A DNA stretch of 56,668 bases from Dielma fastidiosa (GTDB lineage Bacteria > Bacillota_I > Bacilli_A > Erysipelotrichales > Erysipelotrichaceae), in assembly GCF_000313565.1 (NCBI RefSeq), contig NZ_HE578927.1, positions 48,875-105,542 on the forward strand, read 5' to 3'. Below are positions 1 through 56,668 of the stretch, one piece after another. The notes beneath the pieces were generated by a model. It was not told the DNA's origin. It ran no database searches and saw nothing but the letters and a program-made list of their open reading frames with translations. Positions within the stretch are counted from its first letter, which is position 1, and every line of letters begins with the position of its first letter. The position numbers and the translations under genes were made by a program.

Positions 1-43
1 AGATCAAGAACCTGCAGATGTTTTATGTACTCGATTCAATTGT

Positions 44-742
44 TTAGATACCGCTGGTTTGCGCTCCCGCCGCTTTTTTCTGAAATACAAAACGGTAAAA
101 CAGATAGCCGCCTAAGGAGAAGATGCCAGTAATCGCATAAATCAAGATTGCCTGAGCAAGCATATTGCTGCCCAGATTAGCACCGACCAAGGTTGATGAA
201 TAAATGGAAGGAATGCGGGCAATGCTTGAAATCAGCAGGAAGGTTGACAGCTTCATATTCGTTAAACCTAACAAATAGGTAAAGATATCCTTTGGTGTTC
301 CCGGAATCAGAAACAGGATAAAGGTAACGGCGTTCAGCCGGCTCTCATCCTTAAAGAAACTGATCTTATCCATTTTTTCTTCGGAAATAAACCGCTGAAC
401 AAATTTTTTGCCATAACGTTTAGTTAACAGGAAGATTAATGTCGAACCAATCAGATTGCCTACTAAACAGAAGGCCATACCGCCGATACTTCCATAAAGG
501 ACACCGAACAATACCTCAATAATTTCACCCGGCAAAATGGCTATCAGAATTTGAGCGGCATAAAGCAATATACCCACCAGCATGCTGCTGGCACCAAATT
601 GTTCAAGGAAGGCCTTCATCTGATCCATATTGCTTAATAGATTAAACAGGTCTTTGCCATAATAAATCAGTCCCAATAAGATTAAACCACCAGCTATTAC
701 AGCACATATTCCTTTAAAAATATTACGATCCACTTGCTTCAT
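44..742 (-). CDS. TVP38/TMEM64 (DedA-like) membrane protein
   Basis: A 232-residue integral membrane protein of the TVP38/TMEM64 (SNARE-associated, VTT domain) family. The segment LFLIPGTPKDIFTYLLGL near residues 142-160 matches the conserved re-entrant loop of the family, and hydrophobic stretches lie at about 10-28, 50-70, 75-105, 135-160, 165-185 and 195-215. Relatives are linked to lipid scrambling or undecaprenyl-phosphate/envelope homeostasis, but the role of this copy is not known. It begins with ATG behind a purine-rich site and is divergent from the small membrane protein gene at 926. The family call is firm, the function is not. Confidence 0.85.
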   Translation of the reverse strand: MKQVDRNIFKGICAVIAGGLILLGLIYYGKDLFNLLSNMDQMKAFLEQFGASSMLVGILLYAAQILIAILPGEIIEVLFGVLYGSIGGMAFCLVGNLIGSTLIFLLTKRYGKKFVQRFISEEKMDKISFFKDESRLNAVTFILFLIPGTPKDIFTYLLGLTNMKLSTFLLISSIARIPSIYSSTLVGANLGSNMLAQAILIYAITGIFSLGGYLFYRFVFQKKAAGAQTSGI

Positions 743-868
743 CGCTTATCCCTCATTTCATGCTCTAAGAATAACAAATCATTCTTAAAACCTAACGGTG
801 ATAAGCTTAAAGATTTCTAAAGATTACTTAAATTTTACCTTTAAATTCAATCAGTAAGATGCTTATGG

Positions 869-874
869 TATAAT
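869..874 (+). promoter_or_regulatory. -10 box (TATAAT) for the gene at 926
   Basis: A perfect TATAAT lies 52 bases before the start codon, with no strong -35 box at the expected spacing (closest is TTCAAT-like). The ribosome site AAAGGAG follows near 910-916. Confidence 0.5.
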
Positions 875-925
875 ATATATAACCATAGAAGACATTCATT
901 TAATCTTGGGAAAGGAGCATTTGAT

Positions 926-1213
926 ATGAACAAGAAAATTGTCTATCTCATTTATACTCTGATTTTTATTGTCATTTACATCCTTCAGCTATTGAATGTT
1001 TATAATTTTAAAAATATCTTACTGATCATTACAGCAGCGTTATTAATTATCGCTGTATTAAGCAGTGGGTTATTAACCTCAGGGGATCGTATGCGGGCTA
1101 ATTTAAACACATCTAAAAATGAAAACCGTTTTGCCACGACAAACCTTTTCTTACTTTTAGCGATACCGCCGGCCATTGTCTTGTTATTATCCTATCTGTC
1201 ACTTCCTTTTTAG
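926..1213 (+). CDS. Small hypothetical membrane protein
   Basis: A 95-residue protein that is almost wholly hydrophobic, with three predicted membrane segments at about residues 5-25, 28-48 and 72-92 and a short polar loop (GDRMRANLNTSKNENRF) between the second and third. It has its own promoter-like TATAAT, a strong AAAGGAG site and a dedicated terminator at 1215-1244, so it is a genuine monocistronic gene. I do not recognise the family. Neighbouring genes on both sides are on the opposite strand. Confidence 0.75.
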   Translation: MNKKIVYLIYTLIFIVIYILQLLNVYNFKNILLIITAALLIIAVLSSGLLTSGDRMRANLNTSKNENRFATTNLFLLLAIPPAIVLLLSYLSLPF

Positions 1214-1214
1214 T

Positions 1215-1244
1215 AAATAAAACCCTCAATCGAGGGTTTTATTT
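1215..1244. terminator. Bidirectional intrinsic terminator
   Basis: A perfect 13-bp stem (arms 1215-1227 and 1232-1244) with a 4-base loop and A/T tracts on both sides. It sits between the convergent ends of the 926 gene and azlD and can serve both. Confidence 0.85.
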
Positions 1245-1251
1245 ATATCAA

Positions 1252-1584
1252 TTATTTAAAGATCACCTGCACCAGAAGCATATATAATGCCGTGCCGCCT
1301 AAGATACTGATTAAATTGTTGCGTTTCCAGCAATGCAGTCCAACTACGGCACTGACCGCTATTAATTCAGGGATGCCATAAGGGGCTGACAGCACAGCTG
1401 TATTGCGCAGACAATAAATGACTAATAGGCCCATCATCGCATAAGGCAAAACATTTCCCAGATAGCGGATCAGCGATGGCAGCTCATTTTTATTTCCCCA
1501 TAAGATAAAGGGAATGACACGGGTTAAAAAGGTAACACCCGCCATAATGGCAATAATTAAGATAGACGTTGCTGTTGAAATCAT
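1252..1584 (-). CDS. azlD: AzlD branched-chain amino acid exporter small subunit
   Basis: A 110-residue hydrophobic protein with the AzlD fold: three to four membrane helices and the typical early segment GVTFLTRVIPFILW. AzlD works with AzlC to export branched-chain amino acids; in Bacillus subtilis the pair confers 4-azaleucine resistance. The start overlaps the azlC stop in an ATGA junction, so the two are translationally coupled. Length is normal for the family. Confidence 0.9.
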   Translation of the reverse strand: MISTATSILIIAIMAGVTFLTRVIPFILWGNKNELPSLIRYLGNVLPYAMMGLLVIYCLRNTAVLSAPYGIPELIAVSAVVGLHCWKRNNLISILGGTALYMLLVQVIFK

Positions 1585-2267
1585 GAAGCATCACCCGCTT
1601 TCTTCTTCATTGCCATTAACACAAGCACAATCAAAATCATTGAAGGAATAACCATATTCTCAGCACCAAATACGACTAGTGAAAGCAAGCCGCAGGCGGT
1701 TCCGCACAATGCTGGGCGGTGATCAGAACAGCTTAGCCATTGTTCCGTAAAGATCACCACAAACAAAGCAATCAGCGCAAAATCAATGCCTGTTGTATCA
1801 AAAGGCAGCATACTGCCAATCAGTGAACCTAGTATTGAGCCGATGATCCAGTAGCATTGATCTAAAAATGAAATCAGAAACATCAGCTTGTCGGCGTGAC
1901 CTTCCTCATTCTTGATATTGACCAGCAAAGAATAAGTTTCATCGGTCAAAGAAAAAATCATATATGGCTTTTTGCGCCCCATATGCGAAAATGGCTCAAT
2001 CATGCTTAAGCCATAAAATATATGCCGTACATTCACCAGCAAGGTCATCAAAGCTACTTCCACAAGACTGACTCCCGGCACAAAAAAATTAATACCGATA
2101 AACTGCATACTGCCGGCATAAACAAATACCGACATGGCTGCCGCCCATAAAAAATTATATCCTTTTTCCTGAAACAGCATACCAAAAGCAATGCCGACAA
2201 ATAAATAGCCAAGCATGACCGGAATTGTGGTTTCAACCGCTTCAAAAAAGACGCCCTTATGTTTCAT
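1581..2267 (-). CDS. azlC: AzlC branched-chain amino acid exporter large subunit
   Basis: A 228-residue membrane protein of the AzlC family, with the conserved N-terminal stretch around PVMLGYLFVGIAFGML and the SLTDETYSL motif near the middle. It forms the permease of the AzlCD exporter for branched-chain amino acids. The start ATG lies behind a GGGGTAG site. No regulator such as AzlB is adjacent. Normal length. Confidence 0.9.
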   Translation of the reverse strand: MKHKGVFFEAVETTIPVMLGYLFVGIAFGMLFQEKGYNFLWAAAMSVFVYAGSMQFIGINFFVPGVSLVEVALMTLLVNVRHIFYGLSMIEPFSHMGRKKPYMIFSLTDETYSLLVNIKNEEGHADKLMFLISFLDQCYWIIGSILGSLIGSMLPFDTTGIDFALIALFVVIFTEQWLSCSDHRPALCGTACGLLSLVVFGAENMVIPSMILIVLVLMAMKKKAGDAS

Positions 2268-2591
2268 AAACTACCCCATTTCTTTGTTTCAATTATACTC
2301 ATATATAAAGAAAAAGAAAGAACTTTTTTTCTGAAACAGGTATCATTCCCACTAATCTACCATTCCTTCATGAAAATCCATAGGGTTCGTCACTCTATAT
2401 TGCACATGATACTTATCATCAAACAGACTGAACTTCTCCAACAGTCACATTCTGATACCTTAAAATATCATTGGCATCAATCAGTTTTCTCATGCTTTCT
2501 TACCATTACTATTCCTCCTAAATAAATTATTGAGCAATTTCTCATAAAACACACCAAACCTAAGGTTGAGTTTGCCTATACCACATAAAAA
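2268..2591. other. Intergenic gap with a possible small ORF remnant
   Basis: Between azlC and the psuG terminator there is no convincing gene. On the minus strand a perfect AGGAGG site at about 2515-2521 stands before a 9-codon ORF and then a 24-codon ORF at 2419-2493 (begins MRKLIDANDIL). The latter start resembles short phage-type proteins and may be a decayed gene; I cannot show it is translated. Confidence 0.3.
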
Positions 2592-2616
2592 GCGAACCCA
2601 TATTTAATGAGTTCAC
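2587..2616 (-). terminator. Terminator of the psuK-psuG operon
   Basis: A 9-bp stem (2608-2616 with 2592-2600, two G-U pairs) followed on the minus strand by TTTTTATG, placed just after the psuG stop codon. Confidence 0.8.
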
Positions 2617-2627
2617 TTCACAACTAT

Positions 2628-3560
2628 TTATTTCAACTTACTTAACTCACAGGCAATCTGTGATGCCAGCTTAGCGTTATTATAAACCAGCTGAATATTT
2701 GCAGCCAGACTTGATCCGCCGGTAATCTTTTGAATCTTATCCAATAAATACGGCGTGGTATCCTTGCCTTTAATGCCTAAACGGTTAGCTTCTTCAATTG
2801 CTTCATCAATGGATTTATTAATCATATCCGGATCCATTGAATATTCTTCAGGGATTGGATTAGTTACCAGCATTCCGCCGCGTAATCCTAAATCCTCTTT
2901 AGCCTTGTAGACATCAGCTAATTCCTTTGGTGTATCCATGCGGTAGTCTACTTTAAAGCCGCTTTTGCGGGTATAGAAGGCTGGTAATTCTTCACTCTGA
3001 TAACCAAATACCGTAACCCCCTTGGTTTCCAGATATTCAAGCGTTAAACCAAGATCAAGAATGGATTTAGCGCCTGCGCAGACAACCATCACCGGTGTTT
3101 CAGCTAATTCCTCAAGGTCAGCGGAAATATCCATCGTAGTTTCAGCTCCGCGGTGAACACCGCCGACACCGCCGGTCGCAAAGATTTTAACACCGGCAAG
3201 ATTGGCAAGAATCATGGTTGCCGCTACGGTTGTCGCGCCATCTTCTCCCTTAGCAGCCAACACTGGAATATCACGGCGGCTGGCTTTGATGACATTCAGT
3301 CCTTTACGGCCTAAATGATCAATTTCTTCCTTTGAAATACCTACCTTCAGCTTACCGCCGATAATGGCAATCGTAGCCGGTACAGCACCATTGTCACGTA
3401 CGACCTTTTCCACATTTAAGGCGGTTTCCACATTCTGCGGATATGGCATGCCATGAGAGATAATCGTTGATTCCAGTGCTACAACCGGACGTCCCTCGGC
3501 TAATGCCTTCTGTACTTCTTCAGATACGTCTAAATACTTTCTTAAGTTACTTGTGTTCAT
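2628..3560 (-). CDS. psuG: Pseudouridine-5'-phosphate glycosidase
   Basis: A 310-residue PsuG (YeiN/IndA) enzyme, which cleaves the C-C glycosidic bond of pseudouridine 5'-phosphate to give uracil and ribose 5-phosphate. The N-terminal ALESTIISHGMPYPQN segment, the GATTVAATM stretch and FATGGVGGVHRGAE are hallmark blocks of the family. It follows psuK by 10 bases with its own GGAGG site, forming the standard two-gene salvage operon. Full length; no anomaly. Confidence 0.96.
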   Translation of the reverse strand: MNTSNLRKYLDVSEEVQKALAEGRPVVALESTIISHGMPYPQNVETALNVEKVVRDNGAVPATIAIIGGKLKVGISKEEIDHLGRKGLNVIKASRRDIPVLAAKGEDGATTVAATMILANLAGVKIFATGGVGGVHRGAETTMDISADLEELAETPVMVVCAGAKSILDLGLTLEYLETKGVTVFGYQSEELPAFYTRKSGFKVDYRMDTPKELADVYKAKEDLGLRGGMLVTNPIPEEYSMDPDMINKSIDEAIEEANRLGIKGKDTTPYLLDKIQKITGGSSLAANIQLVYNNAKLASQIACELSKLK

Positions 3561-3570
3561 GTTTTTCCTC

Positions 3571-4665
3571 CTATTTTACTGGATGCTGATCCAGGATTTC
3601 AAGTATATGTTCACAGCTGATATGCGGACTGATGGTTGATTCACTGGCGATACAAATGCTGGCTGCCGCCATACCGGCTCTGGCAATATCGCGCAGTGGA
3701 AGCTGCTGACGCCATGCCCAGGCAAGAGCTGCGACAAAGCTGTCACCGGCGCCTGTCGTATTGACAATTTCACATGGAAAGCTTGGCAGATGCAGATGCT
3801 CATGGTTATTTGCCGCATAAACACCCTCTTCTCCTAAAGATATAAAAACCTGCTGCATGCCCTGTTTCAGAAAACACTCCGCCGCTGCGCGCAGGGAATT
3901 TTCATCAGCGATTTTAATGCCTGTCAGCTCCTCCGCTTCAATAAGGTTTGGTTTCAATGTGTGAATCTTACCTAACAAGCCTTTCAGCTTTTTCGCCTTA
4001 GTCGTTGATACCGTATCAGCAAATAACGGACACTGGCAATGCGCGGCAAGATATTCTAAGGTATTCTGCGGTAGATTGGTATCACAGATACAAAGACTTG
4101 CACGATTGATAAAATCGATGCGGGTTGCCATCAGTTCAGGTGTTAAATGCTCATAAATCCCCATATCCGACACCGCTAATTCCATATCGCCATGCTCATC
4201 AGTAATGAATAAATAAGTCGATGTCACACCGTTGGGAATCGTAAAGGACTGGGATGTATCAATGCCGATGCGATGGCATTCTTCACTGAGCTGTGACGCA
4301 TAGCCATCACTGCCAAAAGCCGTAATCAATTTCACATCTTCATCTAACAGCGCCAAATTATGCGCGATATTACGGCCAACGCCGCCCGCCGATAAAAAGG
4401 TGGTGCCGGGATTGGAATCACGCATGACCAATGGCTGATACGGACGTCCGCAGATATCCATGTTCACACCGCCAATCACCACGATATATGGCTTTTTCTG
4501 TAAGATATAACCCTTACCCTGAATCAATCCCTTTTTAGTCAGATTGGAGATATGCACAGCTGCTGATGAGCGGGTAATACCTGCCAGATCTGCTAGTTCC
4601 TGTTGGGAGATCAAGGGATTTTCCTCGATCCAATGCAGAATTTGACGTTCTCGATCAGTAATCAT
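3571..4665 (-). CDS. psuK: Pseudouridine kinase with N-terminal winged helix
   Basis: A 364-residue PfkB-family kinase that phosphorylates pseudouridine for PsuG. The catalytic signature NTTGAGDSFVAAL is at about residues 302-314, with the substrate-side GGVNMDICGRPYQPL near 65-79. The first 55 residues (ERQILHWIEENPLISQQELA and following) form a MarR/Lrp-like winged helix, so the enzyme may also sense substrate and regulate its own operon; such HTH-PfkB fusions are known. Start ATG follows a strong AAAGGAGG site. Confidence 0.93.
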   Translation of the reverse strand: MITDRERQILHWIEENPLISQQELADLAGITRSSAAVHISNLTKKGLIQGKGYILQKKPYIVVIGGVNMDICGRPYQPLVMRDSNPGTTFLSAGGVGRNIAHNLALLDEDVKLITAFGSDGYASQLSEECHRIGIDTSQSFTIPNGVTSTYLFITDEHGDMELAVSDMGIYEHLTPELMATRIDFINRASLCICDTNLPQNTLEYLAAHCQCPLFADTVSTTKAKKLKGLLGKIHTLKPNLIEAEELTGIKIADENSLRAAAECFLKQGMQQVFISLGEEGVYAANNHEHLHLPSFPCEIVNTTGAGDSFVAALAWAWRQQLPLRDIARAGMAAASICIASESTISPHISCEHILEILDQHPVK

Positions 4666-4725
4666 AACTGCCTCCTTTCCATAATCATTTGTTTAGTATT
4701 CTAATCTTTTGCTTATTACATCTTT

Positions 4726-4754
4726 ATAGTACCGCTTGCTAAGTGTAAAGTCAA
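4726..4754 (-). promoter_or_regulatory. Sigma-A-type promoter of psuKG
   Basis: On the minus strand TTGACT (4749-4754) and TACTAT (4726-4731) are separated by exactly 17 bases, about 60 bases before the psuK start. Confidence 0.75.
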
Positions 4755-4766
4755 GCACGAAATTAC

Positions 4767-4799
4767 AAAAAAAATACAGACTGTTTGCACATGTCTGTA
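4767..4799 (-). terminator. Terminator after rsmB
   Basis: Stem TACAGAC/GTCTGTA (arms 4793-4799 and 4775-4781) followed on the minus strand by an eight-T run; it ends the priA-rsmB transcript. Confidence 0.85.
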
Positions 4800-4810
4800 T
4801 CATTTGATGA

Positions 4811-6070
4811 TTATGCCTTTTCAGCTTTTACCAGCTTGGCCATATAAAAGCCATCGGTATTGTATTCATAAGGGAAAATGGTTCGCTGAGAAATCAGCTG
4901 CGCATTATCATGCAGTCCCAGAAATTTCTCAATTTGCTTTTCATTTTCTTTTTTATTCAACGTACATGTTGAATAGACAAGAACGCCGCCCGGTTTTACC
5001 ATTTTAAATGCGGTATCTAAAAGCTTTGCCTGAAGCGGCAGTAAAGTATCCATGTCTTCTGGCTGCATATGTACTTTGATATCATTTTTGCGCTTCATTA
5101 CACCATAGCCCGAGCATGGCGCGTCGACCAATACCCGATCAAAGCTTTCCTCATCATATTCATGATTGATTTCACAGGCATCAAAGCACCATGGCTGAAT
5201 GATGCTTAAGCCAAGTCTGGCCGCCGCATTACTAATCAATTCAACACGATGTTCATGAATATCCAAGGCGATGATTTCTCCCTCGTTTTTCATCAGCTGG
5301 GCCATGTGGCATGTTTTCGTTCCCGGCGCCGCGCACATATCCAAAATACTCTCATCGGGCTGAGGATCAACTAATAAGGCGACACACTGGCTTGCCTCAT
5401 CCTGAATCGATACTCTGCCGGTCAGATATTCCTTTGTATCGGCAATATTGCCGCCATGATAAATCAGCGCGTCTTCACTCAAACAGCCCTTTTCAAAATC
5501 AGGATTGGCGGCAATGATTTCATCACGGCTGGTAACACATGTATTCACCCGGGCCGCTAACGCCGGTGCTCCCTGATCATCAAGACAGATCCGCTCAGCA
5601 ATTTCATATCCATATTGTTTTTCCCACATCTTGACTACCCATAAAGGATGCGATGTTTTGATAGACAGCTGAAAGAGCGCATCACCAAGGATCGGACGTT
5701 TACCCTCTCTTAAAAAGCGCCGCAGCATCGCGTTAATCATCGCTTTATACTTGCCTTTATGCTTCTTAGCCGCAATTTCCACGGCTTCATTCACCACCGC
5801 ATATTCAGGCACCTTATCCATAAACAGGAACTGATAGATACTCATATCCATCAAAAGCGCCATATCAGCGGCAATATCGCTTTGCACATAGGCTTCCCAT
5901 TGATATCTGAGATAGAGATAATTCTGCATCGTACCATAAACGATATTGGTAATCAAACCCTTATCCGCTGAGCTGAAATCATTAATTTCTTTACGCAGAT
6001 AAAGATTGCTGTAACTCTTGCCTAAAACAATATCACATAAACAATTGTATGCTTTTTCTCTTGCTTTCAT
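4811..6070 (-). CDS. rsmB: 16S rRNA m5C967 methyltransferase RsmB
   Basis: A 419-residue RsmB/Sun protein that methylates C967 of 16S rRNA using S-adenosylmethionine. The N-terminal third is the NusB-like RNA-binding domain (AREKAYNCLCDIVLGKSYSN), and the C-terminal part is a Rossmann methyltransferase with MCAAPGTKTCHMA, the motif IV cysteine in VDAPCSGYG and the catalytic cysteine in YSTCTL. It lies 11 bases after priA, in the priA-rsmB order common in Bacillota, though fmt and def are absent between them. Confidence 0.95.
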   Translation of the reverse strand: MKAREKAYNCLCDIVLGKSYSNLYLRKEINDFSSADKGLITNIVYGTMQNYLYLRYQWEAYVQSDIAADMALLMDMSIYQFLFMDKVPEYAVVNEAVEIAAKKHKGKYKAMINAMLRRFLREGKRPILGDALFQLSIKTSHPLWVVKMWEKQYGYEIAERICLDDQGAPALAARVNTCVTSRDEIIAANPDFEKGCLSEDALIYHGGNIADTKEYLTGRVSIQDEASQCVALLVDPQPDESILDMCAAPGTKTCHMAQLMKNEGEIIALDIHEHRVELISNAAARLGLSIIQPWCFDACEINHEYDEESFDRVLVDAPCSGYGVMKRKNDIKVHMQPEDMDTLLPLQAKLLDTAFKMVKPGGVLVYSTCTLNKKENEKQIEKFLGLHDNAQLISQRTIFPYEYNTDGFYMAKLVKAEKA

Positions 6071-6081
6071 AAGATTCTCCT

Positions 6082-8235
6082 CTAATCCATATTCAGCGGA
6101 TTGATATCGATCTGCAGTCTGACTTTGCTTTTTGATGAGCGATGTTTGCGTGAAAGCTGATAAACCGCCTTCTGCAATTGCGTCAGTGATTTACTTTTAA
6201 TACAAATACGGAATCGATATTCATCCTTTACCTTCATTAATTCACTGGGCCCCAATAGCCTGAATGTTTCTTCCGCCAAGCAGCGCATGCCCTCACACGC
6301 CGCCTCACTGGCTGATTCCTTATCTTTATGAATATACAGAATCGATGCCAAATAGGTATATGGCGGATAACCGGCTAAATGGCGGTAGCGCATTTCCTGT
6401 TCAAAAAATTTCAGATAATCATGGGTCAGCGCACAGCGCACGGCATAGTGCTGATCATCAAAAACCTGAAGCAATACCTTCCCCTTTTTCTGACCGCGGC
6501 CGCTTCGTCCGCTGGCTTGACACAGCAGATCAAAGGTCAGCTCACTGCTGCGATAATCAGAGCGATAAAGCATAGCATCACCTTGGAGGATTCCCACCAG
6601 CGTGACATTTTCAAAATCCAAGCCTTTCGCGATCATCTGCGTACCAAGCAGGATATCCGCTTCATGCCGGCCAAATTGTGCCAGTAAATCGCGGTGCGCA
6701 TTCTTGCGGGCTGTCGTGTCGGCATCCATGCGAATGATTTTTTTATCCGGGAACAGCTCGCTGACCATTTCCGCCAGCCGCTGTGTTCCAAACCCCATTC
6801 CCTTTAATGAAGGTGATTTGCACGATGGACAAACACTGGGTACCGGTATGCTGTAACCGCATAGATGGCATTTAGCGCTTTGATCATCCTTATGGTAAAC
6901 TAAAGCCCGGTCACAATGCGGACACATCAGTGTTGTTCCGCATTCACTGCAATGAATCGTCGGCTGATAACCGCGCCGGTTCAGCAGCAAAATCACTTGT
7001 TCATTGCGATCCAGACTCAAACGCATCGCATCAATCAGCTGCGGACTCAATATATAAGAGCCGCCTTTTTTTACAGTCTGCTGCATATTGATCAGCGACA
7101 CATCCGGCAGATTATTACTTACCCTGCTTTTCAGTGATATCAGCTGATAAACATCCTTAATGGCACGCGCATACGTCTCTAAAGATGGCGTCGCACTCGC
7201 CAGCAAAACGGTCGCATGATGAACAGCTCCCCGCCATATCGCTACATCACGGCAGTGATACTGCGGCTGACTGTCCTGCTTATAGCTGCTGTCATGCTCT
7301 TCATCAAGGATGATCAAGCCTAATTGATCAAAAGGCATAAAGATTGCGGAACGGGTACCGACCACAATATTTTTCTCATGCCTGCGCACACTTTGAAACT
7401 GTTCATATTTTTCCTGATCATTTAATGCGGAATGATAGATTGCCACATCATTGCCAAAACGCTTCTGTACCCGCTCCACCATCATCGGTGTCAGCGCGAT
7501 TTCCGGTACGAGCAGCAGCACTTGCTTGCCCTGCTTTAAAACCTCTTTGGCACAGCGCAGAAAAACCTCTGTTTTGCCGCTGCCGGTAACGCCGTGCAGA
7601 CAAAGCACTGACTTACGCGGATGCAGCACTTGTTCAATGGCCTGCTTTTGCTCCTCACTTAGAGTCAAATCAAAATCACTGACACTCAGTTTCTCCTCAG
7701 CCGCTTTCGCTTCCTTTTCAAACACTTCCACCGCCTGACATTCCTCAAGCGCCTTTCCCACACTCTTAAAATCACGGCGCCATAGGGTCAGCGTCATTTC
7801 CCCAACCGCCTGTAAGGCAGACAAGGCTTCCTGACGCTTAGGCGTCATAACCAAAGGCACATGATGAACACGCACCCATTTTTCCATTTTTATGCGCTGT
7901 TTGCTTGACTTAGGTTTCAGCTTTGCCGGCAGCATCGCTTGAAAACAGGCGATTACCGGTGAAACCGTCGTTTCCGCCAGCCATTTGCCTAAAGCCATTA
8001 ATTCCGCATTCAGAATTGGTGAAGCATCCAATACCTTGACAACATCCTTAATTTCAAAGTCAAAGCTTTCCTTCGTATTATAAACAACCTCATCAACGAA
8101 AGCGACACAGAGCCGATGCGCAAAATCAACCTGAATCCGCATCCCCGGTTCAATTTTTTCATCATGAAACTGATAGGTATACCGCTGATCAATGGCTGAT
8201 ACAGGATGTTCGATATAGCAGTAGACAAGATTCAT
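6082..8235 (-). CDS. priA: Primosomal protein N' (PriA helicase)
   Basis: A 717-residue superfamily 2 DNA helicase that restarts stalled replication forks by loading the replicative helicase. Visible parts are the N-terminal 3'-end-binding domain, Walker A GVTGSGKTEVF, the DEEH box in ILDEEHDSSYKQ, motif III ASATPSLET, and the paired CxxC zinc cluster (CSECGTTLMCPHC and CHLCGYSIPVPSVCPSC) inside the helicase core. Size and architecture are normal. It is followed by rsmB after 11 bases. Start ATG follows AGGTGAGGTG. Confidence 0.96.
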   Translation of the reverse strand: MNLVYCYIEHPVSAIDQRYTYQFHDEKIEPGMRIQVDFAHRLCVAFVDEVVYNTKESFDFEIKDVVKVLDASPILNAELMALGKWLAETTVSPVIACFQAMLPAKLKPKSSKQRIKMEKWVRVHHVPLVMTPKRQEALSALQAVGEMTLTLWRRDFKSVGKALEECQAVEVFEKEAKAAEEKLSVSDFDLTLSEEQKQAIEQVLHPRKSVLCLHGVTGSGKTEVFLRCAKEVLKQGKQVLLLVPEIALTPMMVERVQKRFGNDVAIYHSALNDQEKYEQFQSVRRHEKNIVVGTRSAIFMPFDQLGLIILDEEHDSSYKQDSQPQYHCRDVAIWRGAVHHATVLLASATPSLETYARAIKDVYQLISLKSRVSNNLPDVSLINMQQTVKKGGSYILSPQLIDAMRLSLDRNEQVILLLNRRGYQPTIHCSECGTTLMCPHCDRALVYHKDDQSAKCHLCGYSIPVPSVCPSCKSPSLKGMGFGTQRLAEMVSELFPDKKIIRMDADTTARKNAHRDLLAQFGRHEADILLGTQMIAKGLDFENVTLVGILQGDAMLYRSDYRSSELTFDLLCQASGRSGRGQKKGKVLLQVFDDQHYAVRCALTHDYLKFFEQEMRYRHLAGYPPYTYLASILYIHKDKESASEAACEGMRCLAEETFRLLGPSELMKVKDEYRFRICIKSKSLTQLQKAVYQLSRKHRSSKSKVRLQIDINPLNMD

Positions 8236-8388
8236 TCACTTCACCTCACCCTACTATTATACCATGAGCCAAGCCAACCTGCTTCGTTTTTTCAAATGCA
8301 TTTAGTCACGCATTAATAACGGCTGAAATTTTTAATATTCTGCCGCAATTATTCCCTTTCCGTTATAGAATTGTTCGGCGGGATTGTG

Positions 8389-8394
8389 TATAAT
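8389..8394 (+). promoter_or_regulatory. -10 box for the 8417 gene
   Basis: TATAAT 22 bases before the start codon, in the 181-bp divergent spacer with priA. No clear -35 partner. Confidence 0.45.
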
Positions 8395-8416
8395 AATAGA
8401 GAAAGGACGTGGTGCC

Positions 8417-8761
8417 ATGAAAAAGAATAAAAACCGTTTTATTACGACTGAGATTTATCATGATGGAATGTCAGCCTGTACCAAGCTTTTAGTAGATGTA
8501 GAAACCCATGTACAGTATATGTTCCACAATGAAGGTTCTGGCGCCGGTCTGTGTGTTCTTGTCGATCGTGACGGCCGGCCGCTGCTGGCTGATGATGAAA
8601 TAATCGAACATGAGGAAATGGCTTATGTCCGTGCCCAACAGCCGGCTGCCGCAATCAGCCTCAATGAACGCCAGGAGCAGTTTGAACCGATCCGCCCTGT
8701 GAAAAAAGTGCAGATCAAAGAAAAAGAAAAGAAAAAAAGCTGGGCCGAAGAAATCAAATAA
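8417..8761 (+). CDS. DUF6440-like small protein
   Basis: A 114-residue protein. I chose the ATG at 8417 because GAAAGGACG lies at the right distance; an upstream in-frame ATG at 8384 has no ribosome site and would overlap the -10 region. The core (a strand pair ending in DVETHVQYMFHNEGSGAGL and then VLVDRDGRPLL) resembles DUF6440, a short domain of unknown function common in gut Bacillota. The C-terminal 35 residues are very basic and end in a KEKEKKK tail. It may be co-transcribed with the HAD genes that follow 33 bases later. Confidence 0.7.
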   Translation: MKKNKNRFITTEIYHDGMSACTKLLVDVETHVQYMFHNEGSGAGLCVLVDRDGRPLLADDEIIEHEEMAYVRAQQPAAAISLNERQEQFEPIRPVKKVQIKEKEKKKSWAEEIK

Positions 8762-8794
8762 TCTGGTTTCAGCTTTTTCATTTATGGAGGTAGT

Positions 8795-9685
8795 ATGGAG
8801 CATAAAATCAAAATGATTGTCTCAGATCTTGACGGTACCCTGCTTAATGACGCTAAAAAAATCAGCGCGTTTACCGAAAAGACCTTGCTGGAATATCAGC
8901 AGCAGGGCTGTATTGTCGTCTTAGCCAGCGGCCGTTTCCAGCGTGAAGTGGATCGCTATGCAAAGCAGTTAAAATTAAAAGAATATAATGGCTGGATGGT
9001 ATGTGCCAATGGTTATGAGGTAACCCGCATGGCAGATGGCAGCTGTCATACCTTTGATTCATTGAATCCTCAGGAAAGTCAGAAGCTGTGCAGCATCGCC
9101 GATGAATTAAAGCTGATTCAATATGTCCGCATCGCCGATCAATATCATCTGAAAATCAATCGTTTACTGGGCGGCGGTTTAAAAGGCGCGGTGGGATTAT
9201 TAAAGCTGATGCATCGTTTGGGATATCAAAAAGGCACTTACACAGTTCATCTGCTTGAAGAAACCCGCAATGTCCAATCCATGCGTGAGTATCTCAATGA
9301 GGATGTTTATAAGATCTGTTTCATCGGTACGGTTAAGCGAATCAAAAAACTGATTGAGCTTGTGGAAAAGGTTTATCCTGATCAGTACGCATTTTATTAT
9401 GTCAATCCAATGGCAGTGGAAATCTGTAAGAAATCCGTCAGCAAACGCAACGCGGTTGAATATATCTGCCGGCAGACAGGCATTCAGCTTGATGAAGTGA
9501 TTGCCTTTGGCGATTCCGGCAATGATGAACCGCTGCTGTTAAGCGCCGGCATTGGTGTTACGATGAAAAACGGCACAAAGAAAGCGTTGGCCGTGGCACG
9601 GACCTTATCCGCAAAAACTAATAATGAAGATGGTGTAGCCTATGAATGCCTGCATTATCTGGGAGGCAGCAATGAAAACAGTTAA
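8795..9685 (+). CDS. Cof-type HAD-IIB phosphatase (first of a pair)
   Basis: A 296-residue haloacid dehalogenase of the Cof/HAD-IIB subfamily. Motif I SDLDGTLLND, motif II ASGR, a conserved K in the cap region and motif IV FGDSGNDEPLL are all present, so it should be an active metal-dependent phosphatase acting on sugar phosphates or flavin-type substrates; the substrate cannot be predicted. Its 3' end overlaps the next HAD gene by 14 bases, so the two are translationally coupled paralogues. Start ATG follows TGGAGGTAGT. Confidence 0.92.
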   Translation: MEHKIKMIVSDLDGTLLNDAKKISAFTEKTLLEYQQQGCIVVLASGRFQREVDRYAKQLKLKEYNGWMVCANGYEVTRMADGSCHTFDSLNPQESQKLCSIADELKLIQYVRIADQYHLKINRLLGGGLKGAVGLLKLMHRLGYQKGTYTVHLLEETRNVQSMREYLNEDVYKICFIGTVKRIKKLIELVEKVYPDQYAFYYVNPMAVEICKKSVSKRNAVEYICRQTGIQLDEVIAFGDSGNDEPLLLSAGIGVTMKNGTKKALAVARTLSAKTNNEDGVAYECLHYLGGSNENS

Positions 9686-10475
9686 AATGATTATGTGCGA
9701 TCTTGACGGCACCCTGCTTACAAGTGCTAATTCAGTTTCTGACCGCACTAAAAAAGCAATCAAAATGGCACGGCAGGCGGGACTATATTTTGGTATCGCA
9801 ACCGGCCGGCCGCCTTACGCGGTCAGCGAGCTGATTAAAATTTGGGGTATTGAAGAAGACATCGACTGCATCGTTGGCTTTAACGGCGCCCAGCTGATTG
9901 ATTATACCTTAAATGAAAGCCGCCTGAATTATCCGCTTTCATCAGCTAATCAGCTTGAAATTATGAAGCATTATGAAAATGAAGGCATTAACTTCATGTT
10001 ATATGAACAAGACGGCATTTATACACAAAAGGTTGATGTTGTCAGTGAACGGCTCAGCCGCAACAACCGGCTGCCGCGCCGTGAGCTTACTGATGAAATT
10101 CTCAGTCATGAGCACCCTAAGCTTTTAATTTCCTGTCCAAAGGAAAAGATGGCGCGGGTAGAAGAAGTCATGAGCCAGATTCATATAGAAAATGTGCGGG
10201 GTGTGCATTCACAGCCGGATTTATTTGAAATATTTGATGCCCGTAATTCTAAAAGCCGTGGTATCGAACAAATTGCCCGGCTGCATGGCTTCACATTAGA
10301 TCATGTAATGGCCTTTGGTGATGAGGATAATGATTTAGAAATGCTGAAGGAATGCGGCATTGGCGTGGTCATGGCTAACGGTTCACAAAAGGCACTGGCA
10401 ATTGCTGATGAAATTACGGCCAGCAACCTTGATGATGGTGTTGCCCAGCGCATCGAAGCACTGTTAAATCAATAG
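9672..10475 (+). CDS. Cof-type HAD-IIB phosphatase (second of a pair)
   Basis: A 267-residue HAD-IIB hydrolase starting at the ATG 9672, directly behind GGGAGGCAGCA; an upstream in-frame ATG at 9642 lies inside the previous gene and has no ribosome site. Motifs are CDLDGTLLTSAN, ATGRPPYAV and FGDEDNDLEML. It is a divergent paralogue of the upstream gene, probably with a different substrate. No strong terminator follows; a weak hairpin with a run of seven T lies near 10,500-10,545. Confidence 0.92.
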   Translation: MKTVKMIMCDLDGTLLTSANSVSDRTKKAIKMARQAGLYFGIATGRPPYAVSELIKIWGIEEDIDCIVGFNGAQLIDYTLNESRLNYPLSSANQLEIMKHYENEGINFMLYEQDGIYTQKVDVVSERLSRNNRLPRRELTDEILSHEHPKLLISCPKEKMARVEEVMSQIHIENVRGVHSQPDLFEIFDARNSKSRGIEQIARLHGFTLDHVMAFGDEDNDLEMLKECGIGVVMANGSQKALAIADEITASNLDDGVAQRIEALLNQ

Positions 10476-10907
10476 AAAAATAATTGAAGATTTGAAATCG
10501 CTTCATGAATCATGAGCGTTCAGCTTCAGTTTTTTTATTGCCTGTATAACTGTTTCAGTTGTCACAAGGTGGCAAATTGTTCCATATGTAGGCCCCGCAA
10601 ACCCTCATGAAATGGGCGTTTTATCATTGTGCATAACCTCCCCGATGAGATTGGCGCCGTCACATGCCGGGGCTATTTCCATGCGTGACTGGTGTACCAA
10701 TCCACAAAAAAACAATCGTGGCAAGCAGGGCAGGAGTGTATATACTTCTGCAAAACGCTTGTTGGATTGCCTCCTCAACAAGAAGATTTTACTGGTTTTC
10801 GCGGTGACGAAAAAGTGGAAAATCGTTTCGTGTGTACCACGAAACACTGCTTGCCACGATTGAAAACAACTATAGCGTAGTACGCCTTTTACCATTAAGA
10901 CGTAGCT
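10476..10907. other. Gene-free segment, possible mobile-element remnant
   Basis: About 430 bp with no convincing gene. Its composition differs from the flanks, and it contains two nested inverted repeats listed separately. Open frames exist on both strands (for example 10,692-10,880 plus) but have no ribosome sites and no family I recognise. Together with the VOC gene that follows it could be the scar of a mobilisable element. Confidence 0.4.
10713..10862. repeat. Perfect 16-bp inverted repeat pair bounding 150 bp
   Basis: Arms at 10,713-10,728 (CAATCGTGGCAAGCAG) and 10,847-10,862 are exact reverse complements. They enclose 118 bp, near the right end of which is a second hairpin (10,825-10,845, 8-bp stem GTTTCGTG/CACGAAAC, 5-base loop) that touches the right arm. 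The arrangement resembles an origin of transfer or an element end more than a terminator, since no T run follows. Confidence 0.75.
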
Positions 10908-11318
10908 CTACGTTTCGCTCGTACTACCGATTTCAAGCAAGTTGCCTTCCAAGTCGGCAACATAAAAGTTGCGGATGCCGAAAGGATAGGTAATGGGTGC
11001 TCCAGTAGGAAATTGCAAGTCCAACTTTGATAGCCGCTCATATTCCGCATCCACATCAGCAAAGCTAGGCAACCAAAGGGCTATTTCAAACGTCTGATTA
11101 ATCCCCTTTGGCGGGACGTAGGTCTCTCCAATCGCCTTTACAAATTGTTTCCTACTGTACATGAACAAAGACAGCGCACCGCTTGCCGTTTCAAACTCTG
11201 CGAAATCCCCACCATCCCATTGTGTACGAAAGCCCAATGTATCTCTGTAGAACCGTACCATACTGTCCATATCGCCAACTAACAGGCTTGCGCCTACTCT
11301 CACATCACGTCCGTTCAT
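10908..11318 (-). CDS. VOC-family (glyoxalase/bleomycin resistance-like) protein
   Basis: A 136-residue single-domain vicinal oxygen chelate protein with two beta-alpha-beta-beta-beta halves: VGASLLVGDMDSMVRFYRD at the start and FYVADLEGNLLEIGS at the end, the latter holding the usual Glu metal ligand. Members are glyoxalases, dioxygenases or drug-binding resistance proteins; this one cannot be assigned. The start MNGRDV is chosen because AAAGGAG is nine bases upstream; the earlier ATGs abut the ribosome site. Its composition differs from neighbours, suggesting acquisition. Confidence 0.8.
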   Translation of the reverse strand: MNGRDVRVGASLLVGDMDSMVRFYRDTLGFRTQWDGGDFAEFETASGALSLFMYSRKQFVKAIGETYVPPKGINQTFEIALWLPSFADVDAEYERLSKLDLQFPTGAPITYPFGIRNFYVADLEGNLLEIGSTSET

Positions 11319-11577
11319 CAACATCATCTCCTTTATTTAGTACATCTTATCCGCCAAAAACAAACACAACTTAAACATTTCCATCCTAATATCAGCGTGC
11401 GGAAATGTCAAACAGCTCATTTCGTATCATAACTTCATGTTACTGTCCATAACTCTTTTTGTTCATCTGGGCACCATTTTGCCACTTTACATATATGCTC
11501 ATTTTACAAGAAACCCAATAACCATGCGGTTTTCAGCTTATAGAGAAGACGTAACCGGCTGAAAAGATAACTATTTT
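11319..11577. other. Intergenic segment with a hairpin
   Basis: No gene seen. An 8-bp inverted repeat TTTTCAGC/GCTGAAAA (11,530-11,537 and 11,558-11,565) lies just downstream of the HD-GYP gene stop and may be part of a terminator or an island edge. Confidence 0.35.
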
Positions 11578-13503
11578 TTATATCGTTTGTTTCGTTTGAA
11601 ATTCTCTCAATTCTGAATCAATGATTTCAAAAACTTGCCGATAGCTTTCCTCACGGCTGTTCAGCAGTTCCTCCAATTGAATCTGTAATTCATCATCATT
11701 CAGGATCAAATCAACAATTGAATCAGAATAATGGCTTCCCTTTTCACTGTTTAATTCTTCCAGCACTTCTTTAAATTGTTTTGTACGCGCATAATTACGG
11801 CCTAAATTATCGGTTGCCGCATCTAATGTGTCACAAATTGTAATCAGATCAATAAACAGCTTCTGCGGTGAATGCAGATTATCAAAATCAATCGGATAAC
11901 CTTTTTGACCGTCATAGCTTTTATGATGACCGACGGCGATATCATAGAAATCAGCGATGGTTGGAATCTGCTTCAAGATTTCACCGCTGCTTATCGGATG
12001 CAGCTTAATCGCTTCAAATTCAAGATCAATCAGCCGCCGATATTGCATATTGATCACATTGCTGCTTAAAATTTTTCCGACATCATGCAGCAATGCAGCT
12101 TCACCTACATAGTCAATAATTTTCTGACGGTTAGCCTGAACATGTGCAATCGAGGAAAAGCAGCTCATCCTCATGAATAAAGCCGGTGTCTTATCAATCA
12201 TTGCGGCAACGATCGTAGTTGCCAGCTTTCCAACCATGATCGTGTGCGCGGCGGTCTGAGGCTGTCGGAAAATCGTAAGAAAAAGAGTAATTCGCAAGAT
12301 CTCATCTGCCGGCAAAACATTCAGCAGCGGAAACATATAAAGAAAAATCGCATTATCGGTAATATGCTCGATATAATTGTCATTAGGCAGACAAAGATAG
12401 GCATCAAGCAATATCTGCAGAATACCCTTTACCTCAGCCTGATATTTCTTATCATCTTTCGCAATAATGCGGATGGCACAGGAAAGTATCTGCAAAGCAT
12501 CCATCAATTCATCATCATAGGTCATCGTCGGTTTAGGCAGCATGTTCTGAAGTCTTATTAATTCAGCCATAACCTGATCCTTATCAAGCCCCTGCTCTTG
12601 ATATGTAAGCATCAGCTTGATCAAACAAACCTTCACATCCTGAATAGAACCAGCCTGTGTTTCGTTTTCCATCTGCCCGCATACTTCATAAAACATAGCT
12701 AATTGTTCAGCCGTAAAAGCGGTATGCTCAGCTTTAATCGGTATACCGACAAAACCGCATTGCCAGCATACCCGCAGATAAGGCACAATATGATTAACAC
12801 GCAGCGACAAATCTTCTTCAGCTATAAACCGTTCAATGTGACGCATCCGCCGCTGATACAGCTTAATCAACGTTTCCGGACTTATAATCGGATCAAAATT
12901 CACATATTCGCTGCAGGCATTGCTTTCATAATCATAAAAGCTCAATCCCATACTGCGTTCCACAGCATTCAACTGATCATAATTGCGCTCATAAACATCG
13001 ATTGCCCATTCACAAAGCGATAAGATTTGCTCTTTATTATGGGGGAAATCAAGCATAATCCTGTTTGTGAGGATAATTAAGGTACATTTCATCATCGCAA
13101 TCTCATTATCTGCCTGCTGATAATAATTATAAAGCGATTCGGCAGTTTTCTGAGTAGCCTCAATATCTTCTATGCGAATACTGTTTCTAAATAAATAATC
13201 AAGCAAGGAAGCCGCGACATCCGCCTCCCAATGCTCTGGGTTTTTAATAAACCAGTAAAGATGGCGTTCAAGATATTTTTCATTATCCAGATACATTTCC
13301 CTTAAGCACAGGGCGCGTTTTTTATATAATGTCAGCCAGTGAGCCCCATTCTGATAGTGAGCAGATGAAAAAGAGGTCAGCTTTTCAATACTGAGAATAC
13401 GATCTGTATAAATTTTAAAATATTCAGCCCATTCTTCATATTCAGTAAATCCGTGTTCCTTTTCCATAGCTCTGCCTGACCTTTTCAGTTCTTTCCTTTT
13501 CAC
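11578..13503 (-). CDS. HD-GYP-like phosphodiesterase with helical N-terminal region
   Basis: A 641-residue cytoplasmic protein. Residues 1 to about 400 are helical and TPR-like with no recognised domain. The C-terminal domain has the HD pair H473-D474 in LLHDVGKIL, a downstream HP dipeptide, and HHKSYDGQKGYP at 526-537, one residue longer than the canonical HH(5)GYP motif. It probably hydrolyses c-di-GMP, partnered with the GGDEF protein whose stop is 11 bases upstream. The start given is a GTG; an in-frame ATG at 13,467 is an alternative. Confidence 0.82.
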   Translation of the reverse strand: MKRKELKRSGRAMEKEHGFTEYEEWAEYFKIYTDRILSIEKLTSFSSAHYQNGAHWLTLYKKRALCLREMYLDNEKYLERHLYWFIKNPEHWEADVAASLLDYLFRNSIRIEDIEATQKTAESLYNYYQQADNEIAMMKCTLIILTNRIMLDFPHNKEQILSLCEWAIDVYERNYDQLNAVERSMGLSFYDYESNACSEYVNFDPIISPETLIKLYQRRMRHIERFIAEEDLSLRVNHIVPYLRVCWQCGFVGIPIKAEHTAFTAEQLAMFYEVCGQMENETQAGSIQDVKVCLIKLMLTYQEQGLDKDQVMAELIRLQNMLPKPTMTYDDELMDALQILSCAIRIIAKDDKKYQAEVKGILQILLDAYLCLPNDNYIEHITDNAIFLYMFPLLNVLPADEILRITLFLTIFRQPQTAAHTIMVGKLATTIVAAMIDKTPALFMRMSCFSSIAHVQANRQKIIDYVGEAALLHDVGKILSSNVINMQYRRLIDLEFEAIKLHPISSGEILKQIPTIADFYDIAVGHHKSYDGQKGYPIDFDNLHSPQKLFIDLITICDTLDAATDNLGRNYARTKQFKEVLEELNSEKGSHYSDSIVDLILNDDELQIQLEELLNSREESYRQVFEIIDSELREFQTKQTI

Positions 13504-13514
13504 ATAACCCTGTA

Positions 13515-15557
13515 TTACATCTGAACACAGTTCTTACCATTTCTTTTGGCAATATACATCCGCTGATCAGCTTCATCAAATAATTCATGCAGCGATTTCG
13601 GCGCGCATTCACGGTAACAGCAGCCAATGCTGATTGTGTAATGAATTGCCGTCTCACCCATTGACACACGGTTTGTTTCACAAGCATAACGAATGCGTTC
13701 AGCTAATTCATACAATGCCTGTTCACTGAGCGAATCAATCAGCAAAATGAATTCTTCACCGCCAAAGCGGGCGATGATTCCCTGCTGCTGATGCTGCTTT
13801 AAAATATCCGTAACCGCGCAGATAACCCGATCTCCCTGCATATGTCCATAGCTGTCATTAATCTTTTTAAAATCATCGATATCAATCATTAATGCTCCGA
13901 TGGAATGCTTTTCCTGATCCGCGCGCTGAAGCATTCCTTCTCCATATTTCATCAGCGCACTGCGGTTATAAATACCGCTGAGATAATCATAGCTCGACTT
14001 TTCAAGCGCCGCTGAATACTGCTTCACATTGTGAATCGCAATCGCGATATAATCTGCGAAAATCTGAAGCAGACCCTGATCTGTACGGCTGTAATTTTCA
14101 ATCTGATTGGACTTCATACAAAATAATGCCAGCAATTCTCCCTGATAGCTGACCGGCTGAATCAGCATTGAGCGGCTGTGTTCATCATACAGCTTCCCCA
14201 AGCGTTTAGCCAAATCAGTTTCCGCATTCCAATTACCCAGCTTATACGCGCTGTTTTTGCTGACGCACAGAGCCAATAAAGGATGATCAGCTAAATCATA
14301 GCTTTCATGATCCAAACTGCCGAAACGCTGCAAGGGCTCATCATAAAATAACAAATGCCATTCATCAAAGGAGAAAATGCGGCCGGCATGAAGGGTAATC
14401 ACCTCTAACAGCTGCTGCCAGGTCAAACAAGAGGTTACAACCTTACCAAATTCAGTCATGACCAAAAGCCGGTCATACATTACCTCATACGATAAGCGCC
14501 GGTTCTGTTCCCATACGTCCTCAATCTCCTTGTGATAAATATCATCAATAAAGGAAATAAATGTCTTAGTCAATTCATGAGCTGACTGTAAATAGCAATA
14601 AGCTTTATCCTGATCGCCTAAACAATCATAAAGCTTTGCCGCTTCTTCCAGCAGCTGTCTTTTATGACCAAAAAAGCCGCCTTTATAATCAAGCAGAAGC
14701 TTATAATATTTTAATGCCTGCTCATACTCTTTACGATACATATGATAGCGGCCTAAAGTAAAATAAACCTCGCCGTTATCCATATCATCGCCCTTAGTAA
14801 AATCATAAGATGTGATAAACTTTTGATACAATTCATCAGCCAGCTTGCGATCATCCTCAAGAATGGCCGCGTCAAGATAGCCTAAATTAAAAATATTTAC
14901 ATCAAAATAACCCGTTTTCTGTAATTCGGGCACATATGTATCAAGCAGCTTTTTAACCTTAGCCGTATCCTTAACCGCAAGGTATAAGCCGCATAATAAA
15001 AAAACAGTGGTATAAAAATTACTGTCACCGATAAAATCTCTTTTTTCCAATGTTTCTTCAACCTGCTGAATCGCTTTTTTATATAAGCCAAATTCCCGCA
15101 GAATGATTGCTCCATTATTTAAAAACGCGGAGTAATAGGTTATCTGGCCGCCTTTTTCCGCAATTGGCATGGCTGCCAGTATTTCCTGGTAAGCCGCCCC
15201 GTAATTCCCTTTAAAAATATGACCGAGCAAGGCATTATTCGCTACCGTTAAAATGCCGTCATGTTCCTTATAGTCTGGCTGACGCATAAACATTTCTCTG
15301 GCTAATTCATTATAGTGAATCGCCAAATCGAGATTTCGGCCATAGTATATATAAAACATCATCGCATAACCTAAGGGCAGTGCATAAGCGTAAGCCTTCC
15401 GTTCCGCAATTTCAATATAGCGCTGCATAACTGGTTCTAGGACAGGGCCAAGGCCGATCTGTTCCAACAGCAGTTTCTTGAATCCCTCACAGACACTCTC
15501 ATCGCTCTCAAAACGATCCAGATAATCATCAAATGTTTTCTGAAGCTCTTCCTTCAT
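13515..15557 (-). CDS. TPR-GAF-GGDEF diguanylate cyclase
   Basis: A 680-residue soluble protein: TPR-like repeats over residues 1 to about 340, a GAF-like sensor at about 370-505, then a GGDEF domain with the intact active site GGEEF at 599-603 and the metal/substrate segment DIDDFKKINDSYGH. It should make cyclic di-GMP from GTP. The RxxD inhibitory site expected five residues before GGEEF is absent, so feedback inhibition is probably lacking. It forms a two-gene unit with the HD-GYP-like gene. No signal peptide or membrane helix. Confidence 0.9.
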   Translation of the reverse strand: MKEELQKTFDDYLDRFESDESVCEGFKKLLLEQIGLGPVLEPVMQRYIEIAERKAYAYALPLGYAMMFYIYYGRNLDLAIHYNELAREMFMRQPDYKEHDGILTVANNALLGHIFKGNYGAAYQEILAAMPIAEKGGQITYYSAFLNNGAIILREFGLYKKAIQQVEETLEKRDFIGDSNFYTTVFLLCGLYLAVKDTAKVKKLLDTYVPELQKTGYFDVNIFNLGYLDAAILEDDRKLADELYQKFITSYDFTKGDDMDNGEVYFTLGRYHMYRKEYEQALKYYKLLLDYKGGFFGHKRQLLEEAAKLYDCLGDQDKAYCYLQSAHELTKTFISFIDDIYHKEIEDVWEQNRRLSYEVMYDRLLVMTEFGKVVTSCLTWQQLLEVITLHAGRIFSFDEWHLLFYDEPLQRFGSLDHESYDLADHPLLALCVSKNSAYKLGNWNAETDLAKRLGKLYDEHSRSMLIQPVSYQGELLALFCMKSNQIENYSRTDQGLLQIFADYIAIAIHNVKQYSAALEKSSYDYLSGIYNRSALMKYGEGMLQRADQEKHSIGALMIDIDDFKKINDSYGHMQGDRVICAVTDILKQHQQQGIIARFGGEEFILLIDSLSEQALYELAERIRYACETNRVSMGETAIHYTISIGCCYRECAPKSLHELFDEADQRMYIAKRNGKNCVQM

Positions 15558-15640
15558 ATATTTACCCTCTTTATATTATTACTATCATACAATATTTTTC
15601 ATTGATTTCCCATCCTTTTTGTAACTTTTATATATCAAAA

Positions 15641-15672
15641 AGAAAAAGAATCTCAGCTTGCAAGATTCTTTA
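15641..15672 (-). terminator. Terminator after the zinc-ribbon gene
   Basis: Stem AAGAATCT/AGATTCTT (15,646-15,653 and 15,663-15,670) with a T-rich tail on the minus strand. Confidence 0.7.
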
Positions 15673-15682
15673 TTCAACTTAA

Positions 15683-16603
15683 TTATTCACCGGCTAATTC
15701 TAAGATTTCAGCCATCGTTTCAGCACTGATCACAGCACTGCCGCTGCCAATCGGCGTACCGTCACTCATGCTGCTTTCTTCAACCTTTTCAAACAAGGTG
15801 ACCATCAGTGCCATGTCTGGTTTTAAAATACTCTTGCTTACTTCAAAGTAAGCGCCCTGACCGCTGCCTGTCACATCGACCTCGATGCGGAAAATCTGAC
15901 CATCCGGCGCGTTGGCAAAAATCATTGTCAGATCTGATGATGACTCATAGCTGATCGTAAAGCGCAGATTGCCGTTATCCATATCCTGAACCTTGATTTC
16001 ACTGATTGAGGCAATACCCGCAAGCTGCCCCATATCTTCTGTAAAATCAAGAATTACACCATCTTTCAAATCTTTATCCTTAGATGGTTTTTTATCATCA
16101 TCACTGGCAATCGGTTTATCTTCAGGCTGGTGATTATCCGGCTGCTGGCTGTTATTTTGGTTATTCTGATTGTTTTGGCCATTGTTGTTATTATCGACAA
16201 TTGGCGGTGTCGGATCTGACGGTGACTGCATCGCCTTATAAATCATAAACCCGCCGCCGGCAACTAACAGAACAACAAGCGCTACCGCCGCCACCGTTAA
16301 GATTACCGGCAGACGGCTTTCTTTTTCAGCCGGACGCGGCCTTGACGGCTTGGCCTGTTCACGAATCGGCTTTGGCTCCTTGCCTGCCTGACGCTGAGGC
16401 TCACTGAACTTAGGAATCGTTACCGGTTCTTCTTTTTCCGCCATTGGCGTATCCTCAAACAATTCATTCATGACAGCGCTGATTTCATCCTTTTCATCCT
16501 TTTCAGCTCTGACTATTTTAGCTCCGCAATTGGGACAGAAATTACATGACTCATCAATTTCACTTCCGCAGTGGGAACAAGTTTGCTTTTTTAATTCAGA
16601 CAT
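15683..16603 (-). CDS. Zinc-ribbon single-pass membrane protein
   Basis: A 306-residue protein beginning at MSELKKQ, set by AGGAGG seven bases upstream; an earlier in-frame ATG would place this site inside the gene. The N terminus is a zinc ribbon (CSHCG and CPNCG), followed by a charged, proline-rich linker, a membrane helix at about residues 100-125 (LPVILTVAAVALVVLLVAGG), an Asn/Gln-rich linker and a C-terminal beta-rich domain outside the cell. This zinc_ribbon_2 plus membrane plus low-complexity layout is common in Bacillota; the function is unknown. Confidence 0.8.
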   Translation of the reverse strand: MSELKKQTCSHCGSEIDESCNFCPNCGAKIVRAEKDEKDEISAVMNELFEDTPMAEKEEPVTIPKFSEPQRQAGKEPKPIREQAKPSRPRPAEKESRLPVILTVAAVALVVLLVAGGGFMIYKAMQSPSDPTPPIVDNNNNGQNNQNNQNNSQQPDNHQPEDKPIASDDDKKPSKDKDLKDGVILDFTEDMGQLAGIASISEIKVQDMDNGNLRFTISYESSSDLTMIFANAPDGQIFRIEVDVTGSGQGAYFEVSKSILKPDMALMVTLFEKVEESSMSDGTPIGSGSAVISAETMAEILELAGE

Positions 16604-16704
16604 AAAACTACCTCCTACTAAATTCATTATACAGTATTTTCACCTTAACGTTGAATAAAATCATTGTGAAATTATGTGATAACAAGTATTTTCAGCCTTT
16701 ATTT

Positions 16705-16738
16705 TAAAATAAAAACAGGCTATCCCTCGATAACCTGT
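16705..16738 (-). terminator. Terminator after gmk
   Basis: A 10-bp stem (ACAGGTTATC/GATAGCCTGT on the minus strand, loop GAGG) followed by TTTTATTTT. Confidence 0.85.
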
Positions 16739-16745
16739 CAATTCC

Positions 16746-17309
16746 CTATTTACTGTTGCGTTTCACAATCAGCCCGATGACATCCGCTGCCAGCTCCGGA
16801 TCGTCGTTGCAGACTACATACTTATAATCAGAGATCTGCTTCATCTCTAAAGCTGCTTTCGCCAAGCGCTGCTGAATAACTTCTTCCGGCTCGCTCTTAC
16901 GGCCGCGGATGCGTTTTTCAAGTTCTTCCATCGTCGGCGGAATAATAAAGATCGTAATTGCGTCAGGACATTTCTCACGTACCTGTGTCGCCCCCTGAAC
17001 TTCAATTTCAAGTACGACATTTTTCCCCTCATTGCGCAGCTTTTCAACCTGTTCTAACGGTGTGCCATAATAATTGCCGACAAATTCAGCCCATTCCAAC
17101 AGCTTGCCCGCTTTGATCTGACGCTCAAATTCTGCCTTGTCAGTAAAAATATAATCAACGTTGTTAACCTCGCCGGCTCTTGGCGCTCTTGTGGTCATAG
17201 AAATAGAATATGTAAGATTCAGACTTTCATCCTTCATAAAGTATTCGCGAATCGTTCCCTTGCCTACGCCGCTTGGTCCGCTAATAATAATCAGTAGCCC
17301 TTTTTTCAT
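16746..17309 (-). CDS. gmk: Guanylate kinase
   Basis: A 187-residue guanylate kinase converting GMP to GDP with ATP. The P-loop SGPSGVGKGT is at the N terminus, followed by the GMP-binding block (SMTTRAPRAGEVNNVDYIF) and VLEIEVQGA. I start it at the ATG 17,309 with AAAGGTGAGG upstream; the longer GTG start overlaps that ribosome site. Followed by its own terminator, and not joined to rpoZ or coaBC as it often is elsewhere. Confidence 0.95.
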   Translation of the reverse strand: MKKGLLIIISGPSGVGKGTIREYFMKDESLNLTYSISMTTRAPRAGEVNNVDYIFTDKAEFERQIKAGKLLEWAEFVGNYYGTPLEQVEKLRNEGKNVVLEIEVQGATQVREKCPDAITIFIIPPTMEELEKRIRGRKSEPEEVIQQRLAKAALEMKQISDYKYVVCNDDPELAADVIGLIVKRNSK

Positions 17310-17495
17310 TTTTGCTGTCCTCACCTTTTATAGATACTAATTATGATATAACGCTCCTTAATGAAAGTCAAACATTTTCCTAAAGGCGTCATTATAAAGA
17401 TACAAACTTAACAAATAATACCTATGACATTCAAGCATACCCTGATGAATATCCGCGCTTTAAATAAATAATTCAATGCATCCGCTAAATCATGG

Positions 17496-17501
17496 TATAA
17501 T
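17496..17501 (+). promoter_or_regulatory. -10 box of rqcH
   Basis: TATAAT 25 bases before the rqcH start, with TTCAAT (17,472-17,477) 18 bases upstream as a weak -35. Confidence 0.55.
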
Positions 17502-17526
17502 AAAGCACATGAAAGGAGGGGTTGCC

Positions 17527-19191
17527 ATGGCTTTAGATGGCTTACTCTTATATCAAATCAATGAAGAAATTAAACAGCTGCTGCCGGCTAAAATCAATAA
17601 AATCCAGCAGATATCAGATACTGAAATACTCTTTAACTGCCGCTCCCGCAGCAGTGGTTTTAAGCTGATGATCAGCTGTCACTCACAATATAACCGCATT
17701 AATCTTACCGAAGAAACATACACCGCTCCCGATGTCCCAAATAACTTCATCATGGTGCTGAGGAAGTATCTTGACGGCGGTATCATTAATTCATGTGAAC
17801 AGGTTGGCCTTGACCGCATCCTGCATATGCTGATTACTGCCCGCAATGATCTGGGTGACCAGCATGATTTTTCTTTGTATATCGAATTGATGGGCAAATA
17901 TGCCAATTGTGTCTTGGTTGATGAAAATGAAAAGATCATTGACGCGATGAAGCGGATTCCGCCCTTTGAAAATACGAAGCGAACGATTCATCCCGGCGCC
18001 CTTTATACATTGCCGGCGCAGGAGCTGAAGAAAGATCCGCGGATCACATTAGACGCTGACGCGGATGAATCGCTGGTGAAGCAGTTTCATGGCTTCTCCC
18101 CGCAGCTGAGCCGTGAATTTCAGCACCGCATGCATAACGGTGAAAATTTTGCGGAAATCATGAAGGAGCTGCTTGCCTCAAAAACGCTTTATATTACTGA
18201 AACCGAAAAGGAACCGCAGTTTCATTGTCTGCCGCTCACTCACCTTGAAAATCAGCCGGCCGCGTACAGCCTGCAAAAAGGCATCGACGTAATTTTCTAC
18301 CACAAGGAAGAACGGGAGCGCATCCGCCAGCAAAGCGGTGACTTATTTAAACTTGTTCGCCGTGAAATCAATAAGAATACCAATAAGCTGGGCAAACTCA
18401 ATCAGACACTTGAGGATGCGATGAACTGCGAACATTATAGAATGTACGGCGATTTGCTTTATGCCTATGCCGATACGCTGAATGAAAAAAGCGGCAGTGT
18501 TGAGCTGCCTGATTTTGAAACGGGTGAAATGATTAGGATTCCGCTTGATATACGTTTTGATGCCAAGCAGAACGCGAAAAAGTATTATCAGAAATATCAT
18601 AAAAGTAAAACTGCTCAGCTTTTAGTCAGCGAACAGATTTCACTCTGCGAAAAAGAACTCGCTTATTTTGAAGAGATCGGCGCTCAGCTTGAATATGCCA
18701 GCTTTGAGGATGCCGTTGAAATTCGCAATGAATTAGAAAAAATGCATTATCTGAAACCGCAGAAGCAGAGAATCAAAAAGAAAAAACAAAATGAAATTCC
18801 GCATTTCATGACTTTTGAATTTGAAGACGGTCATAAGATCTATGTCGGAAAAAATAATATTCAAAATGATTATCTGACCTTCCGCTTTGCGCGCAAGGAT
18901 GATTTGTGGCTGCATGCCAAGGATTTCCACGGCGCTCATGTTCTGATCAATGACGCTCATCCCAATGAAGAGCTGCTGCGCCTGGCGGCGATGTTAGCCG
19001 CTTATTATTCGCAGGGACGGCAGTCAAGCTCAGTACCTGTTGATTATTGTGAAGTCCGCTATTTAAAAAAAGCAAAGGGCGGCATGCTTGGCCAAGCCCT
19101 GCTTTCCTCATATAAAACTATTTATATCGATCCTGAACCAGCAACGATTCAAAACCTACTCAGTACGCATCTAACAAAGCGCCGTCATTAA
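17527..19191 (+). CDS. rqcH: RqcH / NFACT ribosome quality control protein
   Basis: A 554-residue NFACT protein (bacterial Rqc2, once called fibronectin-binding protein A). It binds obstructed 50S subunits and recruits tRNA-Ala to add alanine tails to stalled nascent chains. The NFACT-N domain begins MALDGLLLYQINEEI, a coiled coil spans about 280-420, and the NFACT-R domain has DDLWLHAKDFHGAHVLI at about residues 457-473. The start is fixed by GAAAGGAGGGG. Its stop codon overlaps that of the convergent transglycosylase gene within one TTAA. Confidence 0.95.
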   Translation: MALDGLLLYQINEEIKQLLPAKINKIQQISDTEILFNCRSRSSGFKLMISCHSQYNRINLTEETYTAPDVPNNFIMVLRKYLDGGIINSCEQVGLDRILHMLITARNDLGDQHDFSLYIELMGKYANCVLVDENEKIIDAMKRIPPFENTKRTIHPGALYTLPAQELKKDPRITLDADADESLVKQFHGFSPQLSREFQHRMHNGENFAEIMKELLASKTLYITETEKEPQFHCLPLTHLENQPAAYSLQKGIDVIFYHKEERERIRQQSGDLFKLVRREINKNTNKLGKLNQTLEDAMNCEHYRMYGDLLYAYADTLNEKSGSVELPDFETGEMIRIPLDIRFDAKQNAKKYYQKYHKSKTAQLLVSEQISLCEKELAYFEEIGAQLEYASFEDAVEIRNELEKMHYLKPQKQRIKKKKQNEIPHFMTFEFEDGHKIYVGKNNIQNDYLTFRFARKDDLWLHAKDFHGAHVLINDAHPNEELLRLAAMLAAYYSQGRQSSSVPVDYCEVRYLKKAKGGMLGQALLSSYKTIYIDPEPATIQNLLSTHLTKRRH

Positions 19192-19880
19192 GGATTGACG
19201 CCTAACAGCAGCCTTGCCAGCTCATCGTCATCATAGTAGCCGTTATCCTCAATGGTTGCCAAGACTGCCTGCTGCCTGAGCCTGGCCTGATCCTCATGAT
19301 TGCTTAACTGATAATTAGCGGGTGACTGAGGGATGCCGGCCAGTAAGGTTGCCTGGTCAAAGCTTAAATCAGCAGGTTCAACATGAAAGTAATTCATGCT
19401 GGCACTGGCAATACCGATATTATTATCTCCATAATTTATGATGTTGAGATATAATTCTAAAAGCGTATCCTTATCATAGAGCCGTTCTAAATCTTTTGTT
19501 ACAAAGAATTCCGCAACCTTGCGGATGATTGATGGCTGAAAGGAAAAATACATGTTTTTTGCCAGCTGCTGCGTGATGGTAGAACCGCCGCCGCTGATTT
19601 GCCCGCTGGTAATAAATACATAAAGAATCCGTCCATAAGCGATGAGGTCAACGCCTTGATGCTTATAGAACCGCTTATCCTCTGTGGATATTGTCGCTAC
19701 CTTCAGATAATCACTGATTTCATCAATCGGCACATAATCGTCCTTCTGCATGATTGAGGCTACCTTATCCTGAATCGGCATTTCACGGATTACACTGCGG
19801 TATTCAATAAAGCCTAATACCAGCAGTACCATAAAACAAGCCATGATGGTTAATGCGAATGCTTTGATCAGTTTCTTCAT
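19188..19880 (-). CDS. mtgA: Monofunctional peptidoglycan glycosyltransferase (GT51)
   Basis: A 230-residue membrane-anchored GT51 enzyme that polymerises lipid II into glycan strands. One N-terminal helix (about 5-25) is followed by the catalytic motifs EDKRFYKHQGVD, GGSTITQQLAKN, LELYLNIINYG and LLAGIPQSPANY; no transpeptidase domain follows. The start at 19,880 has AAAGGTGGTG upstream; a longer frame extends into the spacer without a site. The catalytic Glu (EDKRFY) is intact. Confidence 0.92.
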   Translation of the reverse strand: MKKLIKAFALTIMACFMVLLVLGFIEYRSVIREMPIQDKVASIMQKDDYVPIDEISDYLKVATISTEDKRFYKHQGVDLIAYGRILYVFITSGQISGGGSTITQQLAKNMYFSFQPSIIRKVAEFFVTKDLERLYDKDTLLELYLNIINYGDNNIGIASASMNYFHVEPADLSFDQATLLAGIPQSPANYQLSNHEDQARLRQQAVLATIEDNGYYDDDELARLLLGVNP

Positions 19881-19985
19881 CTGAATCACCACCTTTACTA
19901 TAACCATTATAAAACAGCGTTTAAATGACAGCCATCGCTTACACTTACAGTTAGCTTTCAATTTTGTAAGGTCTGAATATGAAAG

Positions 19986-20003
19986 AGGCAGATTAATCTG
20001 CCT
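19986..20003 (-). terminator. Palindromic terminator after the small paralogue pair
   Basis: An exact 18-bp palindrome (AGGCAGATTAATCTGCCT) 13 bases after the stop at 20,017, flanked by T runs on both strands. Confidence 0.7.
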
Positions 20004-20016
20004 TTTATTATCCCTA

Positions 20017-20271
20017 TTATAGATTATGCTTTTTAATCAGACTCATGATTATCGCAAGCTCTGATCGTCTGACATAAATCCGATAGATGCACTCACTCTT
20101 ATGTTCGCCAAACTTCTTACCTAATTGTGAAGCGGCCGCCGGCAGCGGTTGATAAGCCATCGCCTTAACATAAACCTCATAGCCATTAGCCAATAATAAA
20201 TCTTTGATCTGTACCTGCCGATCAACAGAAGCTGTATCAAGCAGTACCGCGCGGTTTAATAAGTGAAGCAT
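20017..20271 (-). CDS. Small hypothetical protein, paralogue of the next upstream gene
   Basis: An 84-residue soluble protein, family not recognised. It shares with the 85-residue neighbour a layout of an N-terminal helix (VDRQVQIKDLLLANGYEVYV), a central basic stretch and a C-terminal strand-helix (IYRIYVRRSELAIIMSLIKK against EYVIYVAKRDYEKAMHLLQT). The two are nine bases apart in one operon and are ancient tandem duplicates. A ferredoxin-like DUF2007-type fold is possible but unproven. Confidence 0.65.
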   Translation of the reverse strand: MLHLLNRAVLLDTASVDRQVQIKDLLLANGYEVYVKAMAYQPLPAAASQLGKKFGEHKSECIYRIYVRRSELAIIMSLIKKHNL

Positions 20272-20280
20272 ATTATCCCC

Positions 20281-20538
20281 TCAGTTCTTTTGTTTTTTAT
20301 ACGTTTGTAAGAGATGCATCGCCTTCTCATAATCTCTTTTAGCTACATAGATGACATATTCACTGTCTCGTTTTCCCTGAAAGCAGCTTCTTTCAGTCAT
20401 GCGGCCGCGATTGGGTTCCGCCTGAATGATTTTCCAACGGTAATCAACACCGCAGGCGCCAAGAATCTGACGGATCTCGGCCTGACGTTCTTCGGAAAAT
20501 GTAGCTGCTACTTCTTTTCGATTAAAAATAGTGATCAT
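20281..20538 (-). CDS. Small hypothetical protein, paralogue of the next downstream gene
   Basis: An 85-residue soluble protein. It starts with a hydrophobic strand (MITIFNRKEVAATF), then a helix with AEIRQILGACGVDYRWKI, a charged middle and the strand-helix EYVIYVAKRDYEKAMHLLQ. It precedes its paralogue by nine bases and starts behind AAAGGAGAAGG. The order strand, helix, strand, strand, helix would suit a small alpha-beta sensor or ligand-binding domain; no function is assigned. Confidence 0.65.
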   Translation of the reverse strand: MITIFNRKEVAATFSEERQAEIRQILGACGVDYRWKIIQAEPNRGRMTERSCFQGKRDSEYVIYVAKRDYEKAMHLLQTYKKQKN

Positions 20539-20635
20539 AGCCTTCTCCTTTCCGCATCAAGGACACTTTATCTATTTATATTTTAACATGCTCCCGATAA
20601 GCGCATTCTTTCATTATTGTCACATAGGAAAGTAA

Positions 20636-20664
20636 ATACCGCATCAACGGAAGTGATGCGGTAT
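20636..20664 (-). terminator. Terminator after the patatin gene
   Basis: An 11-bp perfect stem (20,636-20,646 with 20,654-20,664) with a 7-base loop, immediately after the stop at 20,667. Confidence 0.85.
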
Positions 20665-20666
20665 CT

Positions 20667-21515
20667 TTATTTATTAGAAGGTTTCAAAATAGCCTTGATT
20701 TCATCCAAATGTGCCTCTGCCATCTGATAACCCATATCATAGGCTGCCTGAAGCTTATTCAAATCCTTTTCAAAGCTTTCGATCGGCCACTCAGGGCGTA
20801 AGATCAGCGCCTTGCCCTCACGCTCCAGCTGTTCACAGAACTGCACGGTTTCATTATAGGCAAGATGTCTTGTTTCTAACAGCGGCACCAGCTTTGGATA
20901 TTTCTTTTTCAAAACCTTAGCCGCGACAATGTTCTGCTTGCTGAGTTCCTTTACATAGCCCTTGCAGCGGGTTAAAATGATCAAATGCTTATCACAGCCA
21001 TCGGCGATGGCCTTGCGGATTGGGATCGGATCTGCCAAACCACCGTCATAAAACCGTTTGCCATTTAATTCAATGGCCGGGAATACTAAGGGAATCGCAC
21101 ACGTTGCCCGCAACATCGTACATTGTTTATCAAGCAGCTGGCAATTAATGTATTCAGCCTCACCGGTATCAGCATTAGTTACGCCGACCCAGCCCTGACC
21201 TGGGTAATCATAGAATGCCTGCCAGTCAAAGGGCAGAAGCTTATTGGGAACTTCATCATAGACAAAATCTAAGCCAAACAGACTTTGATGTTTCATCAGA
21301 TTGCCGATGCCGACATAACGCTTGTCATTGCGGTAGCGCATAAATACCTCAAGGTTGCGCCCCTTCTGACGTGACAGATAGCTCATGCCATCGGTAATTC
21401 CTGCCGAAACACCGATAACATAAGGAAAATATAATTTATGGTCAAGCAGACAATCCATGATTCCGCAGGAGAATACCGGTCTAAAGGTACCGCCCTCAAG
21501 AATTAAAGACTGCAT
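20667..21515 (-). CDS. Patatin-like phospholipase/acyl hydrolase
   Basis: A 282-residue cytoplasmic patatin-family protein. The oxyanion glycine block LEGGTFRPVFSCG, the nucleophile S37 in GVSAG and the catalytic D157 in YDGGLADPIP form the expected Ser-Asp dyad, so it should cleave acyl esters of membrane lipids. I start it at MQSLILEGG because its ATG shares a base with the asnA stop (TAATG), implying coupling to asnA. It resembles the YjjU/RssA type. The link with asparagine synthesis is unexplained. Confidence 0.9.
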   Translation of the reverse strand: MQSLILEGGTFRPVFSCGIMDCLLDHKLYFPYVIGVSAGITDGMSYLSRQKGRNLEVFMRYRNDKRYVGIGNLMKHQSLFGLDFVYDEVPNKLLPFDWQAFYDYPGQGWVGVTNADTGEAEYINCQLLDKQCTMLRATCAIPLVFPAIELNGKRFYDGGLADPIPIRKAIADGCDKHLIILTRCKGYVKELSKQNIVAAKVLKKKYPKLVPLLETRHLAYNETVQFCEQLEREGKALILRPEWPIESFEKDLNKLQAAYDMGYQMAEAHLDEIKAILKPSNK

Positions 21516-22528
21516 TATAACAACCTGATGCCGTGTTTTCGGCATTCCTCAATCATATCCGCGCCCCAGGTAGAAACCTGTACCTCACCGATATGCGCCT
21601 TATTCAGCATCATCAGACAAAGCCGTGACTGACCGATACCGCCGCCCATCGTAAGCGGCAGCTCATCATTCATCAAGGCCTTATGAAAAGGATATTCCAA
21701 ACGATCCAATGTATTCGCCTTGGTACACTGATCAAGCAGTGATTCACGGTCGACGCGGATACCCATGCTGGATAATTCAAGAGCACAGTCAAGAATCGGA
21801 TAATAAACAAGCAGATCGCCGTTTAATTTCCAATCATCATAATCCGGCGCGCGGCCGTCATGCGGCAATCCGCTTTTCAGCTTATCGCCGATCTGCATGA
21901 TAAACACTGTTTTCTTCTCTTTACAGATCAGATATTCACGTTCCTTGCCGCTCTTATTGGGATACATATCCTCCAGCTCCTGAGAAGTGATAAAAAAGAC
22001 CTCACCCTGCACTATTCGCTGCAGCTCATCATAATGCTCATGCAGCACATATTCAGTTTCCTTGATCGCTTTTACGATCGCCCGCACGGTTTCCTTTAAT
22101 GTATCCACCGTTCGTTCTTCACGCTCAATAATCTTCTCCCAGTCCCACTGGTCAACATAAACAGAATGCAGATTATCCAATTCCTCATCACGGCGGATCG
22201 CGTTCATATCGGTATAAATGCCGCGGTAGGTTTCAAAATCATACTGCTTCAAAGCCAGCCGCTTCCATTTAGCCAACGAATGAACGACCTCCACATCACT
22301 GTGGATATCCTTAATATCAAAACCAACCGGCCGTTCCACACCGTTCAAATTATCATTCAAACCGGAATCATTGCGTACAAACAGCGGTGCCGATACACGC
22401 ACAAGATTCAAATGATGCGCCAGTCTTTTCTCAAAAGAGTCTTTCACAATTTTAATCGCCAGCTCTGTATCAAGATAATTTAATTTATTTTCATAGTTCT
22501 CTGGGAGAACTAAACGTTCATGATTCAT
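21515..22528 (-). CDS. asnA: Aspartate--ammonia ligase (asparagine synthetase A)
   Basis: A 337-residue AsnA enzyme, a class II aminoacyl-tRNA-synthetase-like ligase that makes asparagine from aspartate, ammonia and ATP. Blocks visible are the N-terminal LVRVSAPLFVRNDSGLNDNLNG, the central DQWDWEKII and MGGGIGQSRLCLMML near the C terminus. Normal length. Start ATG follows GAGGAGGAATC. It is separated from the upstream M18 gene by 76 bases without an obvious T-box. Confidence 0.96.
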   Translation of the reverse strand: MNHERLVLPENYENKLNYLDTELAIKIVKDSFEKRLAHHLNLVRVSAPLFVRNDSGLNDNLNGVERPVGFDIKDIHSDVEVVHSLAKWKRLALKQYDFETYRGIYTDMNAIRRDEELDNLHSVYVDQWDWEKIIEREERTVDTLKETVRAIVKAIKETEYVLHEHYDELQRIVQGEVFFITSQELEDMYPNKSGKEREYLICKEKKTVFIMQIGDKLKSGLPHDGRAPDYDDWKLNGDLLVYYPILDCALELSSMGIRVDRESLLDQCTKANTLDRLEYPFHKALMNDELPLTMGGGIGQSRLCLMMLNKAHIGEVQVSTWGADMIEECRKHGIRLL

Positions 22529-22604
22529 ATTGATTCCTCCTCAGACTTCTCAATTATACAACGATTTTCATCAAGATTGAAAGTATTTTCTGAAAAATCT
22601 ATGA

Positions 22605-23909
22605 TTAGAATCTGATTGCTTCCTCATCCATTGTTAAAGATGTTTCATAAAAAGCCTGACAAGCCTGACTCATATACTGACCATCCTTAATTCCCGCTGT
22701 CTCATAGGATGAATGCATCGCCAGCTGGGCAAGACCGATATCAATCGTTTTGATGCTGACATGTCTTGATGACAGATTGCCCAGTGTTGAACCGCCCGGC
22801 ATATCAGAACGGTTGTAATAAAATTGAAGCGGCACACCGGCTTGTTCACAGATTGCCTTAAAGATCGCATTGCTGACACCGTCAGTCGTATATTTCTGAT
22901 TCGCGTTCCCCTTAACGACAACCCCCTGATTCATCAGCACCTGATTCGTCTTATCGCTGAATTCAGGATGATTTGGGTGCAGCGCGTGAGCATTATCTGC
23001 AGAAAGCATAAAAGAATGATTCAAACCAGCCAGATAAGCTTCTTCATCATAGCCAAGATTAGCGCTGATCCGTTTCAGCACATCATAGAGGAATGTTGAA
23101 TCCGCTCCCTGCTTGCTAGTCGAACCTACTTCTTCATTATCAAAACAGCCATAGACACAAATGCGTTCATCATTTTGCGCTTTCAGGAAACCATCAAGCG
23201 TCGTATAGGCACATTCAAGATTATCCAGCTTTGGTGAGGAAACAAATTCTTCCTCAGCCCCCCAGATTGAATAAGGCGTGCGGTTATAAATGTTTAATTC
23301 CATGCTTAAAATATCTGCTTCCGCTGCCTTAATATCTTCCGCAATCAGCTTTTTCAGCGTTCCCTGCTTATTTTTGGCACTGAATAACGGCAGTAAATCA
23401 ACCTGCAGATTATAATTATATCCGCTGTTGATACTGCGGTTCATATGAATCGCCACATTGGGAATCATTAACAAATCACGTCCCGCATCATAAAGCTGAA
23501 TCTCAATTTTATCCGCTTTCTTCACCGCCAGCCGGCCTGCCAGCGACAATGGCCGGTCAAACCATGATGAAGCGATCATACCGCCATAGCCTTCAGTATT
23601 TAACTGCAGATAAGCGCTGCTTTCAATTTCCGCGTTTTCCTTCAGCTTAAATGTTGGTGAATCAGAATGCGATGCGGTGATATTAAAAATCGGTGCGGAC
23701 AGTTTACTGCCTATCTTAAATGCCAAGATGCTGCTGCCGTTACGGGTAACAACATAACCCCTGCCTTTTTCAAGCTGCCAGACAGTCCCTTCCTTTAATT
23801 CAGTAAAGCCTGCCTTCAGACATGTATCTTTTAACTCATGAACAGCATGAAAAGTGCTCGGACTCTTTTGAATAAAAGCCAGACAGTCATGCATTAATTG
23901 ATTTTTCAT
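22605..23909 (-). CDS. M18 family aminopeptidase
   Basis: A 434-residue dizinc aminopeptidase of family M18 (aspartyl aminopeptidase/ApeB type), which removes N-terminal acidic or neutral residues from peptides in the cytoplasm. Metal-binding and catalytic blocks present are the HSDSPTF histidine, the GCFDNEEVGS aspartate and glutamates, and the terminal AMHSSYETAG histidine. Normal length, start behind GGAGGAAAAG. Probably part of peptide recycling. Confidence 0.93.
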   Translation of the reverse strand: MKNQLMHDCLAFIQKSPSTFHAVHELKDTCLKAGFTELKEGTVWQLEKGRGYVVTRNGSSILAFKIGSKLSAPIFNITASHSDSPTFKLKENAEIESSAYLQLNTEGYGGMIASSWFDRPLSLAGRLAVKKADKIEIQLYDAGRDLLMIPNVAIHMNRSINSGYNYNLQVDLLPLFSAKNKQGTLKKLIAEDIKAAEADILSMELNIYNRTPYSIWGAEEEFVSSPKLDNLECAYTTLDGFLKAQNDERICVYGCFDNEEVGSTSKQGADSTFLYDVLKRISANLGYDEEAYLAGLNHSFMLSADNAHALHPNHPEFSDKTNQVLMNQGVVVKGNANQKYTTDGVSNAIFKAICEQAGVPLQFYYNRSDMPGGSTLGNLSSRHVSIKTIDIGLAQLAMHSSYETAGIKDGQYMSQACQAFYETSLTMDEEAIRF

Positions 23910-23971
23910 AGATCTTTTCCTCCAATGTTCCTATTATAGCACAAGTAAAATTGAGTGATGCGTAAAAACCG

Positions 23972-24766
23972 TTATTCATTCACCTTTTTCCGCATTTGAT
24001 CAGCAAGAAAATAAGTACAGGATTCACATTTATTATCCAAATGAACCTTGCCGGTAAAGATGCTTTCATGAATATTCTCTGGGCGTACCCCCAGCGCAAT
24101 CAGCTCTACCTTCGCGAGATGCCTTGCTTCCTGATCCATCCACGGGCCCAGCATGACATGCACAAAAGCCGCAAAATCAGCTGGCAGCGCTGCAAATACA
24201 CCCTTATTATCCGCATCTTTTAAACGCATCAGAAAACGCACCTCATTTTCATAGCTCCACGCGTCAGCTTTAATTAAACCGGTCATCGCCCTTTCATGAC
24301 TGATATTGGCTAAAGCGGGCATCTCGGTAATATCGAGCCTGCGATTGTTCCAGCGCAGCTGATGAGCCTTTTGATGATTGACATAGATCACATCACTCAA
24401 TAAAACATCGGCTGATTTTTCAGTCTCTGTCAGCCACTGCATCATCAATTTACGCGGCAATGATATTCTGACAGCATCCTGTCTTGGAAAACAATACAGA
24501 CCCCACATCGCCATATTTTCAGAATCACCAAAACAAAAACTGGCAAAAACCGTTTGCCGCCATACTTCCTCAGCCCCTTTTTCCTGCCGTTCCTGAAGAT
24601 CATTCATCGTTATCGGATCTGACAGCTTCCATGTATTGCCATTAAGAATCAGTTTTAAGGTCGGCAAACTCGTATAATGATGATAATTCTGATGCCGGCT
24701 GCCGCGTTCTTTTAAAAATGCGCATACCTCATCAACCGAGGTCAGCTGCATAAAATCTTGATTCAT
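23972..24766 (-). CDS. DUF2971 domain protein
   Basis: A 264-residue soluble protein of the DUF2971 family. The early HHYTSLPTLKLIL and LSDPITMNDLQE blocks and the middle SENMAMWGLYC block are characteristic. The family is sporadic in bacteria and often found in accessory or defence-like settings, and the fold has been compared to ADP-ribosyltransferases; no activity is established. The start MNQDF is chosen on spacing to GGGGA. It stands alone between the M18 gene and the PTS operon terminator. Confidence 0.75.
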   Translation of the reverse strand: MNQDFMQLTSVDEVCAFLKERGSRHQNYHHYTSLPTLKLILNGNTWKLSDPITMNDLQERQEKGAEEVWRQTVFASFCFGDSENMAMWGLYCFPRQDAVRISLPRKLMMQWLTETEKSADVLLSDVIYVNHQKAHQLRWNNRRLDITEMPALANISHERAMTGLIKADAWSYENEVRFLMRLKDADNKGVFAALPADFAAFVHVMLGPWMDQEARHLAKVELIALGVRPENIHESIFTGKVHLDNKCESCTYFLADQMRKKVNE

Positions 24767-24818
24767 ATTCATTCCCCATTTCATTTAAGCACTTTGAAGA
24801 TTTCGCTTTTATTATAAC

Positions 24819-24856
24819 AAAAAAGCACGTTCTTTTTTCATATTGACCGTGCTTTT
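24819..24856 (-). terminator. Terminator of the PTS operon
   Basis: A 9-bp stem AAAAGCACG/CGTGCTTTT (arms 24,848-24,856 and 24,821-24,829) running into a T run on the minus strand, just after the IID stop codon. Confidence 0.85.
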
Positions 24857-24875
24857 CATTATTTAGGCTGTTTAT

Positions 24876-25748
24876 TTATGCGTAGAATCCAGTAGCATAG
24901 CCGATTGCCGTTAAAACGACAGCAAGCACCAGAATCAAAGCCATTAATTTAAGCGGTGACCATTTCTTTTTAGAATATAGATAATAGACACCCAGAGTTA
25001 ATAATAAAGGTAATAATTGAGGGAAAATCGAATTTAGCATCGCGTCAGCATTAAATAAAACTTGAGCAGGAATGATTTCACCGGTTGCGCCGTCTAATAC
25101 ATCTTTTACGATTTGAATCGGTAATGTTAAGCTTACAAAGGATGCGGTTAAAGCACCGACAACCACTAAGCCTAAAACGCCCATCGTATCGGTAAACGCG
25201 TCTAATTTTCCGCTTCCCATAAAGCCCTGCATGCCTTCAAGACCAGAACGATAGCCCATTCTGAATAACCACCAGCTTAATGTGTAAGTGATGATCGGAT
25301 AGGCAATCATATAAAGCAGCGGGCCGATCCATGCTGAGGTTGGTGAGGATTGTGAAATGGATAAACAGATTGTCAGTAAAATAGGAATAATGGTTGCTAC
25401 CCACAATGAATCACCAATCGCGCTGGTAGGCCCGATCAAGGCTACTTTTACGGATTCAATAACTTCCGGTGTACATTGGCCATTCGCATTCGCTTCTTCC
25501 AAGCCGCATACAATACCATTACAGATTGAACCGACTTGCGCTTCAGTATTAAACAGCGTTACATGACGCAATAAAGCTGCTGCTTTTTCTTCTTTTGTTG
25601 TATATAATTCATCAATGACCGGTGCCATTGACTGTCCGAATGCCATTCCCAGCATTGATTCTGCCTGTTGGGAACAGCCATTGAAGAAGAACCAACTATG
25701 GAATGATTTTTTTAGTGTCTTAGGACTGATTTTCTTAACCTCACTCAT
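24876..25748 (-). CDS. PTS mannose-family IID component
   Basis: A 290-residue membrane protein of the mannose/fructose/sorbose PTS IID family, starting with the standard SFHSWFFFNGCSQQAESMLG block and ending in membrane helices. With IIC it forms the sugar channel. It is the last gene of the operon GNAT, PIG-L, IIB, IIC, IID and starts directly after IIC. The sugar is not predictable from sequence alone; the deacetylase and acetyltransferase partners suggest an N-acetylated or amino sugar. Confidence 0.95.
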   Translation of the reverse strand: MSEVKKISPKTLKKSFHSWFFFNGCSQQAESMLGMAFGQSMAPVIDELYTTKEEKAAALLRHVTLFNTEAQVGSICNGIVCGLEEANANGQCTPEVIESVKVALIGPTSAIGDSLWVATIIPILLTICLSISQSSPTSAWIGPLLYMIAYPIITYTLSWWLFRMGYRSGLEGMQGFMGSGKLDAFTDTMGVLGLVVVGALTASFVSLTLPIQIVKDVLDGATGEIIPAQVLFNADAMLNSIFPQLLPLLLTLGVYYLYSKKKWSPLKLMALILVLAVVLTAIGYATGFYA

Positions 25749-25749
25749 C

Positions 25750-26529
25750 TTATACAGTCTCCTTTCCCTTAGTAATCACCGCATAATAAAGCACTGCTGT
25801 AATTACCCCGACAACAGCAACCGCCATTGTATTTAAACCAAAATAAGTAACTAAAATAAAGCCGCCTAAGAAAATCGCCAGATCGTAGCGTTTCTTTAAC
25901 AGGAATGAAAGTAAGATACCCATACCAAGAGCAGCCATCATGCCGCCGAAGACACTCAAGCCAGTAGTAACCCAATTCGGAATCAAGGTAGCAAAATCAG
26001 CCTGTCCGGAAGCTGCCGTCATTGATGTCAATACAATGATAGCCGGTATGAAACGGCATGCGAAACCGATTAACTGACCTAATACCATATTAGGAATATA
26101 CATTTTAGAAGTATTGCCCTCTTCCGCATATTTATGAGCAATGCGATTTAAAGGCAGATTAAGTGCATAAGATACATTCCACATCAATTGTCCGACTAAA
26201 CCGCCGATACCAGCAAATACAACTGCTAAACCAATTAAACCGGTGGCATCTAAGCCTTTGCCGAAAATCAATGCTGCCGCTGTACCAATATAGGTTGCAT
26301 AGGATAAGTCCCAAGCAACCGCACCGCCCGGTGTTACATTACCCATATACATGATTTGCAGCGGTATACCAACAATCAAAGCACTATTGATATCCCCCAT
26401 GATAATGCCAACAACAAATGATGCAACTAACGGCCTGCCCAATGTATACCAGCCAATGGTATTCCCTACAATTGAGCCAATCGAGCCAAGATAAATAAAC
26501 AATGCGATTAGTAGAATCTGAATAGTCAT
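25750..26529 (-). CDS. PTS mannose-family IIC component
   Basis: A 259-residue polytopic permease of the PTS sorbose/mannose IIC family. Recognisable are the N-terminal GRPLVASFVVGIIMGD block and the GNVTPGGAVAWDLSYATYIG stretch. It pairs with IID as the translocation unit. It lies 12 bases after IIB with its own GGGAGGAAT site. Normal length. Confidence 0.95.
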   Translation of the reverse strand: MTIQILLIALFIYLGSIGSIVGNTIGWYTLGRPLVASFVVGIIMGDINSALIVGIPLQIMYMGNVTPGGAVAWDLSYATYIGTAAALIFGKGLDATGLIGLAVVFAGIGGLVGQLMWNVSYALNLPLNRIAHKYAEEGNTSKMYIPNMVLGQLIGFACRFIPAIIVLTSMTAASGQADFATLIPNWVTTGLSVFGGMMAALGMGILLSFLLKKRYDLAIFLGGFILVTYFGLNTMAVAVVGVITAVLYYAVITKGKETV

Positions 26530-26541
26530 AGATATTCCTCC

Positions 26542-27030
26542 CTATATTGTTTTCTTAAATGCACTCCAGCTCATGCCGGCAGCATTCGGCAATTGCTGAA
26601 AGTCCACTTTAAAACCTTTTTCAACTAAACTGTCAATATCTTTTACATCCTGTTCACTCAAGAAGAAAATACCTGTAGCCCCTTTTACTTGATGAACACT
26701 GTCACTGCGTTTTGCGATGTTGCCTAATATAATAAATTCACAGCCGGCAATTTCTTCTTGAATTTCCATTAAACGGCTTGGATATTTAACAATAACCAGC
26801 CTTGTCTTAGAACTGTCTTCCCTTAATAATTCTTTAGCCTGATCAACCGTCACAATTTTTGTCGCATAGTTTTTAGGCACACCCATTTCCATGATTGATC
26901 TCAGCATAGGATTTGAAGCACTGTCATTATCAATTGCGATAATCTCCTGTATCGATAATGTCGGACACCAAGCTAACACTGTTTGACCATGAATTAATCG
27001 ATCATCTACGCGCACATACACTTTTCCCAT
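26542..27030 (-). CDS. PTS mannose-family IIB component
   Basis: A 162-residue soluble IIB protein with the phospho-accepting histidine H14 in RVDDRLIHGQ. It passes phosphate from IIA to the incoming sugar. No IIA domain is fused to it or encoded nearby, so phosphate must come from a IIA encoded elsewhere, which is unusual for the family. Start behind GGGAGGAAA. Confidence 0.95.
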   Translation of the reverse strand: MGKVYVRVDDRLIHGQTVLAWCPTLSIQEIIAIDNDSASNPMLRSIMEMGVPKNYATKIVTVDQAKELLREDSSKTRLVIVKYPSRLMEIQEEIAGCEFIILGNIAKRSDSVHQVKGATGIFFLSEQDVKDIDSLVEKGFKVDFQQLPNAAGMSWSAFKKTI

Positions 27031-27054
27031 AATTTCCTCCCGGCTTCTGCCTTT

Positions 27055-27735
27055 CTACCACAATTCATTTTCAATTAAGCTTGCATACATATAACAAACA
27101 CATTTTTTAGAATGATTTGACTCAATCTGGCGTACTTTTAAGTTTGTCGGATAGTATTGCTGATAAGGGAAATCATTTACCCCGCCTTTAAACACCGTAT
27201 ATTCATTTAATGCCGAATACCACTGTTCAATTTCAGCATCCTCCAAGCCGATATAAGCCTGAGGGATAAAACCAACTAAATCCTCAAAGGTTTCGCCATA
27301 AAGCAGTTTAATCGCTGAACCATTTTCACGCATCCGCTTTACCGCCCGAACAACTGCATCATGAGTATTAATATGCCGTGGATGCATTGAACCGCGCCAA
27401 TGGGTGATGACTAAATCAACCTTTTCATCAATAAAATATTTTTCTAATCGATCAGAAAATACTTCAGTGGTTGGCATATTACTTGATACATATCCCAGCC
27501 AAAGCGTATCGGCGCCAAGCTTGGCAGCAGCGCGCTGGTTCTGATCCAGTAATTCCTTTAAATATGCATCACATTCTTCTTTGGTAGCATTGGGATCTTC
27601 AAGACGGCCTTGGGTAACATGCATGCATGTGCAGTGCGCACCTTGCTTAGCATATTTTAATAATAAAGGTCCGCCCATTAATTCCGCATCCAAGGAATGC
27701 GCGCCGATTGAGACTACTCGCTGTACTTTACTCAT
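27055..27735 (-). CDS. PIG-L family deacetylase
   Basis: A 226-residue LmbE/PIG-L metal-dependent N-deacetylase. The usual AHPDDE motif appears as AHSLDAE, keeping the metal ligands H13 and D16 but changing the residue before the ligand aspartate; the later HPRHINTHDAV block provides the other histidines. The substrate is probably the acetylated or otherwise N-acylated sugar delivered by the adjoining PTS. Start MSKVQ is set by GAAAGGAC; it follows the GNAT gene by one base. Confidence 0.88.
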   Translation of the reverse strand: MSKVQRVVSIGAHSLDAELMGGPLLLKYAKQGAHCTCMHVTQGRLEDPNATKEECDAYLKELLDQNQRAAAKLGADTLWLGYVSSNMPTTEVFSDRLEKYFIDEKVDLVITHWRGSMHPRHINTHDAVVRAVKRMRENGSAIKLLYGETFEDLVGFIPQAYIGLEDAEIEQWYSALNEYTVFKGGVNDFPYQQYYPTNLKVRQIESNHSKKCVCYMYASLIENELW

Positions 27736-27736
27736 A

Positions 27737-28675
27737 CTATATGTCCTTTCTATAATCAATAAATGATCTAAATACATTTAAGCCATGCCGTTCATAATAT
27801 CTTCTGCCAGGTTCATCCGTAGTGACAAAATACATATGATAGATTCCCTTCTTAGCCATTTCAGCCATCTGCAGCTCTAAGAGAATACCGCCAAGGCCGG
27901 CATTTCTGGCCTTTTCACTGATACCGATCGGGCCAAAACGCATCGGGTTGCCGTCAATCTTGCGCATACAGAAGCCCACAATATTTTCGTCATGATCCAA
28001 AACAAGAAGAATCAGATCCTCAGCCTCATCATTCTGCATGCTGATTAAGGCATTGCGCTTCCAGCCGCCGCCAAATTCATCCTTCAGGAAACGCAGCAAA
28101 TCAAGCGCATAAGCATAATTAAATTGAATAAAACGATAGCCCTTTGCTTCTGCTTCAACCTTTTTCTTCTGCGTGGACTCGGACAGCTGATAGCCATGTA
28201 AATCTCTGCACATTGAATAATGCTGATCACCGCTGATATAGCCGTGCTTTTCAAAGAAACAAATTGCTTCCGGATAGTTGTCAGCATCAATACCGGCAAA
28301 GAAATAATTCGGACTGTAAGCACCCACCGTTATATTTTTTACGCCGAGTGATTTCAAAGCCATTTCCGCTCTCATCAGCAATTGCTCGCCGATATTCATG
28401 CCCCGATATTCAGCATCTACAAAAATTACATTGATCCAGCCTCTTTCCGGTTCAAGACCGCGTTCCAAGTATGGAAACTTCCGCTTAGTTGCCAGAATAT
28501 AACCAATAACACGTTCATCATTTACCGCAACCCAGCTTAAGGATTCATCGAAGTTATCATCAAACAACGCCTGCTTCCTAAACTTTTTCACATCAATCGG
28601 ATCAAATGTACAACAGCGGTTCCAGCAATCCACAACCCCCTGTTCATAAACCTGACTATAATTTTTTATTTCCAT
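27737..28675 (-). CDS. Tandem GNAT-domain N-acetyltransferase
   Basis: A 312-residue protein made of two GNAT folds. The first (about 1-150) has the acetyl-CoA loop in EYRGMNIGEQLLMRAE and then FFEKHGY; the second (about 165-312) has ARNAGLGGILLELQ and RYYERHGLNVF. Such double GNATs often have one active half. As first gene of the PTS/PIG-L operon it may acetylate an amino sugar or a product of the deacetylase. Start ATG behind TAGGAGGGC. Confidence 0.85.
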   Translation of the reverse strand: MEIKNYSQVYEQGVVDCWNRCCTFDPIDVKKFRKQALFDDNFDESLSWVAVNDERVIGYILATKRKFPYLERGLEPERGWINVIFVDAEYRGMNIGEQLLMRAEMALKSLGVKNITVGAYSPNYFFAGIDADNYPEAICFFEKHGYISGDQHYSMCRDLHGYQLSESTQKKKVEAEAKGYRFIQFNYAYALDLLRFLKDEFGGGWKRNALISMQNDEAEDLILLVLDHDENIVGFCMRKIDGNPMRFGPIGISEKARNAGLGGILLELQMAEMAKKGIYHMYFVTTDEPGRRYYERHGLNVFRSFIDYRKDI

Positions 28676-28687
28676 AAGCCCTCCTAC

Positions 28688-28726
28688 TTAATATATTAAC
28701 ATGTTATCTATTAAGAGATTAACATG
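28688..28726 (-). promoter_or_regulatory. Operator-like repeats in front of the PTS operon
   Basis: Contains the palindrome TTAATATATTAA at 28,688-28,699, identical to the core of the dyad in front of the gntR gene, and two copies of ATTAACATG (from 28,695 and 28,718). This is probably the binding region of the adjacent GntR-family regulator. Confidence 0.6.
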
Positions 28727-28750
28727 CTTTCTGCTCCTTGTCAATAAGAA

Positions 28751-28764
28751 ATTAAGCGCTTACA
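28751..28764 (-). promoter_or_regulatory. cre-like site (CcpA)
   Basis: On the minus strand TGTAAGCGCTTAAT agrees with the catabolite-responsive element at 12 of 14 positions. It lies about 80 bases before the GNAT start, as expected for a carbon-repressed PTS operon. Confidence 0.5.
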
Positions 28765-28781
28765 ACAATTGCGCAAATAAA

Positions 28782-28801
28782 AAGGTGTGAACTCACACCT
28801 T
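28782..28801 (-). terminator. Terminator overlapping the gntR stop
   Basis: A 9-bp stem AAGGTGTGA/TCACACCTT with a 2-base gap, then TTTTATT; the stem includes the stop codon of the regulator gene. Confidence 0.75.
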
Positions 28802-29506
28802 GATGTTTACAGTGACGGAATAATTATCCCGATTAAAATACGTTTCCGCATATTCGATTACTTTATCCTTTTCATCAAAAGTAACCCGCTTGATAAAAAA
28901 TGACGGGGTTCCTTTTTTCACATTCATCTGATTTACCACATTGGGTTCATTGATATCCTTGACTGAATAGTTTTCATTCACCCATTCAGGATAGATGCCT
29001 ATTTGCGCCAACGTTTTGTAGAGTGAACGTGTCTCATAAAGACTTTGCGCCTGCTCGCAGGATAAAACCTCAGGATCAAAATATGAAATATGATAGGCCA
29101 TCGGTTCTTTATTAGCAATCCGCACACGTTTGATACAGACCAGTGTCGCATGCGGATCAAGTCCCAGTTTTTCACTTGCTACACTATTCTCTACTTCTTC
29201 AATGGAATCGATAATCATATCAACCTCATATCCCAGTTGAATCAATTCTTCAGAAAAGCTGATAGAAGTTAAACCGCGGATCATTTGTTTCTTTGCGACA
29301 AAGGTGCCAAGACCTTGAACGCCGTAAAGATAACCGTCATTGATCAGATCGGTAAATGCCTTCCGCACAGTGATCGTAGAGACATTGTATTTCTTTTTTA
29401 GTACGGATTCACTGTCAACCTTATCGCCGGGTTTTAATTTTCCCGATTTAATATCAGCGATGATTTCTTCCTCAATTTGACGATATTTATTGATTTTAGT
29501 ACGCAT
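28793..29506 (-). CDS. GntR/HutC-family transcriptional regulator (UTRA domain)
   Basis: A 237-residue regulator with an N-terminal GntR winged helix (PGDKVDSESVLKKKYNVSTITVRKAFTDL in two blocks, residues about 22-55) and a C-terminal UTRA effector domain from about residue 90. HutC-type members sense sugar phosphates or amino-sugar phosphates and usually repress the neighbouring uptake genes. It is transcribed in the same direction as the PTS operon, from its own promoter with a matching palindrome at 29,521. Confidence 0.92.
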   Translation of the reverse strand: MRTKINKYRQIEEEIIADIKSGKLKPGDKVDSESVLKKKYNVSTITVRKAFTDLINDGYLYGVQGLGTFVAKKQMIRGLTSISFSEELIQLGYEVDMIIDSIEEVENSVASEKLGLDPHATLVCIKRVRIANKEPMAYHISYFDPEVLSCEQAQSLYETRSLYKTLAQIGIYPEWVNENYSVKDINEPNVVNQMNVKKGTPSFFIKRVTFDEKDKVIEYAETYFNRDNYSVTVNIKV

Positions 29507-29520
29507 AGTTCTCCTTTCTG

Positions 29521-29534
29521 CTTAATATATTAAG
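29521..29534. promoter_or_regulatory. Palindromic operator upstream of gntR
   Basis: A perfect 14-bp dyad, CTTAATATATTAAG, 15 bases before the gntR start; its 12-bp core recurs exactly at 28,688. Consistent with autoregulation. Confidence 0.65.
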
Positions 29535-29594
29535 TTTAATATCATTTTTATGGTACTATTCAAATCAATGCAAGTCAATCATAAACATGCCTAA

Positions 29595-29632
29595 AAATGA
29601 AAACAGTGAGGGAAATTGTTCTCCTCACTGCT
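29595..29632 (-). terminator. Terminator of the cysK-cysE operon
   Basis: An 8-bp stem CAGTGAGG/CCTCACTG (29,604-29,611 and 29,623-29,630) with TTTTC-type tail on the minus strand. Confidence 0.8.
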
Positions 29633-29660
29633 TATTTTGTCAATCTATCACAAATACTGT

Positions 29661-30227
29661 TTAATCGCGGTTTACGTTTATAATATTTGGACGGTCAGCA
29701 TCAGTGCATTTTTCTGGCCGAACCTTAGCCGCCAAACCATAGACAACCTGATGATCCTCGACATCCTTTGTTACCACACTGTTGGCTCCGATCTGAACAT
29801 AATTGCCAAGCGTAATATTGCCAAGAATACTGGAGTTGCAGCCGACCATGACATGATTTAATAAAGTCGGATGACGCTTGCATTTGCCGCGTCCGTTGCC
29901 GCCTAAGGTAACGCCGTGATAAAGCAGACAGTCATCACCGATAACCGTTGTTTCACCGATGACACAGCCAGTACCATGGTCAATGATCAGCCCCTTGCCA
30001 ATCGTCGCGCCGGGATGGATTTCAATATTGGTTAAGAAACGGGCAATCTGTGAAATCAGACGGGCGATAAAAAACAGATGGCATTTATAAAAGAAATGCG
30101 CGAAGCGATAAAAAATCAATGCCCAAATATGCGGATAAAGAATCAGCACTTCCAGTCTTGAATGAGCGGCAGGGTCCACTTCCACAACACGGTTTACATT
30201 ATACCAAAGCAGTGAAAACCAATTCAT
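29661..30227 (-). CDS. cysE: Serine O-acetyltransferase
   Basis: A 188-residue short-form CysE, a hexapeptide-repeat enzyme that makes O-acetylserine from serine and acetyl-CoA. The left-handed helix repeats run from HPGATIGKGLIIDHGTGCVIGE through IGANSVVTKDV, with the catalytic histidine in DHGTG. The N-terminal helical part is short, as in Bacillus. It follows cysK by two bases, so both steps of cysteine synthesis lie in one operon. Confidence 0.95.
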   Translation of the reverse strand: MNWFSLLWYNVNRVVEVDPAAHSRLEVLILYPHIWALIFYRFAHFFYKCHLFFIARLISQIARFLTNIEIHPGATIGKGLIIDHGTGCVIGETTVIGDDCLLYHGVTLGGNGRGKCKRHPTLLNHVMVGCNSSILGNITLGNYVQIGANSVVTKDVEDHQVVYGLAAKVRPEKCTDADRPNIINVNRD

Positions 30228-30229
30228 AG

Positions 30230-31111
30230 CTATGCCCCAAAATCCAATACGGACAGGTACTTATCGCCGCCGTCTGGTGCTACTGTCACGATTTTGCGGT
30301 CAGGATATAATGCGTGGTACCGCTTAGCCAAGGCGATGTTTGCCCCGCTGGAAATACCGATGGAAATACCGGTTTCCCTTGTGAAATGGATCGTTTCCTG
30401 AATCGCTTCTTCATCGCTGACCACCGCAATTTCATCAATCACGCTCAAATCAAGTACGCTTGGCACAAAATTAGGCCCGATTCCCTGGATTGCATGCGGA
30501 CCTAGCCGCTGTTCACTCAGCAGCGGACTGCCGGCAGGCTCACCTAATACCGTTAAAACATCAGGCTTGTCCTGCTTTAATCGTTTAGCGACACCAGTAA
30601 TGGTACCGCCGGTTCCTGAGCAGGCGATAAACACACCAAGATCAGGCACCTGATTCATAATTTCCACCGCAGTTGTATCAAAATGCTTCTGAACCATTGC
30701 CGGATTATCAAACTGGCCCAGTGAATAATAATTAGGATTAGCGGCCATCAGCTCATTGACCTTATCAATACTTCCCTGCATTCCCTTAGCCTTATCAGTC
30801 AGAATCAATTCAGCCCCATAAGATAAGATCAGCTTTCTTCTTTCAATACTCATACTTTCCGGCATGACGATGACAACTTTATAACCAAACTGACGGCCAA
30901 TAATAGCAAGGGCTATACCGGTATTGCCGCTGGTGGCCTCCACAAGCACCGTATCCGATTTTAGAAGTCCGCGTTTTTGAGCATCCTCAAGCATACCCAA
31001 AACAGCACGGTCTTTGATGCTGCCGCCTAAGTTGTATTTCTCAAGCTTCACATAAATATTATCCTTATATTCAAACATTGGCGTATTGCCAATCAATTGC
31101 AATGCATCCAT
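30230..31111 (-). CDS. cysK: Cysteine synthase (O-acetylserine sulfhydrylase)
   Basis: A 293-residue PLP enzyme that forms cysteine from O-acetylserine and sulfide. The PLP lysine is in GGSIKDRAV near residue 35, the asparagine loop is TSGNTGIALA, and the phosphate-binding loop is SGTGGTITG. The start MDALQLIGNTP is fixed by ACGAGGTGATC; a longer frame upstream lacks a site. No clear T-box was found in its leader. Confidence 0.94.
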   Translation of the reverse strand: MDALQLIGNTPMFEYKDNIYVKLEKYNLGGSIKDRAVLGMLEDAQKRGLLKSDTVLVEATSGNTGIALAIIGRQFGYKVVIVMPESMSIERRKLILSYGAELILTDKAKGMQGSIDKVNELMAANPNYYSLGQFDNPAMVQKHFDTTAVEIMNQVPDLGVFIACSGTGGTITGVAKRLKQDKPDVLTVLGEPAGSPLLSEQRLGPHAIQGIGPNFVPSVLDLSVIDEIAVVSDEEAIQETIHFTRETGISIGISSGANIALAKRYHALYPDRKIVTVAPDGGDKYLSVLDFGA

Positions 31112-31481
31112 ACTGATCACCTCGTTTTTTAGTTTATAGTATGCTGGAAAAAAAAGCAAATGATACAATCATTAACTTATTCTAGCTTATTCTCCTTTAT
31201 CCGCAAAAAGTAGGCAAAAGCAGCAGAACAACAAGAAAATGAATTCCTTCAATCCTTCAGGAAATCATGCCATCAATGATGACACCCAGCTGCCTTTCTC
31301 GCGGCGCTGTTCCTTCCTGTATTTCAATGTCTCTCTCGTTCTACCTATCGGTATTGGAGTCATACTCGAGCAAATCCATACAGGAACTCTTTTGATCAGT
31401 TCAATGATTTCCATCAAGTAAACAGCCTTTTCTTCTAGTTTGGGTCTGTTTCCCTTGATTCATTGAACTGATTTTTTTATG
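31112..31481. other. Structured non-coding end of the TnpB-related element and cysK leader
   Basis: No established gene. Close behind the tnpB-like stop lies a long hairpin (next entry). Beyond it a 49-codon minus-strand frame at 31,265-31,414 (starts MEIIELIKRVPVW) looks protein-like but has no good ribosome site. The part nearest 31,112 holds the cysK leader and its AT-rich promoter region. Confidence 0.45.
31395..31472 (-). ncRNA. Long hairpin 3' of the TnpB-related gene (candidate guide-RNA scaffold)
   Basis: Perfect 13-bp arms (31,395-31,407 and 31,460-31,472) enclose inner partial pairing ATCAAG/CTTGAT and AAACAG/CTGTTT, giving a hairpin of about 78 nt starting ten bases after the tnpB-like stop. 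TnpB guide RNAs come from this position. A seven-T run after it on the plus strand means a plus-strand terminator is an alternative. Confidence 0.5.
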
Positions 31482-32954
31482 TTATCTGAATAATGCTAAT
31501 ATGGCGGTTAGCTGACATTCTTTAATACTCGCTTTTCCTATATTCTTACCAATCGCTGCCCATTGCTCTGTTTGTGTTTGCTTTTCTTTTACGAACACTC
31601 GATATTCTCTCAAGATCTTCTCTTTGTAGCCGATCCCTTTTCTTGCGATCACATAACTCGCTGCCTGATGCACACTCATTCCCTTATCCCGTACATACTT
31701 CAATTTTCCAATCAGTGACGTATACGCTGGATCAACTTTGATCACTTCAACTCCTTCATAAGCTGCTTTTCGCTCGATGGCTTCACTGATCTGTGCATAA
31801 GCAAACTCACTCAGCATTCGATTCAGTCCTTTTGGCTGATAACGCTGCTTCCGCTTTTTATCACTAAAGTCCAAGGCTTCCATCACTAATGGTTTATGGG
31901 TATCTACACATTCATGAATGATCTTGCTCGCTGTTTCTGCAATCATATGCTTTCGCTGATTCCTTGTCTTTCCCTTTAACTTCATCGGCAGGATCTGCTG
32001 TCTGCACAGATTGCCTTGCCGATCGATGTGGGCAACCGCGATATGATCCACATTGATATCGATACCGATACTGCCTTCTTCCTTTTTAGTCACTATCATT
32101 TTGGGTTCCACCTCAATGATCGCTTTGATGATGAAATACTCACCATGGTCATAGAGTTCATAAGCTACGGCTTTACCAGCGGTATTATGCGGTAATCTGA
32201 CTGCTCTTTCTAATTTCTCTGCATGATGATAGAAACGAATTGGTAAATGAACCTCTTTCTCTGTGCCTCGATAAACCATGATCCCGGATTCAAGATGATA
32301 TTTAAAGAGATTGTTGCTGTATTTTCCCTGCCGTCTTCCCGTTATCAGCATCCGCTTTCTTCTTTCATACCGATAAGCTTCAAGATTATGATGAAGCTTC
32401 TTCCTAGAACCAAAGCAAGCGGCTCTCACACCTAAGTTCAAATGATTCAGCTTATCCGTTTCCCGGTTTAATTTAAAGGTCAACAACCCGATTCTATGCT
32501 TCAGCTGTTTGATATTCGGACTGACGATCTGTACCTCATACAAATAGTCTGTTTTACTAGTTTCATGTTCCTTGCTTTTTTGAATTAATTGTTCTTTCTG
32601 TTTCTGCCAGTTCTGTAAAGACTTGTTATCCTTGCGAATCTTCTCTTTGATTCTTTCAATCCGTTTAGTACATTCTTTCTTCAATCGCTGATTAGTTTCA
32701 ATATTACTTTTAAGCAAGGCTCTGGCTTCATGTATTGCAGATAAAGGAAAGTAATCATTCGTACCATATCTTGCTTTTAACTGTTTTTCTAAAGAGACAG
32801 CTTCTTTGACACCATAAAAACAAGTTAAATAGAGTTTCTTATAGGCAGTATGCAGCATAGAATTATACAGGATCAAATCCTTCTTAATACAATTCGCATC
32901 CTCTTCTGATAACTCTTTATAATAGAAGCGATTTGAATAAGATAAACACTTCAT
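31482..32954 (-). CDS. TnpB-related (IS200/IS605 OrfB-type) protein lacking the zinc finger
   Basis: A 490-residue protein with an N-terminal basic helical region (coiled coil about 80-160) and a RuvC-like C-terminal half. RuvC I is present as GIDINVDH (D299) and RuvC II as MEALDF (E359). The VDPAYTS strand is followed by LIGKLKY and SVHQAASYVIARKG in place of the usual CxxC...CxxC finger and DxNAA third motif; no CxxC occurs anywhere. It fits the TnpB-related accessory group, possibly without nuclease activity. The start is set by AAGGGGGGAA. No tnpA is nearby. Confidence 0.82.
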   Translation of the reverse strand: MKCLSYSNRFYYKELSEEDANCIKKDLILYNSMLHTAYKKLYLTCFYGVKEAVSLEKQLKARYGTNDYFPLSAIHEARALLKSNIETNQRLKKECTKRIERIKEKIRKDNKSLQNWQKQKEQLIQKSKEHETSKTDYLYEVQIVSPNIKQLKHRIGLLTFKLNRETDKLNHLNLGVRAACFGSRKKLHHNLEAYRYERRKRMLITGRRQGKYSNNLFKYHLESGIMVYRGTEKEVHLPIRFYHHAEKLERAVRLPHNTAGKAVAYELYDHGEYFIIKAIIEVEPKMIVTKKEEGSIGIDINVDHIAVAHIDRQGNLCRQQILPMKLKGKTRNQRKHMIAETASKIIHECVDTHKPLVMEALDFSDKKRKQRYQPKGLNRMLSEFAYAQISEAIERKAAYEGVEVIKVDPAYTSLIGKLKYVRDKGMSVHQAASYVIARKGIGYKEKILREYRVFVKEKQTQTEQWAAIGKNIGKASIKECQLTAILALFR

Positions 32955-33179
32955 GGATGTTCCCCCCCTTGAACAAAAAAGCATCCACTGAGATTCGATT
33001 GATACAAAGGAAACTAGGTGATGCTTAGGTTGAATTTAATGATTAAATAGATTGTTTTTTGTTACTCATAGTATACCATATTCACAAGATGATTTCATCT
33101 GTTTTTTGTAATTTTTTAGATACCTTTTCATGATGAGATATTAAACCTTTGATGCTTGAAAATGCAATTTCCTATAATA
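32955..33179. repeat. Upstream flank of the TnpB-related gene with hairpin
   Basis: Gene-free. A stem AAGCATC/GATGCTT (32,979-32,985 and 33,020-33,026) with a 34-base loop lies just before the gene and may be the left-end hairpin of an IS605-like element. The remainder is AT-rich with nothing else recognised. Confidence 0.45.
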
Positions 33180-33208
33180 CAAAAAAACTACCGCATTTGC
33201 GATAGTTT
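33180..33208 (-). terminator. Terminator after the nucleotidyltransferase gene
   Basis: A 10-bp stem (33,185-33,194 with 33,199-33,208, loop of four) followed by seven T on the minus strand. Confidence 0.85.
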
Positions 33209-33211
33209 AGA

Positions 33212-34147
33212 TTATTTCCAAAGCGGCTGTGGGTAGCGGCCCTGATCAATCAGTGATCGAATACCGGCTTTAACCCCTTCCTTGTCTTCCTGATAAGTAA
33301 CGCCATACCATTTATCGCGGCTTGACATCATGACTACATCAGCGGCTTCTTCTCGAAGCAGCTCACCAACGACATTAGGAATATACATCTCACTCTTCAA
33401 AGGATTGGCAGGTACAGCATCAGCCATGAAGGCATCAAAACGATGCTCGATTTCCTCAATGATATCTGGTGTAAAGGCCCACATATTCATTGATACAAGC
33501 GTATCCTCCGGCAGTGTATGCCATTCATCATCCAGATAGTATTCAATCTTATCATTGCGTTTTTCAATTCTGGTACGTTCAACAACATTCACCAGCTTGC
33601 CGTCCTTAACCACACATTGACCACGGGCAACACTGCCGTTTTCAGTAATCGTATTGCGCAGCAGATAGCCAACCATGCCATAATGATGGCTTTTAGCTTC
33701 ATTATTTAAGAATGCATATAGATCTTTAAAACAGGACTGTCCATAATAATCATCCGCATTAATAACCGCAAAAGGGCCGTCTAATACTTCTTTGCAGCAC
33801 CAAAGCGCATGGGCGGTTCCCCACGGTTTCACGCGGCCGGCAGGAACCTCATAATCTTTTGGTAAATGATGAAGATCCTGGAATACATATTCCACTTCAA
33901 CATGAGCTGCCAGCTTATTGCCGATTGCTTCTTTGAAGTCAGCTTCAATTTCTTTTTTAATGATAAAAACAACTCGGTCAAAGCCTGCCTGAATTGCATC
34001 ATAAACGGATAATTCTAAAATAATTTCACCATTAGGACCAATGGGATCAATTTGTTTCAGCCCGCCGTACCGGCTGCCCATACCAGCTGCTAATACAACT
34101 AACGTAGTTTTACTCATCCTATCAATTGCATGAGAGTTCGATCTCAT
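33212..34147 (-). CDS. Sugar-phosphate nucleotidyltransferase
   Basis: A 311-residue NTP_transferase-family protein. The nucleotide-binding signature is VLAAGMGSRYGGLKQ, followed by PWGTAHALWCC and the metal aspartates in INADDYYG. It probably activates a sugar 1-phosphate or similar phosphate, but the close G1P-thymidylyl/uridylyltransferase motifs are not complete enough to name the sugar. The ATG at 34,147 has AAAGGAG upstream; the ATG ten codons later (MSKTTLV) matches the usual family start. Monocistronic. Confidence 0.82.
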   Translation of the reverse strand: MRSNSHAIDRMSKTTLVVLAAGMGSRYGGLKQIDPIGPNGEIILELSVYDAIQAGFDRVVFIIKKEIEADFKEAIGNKLAAHVEVEYVFQDLHHLPKDYEVPAGRVKPWGTAHALWCCKEVLDGPFAVINADDYYGQSCFKDLYAFLNNEAKSHHYGMVGYLLRNTITENGSVARGQCVVKDGKLVNVVERTRIEKRNDKIEYYLDDEWHTLPEDTLVSMNMWAFTPDIIEEIEHRFDAFMADAVPANPLKSEMYIPNVVGELLREEAADVVMMSSRDKWYGVTYQEDKEGVKAGIRSLIDQGRYPQPLWK

Positions 34148-34301
34148 ACAGCTCCTTTCTAAATCTCTGTCTTTAGTTTATCGTGAACCGTACAGAATGT
34201 AAAGGCTAAAAATTGAATGTGAAGATTAAGAAATGCTTATTTCCTTATAGTATATGAAGACAGCCGGCGGATCTTTCTTACCTAGTATAAAGTTTTTATA
34301 A

Positions 34302-34517
34302 TTAAGCCTTAAACAGCGGACTGATATAAAACCCCTCTGCATTGATTAAGCAGCCATCGATCCATTGATTCTTGACCATTTTGCCGTCACTGCCAAGATA
34401 GTACCAGCGGCCATTGCTTGATGACAGCCAGCAGCTGACACGCATCTTACCCTCTTCGTCAAGATAATACCGATCCCCCAGGTGAATTCTCATATCAAAA
34501 GGAAGCATTACTTTCAT
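34302..34517 (-). CDS. Short cell-wall-binding-repeat protein
   Basis: A 71-residue protein composed almost wholly of choline/glucan-binding type repeats (RYYLDEEGKMRVSCW, RWYYLGSDGKMVKNQW, then a degenerate third). Such repeats normally sit at the end of secreted autolysins, but this ORF has no signal peptide, no catalytic domain and no close partner. It may be a remnant or a small intracellular relative. Start is supported only weakly (AAATGAAAG region). Confidence 0.55.
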   Translation of the reverse strand: MKVMLPFDMRIHLGDRYYLDEEGKMRVSCWLSSSNGRWYYLGSDGKMVKNQWIDGCLINAEGFYISPLFKA

Positions 34518-34554
34518 TTATATAATGAATTTAACACTTCCTTATTTCATTTGT

Positions 34555-35229
34555 TTATTTTTTCTTCTTGCGATCAATTTTAACTGCTTCTGGATCTGGG
34601 TCATCAAAATAACGGCCCGGCTTAGACAAATCAAAGTATAAACGGCTGTCCTCACTCATACCGAAATTCTTATTGCTGCCATCATCAGTAATCTTATTTA
34701 ACGCTTCACAGAATAGTGCGTTATGCGCTTCTTCACGTTCCAATAAGAACATGATTGTTTCCTTGACATATTTATCATCAATCTGACGATATAAGTATTC
34801 ATACACGACCTTAGCACGCTGTTCACTGGCAATATCGGCCAATAAATCGGCGGCCAAATCACCCGTAACAGTTACATAATCAGCTGTCCATGGATTACCG
34901 CTTGAGTTGACCAAAGCAGGATTCAAGCCATAGGTAACCATCGTTTCAATTTCTCCGACACCTACCTTTTTGTAATCTACATCACCGCCGTTAAGCAGAT
35001 TAATCGTTTCCGCTACCATTTCCATATGACTTAATTCTTCGGTACCGATATCCAAAAATAAATCTTTAAATACCGGATCATTGGCACGGAAGCTTTGAGA
35101 TAAATACTGCATTGCTGCTTTCAGTTCACCATTACAGCCGCCTAACTGCTCCTGCATCAATACCGCATACTGCGGATTAGGTTTTTCTACTCTTACTTTA
35201 TGTAATAACTTCTTCTCATGTTTAAACAT
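34555..35229 (-). CDS. Manganese catalase
   Basis: A 224-residue non-haem dimanganese catalase that breaks down hydrogen peroxide. Ligand blocks are the first helix QEQLGGCNGELKAAMQYL, GTEELSHMEMV (Glu and His) and LLEREEAHNALF (Glu and His). The C-terminal tail is short and lysine-rich. It follows clpB's terminator region and precedes the small wall-binding ORF; an oxidative-stress role fits its setting with clpB and a nitroreductase. Confidence 0.93.
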   Translation of the reverse strand: MFKHEKKLLHKVRVEKPNPQYAVLMQEQLGGCNGELKAAMQYLSQSFRANDPVFKDLFLDIGTEELSHMEMVAETINLLNGGDVDYKKVGVGEIETMVTYGLNPALVNSSGNPWTADYVTVTGDLAADLLADIASEQRAKVVYEYLYRQIDDKYVKETIMFLLEREEAHNALFCEALNKITDDGSNKNFGMSEDSRLYFDLSKPGRYFDDPDPEAVKIDRKKKK

Positions 35230-35279
35230 AATTGTTCCTCACTTTCTATCAGTAGTATGGAGCAATTCCTTAAAATCAT

Positions 35280-35314
35280 GAAAAAAAGCAGATAAATATA
35301 GCTATTTATCCGCT
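35280..35314 (-). terminator. Terminator of clpB
   Basis: An 11-bp stem (35,288-35,298 with 35,303-35,313, one G-U pair) followed by seven T on the minus strand. Confidence 0.88.
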
Positions 35315-35321
35315 CTTATAT

Positions 35322-37874
35322 TTAATGCTTGGCAGTAATCGTATAAGCGCCGTCCACACAGTCAATGACGCATGTTTCATCCTTATCAACTGCACCCTCA
35401 ACAATCTTTCTGGCAATTAAAGTTTCAATATTTCTTTGAATATACCGCTTCATTGGACGAGCGCCATAAACTGGGTCAACACCCTGAGTTGCGATTTCCT
35501 TATAAACGGCATCGGTAACCTCAAGATGAATATCCTTGGCAGCCAAACGCTGGGCAAGCTGATTCATGAACTTATGGGCAATCTTACTCATCATGTCATC
35601 ATTTAACGCATTGAATACGACAATCTCATCGATACGATTAATAAATTCAGGTTTGAAGTAACGCTTTACTTCTTCCATGTATTTCTCATTTCGATGTTGA
35701 GCATCAAACGCGAATTGTGAACCAAGATTGCTTGTCATAATCAATAAAGTATTCTTGAAATCGACAGTTACACCTTTAGAATCCGTGATTCTGCCATCAT
35801 CAAGAATCTGCAGCAGTACATTAAAGACATCCGGATGTGCCTTTTCAACCTCATCAAACAAAATGATTGAGTATGGATTGCGGCGAACTGCTTCCGTCAG
35901 CTGACCGCCTTCATCATAACCGACATATCCCGGAGGCGCGCCAATCAGACGAGCGACGCTGTGTTTCTCCATATATTCACTCATATCGATACGCACGATA
36001 TGAGATTCACTGTCAAATAATTGTTCAGCTAAGGCTTTTGCTACCTCTGTCTTACCAACACCGGTAGGGCCTAGGAACAAGAAACTGCCGATCGGCCGAT
36101 TCTCATCCTGAATTTGTGCTTTTGAACGAATGATTGCATCACTGACTAATTCCAGTGCCTCATCCTGACCAACTACCCGCTGACGCAAAGCATCTTCAAG
36201 ATGCAGAAGCTTTGTCCGCTCACTCTCAACCAGTTTGCTGACTTCAACGCCGCTCCACCGTGATACGACCTTCGCAATCATTTCTTCATTTACGGTTTCC
36301 TGAATCAAGGCATCATTCTTGATTGCATCGCTGGCTTCCTGAATCTTCTTTTCCAAGGCTGGAATTGTTGAGTATTGAAGCTTTGCCGCTTCTTCATAAC
36401 GCGCCTCATTCTGAGCCCGTTCAAGATCAAGCTTTGCTCTTTCTAATTCAACCTTATCCTGTTTGCTGGCTTCAAGATCACGTTTTTCATCCATCCATTT
36501 TGTATATAAAACATCTTTCTGCTGTTTCAATTCCTTTAATTCATTTTGAATTTCAACAAGACGTTCCTGAGCTTTTTTATCATTTTCCTGCTTTAATGCC
36601 GTCTCCTCAATTTCCAGCTGCATGATTTTGCGCATTAATTCATCCAGCTCCTGCGGCATTGAATCCATCTCAACTCTTAACATTGCGCACGCTTCATCAA
36701 CTAAGTCAATGGCCTTATCCGGCAGGAAGCGATCGGTGATATAACGATTGCTTAATACCGCGCTGGCTATGATTGCTTCATCAAGAATCTTAACACCGTG
36801 ATAGCTTTCAAAACGATCCTTTAAACCACGCAGAATAGAGATGGTATCTTCTACACTTGGTTCAGCAACCGTAACCTTTTGGAAACGGCGCTCCAAGGCA
36901 GCATCTTTTTCAATATATTTACGGTACTCATTAAAAGTAGTCGCACCGATACATCTTAATTCACCGCGGGCCAGCATTGGCTTTAGTAAGTTCGCGGCAT
37001 CCATTGAGCCCTCCGTCTTACCGGCACCCACCAAGTTATGAATCTCATCGATAAATAAGATAATACCGCCTTCAGCATTCTTAACTTCCTCAAGGACAGC
37101 TTTCAGACGCTCTTCAAATTCACCTCTATATTTAGCACCGGCAATCAAGGCACCCATATCCAATTCAATCAGTTTCTTATCCTTTAATGATAAAGGTACA
37201 TCACCCTTCATAATACGCCAGGCAATACCTTCGACAATGGCCGTTTTACCAACGCCAGGCTCACCAATCAAAACCGGGTTATTCTTTGTTTTACGTGATA
37301 AAATCTGAATCACACGGCGGATTTCTTCATCACGGCCAATTACCGGATCAATCTTTCCATCCTGCACATCCTTAACGAGATCACGGCCGTATTTAGCCAA
37401 TGCTTCAATGTTGTTTTCACTTGTTTGTGTATCCATTTTCTTCCCCCCTCTGCGTGTAATTTCTTCATTCTCCAACTGTGAAAGATTAATTCTAAGCTCT
37501 TTCACCAGCTGTTTGGATATCGTTGATCGATTTCTTAATAAGGCAAAGAAGAAGCTGGCTGTACTCATATAGCTTTCCTGATGAGCCTCACTCCATTTCT
37601 CCGCTTCCATAATACTCTCATTGACCGTACTGCTGATGCGCGGTTCAGAACTGTCGCTGACCGCCGCTACCCGCAGCATTTCATTGTCAATTATATTTAA
37701 TGCCTGCTGCTTATTGATATTGACACGTTTAAACAAACCATCAAGCACATCATTCTCAAAAATCGCTTTTAAACATTCGACAGTATCTATCATCGGATGT
37801 TTATAGGATTTTGCGATATTGATGGCATTCATGAGTATTGTTTGTAAACTTTCTGAACATTGATTGAAATCCAT
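35322..37874 (-). CDS. clpB: ClpB protein disaggregase
   Basis: An 850-residue AAA+ chaperone that, with DnaK, pulls proteins out of aggregates. It has an N domain (1 to about 140), AAA-1 with [13 protein letters not shown] and [13 protein letters not shown], the middle coiled coil (about 395-520) and AAA-2 with [14 protein letters not shown] and [12 protein letters not shown]. The start MDFNQ is set by AAAGGAGGAC; the longer frame reaches into CIRCE box 1. Expression is probably under HrcA through the two boxes upstream. Confidence 0.95.
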
Positions 37875-37891
37875 AATATCGTCCTCCTTTT

Positions 37892-37918
37892 TTAGCACTC
37901 TATCTAATTGATTGCTAA
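37892..37918 (-). promoter_or_regulatory. CIRCE element 1 (HrcA operator)
   Basis: TTAGCACTC, 9-base spacer, GATTGCTAA: one mismatch from the consensus inverted repeat. It lies 17 bases before the clpB start, downstream of the promoter. Confidence 0.85.
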
Positions 37919-37922
37919 TAGT

Positions 37923-37950
37923 AGTATAACATATATTTTAGCACTGTCAA
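37923..37950 (-). promoter_or_regulatory. Sigma-A promoter of clpB
   Basis: On the minus strand TTGACA (37,945-37,950) and TATACT (37,923-37,928) are 16 bases apart. The -35 box lies inside CIRCE element 2. Confidence 0.8.
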
Positions 37951-37964
37951 CACTTAAGTGCTAA
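37938..37964 (-). promoter_or_regulatory. CIRCE element 2 (HrcA operator)
   Basis: TTAGCACTG, 9-base spacer, AAGTGCTAA: arms preserve the 7-bp core and depart at the inner positions. It covers the clpB -35 box, so HrcA binding would block polymerase. Confidence 0.75.
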
Positions 37965-38033
37965 AAAGTTTAACTTTTTTAATTTAACTTTGTCAAAAAG
38001 TACAAATTAGAGTTTTTTTCAAAACATATAAAA

Positions 38034-38057
38034 AGGAAACCCTTTTAAAGATTTCCT
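38034..38057 (-). terminator. Terminator of the nitroreductase gene
   Basis: Stem AGGAAA/TTTCCT with extension, then TTTTTAT on the minus strand. Confidence 0.65.
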
Positions 38058-38068
38058 GCTCACAAAAT

Positions 38069-38641
38069 TTATCTGCGAATCAACACCCTTTGATTAATAT
38101 CTTCCTTAGGCTTAGCCATTGCTTCAGTACCAATGCCGCCAAATGGCATCTGCGCGATCAGCTTATATTGCTTAGGCAAAGCAAACAGTTCATGAACCTG
38201 CTCATCGATGATTGGATTGTAATGCTGCAAAGAGGCGCCAATACCTAATTCACGCAGACCGCTCCAAAGGCTGAGCTGCAGCATTCCGCTGGCTTGATTC
38301 GCCCAAACTGGAAAATTATCAGCATATAAAGGAAATTGCTGCTGCATTGTCTCAATGACCTGCTGATCGTAAAAATACAGGATCGTACCGGCACCAGCTT
38401 TGAAGCTGTCAATCTTTTCCCTGCTGATTTTACCATTAAATGCTTCATATATCATATCCCATAACTGATCGTGCTGTTCATTGAGCGCCACAACAATAAT
38501 GGAGCTTTTCATATTATATGCATCGGGTACCAATTCAGTGATTTCTTTAATCTGTTCAATGATTGTTTCTTCACTGACAGGCAGTGTTTTATTAATATGA
38601 TAATAGCTTCGGCGCTGTTTTAATGATTCTGTGATATTCAT
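38069..38641 (-). CDS. Nitroreductase-family protein
   Basis: A 190-residue flavin-dependent nitroreductase-fold protein. The N-terminal block LKQRRSYYHINKTLP carries the FMN phosphate-binding arginines, and the C-terminal LIAQMPFGGIG block is typical. It resembles the YdgI/YfkO-like oxidoreductases with FMN and NAD(P)H; substrate unknown. Start MNITES is set by AAAGGAGGATC; upstream in-frame ATGs have none. Confidence 0.88.
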   Translation of the reverse strand: MNITESLKQRRSYYHINKTLPVSEETIIEQIKEITELVPDAYNMKSSIIVVALNEQHDQLWDMIYEAFNGKISREKIDSFKAGAGTILYFYDQQVIETMQQQFPLYADNFPVWANQASGMLQLSLWSGLRELGIGASLQHYNPIIDEQVHELFALPKQYKLIAQMPFGGIGTEAMAKPKEDINQRVLIRR

Positions 38642-38730
38642 AAGATCCTCCTTTTGGCATGAGCCTTCATGTATCTTCATTATGTTCCCTATATTTATAA
38701 ACAACAAGGCAAATGCTCATTAAAGAGAAA

Positions 38731-38757
38731 AAATCAGTGGCTAGGATGCGCTGATTC
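38731..38757 (-). terminator. Probable terminator of the 485-aa lipoprotein gene
   Basis: A short stem AATCAG/CTGATT (38,732-38,737 and 38,751-38,756) followed by TTTTTTC on the minus strand. Confidence 0.55.
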
Positions 38758-38763
38758 ATCGAT

Positions 38764-40221
38764 TTAATTTACCTGCGTAGTTTTCAGTTCACAGCCGCCC
38801 CATTCCACAACTGTAAAGCCATGACGGATAAATGGTTCGACTGCCATTTCTTCTACATCGATTGGCTCATTCAATGCTTGATAAACCATGAATATCCGTA
38901 AAACACTATCAGGCTCTGGATCAATAGTCAAACGGGCATGATCGGTGTAGTCCGCTTGCTGAAAAGTAATCAAGTTATACGCGTTGTCAGCAAGCTGCGG
39001 CAGCCAGTATACGATAAATTCATTATACTCCTTGGGCAGCAGTCCCATCTGACTTAATACGTTCTGCAGAAACTCTGCACTGTCCTCACCCTTAACCACA
39101 AAGCCCTTTGACATATCATATTCATTATGATCAAACCCTTCCCAGAACAGATAAGAATATTCATGATCATCTACAAGAAGCGTACCGTCGGGATTGGCAA
39201 TCCCCTGCCAGCCATCCTTATAAGCTGGGTATGTCGTGGTTAACTGGCCGTCATAATCAATGGATACCTTAAAGTTAACTGGCACCTGCGGGTAGAGATA
39301 AATAACCGGCTTCATAGCGGCTCCCCTGTTATCATTGCTGCGGCATTCCAGCCACATTGCCGTGATTTCCACCATGCCGTCATTGTCCTCAATTAAATGC
39401 CGCTGATCGTATTCGACAACAACCTCATCACCAATCATATAATCTTCATTACGCGCCTCACTAATCAATTCATCACTTGGCAAATTGACCTTAAACATAG
39501 TCTTCATGGCAAAGCCTGAAACATTATTGCGCAGGGTGCCGATAAAATAATCATCACTGATTTCCGTAATTCGGATATGTGCCGTTTGATAAGGAGTAGC
39601 TTGAACATCGATTGGAGCAGCTGTGGTAGTTATGATTTCATCCATCGCATTATAAACATCAATCATCAGGTAATAATGGGCTGATACCAGTTCGGGATAA
39701 TCCTCTGCCATGATCTCTCCGTCCAACTGTCCATTGAAAGCAACTCGCTCATTTTGATCGTCAACGGCATTAATACGTTTGCCGCCGCTAGCCACTAAAT
39801 AAGGCTTACCAGCATACAAATCGGCTGCCTTTTGTTGTGATGAAAGTGTGTAATACAACCCAATCTGCCCCTCAAAATAAAGTGTATCCTCAACTGTCTT
39901 CAGCTGTAACGGTTGTTTCCCCTTGTTTTCAATCACATCATCCTTACGCAGCGTGTAATATCTCGCGTTCTTTGCCAAAGGGGCATTGATGTTTATTGTC
40001 AGCCAATCATTAGCTTCATACTGTGAGCCATCTTCAACCGTGACCTGAAGCAAATGACCGCCATTCATCACCAGCTGCAATTTATTTTGGTTTACTTGGG
40101 CGATAACCCCGCTGATTTCTGTTTGTTCCTGATTGATGATTTCCTCTTGAACCTGCTCATTCAAGGCAGGTTTGCAGCCAGCAATAATTAATGATAATAG
40201 AAGCAATGCTGATTTTCTCAT
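38764..40221 (-). CDS. Large hypothetical lipoprotein
   Basis: A 485-residue secreted lipoprotein: signal peptide with lipobox IAGC (Cys16), then a beta-rich region to about residue 300 and a C-terminal domain that opens with KPVIYLYPQVPVNFKVSIDYDG, contains YSYLFWEG and ends near HGFTVVEWGG. That C-terminal domain recurs in uncharacterised gut-bacterial secreted proteins from memory. Anchored outside the membrane; no enzymatic motif seen. It is monocistronic. Start ATG behind AGGTGTCCT. Confidence 0.8.
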   Translation of the reverse strand: MRKSALLLLSLIIAGCKPALNEQVQEEIINQEQTEISGVIAQVNQNKLQLVMNGGHLLQVTVEDGSQYEANDWLTININAPLAKNARYYTLRKDDVIENKGKQPLQLKTVEDTLYFEGQIGLYYTLSSQQKAADLYAGKPYLVASGGKRINAVDDQNERVAFNGQLDGEIMAEDYPELVSAHYYLMIDVYNAMDEIITTTAAPIDVQATPYQTAHIRITEISDDYFIGTLRNNVSGFAMKTMFKVNLPSDELISEARNEDYMIGDEVVVEYDQRHLIEDNDGMVEITAMWLECRSNDNRGAAMKPVIYLYPQVPVNFKVSIDYDGQLTTTYPAYKDGWQGIANPDGTLLVDDHEYSYLFWEGFDHNEYDMSKGFVVKGEDSAEFLQNVLSQMGLLPKEYNEFIVYWLPQLADNAYNLITFQQADYTDHARLTIDPEPDSVLRIFMVYQALNEPIDVEEMAVEPFIRHGFTVVEWGGCELKTTQVN

Positions 40222-40446
40222 AGGACACCTCCATTCATGGTCTTCATTTTCTTATCCTCATCATAGCATACAATAACGATTATTTATAGAGACAGAATTT
40301 TAAATAAGCAGATGTCCTATGCTGCATAAAATGAAATCCTTGATGTTTTGTGTGAAAGCTCAAATGATGCTTTCCTGAGCCAGTCCGTCTTTTTGATAAG
40401 ATAACTAAAAACCAGCAGCTATGATTGATATGCATACATTTCCGGT
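40222..40446. other. Intergenic gap, nothing recognised
   Basis: Gene-free spacer between the antiporter terminator and the lipoprotein gene. It should hold the lipoprotein promoter, but no clear -35/-10 pair or operator was seen. Confidence 0.4.
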
Positions 40447-40485
40447 AAAAAAGCACGCCCTTTTCTTAGTGAATTGGGTGTGCTT
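40447..40485 (-). terminator. Terminator of the antiporter gene
   Basis: A 9-bp stem (40,476-40,484 with 40,452-40,460, one G-U) running into TTTTTT on the minus strand. Confidence 0.85.
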
Positions 40486-40515
40486 ATTAAGGGCTTATCA
40501 AGCTCCTTTTATTGA

Positions 40516-41781
40516 TTAAGATTTATGCGGTACACTTTTTGGCAATACAATATTCTTATGCATATCCGCTTCTTTCTCACTGCCTGGTATTGAATGAGAC
40601 AGGTGAAGTGAAAGCTTAGCACAGGCAGGTCCAACCATTTCATAAAGAACACTGCTTGACAGAATAATGGTTGTCAGTAAGGTTCCATATTGAGGCGGTA
40701 GCAGACGCTGTCCTAATGCAGCAAGCCCAATTGAGACACCCGCCTGCGGAATCAGAGCCAAGCCCAGATAGTTGGTAATGCTTGGTTCCGCTTGAGTAAG
40801 CTTGCCGCCAAGGTAGGAGCCGATATATTTACCAACAATTCTGATAAAGAAATACGCTACGCCAATAATTCCGGCATCTTTTAATGAACTCAGATTCAGG
40901 CGCATGCCGCTGCAGACAAAGAATAATGTCAGAATCGGCGGTGTGAAATTATTCAGCTGATCAAAAAGCCGTTGATTCTTAGAGAAGTTTATATAGCTTG
41001 CCCCCAGACACATACAGCATAACAGCGGTGATACATTAATAGCCGTACAGATACCGCTTAAAGTCAAAATAACAATAACCGACAGAATTAACGTAGAATC
41101 TTCACTGCGCTCCTCAGTTATGATTCGTTTCAATACATACCCGCCGACGATGCCTAAACCGACAGCCGCCAGATTCAGCAGCACCGGCTCAATAACCACC
41201 GATGCCGAGAAGACACCCGTATCCATCGCTTGTACCACAGCCATGCACGCACTGAAAGTTAATAGTGCGACAGCATCATCAAGTGCCGTTACCTGTAAAA
41301 TCATATTCACAAAGTTTCCTTTTGCCTTATATTGACGGATTGTCATAATGGTAGATGCCGGTGCGGTTGCACATCCGATAGCACCCAATAATAAAGAAAA
41401 AGGAAGTGAAAGATGAAAAATAAAATACATAACCAAGGTAACAATAATTGCCGCCCCAAGTGCTTCCATAATTGTGATAATCACCATTTGCCGGCCATTG
41501 GAACGCAAAATCTTAAGATTAAAGAAACGCCCTGCCTGAAATGCAATAAAGGCCAACGCAATATCCGTTATCACATCAAAGCGTGCTACGGTTTCTGATG
41601 AAATCAGCTGCAGAACCGATGGGCCAATCAGAATACCAGCCAGCAGATACCCAGTCACATAAGGAAGATGGAGCTTCTTACTCAATCGGCTCATCAGATA
41701 TCCGGCAGACAGCAGCAAGGCTACCTCAAGAATCAGATTTGATTGAATCGCAGCATTCGCAGCCAATAGAAATTGATTCAT
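40516..41781 (-). CDS. CPA2-family cation:proton antiporter
   Basis: A 421-residue polytopic membrane protein with about twelve helices, of the KefB/GerN-like CPA2 family, exchanging Na+ or K+ for H+. The early block LPYVTGYLLAGILIGPSVLQ and the ion-binding region around TALDDAVALLTFS (two adjacent aspartates) are conserved. No C-terminal TrkA-N regulatory domain is present. The start MNQFL is set by AAGGAGGGAT. It is divergent from a LysR gene that may regulate it. Confidence 0.92.
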   Translation of the reverse strand: MNQFLLAANAAIQSNLILEVALLLSAGYLMSRLSKKLHLPYVTGYLLAGILIGPSVLQLISSETVARFDVITDIALAFIAFQAGRFFNLKILRSNGRQMVIITIMEALGAAIIVTLVMYFIFHLSLPFSLLLGAIGCATAPASTIMTIRQYKAKGNFVNMILQVTALDDAVALLTFSACMAVVQAMDTGVFSASVVIEPVLLNLAAVGLGIVGGYVLKRIITEERSEDSTLILSVIVILTLSGICTAINVSPLLCCMCLGASYINFSKNQRLFDQLNNFTPPILTLFFVCSGMRLNLSSLKDAGIIGVAYFFIRIVGKYIGSYLGGKLTQAEPSITNYLGLALIPQAGVSIGLAALGQRLLPPQYGTLLTTIILSSSVLYEMVGPACAKLSLHLSHSIPGSEKEADMHKNIVLPKSVPHKS

Positions 41782-41887
41782 TTTATCCCTCCTTACACAA
41801 TTGATTATATGTCCCAAAAGTGATAAAATCTAATTATAATATTTATTAGGCTTATCAAAAATATTTATATTGAAAGAAGGCGCATCT
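41782..41887. promoter_or_regulatory. Divergent promoter region antiporter/LysR
   Basis: A 106-bp AT-rich spacer between divergent starts, the usual site for LysR binding. No exact T-N11-A dyad could be singled out with confidence. Confidence 0.4.
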
Positions 41888-42778
41888 ATGATTGATCCTA
41901 AAGTAATGACACTGCTGGCATTAGCTGAAAATTGCAGCTATACCAAAACCGCTAAAAAAATGGCACTCACTCAGCCAGCGGTAACCCATCAAATTAAGCT
42001 GCTGGAAGAAGACTATAAAATAAAATTATTCCGCCGCGATAAGAAAAAACTGGTCCTTACGCCGGAAGGTGAGGTTCTGGTTAAATATGCCCGGCGAATG
42101 AGCGCGCTGAACGACAACTGCCGGCAGGCAATTGAAGATACCCGGATGTCAGTACACAGCCTAAATATCGGTATGACACCGACTGCTGAAGAAACCATCG
42201 TACCTCATGTTGTTGCCCGCTACTGTAATATGCACAATGATATTCACTTCAATGTAACCACAGATGCTATAAATAATATTTATGATAAGTTAAAAAATTA
42301 TGAATTAGATTTAGCTATTGTGGAGGGAAATCTTTTCAATCCTAAATTTACCTCGGTACTTTTAGATACTGATTACCTGTGCGTTGCTGTTTCAAAGGAG
42401 CATCCAATCGCAAAAAGTAAACGAAAAAGCATCTCTTTACAGGAATTAAAGAAAGAAAATTTTATTTTGCGTTCTCGCAGCGCAGGTACTAGACAGCTTT
42501 TTGAAAATCAGCTTGTCTCTCACTATGAGCATATTAAAAATTTTAATATCATATTGGAACTGGACAATGTCACGACGATTAAAGAACTCGTTGCCTCTAA
42601 TTTTGGTATTACGATTATTGCTCACAGCGCCTGTACCCGTGAAATAGCTAAAGGAACATTAGTAACACTGCAGATTGAAAACATGAATCTGACCCGTGAA
42701 ATTAATATGGTATATCACAAGGATTTCAAACACCTGGATATGCTTGATGATCTTAAAAATCTCTATGAATCAAAATAA
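41888..42778 (+). CDS. LysR-family transcriptional regulator
   Basis: A 296-residue LysR-type regulator: N-terminal helix-turn-helix (SYTKTAKKMALTQPAVTHQIK, in two blocks near residues 15-36) and a two-lobed effector domain from about residue 90. The start is the ATG behind GAAGG at 41,888; the upstream ATG lacks a site. It is divergent from the antiporter and probably controls it; the ligand is unknown. Confidence 0.92.
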   Translation: MIDPKVMTLLALAENCSYTKTAKKMALTQPAVTHQIKLLEEDYKIKLFRRDKKKLVLTPEGEVLVKYARRMSALNDNCRQAIEDTRMSVHSLNIGMTPTAEETIVPHVVARYCNMHNDIHFNVTTDAINNIYDKLKNYELDLAIVEGNLFNPKFTSVLLDTDYLCVAVSKEHPIAKSKRKSISLQELKKENFILRSRSAGTRQLFENQLVSHYEHIKNFNIILELDNVTTIKELVASNFGITIIAHSACTREIAKGTLVTLQIENMNLTREINMVYHKDFKHLDMLDDLKNLYESK

Positions 42779-42798
42779 AAGAGCGCGAGCTCTTTTTA
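42775..42798. terminator. Bidirectional terminator LysR/DUF1307
   Basis: An 8-bp stem AAAAGAGC/GCTCTTTT (42,777-42,784 and 42,789-42,796) shared by the convergent ends of the LysR gene and the surface cluster. Confidence 0.8.
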
Positions 42799-43248
42799 TT
42801 CATTTTCTGTGCATTCAAGACCCATTTCACGATTCATGGCTAAAGTTTCCTTGATGCCGATTTGGGTTGTTGTTTCATCAGCATTGCGGACAATGCCGAT
42901 GGCAGACAATTCTTCAATCGATGCCGCTGTAAAATCAATATATAATGTCTCAATAAAGAATTGATCATCAATCTCATAGCTATATTCTATTCCCTTGACA
43001 GTGCGATAAATAGCTGCCGCTACTTCAGCCGTAGCCGTTAATTCATCAGCGCTTACCGCACTCATATCCAACTGAACTACATTCACATTCTTCTGCGTTT
43101 TCACATAATTATCATCATGTTCAAAAATGGTTGTGACCGCCGCGCCGCCGGCATTCATCGTACAGACGCTTTCCTGAAGCTCATTGACCGACGCTGACTG
43201 ACAGCCGCAAAGCAGTAAAATCATTAACCCTATACTAATTTTCTTCAT
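42796..43248 (-). CDS. DUF1307 (YehR-like) lipoprotein, downstream copy
   Basis: A 150-residue lipoprotein: signal peptide with LCGC lipobox (Cys16) directly followed by a DUF1307 domain (VCTMNAGGAAVTTIFEHDDN through GLECTENE). It is a paralogue of the 54,394-54,933 gene but lacks its proline-rich linker. Only 19 bases separate it from the GT2 gene, so it is likely the last gene of the surface cluster. DUF1307 has no established function. Confidence 0.85.
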   Translation of the reverse strand: MKKISIGLMILLLCGCQSASVNELQESVCTMNAGGAAVTTIFEHDDNYVKTQKNVNVVQLDMSAVSADELTATAEVAAAIYRTVKGIEYSYEIDDQFFIETLYIDFTAASIEELSAIGIVRNADETTTQIGIKETLAMNREMGLECTENE

Positions 43249-43267
43249 CGCGTACCTCCTCTGATGC

Positions 43268-44227
43268 TTATACTTTTTTGCTTAATAAATATCGATTTAA
43301 TAATCGGCAGGCACGCTCATAACCAAGCAACGCAACCAACCGCCGGCAGCCTTTTGCCTTTTTATCTGACGCATAATTTAAAATATCTTTTGCGCTGGCA
43401 GTCTGTTTTTGACCTTCATCACTCAGATAAGGAACAAACTCCAACAATGAGGCATATTGAAAAGCAAGAAATGCATCCACAGCTTTTTCACTCCCTGCTT
43501 CATGATCATGAATACAGCGCAGCACTACTGTCTTAAAATCATCAGCGATGCGTTCATAGCGCTGAGTAATCGTATTGCTGTGCTGACGGTAGCAATGCAA
43601 AACATGGGGGCATAATGCGATTTGGGGATTTAAACGCATCAGCTTCACATTCCACTCAATATCCTCACAATAAGTATTCGCTTCAAACCATAATTCACCA
43701 TCAATCAATAAACTTCTTTTCAACACCCGGTTCCATGCGCAGCCAAGTGGATAATTGTATCGAATCATTTCATTAAACAGCTGATTTTGAGGGGTGTCAG
43801 CATTAAGCAGACGCTTTAATACATGCGGTGTCCGATTGAACCAGTGGCTGATATCCTTCTTTGATTCAAAGAAAATCACATCCTTTTGATCCTTCAAATA
43901 CTTGTTCAGACAGCTGAATACCCGCTCATCCGCCAGCCAGTCATCACTGTCTAAAAATAAGATATACGATCCTCTTGATGCTTTTAAGCCATTGTTGCGC
44001 GCCACTGACAAGCCTTGATTCTTTTGATGAAGCACATGTACAAATGGAGTATCTGATGCATAACGATCACAGAGCAGTGAGCTACCATCCGTTGATCCGT
44101 CATCCACAAGTATAACCTCATAATCAAAACAAGCTTGCTGATGCAGTACACTTTGCATACATGCCGGCAGATACTGCTTGGTATTATAAACCGGAATGAT
44201 GATACTCAGTAAAGGTTCAGTCCGCAT
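43268..44227 (-). CDS. Family 2 glycosyltransferase
   Basis: A 319-residue GT-A fold glycosyltransferase. The nucleotide-sugar region begins LLSIIIPVYNTKQYLPACMQ, with VDDGSTDGS, the DxD-type FLDSDDWL and the later CEDIEWNVK (the usual ED base motif). It would add a sugar to the lipid-linked glycan begun by the split PGT. It overlaps the O-antigen-ligase-family gene by 11 bases. No membrane helix; peripheral enzyme. Confidence 0.9.
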   Translation of the reverse strand: MRTEPLLSIIIPVYNTKQYLPACMQSVLHQQACFDYEVILVDDGSTDGSSLLCDRYASDTPFVHVLHQKNQGLSVARNNGLKASRGSYILFLDSDDWLADERVFSCLNKYLKDQKDVIFFESKKDISHWFNRTPHVLKRLLNADTPQNQLFNEMIRYNYPLGCAWNRVLKRSLLIDGELWFEANTYCEDIEWNVKLMRLNPQIALCPHVLHCYRQHSNTITQRYERIADDFKTVVLRCIHDHEAGSEKAVDAFLAFQYASLLEFVPYLSDEGQKQTASAKDILNYASDKKAKGCRRLVALLGYERACRLLNRYLLSKKV

Positions 44228-45560
44228 AGTTTCTCATTTTTGACTCATTTAATTGCTGTCCCGCGCCCAAACCAAGCAGTATCCATAAAAGATGCGCACT
44301 CAGCATATAGCTGATCCCGAAGAAAGCCTGAACTAAATAACCGCAAACCGCAAAAAGACAAGCGGCGCTGACCCAGGTTGCCTGTTTGCTGATAAAGCGC
44401 TGAAGAATGTTTTTCAAACAAGTGCCATAGATACTCAAAAGACACAGCAGCATCGGCAGACCCATGGTTAAAAGAACTTCAAGATATTCGTTGTGCGCTT
44501 TATCATAATACTGAGCATTATTTAATGGATAAACAGAATGATAAAGCAATCCGAATGTATCAGGGCCGCTGCCTAACAGCCATGTTTGTGGAATAAATTT
44601 TAATGCGTTCTTCCACACCAGATAACGGCCTGAGCCAGATTTTTCACTGATTGTCTCGCCCAAAAGCGGCCCCAGGCCATCCTGAAGCTGCTGTATAAAA
44701 CGCTGCATCAACGGGTGATTTGTCACAAGCATAATAAGCAGTACAAGAAGTATGGCAGCCGTTCCTAAAATCGTCAGCTGACCTGAATCCATGCGCCAAT
44801 GGGGACGCCGCTTCCATTCCTTAAGCATGACTGTTATCATCAGTAAAAAAACAACACATAATCCCAAAAGGCCGCCCATTGCTTTCGTCATTAAAACAAT
44901 AGTTATGGAAAACATAAGACTGCCTAAGAAAAACAATTCTTGCCGCCAGTTTTGAGCCATTATAAAGCCAGCTGCGCCGACACCGCTCAGCATTACCATA
45001 TTAGCCGCCAGAAAATTGGCATTGCCGCATAAACCGGGCACTAATTTTACCTCACGGTACAGCTCACTGTAATATGTCAGTCTTGGCATGATTTCAAAAT
45101 ATTGAATGATTGTATAAATACCGTTGATTAAACCAGCTCCCAGCATCGCATACAACACCCAGCGGCGATGCTTTTCCTCACAAAGACTTAAACTGCTAAG
45201 CAATAGTGTAAAGTAACAGCACCATGTTGTGAACCCTTCATAACGGCTTGGTTTACCTTGTAAAGAAAAGCTTTGATTCAATGAATTCAGTGCTGACAGA
45301 AAGATCAAACTAATCCCAATCAGCAAAAGTATCAATAATAGCTTTTGCTTAAACCGCATAACCCCCTGGGTCAGTTTAATCAATGTAATAAAAAGCAAGG
45401 CAGCGCTGAATAAATCAAGTACAACTGGAAAATATTCACCGCGCATTAAGATCTGCCGGAATATAACGCTGATGGGCATCATAAAGATTAACGCAATCAG
45501 CAAATAAGTACCGCCCAGCTCACAAAATCGATAGATAAGGTTTCTGTCTTTTTCTTTCAC
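44217..45560 (-). CDS. O-antigen ligase / Wzy-family membrane protein
   Basis: A 447-residue protein with about ten to twelve membrane helices and a large external loop holding SGRYLVWKNALKFIPQTWLLGSGPDTF and the YDKAHNEYLEVLLTMG block; these are the Wzy_C/WaaL signatures. Members polymerise lipid-linked glycan units or ligate them to lipid or, in some Gram-positives, to protein. It starts at GTG behind AGGAGGC. Position next to a PGT and a secreted protein makes protein glycosylation a candidate role. Confidence 0.88.
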   Translation of the reverse strand: MKEKDRNLIYRFCELGGTYLLIALIFMMPISVIFRQILMRGEYFPVVLDLFSAALLFITLIKLTQGVMRFKQKLLLILLLIGISLIFLSALNSLNQSFSLQGKPSRYEGFTTWCCYFTLLLSSLSLCEEKHRRWVLYAMLGAGLINGIYTIIQYFEIMPRLTYYSELYREVKLVPGLCGNANFLAANMVMLSGVGAAGFIMAQNWRQELFFLGSLMFSITIVLMTKAMGGLLGLCVVFLLMITVMLKEWKRRPHWRMDSGQLTILGTAAILLVLLIMLVTNHPLMQRFIQQLQDGLGPLLGETISEKSGSGRYLVWKNALKFIPQTWLLGSGPDTFGLLYHSVYPLNNAQYYDKAHNEYLEVLLTMGLPMLLCLLSIYGTCLKNILQRFISKQATWVSAACLFAVCGYLVQAFFGISYMLSAHLLWILLGLGAGQQLNESKMRNYAD

Positions 45561-45577
45561 AATAGCCTCCTGCTTTC

Positions 45578-45636
45578 ATCAAAACGCCCGAAAACTTCAG
45601 ACGCTTTGATGAAAAGGCAAATTTTCTTGCCTTTTC
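45578..45636 (-). terminator. Tandem hairpins between the 901-aa gene and the ligase gene
   Basis: On the minus strand a 10-bp stem GAAAAGGCAA/TTGCCTTTTC (45,611-45,636) is followed at once by a 15-bp stem with G-U pairs (45,578-45,610, loop of three). The first resembles a weak intrinsic terminator. The second carries GTCTGAA...TTCGGGC, similar to the hairpin at 48,442-48,464. Confidence 0.7.
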
Positions 45637-45646
45637 AATTAATTGC

Positions 45647-48352
45647 TTATTCTATAATCATTACAGTATCTGCAGCGCCATGGTATGTATTTCCGTTATA
45701 GATTACACTGCCATTGCTGCCAGCATTAAGCTGTAATGTTCCACTGCCGGTAAATGTACCTTCAATGGTTAATACAGCACCGTTATTCAGCTGTAATACA
45801 TTTGCTTCATTCAGCTCACCAGCCGTCATAGTTTCTGAACTGTTGATTGGATAGACTTCTGACAATCCGGTAGCTTTCAGATAGTCAGCAACTGAGCCAA
45901 GATAAACAAGCTTCACATTATCTCCCTGTAAACCTGTTGTGCTGAGATCAGCGATTGCGTTGCCTGTGCTGTCTTTCCATACTAATCCATTGGCTTTTAA
46001 TGTTTCAGCGCCGCTGATCAGCATCTTCGTGCTGTCCAAAACAGTACCTGCACTGCCTATAACTCTGAATTCAGGATGCAGCGTTAATTTACCTGATGTA
46101 TTTGCATTGCTGACCGTTATTGTATTGCCATTTGCATTCAATTCACCAAATAAGGTCATGGTCATATTATCAGCGACAGTTATTGTTTTATTAGCAATCA
46201 ATTTCACATCGCCAACCTCAACATCACTTTCGACCATATATGCCGTACTAGTATCATCACTCAAATATGCTGTCAGCTTCGTACTGTCAGTGCTGGCAGT
46301 CTGTGAAGTTACAGTTACGGTGATTGAACCAATCTGAGCATTGCTTAAATTGCCATTTGGTACGCCGCCCATAACCAGATAGAAATTCTGGCTGTCACTG
46401 CCGCCGCCGGCACTCGATAAGGCCAGATAAGTGCCTGCTGCGTAAGATGCTTTGCCAGCGTAATCTTTTTCATTACTGTCGGTCTTATCAGCACCCGCTT
46501 CCTTATAGAATGCACCTGAATAATTCTTATCCAGCTGTAAATTCAGCTTCGCATTTACCGATGCATTTGATTTATTAATAACATTAATCAGATTGTTTGT
46601 ATTATCATTACCATTCCAGCCTAATTCATTGCCTGCAGACGGTAATGTTTCACCTTTACCAGCATCATAGCTGCCGCGGTCATAAACAAACTCCATATCA
46701 CCCCAGTTGAGCTCAACCTTATAGCTGATATCACCGGCAGTTGTCAAATAGATTGGAATCTCAATGCTGTTGGTAGCCGCACCATCTGAGAAACGTGTCC
46801 AAGCCGAGGCGACAACACCGCCTATTGATGAAGTAAAGGTTTCCGTTTTGGCAACAACTGGTTCTGCTGGAGTAGAGAATAATTTAGCCATTGAGCCTGG
46901 CTCTGCTGTATAATTCACACTCATTGTCTCTAAAGGATTGGCGAGTCCGCTCAGATCCTTACCCCGCAGTGAACCGGCAGCTCCTGTATAGCTTTCATCC
47001 GCACCTACTTGAATATTATAAGTTGTTGAATCAACAGTGATCGAATTATATCCAGAACCTGAAATAGCGCTGACTAGAGATAATTCATAGTTAGTTAATA
47101 AGCCTTTTAATGAACCGGAATATCCGTGAGTATCATTCAGCAAATCTAATTTAAATAACTGCTGAGCATCCTTAAATTCTTTTAATCCCTCATAAATAGG
47201 ATAGCCTGATGTATCGACATCGGCATAATACAAGTTATAGGCTCCCCTTACACTTGAATTTTTAATTGATGATGTAGTCATACCACCTAATTTACTTTGA
47301 TCCGGAATCGGCTCACCTGTAATCCCAGCTATCCCGCTGATTAATGCATATCGGCGCATAACGCCATCATTAAGTTTGACAGACGGAGTGCTCTGAAGTC
47401 CGGCGTATCGGTGACCGCTATCCGATGCCAATAACAAATCAACATTGATATTCATTGCTGCATTACTGATGGTTCCGCGATTGATTGCAGTCAGACCATA
47501 ATAGAAAGGCATACTTGATAAAATTGTCACATTTCCATCTGCACTGACATTTGAAACAGTGCCATGATTTTCCATTATCAAGCCAAAACCCGTCGCACTG
47601 CCTCTGTAGTAGTCGGTTAAGTAAGACTCCATTGGTATTAAATTTGTGCTTACGAATTTATCAATAATCTGTACATTAATATCCCTGAATGTAACATTCT
47701 TAAATTCACCATCATTATTCAACATAAAATAATTCTCACCTAAGAAATATCCGCCCACATTCTTAGATGCGTTATAGCCACTTAAGTTTGAAATACCCCA
47801 GTCATCAGTACCATCTTTATCACCGCTATATGTACGCTGAATAGTTAAGTTGCTGATTATTTTATCATTACCATTAAAATTTCCTTTAAAGTCTACAATA
47901 TTACTGCCTGTCGAAGGGGCATAAAAATAATCAGAAGTTTGAGGACTTGAACCGGGAAAAGTTGCTGTATATGTCGCTTGAGTAGTACCACTATATATAG
48001 CTATACCACCTATACCAACCCACTGCTTGCCAGCTAAATCAATATCGTTCATTAATTTGATTGTCGCATCTCCAACTTCAGCAGTACCATAACTTACACC
48101 ATCCACAGTTACTCCACCGGTCATTAAATATGACACGAAGCCTAATCCGGTAGCTGTCATAACCTGAATTTCAGATACCACATGACTACTGCTGTCTTCT
48201 ACAAATCGATAATCTTTTCCCTTTTCCGCTGACTTACCCGCTTCAAACCAAGTTTCAGCCGTTGCGGCTGCCTGTACCTGTGTTGGGAAAACAGCTAATA
48301 TCATTGCTAATGCAATAAAAAACGCACCAAGTTTTTCTATTAACTTTTTCAT
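45647..48352 (-). CDS. 901-aa secreted surface protein with GLUG-like region and WGD/GNDN domain
   Basis: A signal peptide (about 1-28, cleaved near VQAAA) is followed by a GLUG-like beta-helix region (about 90-330; blocks such as NDIDLAGKQWVGIGG and FKGNFNGNDKIISNLTI), a linker, a domain with WGD at 550-552 and WNGNDNTNN at 579-587 running to about 690, and a C-terminal beta-rich part. No LPxTG, S-layer homology or membrane anchor is seen. Very rich in Ser, Thr, Asn and Gly, so a possible glycosylation target. Follows the PGT gene after a 130-base structured spacer. Confidence 0.82.
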   Translation of the reverse strand: MKKLIEKLGAFFIALAMILAVFPTQVQAAATAETWFEAGKSAEKGKDYRFVEDSSSHVVSEIQVMTATGLGFVSYLMTGGVTVDGVSYGTAEVGDATIKLMNDIDLAGKQWVGIGGIAIYSGTTQATYTATFPGSSPQTSDYFYAPSTGSNIVDFKGNFNGNDKIISNLTIQRTYSGDKDGTDDWGISNLSGYNASKNVGGYFLGENYFMLNNDGEFKNVTFRDINVQIIDKFVSTNLIPMESYLTDYYRGSATGFGLIMENHGTVSNVSADGNVTILSSMPFYYGLTAINRGTISNAAMNINVDLLLASDSGHRYAGLQSTPSVKLNDGVMRRYALISGIAGITGEPIPDQSKLGGMTTSSIKNSSVRGAYNLYYADVDTSGYPIYEGLKEFKDAQQLFKLDLLNDTHGYSGSLKGLLTNYELSLVSAISGSGYNSITVDSTTYNIQVGADESYTGAAGSLRGKDLSGLANPLETMSVNYTAEPGSMAKLFSTPAEPVVAKTETFTSSIGGVVASAWTRFSDGAATNSIEIPIYLTTAGDISYKVELNWGDMEFVYDRGSYDAGKGETLPSAGNELGWNGNDNTNNLINVINKSNASVNAKLNLQLDKNYSGAFYKEAGADKTDSNEKDYAGKASYAAGTYLALSSAGGGSDSQNFYLVMGGVPNGNLSNAQIGSITVTVTSQTASTDSTKLTAYLSDDTSTAYMVESDVEVGDVKLIANKTITVADNMTMTLFGELNANGNTITVSNANTSGKLTLHPEFRVIGSAGTVLDSTKMLISGAETLKANGLVWKDSTGNAIADLSTTGLQGDNVKLVYLGSVADYLKATGLSEVYPINSSETMTAGELNEANVLQLNNGAVLTIEGTFTGSGTLQLNAGSNGSVIYNGNTYHGAADTVMIIE

Positions 48353-48426
48353 TTAATTCTCCTTTCAATCTCGCTTTTTTCTAATTCCATACTGTAATGC
48401 TTAATTTTTATCGTTTCGCCCCCTCC

Positions 48427-48479
48427 TTTGCTTTTCCGTCAAAAAGCCTGAAATTCAGACTTTTAAACAGAAAAGCAAA
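48427..48479 (-). terminator. Nested hairpin between the PGT and 901-aa genes
   Basis: Outer 10-bp stem (48,427-48,436 with 48,470-48,479) encloses an inner stem (48,442-48,464) containing GTCTGAA/TTCAGGC and followed on the minus strand by TTTTT. The inner part can act as a terminator; forming the outer stem would compete little with it, so partial read-through is likely. GGAGGGGG follows with no start codon at the proper distance. Confidence 0.65.
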
Positions 48480-48482
48480 AAT

Positions 48483-49055
48483 TTACTCACTGCGATGCTT
48501 CTCAAAAATTACCATAACGGTTTTCATTAAGATCAACAGATCCAGCATCAGCGTCTGTTTCTGGATATAATACAAATCAAAAGCAAGCTTACTTTCAATA
48601 TCACTGCTGTACCTTCCCATTACCTGCGCATAGCCTGTCAGTCCCGCTTTCACACTTGTCCGATATGAAAATTCCGGTAATCGCTTGATAATCTCATCGG
48701 CTAATTCCGGACGTTCTGGACGCGGCCCAACTAAACTCATCTCACCTTTTAACACATTCATCAGCTGCGGCAATTCATCGATTCTCAGTCTCCGCAAAAT
48801 TCTGCCAACCTTGGTGACACGCTGATCCTCAGCATCACTTATTCGCGCGATGCCGTCGGCCTCCGCATTCACCCTCATACTGCGAAGTTTAATTACCTCA
48901 AAGCAGTGATTTCCCTGCCCATAGCGGCGCTGGCGGTAAAAGATCGGCCCGCCGTCCTCAAGATAGATGCACAATGCCGCGATTCCCATCAGTGGCGAAG
49001 TAATAATCAGAAGCAGCATGGAGATAACAATATCCATCACACGTTTAGAGAGCAA
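48483..49055 (-). CDS. Polyprenyl phosphoglycosyltransferase, catalytic half
   Basis: A 190-residue monotopic PGT domain (bacterial sugar transferase, PglC/WcaJ-C type) that transfers a sugar phosphate from a nucleotide sugar to undecaprenyl phosphate, starting a surface glycan. It has the re-entrant helix (about 6-30 with the SP kink), the catalytic D93-E94 in RIDELPQ and PRPERPE at 111-117. It starts at TTG behind AAAGGAAGG, 19 bases inside the preceding gene. In larger relatives this domain is fused to the domains encoded by that gene. Confidence 0.92.
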
Positions 49056-49726
49056 AGCCTTCCTTTTTGCTGATGACTCATTAATAAATCACTGACAACT
49101 ACCGTATCGCCGCTCAGCAGCACATCTTTGATTTCACAGCGTTCATACCATTCCCTGCCTAGTTCAAAACAAAGCTGATTTAATCGATAACGTTCTGCCG
49201 TACTGATTTTTTCAACAAGCAGTCCATCTACAGCTTTCAGCCTTTCTGCGTCAACTGCTTCTGATGACAGTTTATCTACAATCTTAAAACGATCAGCACG
49301 CGCTCTAAACTCATAAAGTGCCAGCCCAGACTCACCGACGTGAATCAATGTTTTACAGCCATGCCGATTTTGATAATAATGATCCACCGCTTTGCTCCAG
49401 ATCAGTGCCCATATCAGCTGCGTACCGATTAAAAGCAGCAGCGGCAGCAGATTCATAAAACGATAGGCAATCAATGATATTTCTAAATAAAGCACCGGCG
49501 CGCTGATTAAGCTGCTTAAGCTATGTATAAATAAGATTTCATCACGGCTTTTCTCCGCTATCTGATAACCGCCATTGATTATCTTAAAGACTTCAAGTTC
49601 AAGCAGTGCCAGCATGATGATTACCACATTACCCCAAAAGTAATAATAAATGGTTTCACCATAACCAAATTCCCAAAATATCGTGATAAAGATCAGCTGT
49701 GCCAATAAGTCAATCCAACCGCTCAT
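49037..49726 (-). CDS. Membrane and Rossmann-like half of a split WbaP/WcaJ-type transferase
   Basis: A 229-residue protein with about four membrane helices in the first 130 residues, then a CoA-binding-like nucleotide fold (GCKTLIHVGESGLALYEF onward) cut short before the catalytic domain. It matches the N-terminal part of polyisoprenyl glycosylphosphotransferases. The catalytic part is the next gene, overlapping by 19 bases in another frame. Start overlaps the preceding stop as ATGA. Either a natural split or an old frameshift. Confidence 0.75.
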   Translation of the reverse strand: MSGWIDLLAQLIFITIFWEFGYGETIYYYFWGNVVIIMLALLELEVFKIINGGYQIAEKSRDEILFIHSLSSLISAPVLYLEISLIAYRFMNLLPLLLLIGTQLIWALIWSKAVDHYYQNRHGCKTLIHVGESGLALYEFRARADRFKIVDKLSSEAVDAERLKAVDGLLVEKISTAERYRLNQLCFELGREWYERCEIKDVLLSGDTVVVSDLLMSHQQKGRLCSLNV

Positions 49727-50784
49727 CGAATCTCAATGCCTACCGGCAGCTGACTGTTCAGCAATGCCTTTTCCTGACTTTCACTGTCATAAAACACTAA
49801 TTCAATAATTCCCTTATAAGTACCCGGCGGCAAATCGGTGCCGTCCTGTAAAGCATTCAGTGTCAATGTCTCAAGTCTTGAACCAGCCGGTACCCGTCCG
49901 GAAACAGCTAAATCCTGACGGTATGTTTCAGGATCATATTCCCCTAATACTTCAAGGCGTTTTTGATCAAGAAAGGTTCGATGATTGACACCTAGCTTAT
50001 CGATCAGCTCCTGATCACTGATTGTCAGCTTCACAACAATGTCCTGGGTAGAATTGCCGGGATTGTAGAAGGCCAGCTCGCCGATCCCGTCGGTAAAGAC
50101 AATCAGCCGGTTAAATTCAAATGCCGCTGTATTACCATTCTGGGGTTTAAGGCCATCATGAATTGCCTGCACATTTCCATCAACCGGAACCGATGGATAA
50201 GGGATACCCAGCTTCAGCAGCAACAGCAGCAGCGGGATAAGAAACAGCAGCAGAAACCACGGCCTTTTATGTTCATGAATCAATCCCACCGCATAATTTT
50301 TAATCAGAATCCCATCACGGTTCTTCCCAACCAGGCCGCCGGCGTACTTTTTAGCTTCAATGCGGATGGCACTGCCGCAGCAGCTGATGATACCGCCTTC
50401 CATCATCCCAGCGATACCGCCGCTGTATTCGGCCCCCTGTATCATACCGTCAACAGTGAGATTAACGATCTTCGCATCCTTAAGACAGCCAAATAAACCG
50501 CCGTATTTTCGTTTCCCTTTGATTTTAAAATTGGTAATGCTGTGATTGCCGCCATCAAATATACCCTTGAAAGGAAGCGCATCATCTTCCCCAATTGGTA
50601 TGAGTTTCTTGCCTTGAAAATCAAGATCAGCGGTAAGCCGGCAGGCCGCATATTGATATTGGCGGTTGCCTCGATTCACACCATCCGCAAAGGCTGTAAA
50701 ACCTTCAATGCTGTCAATTTCAATCCATTCATCAGCAGCGCCGCTTTCAATGTGAAATGCATCTTCCTTGAATCGACGCGGCAC
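49723..50784 (-). CDS. GLUG-repeat membrane protein, C-terminal part after frameshift
   Basis: The frame is open upstream to about 50,883, well before the GTG at 50,784 used for the 353-residue count, so this is the larger part of a frameshifted gene. It has GLUG-type repeats (YGGLFG, SGGIAG, AGGLVG; about 60-165), a basic HEHKR then one membrane helix (176-195), and an extracellular beta-sandwich-like domain to the end. The positive-inside rule puts the GLUG repeats in the cytoplasm, contrary to the usual case. Stop overlaps the next start (ATGA). Confidence 0.72.
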   Translation of the reverse strand: MPRRFKEDAFHIESGAADEWIEIDSIEGFTAFADGVNRGNRQYQYAACRLTADLDFQGKKLIPIGEDDALPFKGIFDGGNHSITNFKIKGKRKYGGLFGCLKDAKIVNLTVDGMIQGAEYSGGIAGMMEGGIISCCGSAIRIEAKKYAGGLVGKNRDGILIKNYAVGLIHEHKRPWFLLLFLIPLLLLLLKLGIPYPSVPVDGNVQAIHDGLKPQNGNTAAFEFNRLIVFTDGIGELAFYNPGNSTQDIVVKLTISDQELIDKLGVNHRTFLDQKRLEVLGEYDPETYRQDLAVSGRVPAGSRLETLTLNALQDGTDLPPGTYKGIIELVFYDSESQEKALLNSQLPVGIEIR

Positions 50785-50843
50785 TTCATCACGGTTCCAT
50801 GTCCGCTCATAATCCCAGGGCAGGTTTTGAATTGATTCAGAAT

Positions 50844-51125
50844 CTAAAGCCAGCTCACTGTCCGCAAATTCCTTTTTCTTTTTTTACGGTCATCAATATA
50901 GAAGATATGTTCCATGATGCCTTCATTTTTAGCTGCAAAGCCGGCCATGATTTTTCCCCGCTTTGAATCTGTTTGACACCAGCTGTTATAAATCTCACCA
51001 TAGTTACAGCCAATAAAACCGCCGCTGCTTTGTCCGCCGCTAAGCTTCACCATGGCATAGCAATCTTTAATATAACTGTTGCTGAGGCCAGCCAGACCAC
51101 CCATAAGACATATCTTTTTCTTCAT
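50844..51125 (-). CDS. GLUG-repeat protein, N-terminal part before frameshift
   Basis: A 93-residue open frame starting at ATG 51,125 behind GGAGGAATAAG, one base after the upstream stop. It opens with a GLUG repeat (GGLAGLSNSYIKDCYAM) with no signal peptide, has a second (SGGFIGCNYGEIYNSW), and reads out of frame after KKRKR at an A7-G-A5 run (50,873-50,885). Adding one A to the seven-A run would join it to the following frame as one protein of about 475 residues. Frameshift mutation, sequencing error or slippage. Confidence 0.65.
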   Translation of the reverse strand: MKKKICLMGGLAGLSNSYIKDCYAMVKLSGGQSSGGFIGCNYGEIYNSWCQTDSKRGKIMAGFAAKNEGIMEHIFYIDDRKKRKRNLRTVSWL

Positions 51126-51126
51126 C

Positions 51127-51657
51127 TTATTCCTCCAATGCATCAATCCAAGATGTTTTCACACGCAGCACGCCGGCTGAATAATGGGTGCCCTGTTCAT
51201 AAGCCAAAACCTCGACGCGAAACTGTTTTTCAAGTGCTTTGACCTTGATTCCAGCCAGCATCTCTCCCGGTGAAAGCAAGCCGCTTTTAGCTTTTATTTG
51301 ACCCTCTTGATCAAGAATCACTAACTGAATATCAACCTTACTTTCTGGCTGATTCATTAAATAAATCATCAATTCATCCTGTTCATATACCGGGGAAATA
51401 CAAAAGCCTGTCACATAGCCTTCATTTACTTCATAGATTTGATAACGCATGCGCTCATCAAGCATAGATGGATCAATCAATACCTGTGCTTTGGGCTCAT
51501 GGCGCGGCAGCAGGAAGCCATCCCATCGATATACCGCCAGCAGCATCATGAGCAGAAGCAGCAAGCAGCTAACCGCAATCTGAAAGCGGCGCTTTTTATA
51601 CTGCGCATTACTGCGGCTGCTCGTCAGCTGTTTCATTTGTGTCATTGGCTTTGACAT
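51127..51657 (-). CDS. Single-pass membrane protein of the surface cluster
   Basis: A 176-residue protein with a basic N terminus (KKRRF), one membrane helix at about 25-43 and an extracellular beta-rich domain. The domain (ELMIYLMNQPESKVDIQLVI through YSAGVLRV) looks weakly like the external domain of the GLUG membrane protein (ELAFYNPGNSTQDIVVKLTI through GTYKGIIELV), so the two may interact. It starts at ATG 51,657 with AAAGGAAG, inside the last 50 bases of the preceding gene. No family recognised. Confidence 0.72.
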   Translation of the reverse strand: MSKPMTQMKQLTSSRSNAQYKKRRFQIAVSCLLLLLMMLLAVYRWDGFLLPRHEPKAQVLIDPSMLDERMRYQIYEVNEGYVTGFCISPVYEQDELMIYLMNQPESKVDIQLVILDQEGQIKAKSGLLSPGEMLAGIKVKALEKQFRVEVLAYEQGTHYSAGVLRVKTSWIDALEE

Positions 51658-53299
51658 CCGCTTCTTCCTTTCGATAAATCAGCTTGACAGCCGGTGTGCC
51701 AGCCGTAGTTTCTTCACCCAGCAAATCAATAAACCGATAAGCATTCAAGTCCTGATGACTGCCTGCTATCAGTGAACTATCTTCATCACATTCCGCCAAA
51801 ACATCACCATCCAACGCATCAACCGCCTGAAACTGATCAAAGCATAACGTACCGCCGCCGCTGACACGATAAATATTTCCATTCATTTCATGCTCGCCGC
51901 TTAAAATCAAAGTCTCTCCTTTTTCAATCGTAAGATCAAATGCTTCAGCTGGTTCGTTTAAATTCTGCGGCTCATTTTCCATCGATGTCACAGTTAAGCT
52001 TAAAGAGCCGATTTGTTTTTGATGCTTATACTGATCAAGATCCGGATTTCCTGAAAGTACGACATAGAGGTCAAGCTGAGTCGGAAGATTGCTGGCGGCC
52101 GCGATCAGTTCTTCCTCATATGCCGCTAATTCACACATATCATAATCATATTCATCACTGCCATCACTTTTACTGCCGGCAGTCTTATAAACATCACCCT
52201 TAATATTTCCATCATCAAGCTGCAGCTCATGGGTGATCATAACCGGAAATAATGAATAATTATTAACCCGGATATGATTGTTTAAATTATCATTGCCCTG
52301 CCATGACATACGATCACCATCATAGCTGTAACTCAAATCGCCCCATTCTATCTGAACCTGATATTTGTCTGATTCCGCATAAAGGAAGGGACTGGCTGGC
52401 AGATAATAATACAGAATCTGCTGATTTAAAAATTCAGCGTGCTGGTCAATATTGGCAAATTCAATCCACGCTGTCTGCGGCAGCTTATTCCCCTCCCGTG
52501 TTATTAAGGTCAGCACATCGCCCGTATTCGTCATGAATCGTGAATTCTGTGCATTCATTTCAGCATCACCAATCAAATCAATCATTGTATAAGCCTGCTT
52601 ATCCGCACTTTGAGAATAAATCTGAATACCGGCTTCTGATCCGGCAAAAAAGGCATAGGAGCTGACTGCAAGAAAGGGTGCTGACATTGAAGAGGCAGCT
52701 TTAACACTTAACATGCCCGCGTGTTCACTCTCACTGATTAGCTGAAACGATGAACAGCGCAGCGGTGTAAAGTTACTATCCTCATCAATGACGATTGTCA
52801 GCTGATGGCCATTAAGATCGATACTTAAAAATTCAGTGTCAGCATTTGGCAGATCAGCGGCATTTACTGAAACATCACTCAGCAGTGTCAAGCGAATGTC
52901 TTTTTCCTGTGCCAGACATTCCCGAAAGCCTAAAGCGTCCTCGACCTCACACACCCCGTTTGTATCGGGCAATGATGGTTCTGCATTGGTATCTGAAGGC
53001 TCAGCAGGCAGCGGATCATTTTCAATAATATCTGATGAACTGTCACTGTCACTTGCGGTATCATCTGGCAAAATATCCCCTGCTGTTGCTTCATTTAAAT
53101 CTTCACCTTGATCCGCCTCTTGATAATCGCTGTCCTCATCGGCTGATTCATGATCAGCACTCTCCCCCTCATCTTCAAGAACCTCATTGCCTGTATCCTC
53201 CCATTCTTCAATTTCTAAGAAAGAATGCATTGGCATTGAAGAAAGCAGGCAGAAGATAAGTAATACAAGCTTCCCCTTTCCAATAATGGCAGCAAACAC
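51608..53299 (-). CDS. Secreted acidic surface protein with WGD/GNDN domain
   Basis: A 563-residue secreted protein starting at GTG behind AGGAG. The signal peptide is at about 1-28; residues 30-110 are strongly acidic (Asp, Glu, Ser), then come beta-rich parts. WGD at 319-321 and WQGNDNLNN at 333-341 begin a domain also found in the 901-aa protein, continuing to QIGSLSLTVTS near 455 and followed in both by a NGN strand. No wall anchor. It precedes and overlaps the membrane protein gene. Confidence 0.78.
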   Translation of the reverse strand: MFAAIIGKGKLVLLIFCLLSSMPMHSFLEIEEWEDTGNEVLEDEGESADHESADEDSDYQEADQGEDLNEATAGDILPDDTASDSDSSSDIIENDPLPAEPSDTNAEPSLPDTNGVCEVEDALGFRECLAQEKDIRLTLLSDVSVNAADLPNADTEFLSIDLNGHQLTIVIDEDSNFTPLRCSSFQLISESEHAGMLSVKAASSMSAPFLAVSSYAFFAGSEAGIQIYSQSADKQAYTMIDLIGDAEMNAQNSRFMTNTGDVLTLITREGNKLPQTAWIEFANIDQHAEFLNQQILYYYLPASPFLYAESDKYQVQIEWGDLSYSYDGDRMSWQGNDNLNNHIRVNNYSLFPVMITHELQLDDGNIKGDVYKTAGSKSDGSDEYDYDMCELAAYEEELIAAASNLPTQLDLYVVLSGNPDLDQYKHQKQIGSLSLTVTSMENEPQNLNEPAEAFDLTIEKGETLILSGEHEMNGNIYRVSGGGTLCFDQFQAVDALDGDVLAECDEDSSLIAGSHQDLNAYRFIDLLGEETTAGTPAVKLIYRKEEADVKANDTNETADEQPQ

Positions 53300-53304
53300 G
53301 CTGA

Positions 53305-53904
53305 TTAACTCCTGCGCTGTGCATTGATGCTTTTAATTAGATCGTCAACATTCGTCTCTGACTGCTTTGAAACAGGGATTTCATTACAGACGGTTTGCAT
53401 TGGTAGATCCTCTGCATCAATGATTGTTTCCTGTATCGGGGTTTGTTCCTTAATGGCGGCTTCTTTCTTGATTGTCTGCGGATATAGCTGTTTCACTTTT
53501 TCAACAGCGGCATTGATACTGCTTTCTAAAGGAATCTCCCGCAGTATCTTGGTTGAATAAAGCATATACATCTCTTGTGAATTCTCTATGGTTTTACGCA
53601 TCTTTTCAGCCGTATGCAAAAGATCGATAAAATTAGTACGCATTTCCTGAATTAAGTCTGCCTTTACCTGTTCCGCTTCAGCCCGTATCATTTTGCTGTC
53701 AGCCTCTGCCTTAGCAAGAATCTCAGCCGCCCGCTGCTCTGCTTCATGGATAATCTGATCACTGCGGTTTTGTGCATTCAGCATTAAACGGCTGATTGCC
53801 AGATGTTCATTTTGATATTGGGTGTCCAGCTCATTGAGATATTGATCTACCTCAGTTTTTGAATAACCATTGAATACTGTTTTAAATTTCACTGTTTTAT
53901 CCAT
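53305..53904 (-). CDS. DivIVA-domain coiled-coil protein
   Basis: A 199-residue DivIVA-like protein. The N-terminal membrane-curvature domain (FKTVFNGYSKTEVDQYLNEL) is followed by a coiled coil over about 22-120 and a less ordered tail. DivIVA/GpsB proteins gather at negatively curved membrane at division sites and poles and recruit wall or envelope enzymes. As first gene of the surface cluster, five bases before the surface-protein gene, it may place the glycan machinery in the cell. This is not the usual ylm/divIVA location, so it is a dedicated paralogue. Confidence 0.82.
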   Translation of the reverse strand: MDKTVKFKTVFNGYSKTEVDQYLNELDTQYQNEHLAISRLMLNAQNRSDQIIHEAEQRAAEILAKAEADSKMIRAEAEQVKADLIQEMRTNFIDLLHTAEKMRKTIENSQEMYMLYSTKILREIPLESSINAAVEKVKQLYPQTIKKEAAIKEQTPIQETIIDAEDLPMQTVCNEIPVSKQSETNVDDLIKSINAQRRS

Positions 53905-53943
53905 TGTTCACCCCTCTGCAATCTAAAAAGATTGATTTTTCTA

Positions 53944-53987
53944 TAAAAAAGCAGGAATGATGAAACTTGGGAAAAACATCATTCCTG
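53944..53987 (-). terminator. Intrinsic terminator inside the cluster leader
   Basis: An 11-bp perfect stem (53,977-53,987 with 53,952-53,962, 14-base loop) followed on the minus strand by CTTTTTT, about 40 bases before the DivIVA-like start. Downstream of a plausible promoter, it would act as an attenuator. Confidence 0.75.
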
Positions 53988-54048
53988 TATCGGCGGAAGC
54001 TATATTTTCCTGCTTCCATAATTGTAAACATCCCAGTTTTTCATATAT

Positions 54049-54076
54049 TGTCTTAAAAGGTATACTTTATAAGACA
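54049..54076. promoter_or_regulatory. 28-bp dyad 1
   Basis: Inverted repeat with half site TGTCTTA/TAAGACA and 12 of 14 pairs matched around GTATAC. Its right half (GTATACTTTATAAGACA) recurs with one change, in the opposite orientation, in dyad 2. Confidence 0.6.
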
Positions 54077-54182
54077 GATAAAAACAGGCTTAATAAATGA
54101 CTGAATAAACAAAATTCGGTCATAAAATGAATAAAATCGTAATAAATTATTTACAAATAATGTAAAAAAGATTACAATTACA

Positions 54183-54211
54183 GTGTCTCATAAAGTATAC
54201 TTTTTGACACA
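54183..54211. promoter_or_regulatory. 28-bp dyad 2
   Basis: Contains the exact palindrome AAAGTATACTTT and flanks TGTCTCA/TGACACA. Read on the minus strand, GTATACTTTATGAGACA differs from dyad 1 at one of 17 bases. It covers the TATACT of a possible promoter. Confidence 0.6.
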
Positions 54212-54304
54212 ATTAAGCAAAACGTGATTTTTGTCATGCAAGAAACGATCGTTCATAAACAATTTACAATAAATCGAATTGGCCGTCACAAGCCTTAAAA
54301 GCAA

Positions 54305-54365
54305 CAAAAAAAAGGAAGCATTAATTCAGATTGCAAATGATTGCAATGAATTAAGACTTCCTTTT
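54305..54365 (-). terminator. Terminator of the upstream DUF1307 gene
   Basis: A long stem built from AAAGGAAG/CTTCCTTT, TTAATTCA/TGAATTAA and ATTGCAA/TTGCAAT, with eight T after it on the minus strand. Confidence 0.85.
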
Positions 54366-54393
54366 CTTAATTTATTGATTATGCTAGTTTTAG

Positions 54394-54933
54394 TTATTCA
54401 GCGTCTTTACATTCAATACCGTTTTGGTTGTTTAATTCAAGTGTTTCTTCAATACCCACATAATCAGCTTCACCAGCTTCTACAATACCCGCAGATTGTA
54501 AATCAGCAATTGATGTAGCTGTAAAATCAATTGTTGTTGTTTCTACAAATGTATCATCATCTTTGAATTCATAGCTATACGTTACACCTGCGATAGCGCT
54601 GTATGTTTCATTGGCATTCGCTGCCGCTTCTTCGATTTGTTCCTTATTCAATCCTGCTTTTGATAATACAATCGTATTTGTATTTACTTGTCTCAGAACC
54701 TTAACACCATCATGCTCAAAAGTTGTCTCTACGCTGACACCCTCTTGATTTAAAGCGCAGACGGTCCTTTTAACCGCCTCTTGTTCAGGCTCAGTATCCG
54801 GCGTTGTTGACGGCTCATTGGTTGGCTGTTCAGGTTCATTGACCGGTTCTTCTGGTTTATTTGTCGGCGTTGGAGCTGACGTACATCCCACAAGACATAA
54901 TGCTGTCAAACAGCTTAATAATAGTTTTTTCAT
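54394..54933 (-). CDS. DUF1307 (YehR-like) lipoprotein, upstream copy
   Basis: A 179-residue lipoprotein: signal peptide with LVGC lipobox, a Pro/Glu/Thr-rich linker (about 20-52) and a DUF1307 domain (VCALNQEGVSVETTFEHDG through GIECKDAE). The domain is clearly paralogous to the gene at 42,796, with aligned TFEHD, VTYSYEF and IDFTATSI blocks. It has its own long terminator and lies just upstream of the cluster, so the two copies bracket it. Confidence 0.87.
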   Translation of the reverse strand: MKKLLLSCLTALCLVGCTSAPTPTNKPEEPVNEPEQPTNEPSTTPDTEPEQEAVKRTVCALNQEGVSVETTFEHDGVKVLRQVNTNTIVLSKAGLNKEQIEEAAANANETYSAIAGVTYSYEFKDDDTFVETTTIDFTATSIADLQSAGIVEAGEADYVGIEETLELNNQNGIECKDAE

Positions 54934-55049
54934 TTTCTTCTCCTCATATTTTGTTAATTATTTATCATTATATCATAGATCGTATTGATATTGAGAAAAA
55001 TCATCTTATAACTGCGATTCGGAATATGACTTTTTGAGAATTAAAAATA

Positions 55050-55089
55050 AAAATACCTTTCAATAAATTATACTATTGAAAGGTATTTT
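55050..55089. terminator. Bidirectional terminator at the IS end
   Basis: A 16-bp perfect stem (55,050-55,065 with 55,074-55,089, loop of eight) with A/T tracts on both sides, 23 bases after the transposase stop. Confidence 0.8.
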
Positions 55090-55111
55090 ATTAGTATTTA
55101 TCTAAAAAAGC

Positions 55112-56515
55112 CTAAAAAGTCCCTACACTCACTTTTGACGTTAAATTTTTAACTGAAAATTCTAAAATGAATTTTCTTACGTCAGTTGAACATTCATCTC
55201 TAAACTCTAAAAATTCACGCATACTCATACTGCAAAAGTATTCTCCGCTAAATAATACTAAATAATTTAGAAATTCTTGTTTATAGTTTTTAAGAATTAC
55301 TGGTAAACATTTACCAATGTATTTTTGTCCATCTTCTGTATTTAAATATAACTGATAAAATAGATACCCTAATAACACACATACTAAATGGAATGAGATA
55401 ATATTTAACTTTGTACTCTTGAAATCTTCAAGTTTCCAGAAGTCTTTTAGTTGTCTGAAATCTTCTTCAATTTCAGTTCTCATATTATATATATTGACAA
55501 TATCACTTGCTGACCTATTCATGTCTGTTGTAATAAACACTTCATAAGATTGAGTATCTTCCGACCATACAACACATGAATTTAAGTCAACATCATGCTT
55601 AGAATTTCTAGTTCTAAAATATTCACCTACATTATTAACGTGACAAATCATTTGATCTTTTCTAGTAGGGTGAGGTTGCCAATCGTCAATTTCTTCTGCT
55701 AATTCAATAGCCATTTCATATATTTCCATACTTTTTCTTACTGGGATGTATGTATCTACTTTTCTAACCGTCTTTAAGTAGTTCATCATTTCTCGTGAAG
55801 TGAATCCTCTATCCATTAGTAGGATGTCACCCTCATGGAAACACGGAGTAGTCTTTAACATTTCTTCACTCAACTTAAAATCGTGAATATTAACTGTACC
55901 AAAACGAACATCTTCGATTAAACCACTATCGTTATAGATACCTCTAAGTGAAGCTAGTTTATAACCTCTCATAGAATTGCCTAATCTATCATAACCAAAG
56001 GTTGAACCTTCATAGTTCTCATTATTATAGTTAACTGCTATCTTGGTACAATCTAATATATGAATATTAGTTTCAATATCCATGGTATTAAAGATATGCT
56101 TTTGTACTACATTGTTATAGTAATTGAATATATCCTCAGATTTATATTTACCCAATAAATGTCTGATAGTTCCTTCATTAAACCAACCATCTGACTTATC
56201 TGTACTCATTGCATTATAACCTAATTCAGCTAATGTTCTGTAATCTTGAATAGCATAAGGAATATCCGTTAAGCTGGTTCTGACTTTCATTTTTGAAACA
56301 ATAACTAAAGCCATTATAAACCTTAAAGGAATCGTGGAATTAGTATTTCTCTTATCTGGAAAGCCTTGGTCTAAGTTATCCAAGACACCTTCATGACACA
56401 TAGAAAGTATAATATCATCAATCAAATTACTGTTGCTTACCATAATACCATCTAACACTTTATTTTTTACTTGTTCCATGACTTTGTTTTTATCTTGTTT
56501 ACAAATTCTAAGCAT
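55112..56515 (-). mobile_element. IS4-like DDE transposase
   Basis: A 467-residue full-length transposase. Acidic residues lie in HILDCTKIAVNY (D), ILLMDRGF (D) and the signature YNMRTEIEEDFRQLK, which fits the IS4-family pattern Y-2-R-3-E-6-K. Codon use is more AT-rich than the flanking chromosome. It starts at ATG 56,515 behind AGGAGGTGGG. The terminal inverted repeats could not be paired because the upstream end lies near or beyond the window end; TCCCTACAC near 55,120 and GTGTAGA near 56,650 are candidates. Confidence 0.85.
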
Positions 56516-56534
56516 ATGTGCCCACCTCCTAAAT

Positions 56535-56601
56535 AAAAAAAACGGAACTTAACACATATTCATGACAAAAATTAATTGTCAGAAATATGTATCAGCGTTC
56601 C
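56535..56601 (-). terminator. Terminator-like hairpin in the transposase leader
   Basis: Interrupted stem GGAAC/GTTCC, ACATATT/AATATGT and TGACAA/TTGTCA (56,544-56,601) followed on the minus strand by eight T, 20 bases before the transposase start. It would stop transcription entering from outside. Confidence 0.65.
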
Positions 56602-56668
56602 TCCTCCTATTTAGTTTAATGAAATGAGTTCATATGTCTCATTTTAAAGTGTAGACAATTGGGTATCT

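Follow-up and report, generated by a model that had tools for sequence, protein, structure and literature searches.

Two secreted proteins encoded on the minus strand of a 56,668-nucleotide stretch of Dielma fastidiosa DNA (hereafter the window) share a region built around WGD and W-x-GNDN motifs, which raises the question of what this region is and what it does in a cluster that also encodes membrane proteins and glycan-synthesis enzymes (Table 1). An earlier note on this DNA had read it as one beta-sandwich domain duplicated within the operon and had suggested a self-assembly or glycan-attachment module. The two regions are homologous: BLASTP of the whole proteins aligned residues 544-823 of the long protein with 313-548 of the short one at E = 2e-16, and the alignment score of 173 compares with a shuffled mean of 33 (sd 6; Z = 23). 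The similarity extends beyond the domain into an NGN strand and then the C-terminal part. Both open reading frames were confirmed, and the WGD and W-x-GNDN tryptophans lie where the earlier note had placed them (W550 and W579 in the long protein, W319 and W333 in the short one), with the closing QIGS at residues 673 and 429. The order of the motifs is shared, as claimed, but the spacing between WGD and the second tryptophan is not constant, being 29 residues in the long protein and 14 in the short one (29 and 22 in their paralogues).

Table 1 Features of the window cluster (positions are those of the window)
Feature	Position	Strand	Basis
Putative lipoprotein, DUF1307, final cluster gene	42796..43248	-	Pfam 7.1e-14
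GT2 glycosyltransferase	43268..44227	-	Pfam 6.3e-36
O-antigen ligase/polymerase-like membrane protein (Wzy_C)	44217..45560	-	Pfam 5.6e-20
Long WG protein, 901 aa: signal peptide, beta-rich/GLUG-like N-terminal part, mid WG, beta-solenoid-like C-terminal tail	45647..48352	-	ORF
WG domain of long protein, residues ~525-690	46283..46780	-	HMM, hhalign
Polyprenyl-phosphate sugar transferase (WcaJ-like)	48483..49726	-	Pfam Bac_transf 7.7e-65
GLUG-TM protein: N-terminal GLUG repeats, one TM, TM-A-type ectodomain	49723..51125	-	HMM, hhalign, frame analysis
TM-A-type ectodomain of GLUG-TM protein	49726..50169	-	76% identity between both clusters
One-TM protein, 176 aa, beta-sandwich-like ectodomain; TM-B counterpart (or paralogue TM-A)	51127..51657	-	HMM, hhalign
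Short WG protein, 563 aa	51608..53299	-	ORF, GTG start as listed
WG domain of short protein, residues ~300-450	51950..52402	-	BLASTP vs long; Clostridia WG HMM
DivIVA/GpsB-like coiled-coil protein	53305..53904	-	Pfam DivIVA 1.2e-5, slightly below curated cut-off

The long and short pair recurs in a paralogous cluster of the same genome (G000:C7, hereafter C7), at 38% and 41% identity, respectively. A DivIVA-like gene opens both clusters (36% identity), the sugar transferase, Wzy_C and GT2 genes are kept in both, between and after the WG genes, and the best-conserved part of the cluster is the ectodomain of the GLUG-TM protein. Two window genes are interrupted relative to their C7 copies: the GLUG-TM frame is broken at an A7 run (50879-50885; a single 468-aa ORF in C7), and the sugar transferase is split in two ORFs near an A5 run (49064-49068; one 416-aa ORF in C7). 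Programmed frameshifting at these runs was considered and rejected, an in-frame standard slippery heptamer being absent. A terminator-like hairpin (42777-42796) follows the DUF1307 gene.

Searches for relatives with a profile of the four domains of this genome (A1) found none in genome contigs or viral contigs, nor any at E 0.001 to 0.01 in 195 genomes of the window's family, because the profile was too narrow. The short protein had no match at E 0.001 to 0.01 in all 272 genomes of that family, and the long protein had none by tblastn against plasmids and phages. Matches of A1 at E 0.001-0.1 in 346 genomes of the class were due to chance where read (for example, EF-G). Matches in genomes G062 and G232 turned out to be unrelated genes. 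Only a broader consensus (A6), written once the window had been read, detected a family, at 43 loci, nearly all in Clostridia, which bears out the statement in the earlier note on similar WGD domains in gut Bacillota. A Clostridia HMM of this family matched the two long proteins at E = 9e-17 (window) and 5e-19 and the short proteins at 1e-6 (window) and 8e-6, where shuffled controls gave nothing better than E ~1. Given that A6 postdates the reading of the window, the test to trust is the C-terminal half-domain without the scan patterns, which still matched the window long protein at 1.2e-7 and the other long protein at 8e-9. Profile-profile alignment of the window domains with the Clostridia profile by hhalign gave a probability of 99.3% (E = 2.7e-20). 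On this sequence evidence the window domain branches divergently within a family without a name, for which we use WG (family profile A7, a 34-sequence alignment) and which is absent from Pfam and NCBIfam; we found no paper describing a WG system in the open-access literature.

WG genes belong to a conserved unit, found in Lachnospiraceae, Oscillospiraceae-type Clostridia and the window's own family (genome G010, locus L108), in the order large protein ending in WG, the one-TM protein TM-A, one to four small proteins consisting of a signal peptide and WG, such as that at L059:5833-6381, and the one-TM protein TM-B. The culturable gut commensal Pseudoflavonifractor capillosus An386a (L091) is among the carriers of the unit. 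TM genes are present at 37 of 45 WG loci, and a TGD-type wall-anchored protein, found at 13 loci, often comes next after TM-B. The proteins at the TM-A and TM-B positions are distinct, with EGGGxVSLxY in 27/32 versus 1/27 and FxPPxF in 0/32 versus 25/27, respectively. The pairing of large and small proteins is thus old, being common to Clostridia and another genome of the same family, so that the duplication proposed in the earlier note holds as homology and not as a local event.

Both TM partners are present in the window. The 176-aa protein matched an HMM of WG-locus TM proteins at E = 8.9e-17 (4.9e-11 genome-wide), with an hhalign probability of 98.8 between its profile and that of the TM family (A4 versus A8); the GLUG-TM ectodomain matched at E = 1.4e-15 and 98.6. 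Compared directly, the two window profiles gave no significant match, each matching the joint TM family. The window departs from the standard unit in its order (WG, TM-B, TM-A, WG), in having no small single-domain WG protein, a usual although not universal component, and in the internal position of its WG domains, which are followed by about 115-210 residues, whereas the domain is C-terminal in the standard layout of Clostridia and G010. The internal position does not exclude membership, since some Clostridia members share it.

The layout of the family bears on function. WG is mostly single copy, alone or C-terminal, and ends at most 30 residues from the C-terminus in 29 of 39 WG proteins longer than 250 aa, and the cargo parts of the large proteins include GLUG, LRR_5, aBig_2, Laminin_G_3, MucBP and a sub-threshold cohesin (the last in a large WG protein at locus L062). 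An N-terminal strand, [VIL]x[AG]x[YF], is present in 54 of 60 small WG proteins, compared with 5 of 27 C-terminal WG domains (Fisher p = 8e-11). By analogy, this asymmetry is as expected of donor-strand pilin and tip pairs, such as TasA/TapA or Fim, although the strand could simply be the first of a monomeric fold. The strict small-type pattern is missing in the window proteins; the long one has a strand, IEIPIYL, at roughly the right place before its WG domain, identical in the C7 paralogue.

That the region is one shared domain is supported by sequence, and the models lean toward the beta-sandwich of the earlier note. The WG regions of both window models, built from four sequences with pLDDT mostly 40-60, align to Ig-like or PapD-like sandwiches (GAE, ASH/MSP, Csu/Fim/Caf1) at Z 5-7; all structural Z values are below 8 and may reflect a common arrangement only. 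Foldseek gave no match at E 0.001 for either model. Outside the domain, the long protein, which has no match in Pfam, NCBIfam or PHROG, has a C-terminal tail modelled at pLDDT 80-93. The short one consists of a hydrophobic N-terminus, an acidic linker, a beta-helix-like domain (~110-270), WG and a C-terminal part, with pLDDT 77-92 over ~115-215 and beta-helix tailspikes as its best structural rows; CBM-like and beta-helix rows also appeared for this model.

Given these features, we favour, at about even confidence, the reading that WG is an Ig-like sandwich through which a surface structure held at the membrane is assembled. Self-assembly would fit the pairing of large with small proteins, the presence of TM partners and the N-terminal strand, from which polymerisation is our extrapolation.

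A possible but less probable reading is that WG only docks or anchors, clamping single large surface proteins to TM-A and TM-B with the small WG proteins as adaptors and no polymer formed. Large proteins that are otherwise unrelated have the domain at their very C-terminus, the usual anchor position in Gram-positive bacteria, and the inspected WG proteins, including the long and short ones of the window, have no sorting signal or C-terminal TM. The cohesin-like part joined to WG at L062, an LRR protein whose tail reads by eye as dockerin-like, encoded beside a large WG gene at L061, and the TGD-type anchored protein next in line at 13 loci also fit docking, which nevertheless leaves unexplained the one to four small WG paralogues of each locus and why the conserved N-terminal strand is confined to them.

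It is improbable that WG proteins are acceptors of an O-oligosaccharyltransferase system formed by the sugar transferase, GT2 and Wzy-like proteins, as the retention of these genes in both clusters of this genome might suggest. Elsewhere, none of 45 WG loci had a match to the Wzy, GT2 or DivIVA-like protein, and the sugar transferase matched at one, so that the domain is independent of the glycan genes; among the compared loci, the two co-occur only in the two clusters of this genome. Glycan attachment, which the earlier note had offered, is therefore unsupported as a general role, the glycan genes being particular to this lineage. The cluster also lacks a flippase, and Wzy_C proteins can polymerise free polysaccharide as well. 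Finally, an ordinary Ig-like adhesin stalk domain spread by recombination and without assembly function, although such domains are frequent in surface proteins, is likewise improbable here and is rejected given the fixed gene partners of WG and its mostly single, non-tandem occurrence.

Among the nearest known systems is TasA/TapA of Bacillus subtilis (camelysin family), in which TasA forms fibres through an N-terminal donor strand and TapA acts as the starter (PMC9674648, PMC10151520). On the assembly reading, both systems would have a small secreted subunit of sandwich type that carries an N-terminal strand, a monoderm host and an accessory Ig-type protein that starts assembly (PMC9674648, PMC10151520); the WG system differs in its two partners with one TM each and in a large protein that ends in WG. 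Pfam gave no camelysin/TasA match for 34 WG members (threshold E 0.1) or for the window proteins (E 1), a PDB sequence search returned no chain at E 10, and the window cluster genes include no SipW-type signal peptidase. Chaperone-usher pili (Fim, Csu, Caf1) likewise combine an adhesin part with a C-terminal subunit-type domain and have small one-domain subunits, to which WG models align at Z 5-6.7, too low for a fold claim; by contrast, the WG host is monoderm, its partners are membrane-anchored and no usher is present among the scanned cluster genes. Sortase-assembled pili of Gram-positive bacteria also place large tip-like and repeated subunit genes in one operon, and a sorting-signal-like protein follows at the 13 loci, but no sortase gene was seen in the loci read. 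The cohesin-like and dockerin-like parts at L062 and L061 recall cohesin/dockerin display, yet neither the WG family nor the TM family is of the cohesin, dockerin or SLH type.

The arrangement that we infer, in which surface location, assembly, strand exchange, the part of each protein and any glycosylation are all conditional, would run as follows. The small secreted WG protein would be the repeating or bridging subunit, subunits most likely joining by strand complementation as in TasA/TapA. A large protein with LRR, GLUG, MucBP, lectin or cohesin-like parts would join through its terminal WG and, since it ends in WG, would enter the structure as tip or cargo. TM-A and TM-B, with one TM and beta-sandwich ectodomains each, may start, chaperone and/or anchor assembly at the membrane. 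For the window, this would give the subunit and tip or cargo parts to the long and short WG proteins and those of the TM partners to the 176-aa and GLUG-TM proteins; the added sugar transferase, Wzy and GT2 set may attach glycans to the assembly or produce a polysaccharide that goes with it.

More tentatively, WG may represent a new class of surface filament of gut Bacillota, in which two assembly proteins anchored in the membrane act on small Ig-like WG subunits and on exchangeable FimH-like tips (LRR, GLUG, mucin-binding, lectin, cohesin), and in which TM partners of this kind serve at least one further small-subunit family elsewhere within the window's family; chaperone-usher logic would then extend in monoderms far beyond TasA. 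The four- to five-gene set is a putative surface system so far unnamed in Pfam and NCBIfam, whose small WG protein, TM-A and TM-B offer concrete material for testing the idea that Gram-positive bacteria widely use donor-strand assembly. Should the system build fibres or display adhesins, common gut bacteria would have in it a general, sortase-free hold on mucus, food particles or neighbours.

The domain shared by the two secreted proteins, WGD/GNDN (here WG), very probably belongs to a widespread, unnamed family with fixed partner genes. The long and short proteins had no meaningful match in Pfam, NCBIfam, PHROGs or PDB, and a profile from the four WG sequences of the D. fastidiosa genome found no relative elsewhere among the Erysipelotrichaceae, class genomes, and genome and viral contigs searched. 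As a search lead only, we used a WGxMEFTY...GTWNPxTH...ITVTNHSN-type consensus that we take to be typical of gut Bacillota, which returned 43 loci in Clostridia, including Mediterraneibacter, Blautia, Subdoligranulum, Pseudoflavonifractor and many MAGs. The profile built from these real Clostridia sequences matched all four D. fastidiosa proteins (E = 5e-19 and 9e-17, long; 1e-6 and 8e-6, short; best shuffled ORF, E ~1), and profile-to-profile comparison of the two sets gave a probability of 99.3% (E = 2.7e-20). A half-domain profile outside the scan patterns still matched the two long proteins (8e-9 and 1e-7), through which the short ones join the family. Within the Erysipelotrichaceae, the Clostridia profile matched in 3 of 272 genomes. 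Family members gave scattered noise only against Pfam and NCBIfam, and none matched PDB sequences. Two unannotated human faecal 'Bacteriophage sp.' records also code for small WG proteins, MT837052.1 (3735-4265) at 39% and MT838868.1 at 36% identity.

Both ORFs and their motif positions, as described in the earlier note, were confirmed. BLASTP aligned long residues 544-823 with short residues 313-548 (E = 2e-16), and the WG domains alone scored 23 standard deviations above shuffled sequences. A paralogous cluster on another contig (C7, locus L005) encodes a second pair, of 922 aa (long) and 574 aa (short), and all four copies share WG, YD, a second W, G-x-DN, N, Y-K, DY and I-G-S; the distance between WGD and this W, proposed to be the same, varies (14, 22, 29 and 29). 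Predicted models of the WG parts of both window proteins align to GAE, ASH/MSP and Csu/Fim/Caf1 sandwiches (Z 5-7), with pLDDT mostly 40-60; this structural support is weak. These two low-confidence models give no sign of the differing folds named as counting against a common domain, but the fold itself is unproven. A glycan-attachment role for the domain, as suggested, is not supported.

Most loci have a large protein ending in WG, a ~185-aa one-TM protein, 1-4 small signal-peptide WG proteins and a second ~180-aa one-TM protein; an Erysipelotrichaceae genome (G010, L108) carries those four genes too. The one-TM proteins form a single family with two positional subtypes, EGGGxVSLxY (TM-A) and FxPPxF (TM-B), found at 37 of 45 WG loci; in the other 8 the gene is absent from the stored stretch, several of which are cut by contig ends. 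Its profile matched the window 176-aa protein, the GLUG-TM ectodomain and both C7 counterparts (genome-wide E = 2.5e-13 to 4.9e-11; no shuffled match), with probabilities of 98.6-98.8% in profile comparison of the window TM proteins. Because of these matches, the window reads as a permuted unit in which both TM partners stand between two WG proteins and the TM-A-type ectodomain is fused to GLUG repeats. Several large Clostridia WG proteins contain GLUG repeats, and giant GLUG-repeat open frames (4943, 4410 and 4427 aa) lie on D. fastidiosa contigs C6, C9 and C12. At 13 loci a protein with a TGD-TM-basic sorting-like tail directly follows TM-B.

The one-TM family is more frequent than WG (18 of 195 Erysipelotrichaceae genomes), and in this bacterial family its genes can adjoin other small secreted proteins. 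Units of this sort likely form a broader superfamily. At L120-L125 (Erysipelotrichaceae genomes G056, G147, G129, G133, G058 and G179) a one-TM-family gene adjoins differing surface genes; L121, L124 and L125 encode a second small secreted domain type, YxVxLPKxxDVSD (~140-156 aa, weakly similar to WG), also borne by larger proteins (L124, E = 1.7e-19).

Window cluster genes, in order on the minus strand, and related features
Feature	Locus	Position	Remark
Whole cluster	window	53904 down to 42796	genes mostly overlapping or closely spaced
DivIVA-like	window		
Short WG	window	51608-53299	563 aa
One-TM	window	51127-51657	176 aa
GLUG-TM	window	49723-51125	frame lost at A7, 50879-50885
Sugar transferase	window		frame lost at A5, 49064-49068
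Long WG	window	45647-48352	901 aa
Wzy_C	window		
GT2	window		
DUF1307 lipoprotein	window		
GT2	L005 (C7)	~15880-15893	broken at A7 run
Transposase-like ORF, adjacent inverted repeat	window	55050-56515	upstream of cluster; read by eye
TnpB-like ORF	window	31482-32984	further from cluster; read by eye
Protein with sorting-like tail	L066	9506-10615	
Protein with sorting-like tail	L085	6919-7809	
Large WG protein	L062	3757-4716	sub-threshold cohesin match
LRR protein, dockerin-like tail	L061	2-4718	upstream of WG protein
Capsule/EPS-type cluster	L039 (C13)	258-9740	own Wzy, sugar transferase, Wzx-like flippase

Gene order is identical in the C7 cluster; between the two clusters the GLUG-TM ectodomain is the best-conserved part (76% identity) and the WG proteins are among the least conserved (38-41%). 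The separate cluster L039 is a possible source of the flippase absent from the window cluster. All three A-run frame breaks fall within the two paralogous clusters, and the C7 counterparts of both broken window genes are intact; 11 further A/T runs of at least 7 sit inside intact window genes. The breaks may reflect recent mutation, phase variation or assembly error.

An [VIL]x[AG]x[YF] strand lies ~15-20 residues ahead of the W in 54 of 60 small WG proteins versus only 5 of 27 C-terminal WG domains of large ones (p = 8e-11, which overstates independence among related sequences; the contrast nonetheless recurs across loci). The long protein has IEIPIYL at about this position, identical in both paralogues and unmatched by the strict pattern. 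Pilins and tip proteins of strand-complemented fibres differ in the same way as the small and the large WG proteins do; a Gram-positive example is the TasA fibre, whose assembly TapA starts (PMC9674648, PMC10151520). The best explanation, in which our confidence is evenly balanced, is that the WG unit builds a membrane-held surface assembly, where strand exchange between subunits would be a likely step.

Follow-up and report, generated by a model that had tools for sequence, protein, structure and literature searches.

We found that the leader of a surface-glycan operon in Dielma fastidiosa is very probably an invertible (phase-variable) promoter, as judged by comparison of related loci within and between genomes. 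The operon lies in the window, by which we mean the whole stretch of 56,668 nucleotides that was analyzed (features in Table 1). Two inverted 28-bp imperfect palindromes would recombine at their centre and thereby invert a segment of 135 bp with a single strong promoter on it. In the flipped (ON) orientation this promoter would transcribe the surface-glycan operon on the minus strand, and the ON transcript would begin beside the operon-side site and then enter a hairpin-terminator element, so that operon expression would depend on read-through too. Inversion in living cells of this D. fastidiosa strain, the flip rate and the effect on expression are what we infer from the sequence comparisons below.

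Table 1. Features of the glycan operon and its predicted promoter switch, in window coordinates.
Feature	Position	Strand	Remarks
Probable operon, 11 kb	42796..53904	-	close-packed genes, ending at a terminator (42777-42796)
GT2 transferase	43268-44227	-	operon member
Wzy_C ligase	44217-45560	-	operon member
Sugar transferase (initiating)	48483-49055	-	operon member
First operon gene, DivIVA-like, 199 aa	53305..53904	-	paralogue G000:C7:118331 likewise behind a site pair
RNA element (hairpin + intrinsic terminator)	53946..54023	-	one of five genome copies; here a putative leader attenuator
Terminator stem, 11 bp	53952..53987	-	conserved loop TTTTTCCCAAGTTT, then T run
First hairpin, GGAAGC/GCTTCC	about 53995..54017	-	small hairpin
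Operon-side recombination site (putative)	54049..54076	.	outer half TGTCTTAAAAGGTA towards the operon; core AT; inner half TGTCTTATAAAGTA, read from inside
Invertible segment (putative)	54063..54197	+	centre to centre of sites, 135 bp; assembled OFF
Promoter TTTACA-17-TACAAT	54150..54178	+	within the segment, directed away from the operon
Distal recombination site (putative)	54184..54211	.	inverted relative to the operon-side site
Terminator-like inverted repeat	54307..54368	-	behind the upstream lipoprotein gene, between that gene and the switch

The two opposed 28-bp dyads described in an earlier note on this DNA are present, with a start-to-start spacing of 135 bp instead of the 134 bp that it gave, and the 16 of 17 bases they were said to share were recovered by reading TGTCTTATAAAGTATAC and TGTCTCATAAAGTATAC in opposite orientation. 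Pairing extends to 12 of 14 positions in each dyad, and a dyad-like score of at least 12 was reached by just 3 of the 56,641 28-mers of the window. The earlier note had also assumed a promoter upstream of the first operon gene. Positions 53905-54400 contain no minus-strand sigma-70-like match of at least 9/12, and the sole good promoter of the leader region is the plus-strand one between the dyads, which reads away from the operon. Because this promoter is directed away and no other recognisable promoter serves the operon, we consider the operon to be OFF in the assembly.

The view of this region as the regulated leader of a long envelope operon held, with minus-strand genes running from 53904 to 42796 and a surface-glycan content. 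Further genes encode secreted proteins, GLUG-motif proteins and a DUF1307 lipoprotein, and the predicted product of the operon is a surface glycan or glycoprotein. Using the first gene to locate orthologous operons, we retrieved a match in 1 of the 60 relatives searched, namely the own genome itself. Bracketing the operon are two DUF1307 lipoproteins, the one that closes it (42796-43248) and another upstream of the switch (54394-54933), and an IS4-type transposase gene (window 55112-56515) lies just upstream of the switch-adjacent lipoprotein gene.

A site pattern was built from the window dyads and matched with up to 3 mismatches against the own genome (G000, 3.6 Mb), using the reversed pattern as a control. 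This yielded 31 forward and 27 reverse matches (58 strand-matches) against 2 and 0 for the control, indicating that the dyad motif, for which the earlier note had suggested a genome scan, is not there by chance. We inspected 19 regions, 13 of which hold a total of 14 complete pairs; four have sites affected by N runs (L018-L021, excluded from the 14 as their site pairs are cut by, or adjoin, these runs), and two are chance matches (L035 and L036, dropped with a single 3-mismatch match each and no 28-mer within 7 mismatches). The complete pairs are spaced by 114 bp (3 pairs), 124 bp (5), 125 bp (5) and 135 bp (1). One TTTAC[A/G]-17-TANAAT promoter, scoring 10 or 11 of 12, was found inside every one of the 14 segments, and with one segment from genome G006 added, the promoter is enclosed by inverted repeats in 15/15 segments examined. 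The distance from the end of the -10 box to the site centre is 28-29 bp in 12 loci; in the remaining two, the window locus and its paralogue L030, it is 19 bp. By our reading of the loci, 13 of the 14 promoters face away from their target side and one (L027) faces towards it, an excess of OFF states that could mean rare switching as well.

The targets of these switches comprise choline-binding surface proteins, a GGDEF/EAL protein, a LytTR regulator, regulators with a weak Trans_reg_C match and two DivIVA-type glycan operons, and at two loci (L028 and L033) the RNA element is the sole target. Since one site type recurs in at least 14 pairs, a single recombinase probably controls them all, switching surface proteins, several regulators and the two paralogous glycan operons on and off in varying combinations. 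L032 and L034 carry nearly the same small regulator and switch, once on contig C9 and once on C12; their segments are 96% identical. Searching viral contigs with the exact site and RNA patterns returned 0 matches. Looser site pairs of 104 and 114 bp were seen in G006 (L138, 3926-4057) and G066 (L139, 3988-4129), respectively; by eye these enclose terminator-like hairpins and no clear promoter, and they are possible invertible terminators.

Segments of this kind were found in both orientations between unchanged flanks at two sets of orthologous loci and at one own paralogue. The L027 segment aligns with L025, L031, L023b and the G006 locus L137 in inverted orientation only (z 4.7 to 17.4, against same-orientation z of 0.7 or less), while the gene flanks (CCTGGGGAGGT...) align directly. 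Among three congeneric genomes, G127 is inverted relative to G149 and G101 at orthologous locus A, and G149 is inverted relative to G127 and G101 at locus B, with inverted z values of 6.5 to 14.0, same-orientation values below 0, and flank alignment scores far above those of shuffles. We then compared the half-sites of locus A between G127 and G149. The outer halves differ by 1 and 0 mismatches on the same side, and the inner halves by 6 and 5 mismatches on the same side and by 0 and 1 when crossed, such that outer halves remain with the flanks and inner halves move with the segment. Such an exchange of half-sites is the mark that conservative site-specific recombination leaves when it acts at the centre of a site. 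The cores in the congeneric genomes read AG on one side and CT on the opposite side in 8/8 pairs, from which it follows that the sites are inverted repeats; in 7 tabulated pairs from the own genome or G006 the core is AT. The window segment is oriented as in its paralogue L030, the other own DivIVA-type locus, and with equal orientation at these two loci, inversion of the window segment itself was not observed.

Counting 26 pairs from 7 genomes, the spacings cluster at 83/84, 94/95, 104, 114, 124/125 and 135 bp, with a best period of 10.2 bp; six random values were equally periodic in 5e-5 of trials, and the ladder is suggestive only, as many of the pairs are related by descent. Such a ladder fits a loop in which both sites must come to lie on one face of the helix, and together with the palindromic form of the sites it would suit the reading of the earlier note, a DNA-looping regulator, with the dyads as paired operators of a repressor or activator and the enclosed promoter serving something else. 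We consider that reading highly improbable. Operators neither exchange half-sites nor invert the DNA that they enclose, yet both were seen at related loci, and in nearly all own pairs the promoter faces away from the target. The looping operator pair was rejected on the half-site exchange. Across genomes and paralogues, the DNA between such dyads occurs either way round, its half-sites swapped at the centre, so that the dyads behave as recombination sites and not as landing sites for a regulator. With spacings that step by about 10 bp, looping may still be physically relevant as synapsis for recombination; given the half-site exchange, helical phasing is a property of that synapsis and no proof of a repressor.

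We searched the own genome for the enzyme that would act on these sites, identifying five PF00239 proteins, four of them longer than 500 aa and one, the sole match below that length, a small serine recombinase of 217 aa (G000:C6:331203, on another contig than the window). This orphan recombinase is most likely the flipping enzyme, an assignment inferred from its size and from the company its relatives keep. Its nearest solved structures are Sin and gamma-delta resolvase (PDB 2r0q, 1zr2, 1gdt and 4m6f among them). The 19 kb around its gene contain no site pair and two lone 28-mers with 9-10 mismatches. In G127 and G149, 12 bp separate the end of a relative (56% identity) from a site pair with a spacing of 94 bp; the corresponding place in G101 reads N. 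At E 1e-40 or better, 40 of the 145 family genomes have a relative, the enzyme family being common, and the four pair-bearing genomes among the matches listed (G000, G006, G066 and G088) all fall within those 40 (chance 0.005, ignoring relatedness). In the fetched flanks of 80 named recombinase relatives, site pairs at the cut-off were found in 0/80, and 20 shuffled-consensus controls also gave 0.

On the far side of the recombinase-adjacent site pair we noted an 88-aa protein without Pfam match (L182, 1866-2132; L183, 3135-3401), possibly a phase-variable partner of the enzyme. At L173 (9204-13666), DHHW, MBOAT and a second DHHW-like gene come after the recombinase gene, which makes this a likely surface-glycan O-acetylation operon.

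Small serine recombinases typically use 28-bp palindromic sites with a two-base core, as found here. The segment could be invertible all the same by the action of a tyrosine recombinase in place of the small serine recombinase, which we regard as rather unlikely. Ten PF00589 tyrosine recombinase matches are present in the own genome, the strongest inverton-invertase link reported for Clostridia concerns a tyrosine enzyme (PMC11892184), and G006, whose switch locus is 97% identical, encodes no close relative of the serine recombinase (52-56%). The architecture of the sites nevertheless fits a serine enzyme, and for the serine recombinase Sin an AT core is described as letting inversion as well as resolution proceed (PMC2764113). 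A serine relative also lies 12 bp from a pair in both genomes legible at that place, and the G006 locus looks recently transferred: L137 and own L019 are 97% identical across 4.1 kb although two Xer-like recombinases are just 46-55% identical, suggesting recent horizontal transfer of the switch with its surface gene. We retain the 217-aa serine recombinase as the leading candidate.

Between the operon-side site and the first gene, the 11-bp terminator (arms 53952-53962 and 53977-53987, 11/11 paired, T run on the minus strand) and the small hairpin before it were both confirmed. Over 98 bases, the window leader and the leader of the paralogous operon share 82% identity; hairpin and terminator recur in the latter, which makes the terminator probably a genuine control element. 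Attenuation, as proposed in the earlier note, may act here; its antiterminator, which was to form through GCAGGAAA, was rejected since this strand is missing from the paralogous leader. A covariance model built from four copies of the element detected a fifth at L028. Four of the five copies lie just past the target-side site of an invertible promoter and the fifth starts beside an N run; two precede operons and three have convergent gene ends behind them instead of a gene. Comparative RNA folding of the five copies, likewise proposed in the earlier note, supported the hairpin and terminator stems through covariation: 60/60 cells pair, 4/12 pairs change on both sides, and the covariation score was reached by 2/500 shuffles, in an alignment that had been fitted to the structure. 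All five rows have an identical terminator loop, CCCAAGTT, while the stems covary.

Matches of the RNA model elsewhere were marginal, 5 of 271 reaching 26-30 bits in other genomes, and all matches of 26-31 bits (one in the own genome and five in others) were judged to be chance. The leader DNA gave no match in plasmids and phages. Rfam yielded 0 matches at gathering score in the window and sub-threshold matches alone at a lax cut-off, and a known riboswitch or T-box was rejected on this basis. From these results we take the terminator to be, probably, either a genuine attenuator or a small-RNA end. The small-RNA version, in which the invertible promoter would make an RNA of ~140 nt and operon expression would be read-through, is a possibility that we take seriously while leaning against it. 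It would account for the three geneless copies, two of them (L028 and L033) directly past an invertible promoter and the third adjoining an N run, and for a loop conserved amid covarying stems; two copies, however, directly precede operon start codons, no target was found, and the five sequences all come from one genome.

A long surface-glycan operon with an early terminator also recalls the Bacteroides capsule loci as described in PMC13114119, where a NusG paralogue of the RfaH/LoaP/UpxY type would act on the leader. Such processive antitermination, raised in the earlier note, has no factor to carry it: the own genome encodes a single PF02357 match, and no NusG paralogue was found there besides the housekeeping NusG. 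The first operon gene is moreover DivIVA-like and not NusG-like. We rejected this mechanism for want of a second NusG and hold it to be extremely improbable; the factor controlling the terminator is, on the gene content of the genome, predicted not to be a NusG paralogue.

Joining these threads, we suggest tentatively, as a reading that is less likely than not, that the orphan small serine recombinase flips very short, helically phased promoter segments of 83-135 bp genome-wide. Some of these segments would drive RNAs of a new family, structured and self-terminating, that act as stand-alone small RNAs at certain loci and as attenuators of surface-glycan operons at others. Bacilli-type Firmicutes are reported as inverton-poor, with a median of 0 per genome (PMC11892184), and one inverton signature is given for class Bacilli (PMC5903667). 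Our literature search for invertons or invertible promoters in Erysipelotrichia-type bacteria returned no relevant report. At least 14 switches on one site family make surface phase variation testable in such gut bacteria. As the DNA persistence length (about 150 bp) exceeds that of the segments, whose lengths rise in steps of roughly one helical turn, the energetics of synapsis become testable as well, and the coupled RNA element would add a second layer of control that does without a NusG paralogue.

Mpi is the invertase of the invertible promoters at Bacteroides capsule loci. Against the Mpi equivalog model (NF009949) the 217-aa enzyme scored 57.7 bits, with a cut-off of 272, and was not assigned to Mpi. 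The Bacteroides capsule loci are alike in having inverted repeats around a promoter before surface-glycan operons, several loci per genome, and termination control at the level of the leader downstream, with UpxY antiterminators acting there, as described in PMC8748976 and PMC13114119. The Dielma switch differs in belonging to another phylum, in its site and enzyme, in segments of 83-135 bp, and in a leader that holds a conserved RNA element in a genome without a NusG paralogue. The flagellar switch of Clostridioides difficile, with an invertible sequence of 154 bp, the DNA recombinase RecV and an OFF mRNA preferentially terminated by Rho, likewise combines in a Gram-positive gut anaerobe a short segment with post-initiation control in the 5' leader, according to the account in PMC7446863; in Dielma, by contrast, the promoter itself would flip and an intrinsic terminator follow. 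The recombinase resembles Sin, gamma-delta resolvase and the DNA-invertases in catalytic-domain sequence and size; its function in Dielma is a prediction. The Dielma switches resemble PhaseFinder-type invertons, reported as short promoter segments between inverted repeats near surface genes (PMC11892184, PMC5903667), except that those come from read analysis whereas ours were found by comparing assemblies.
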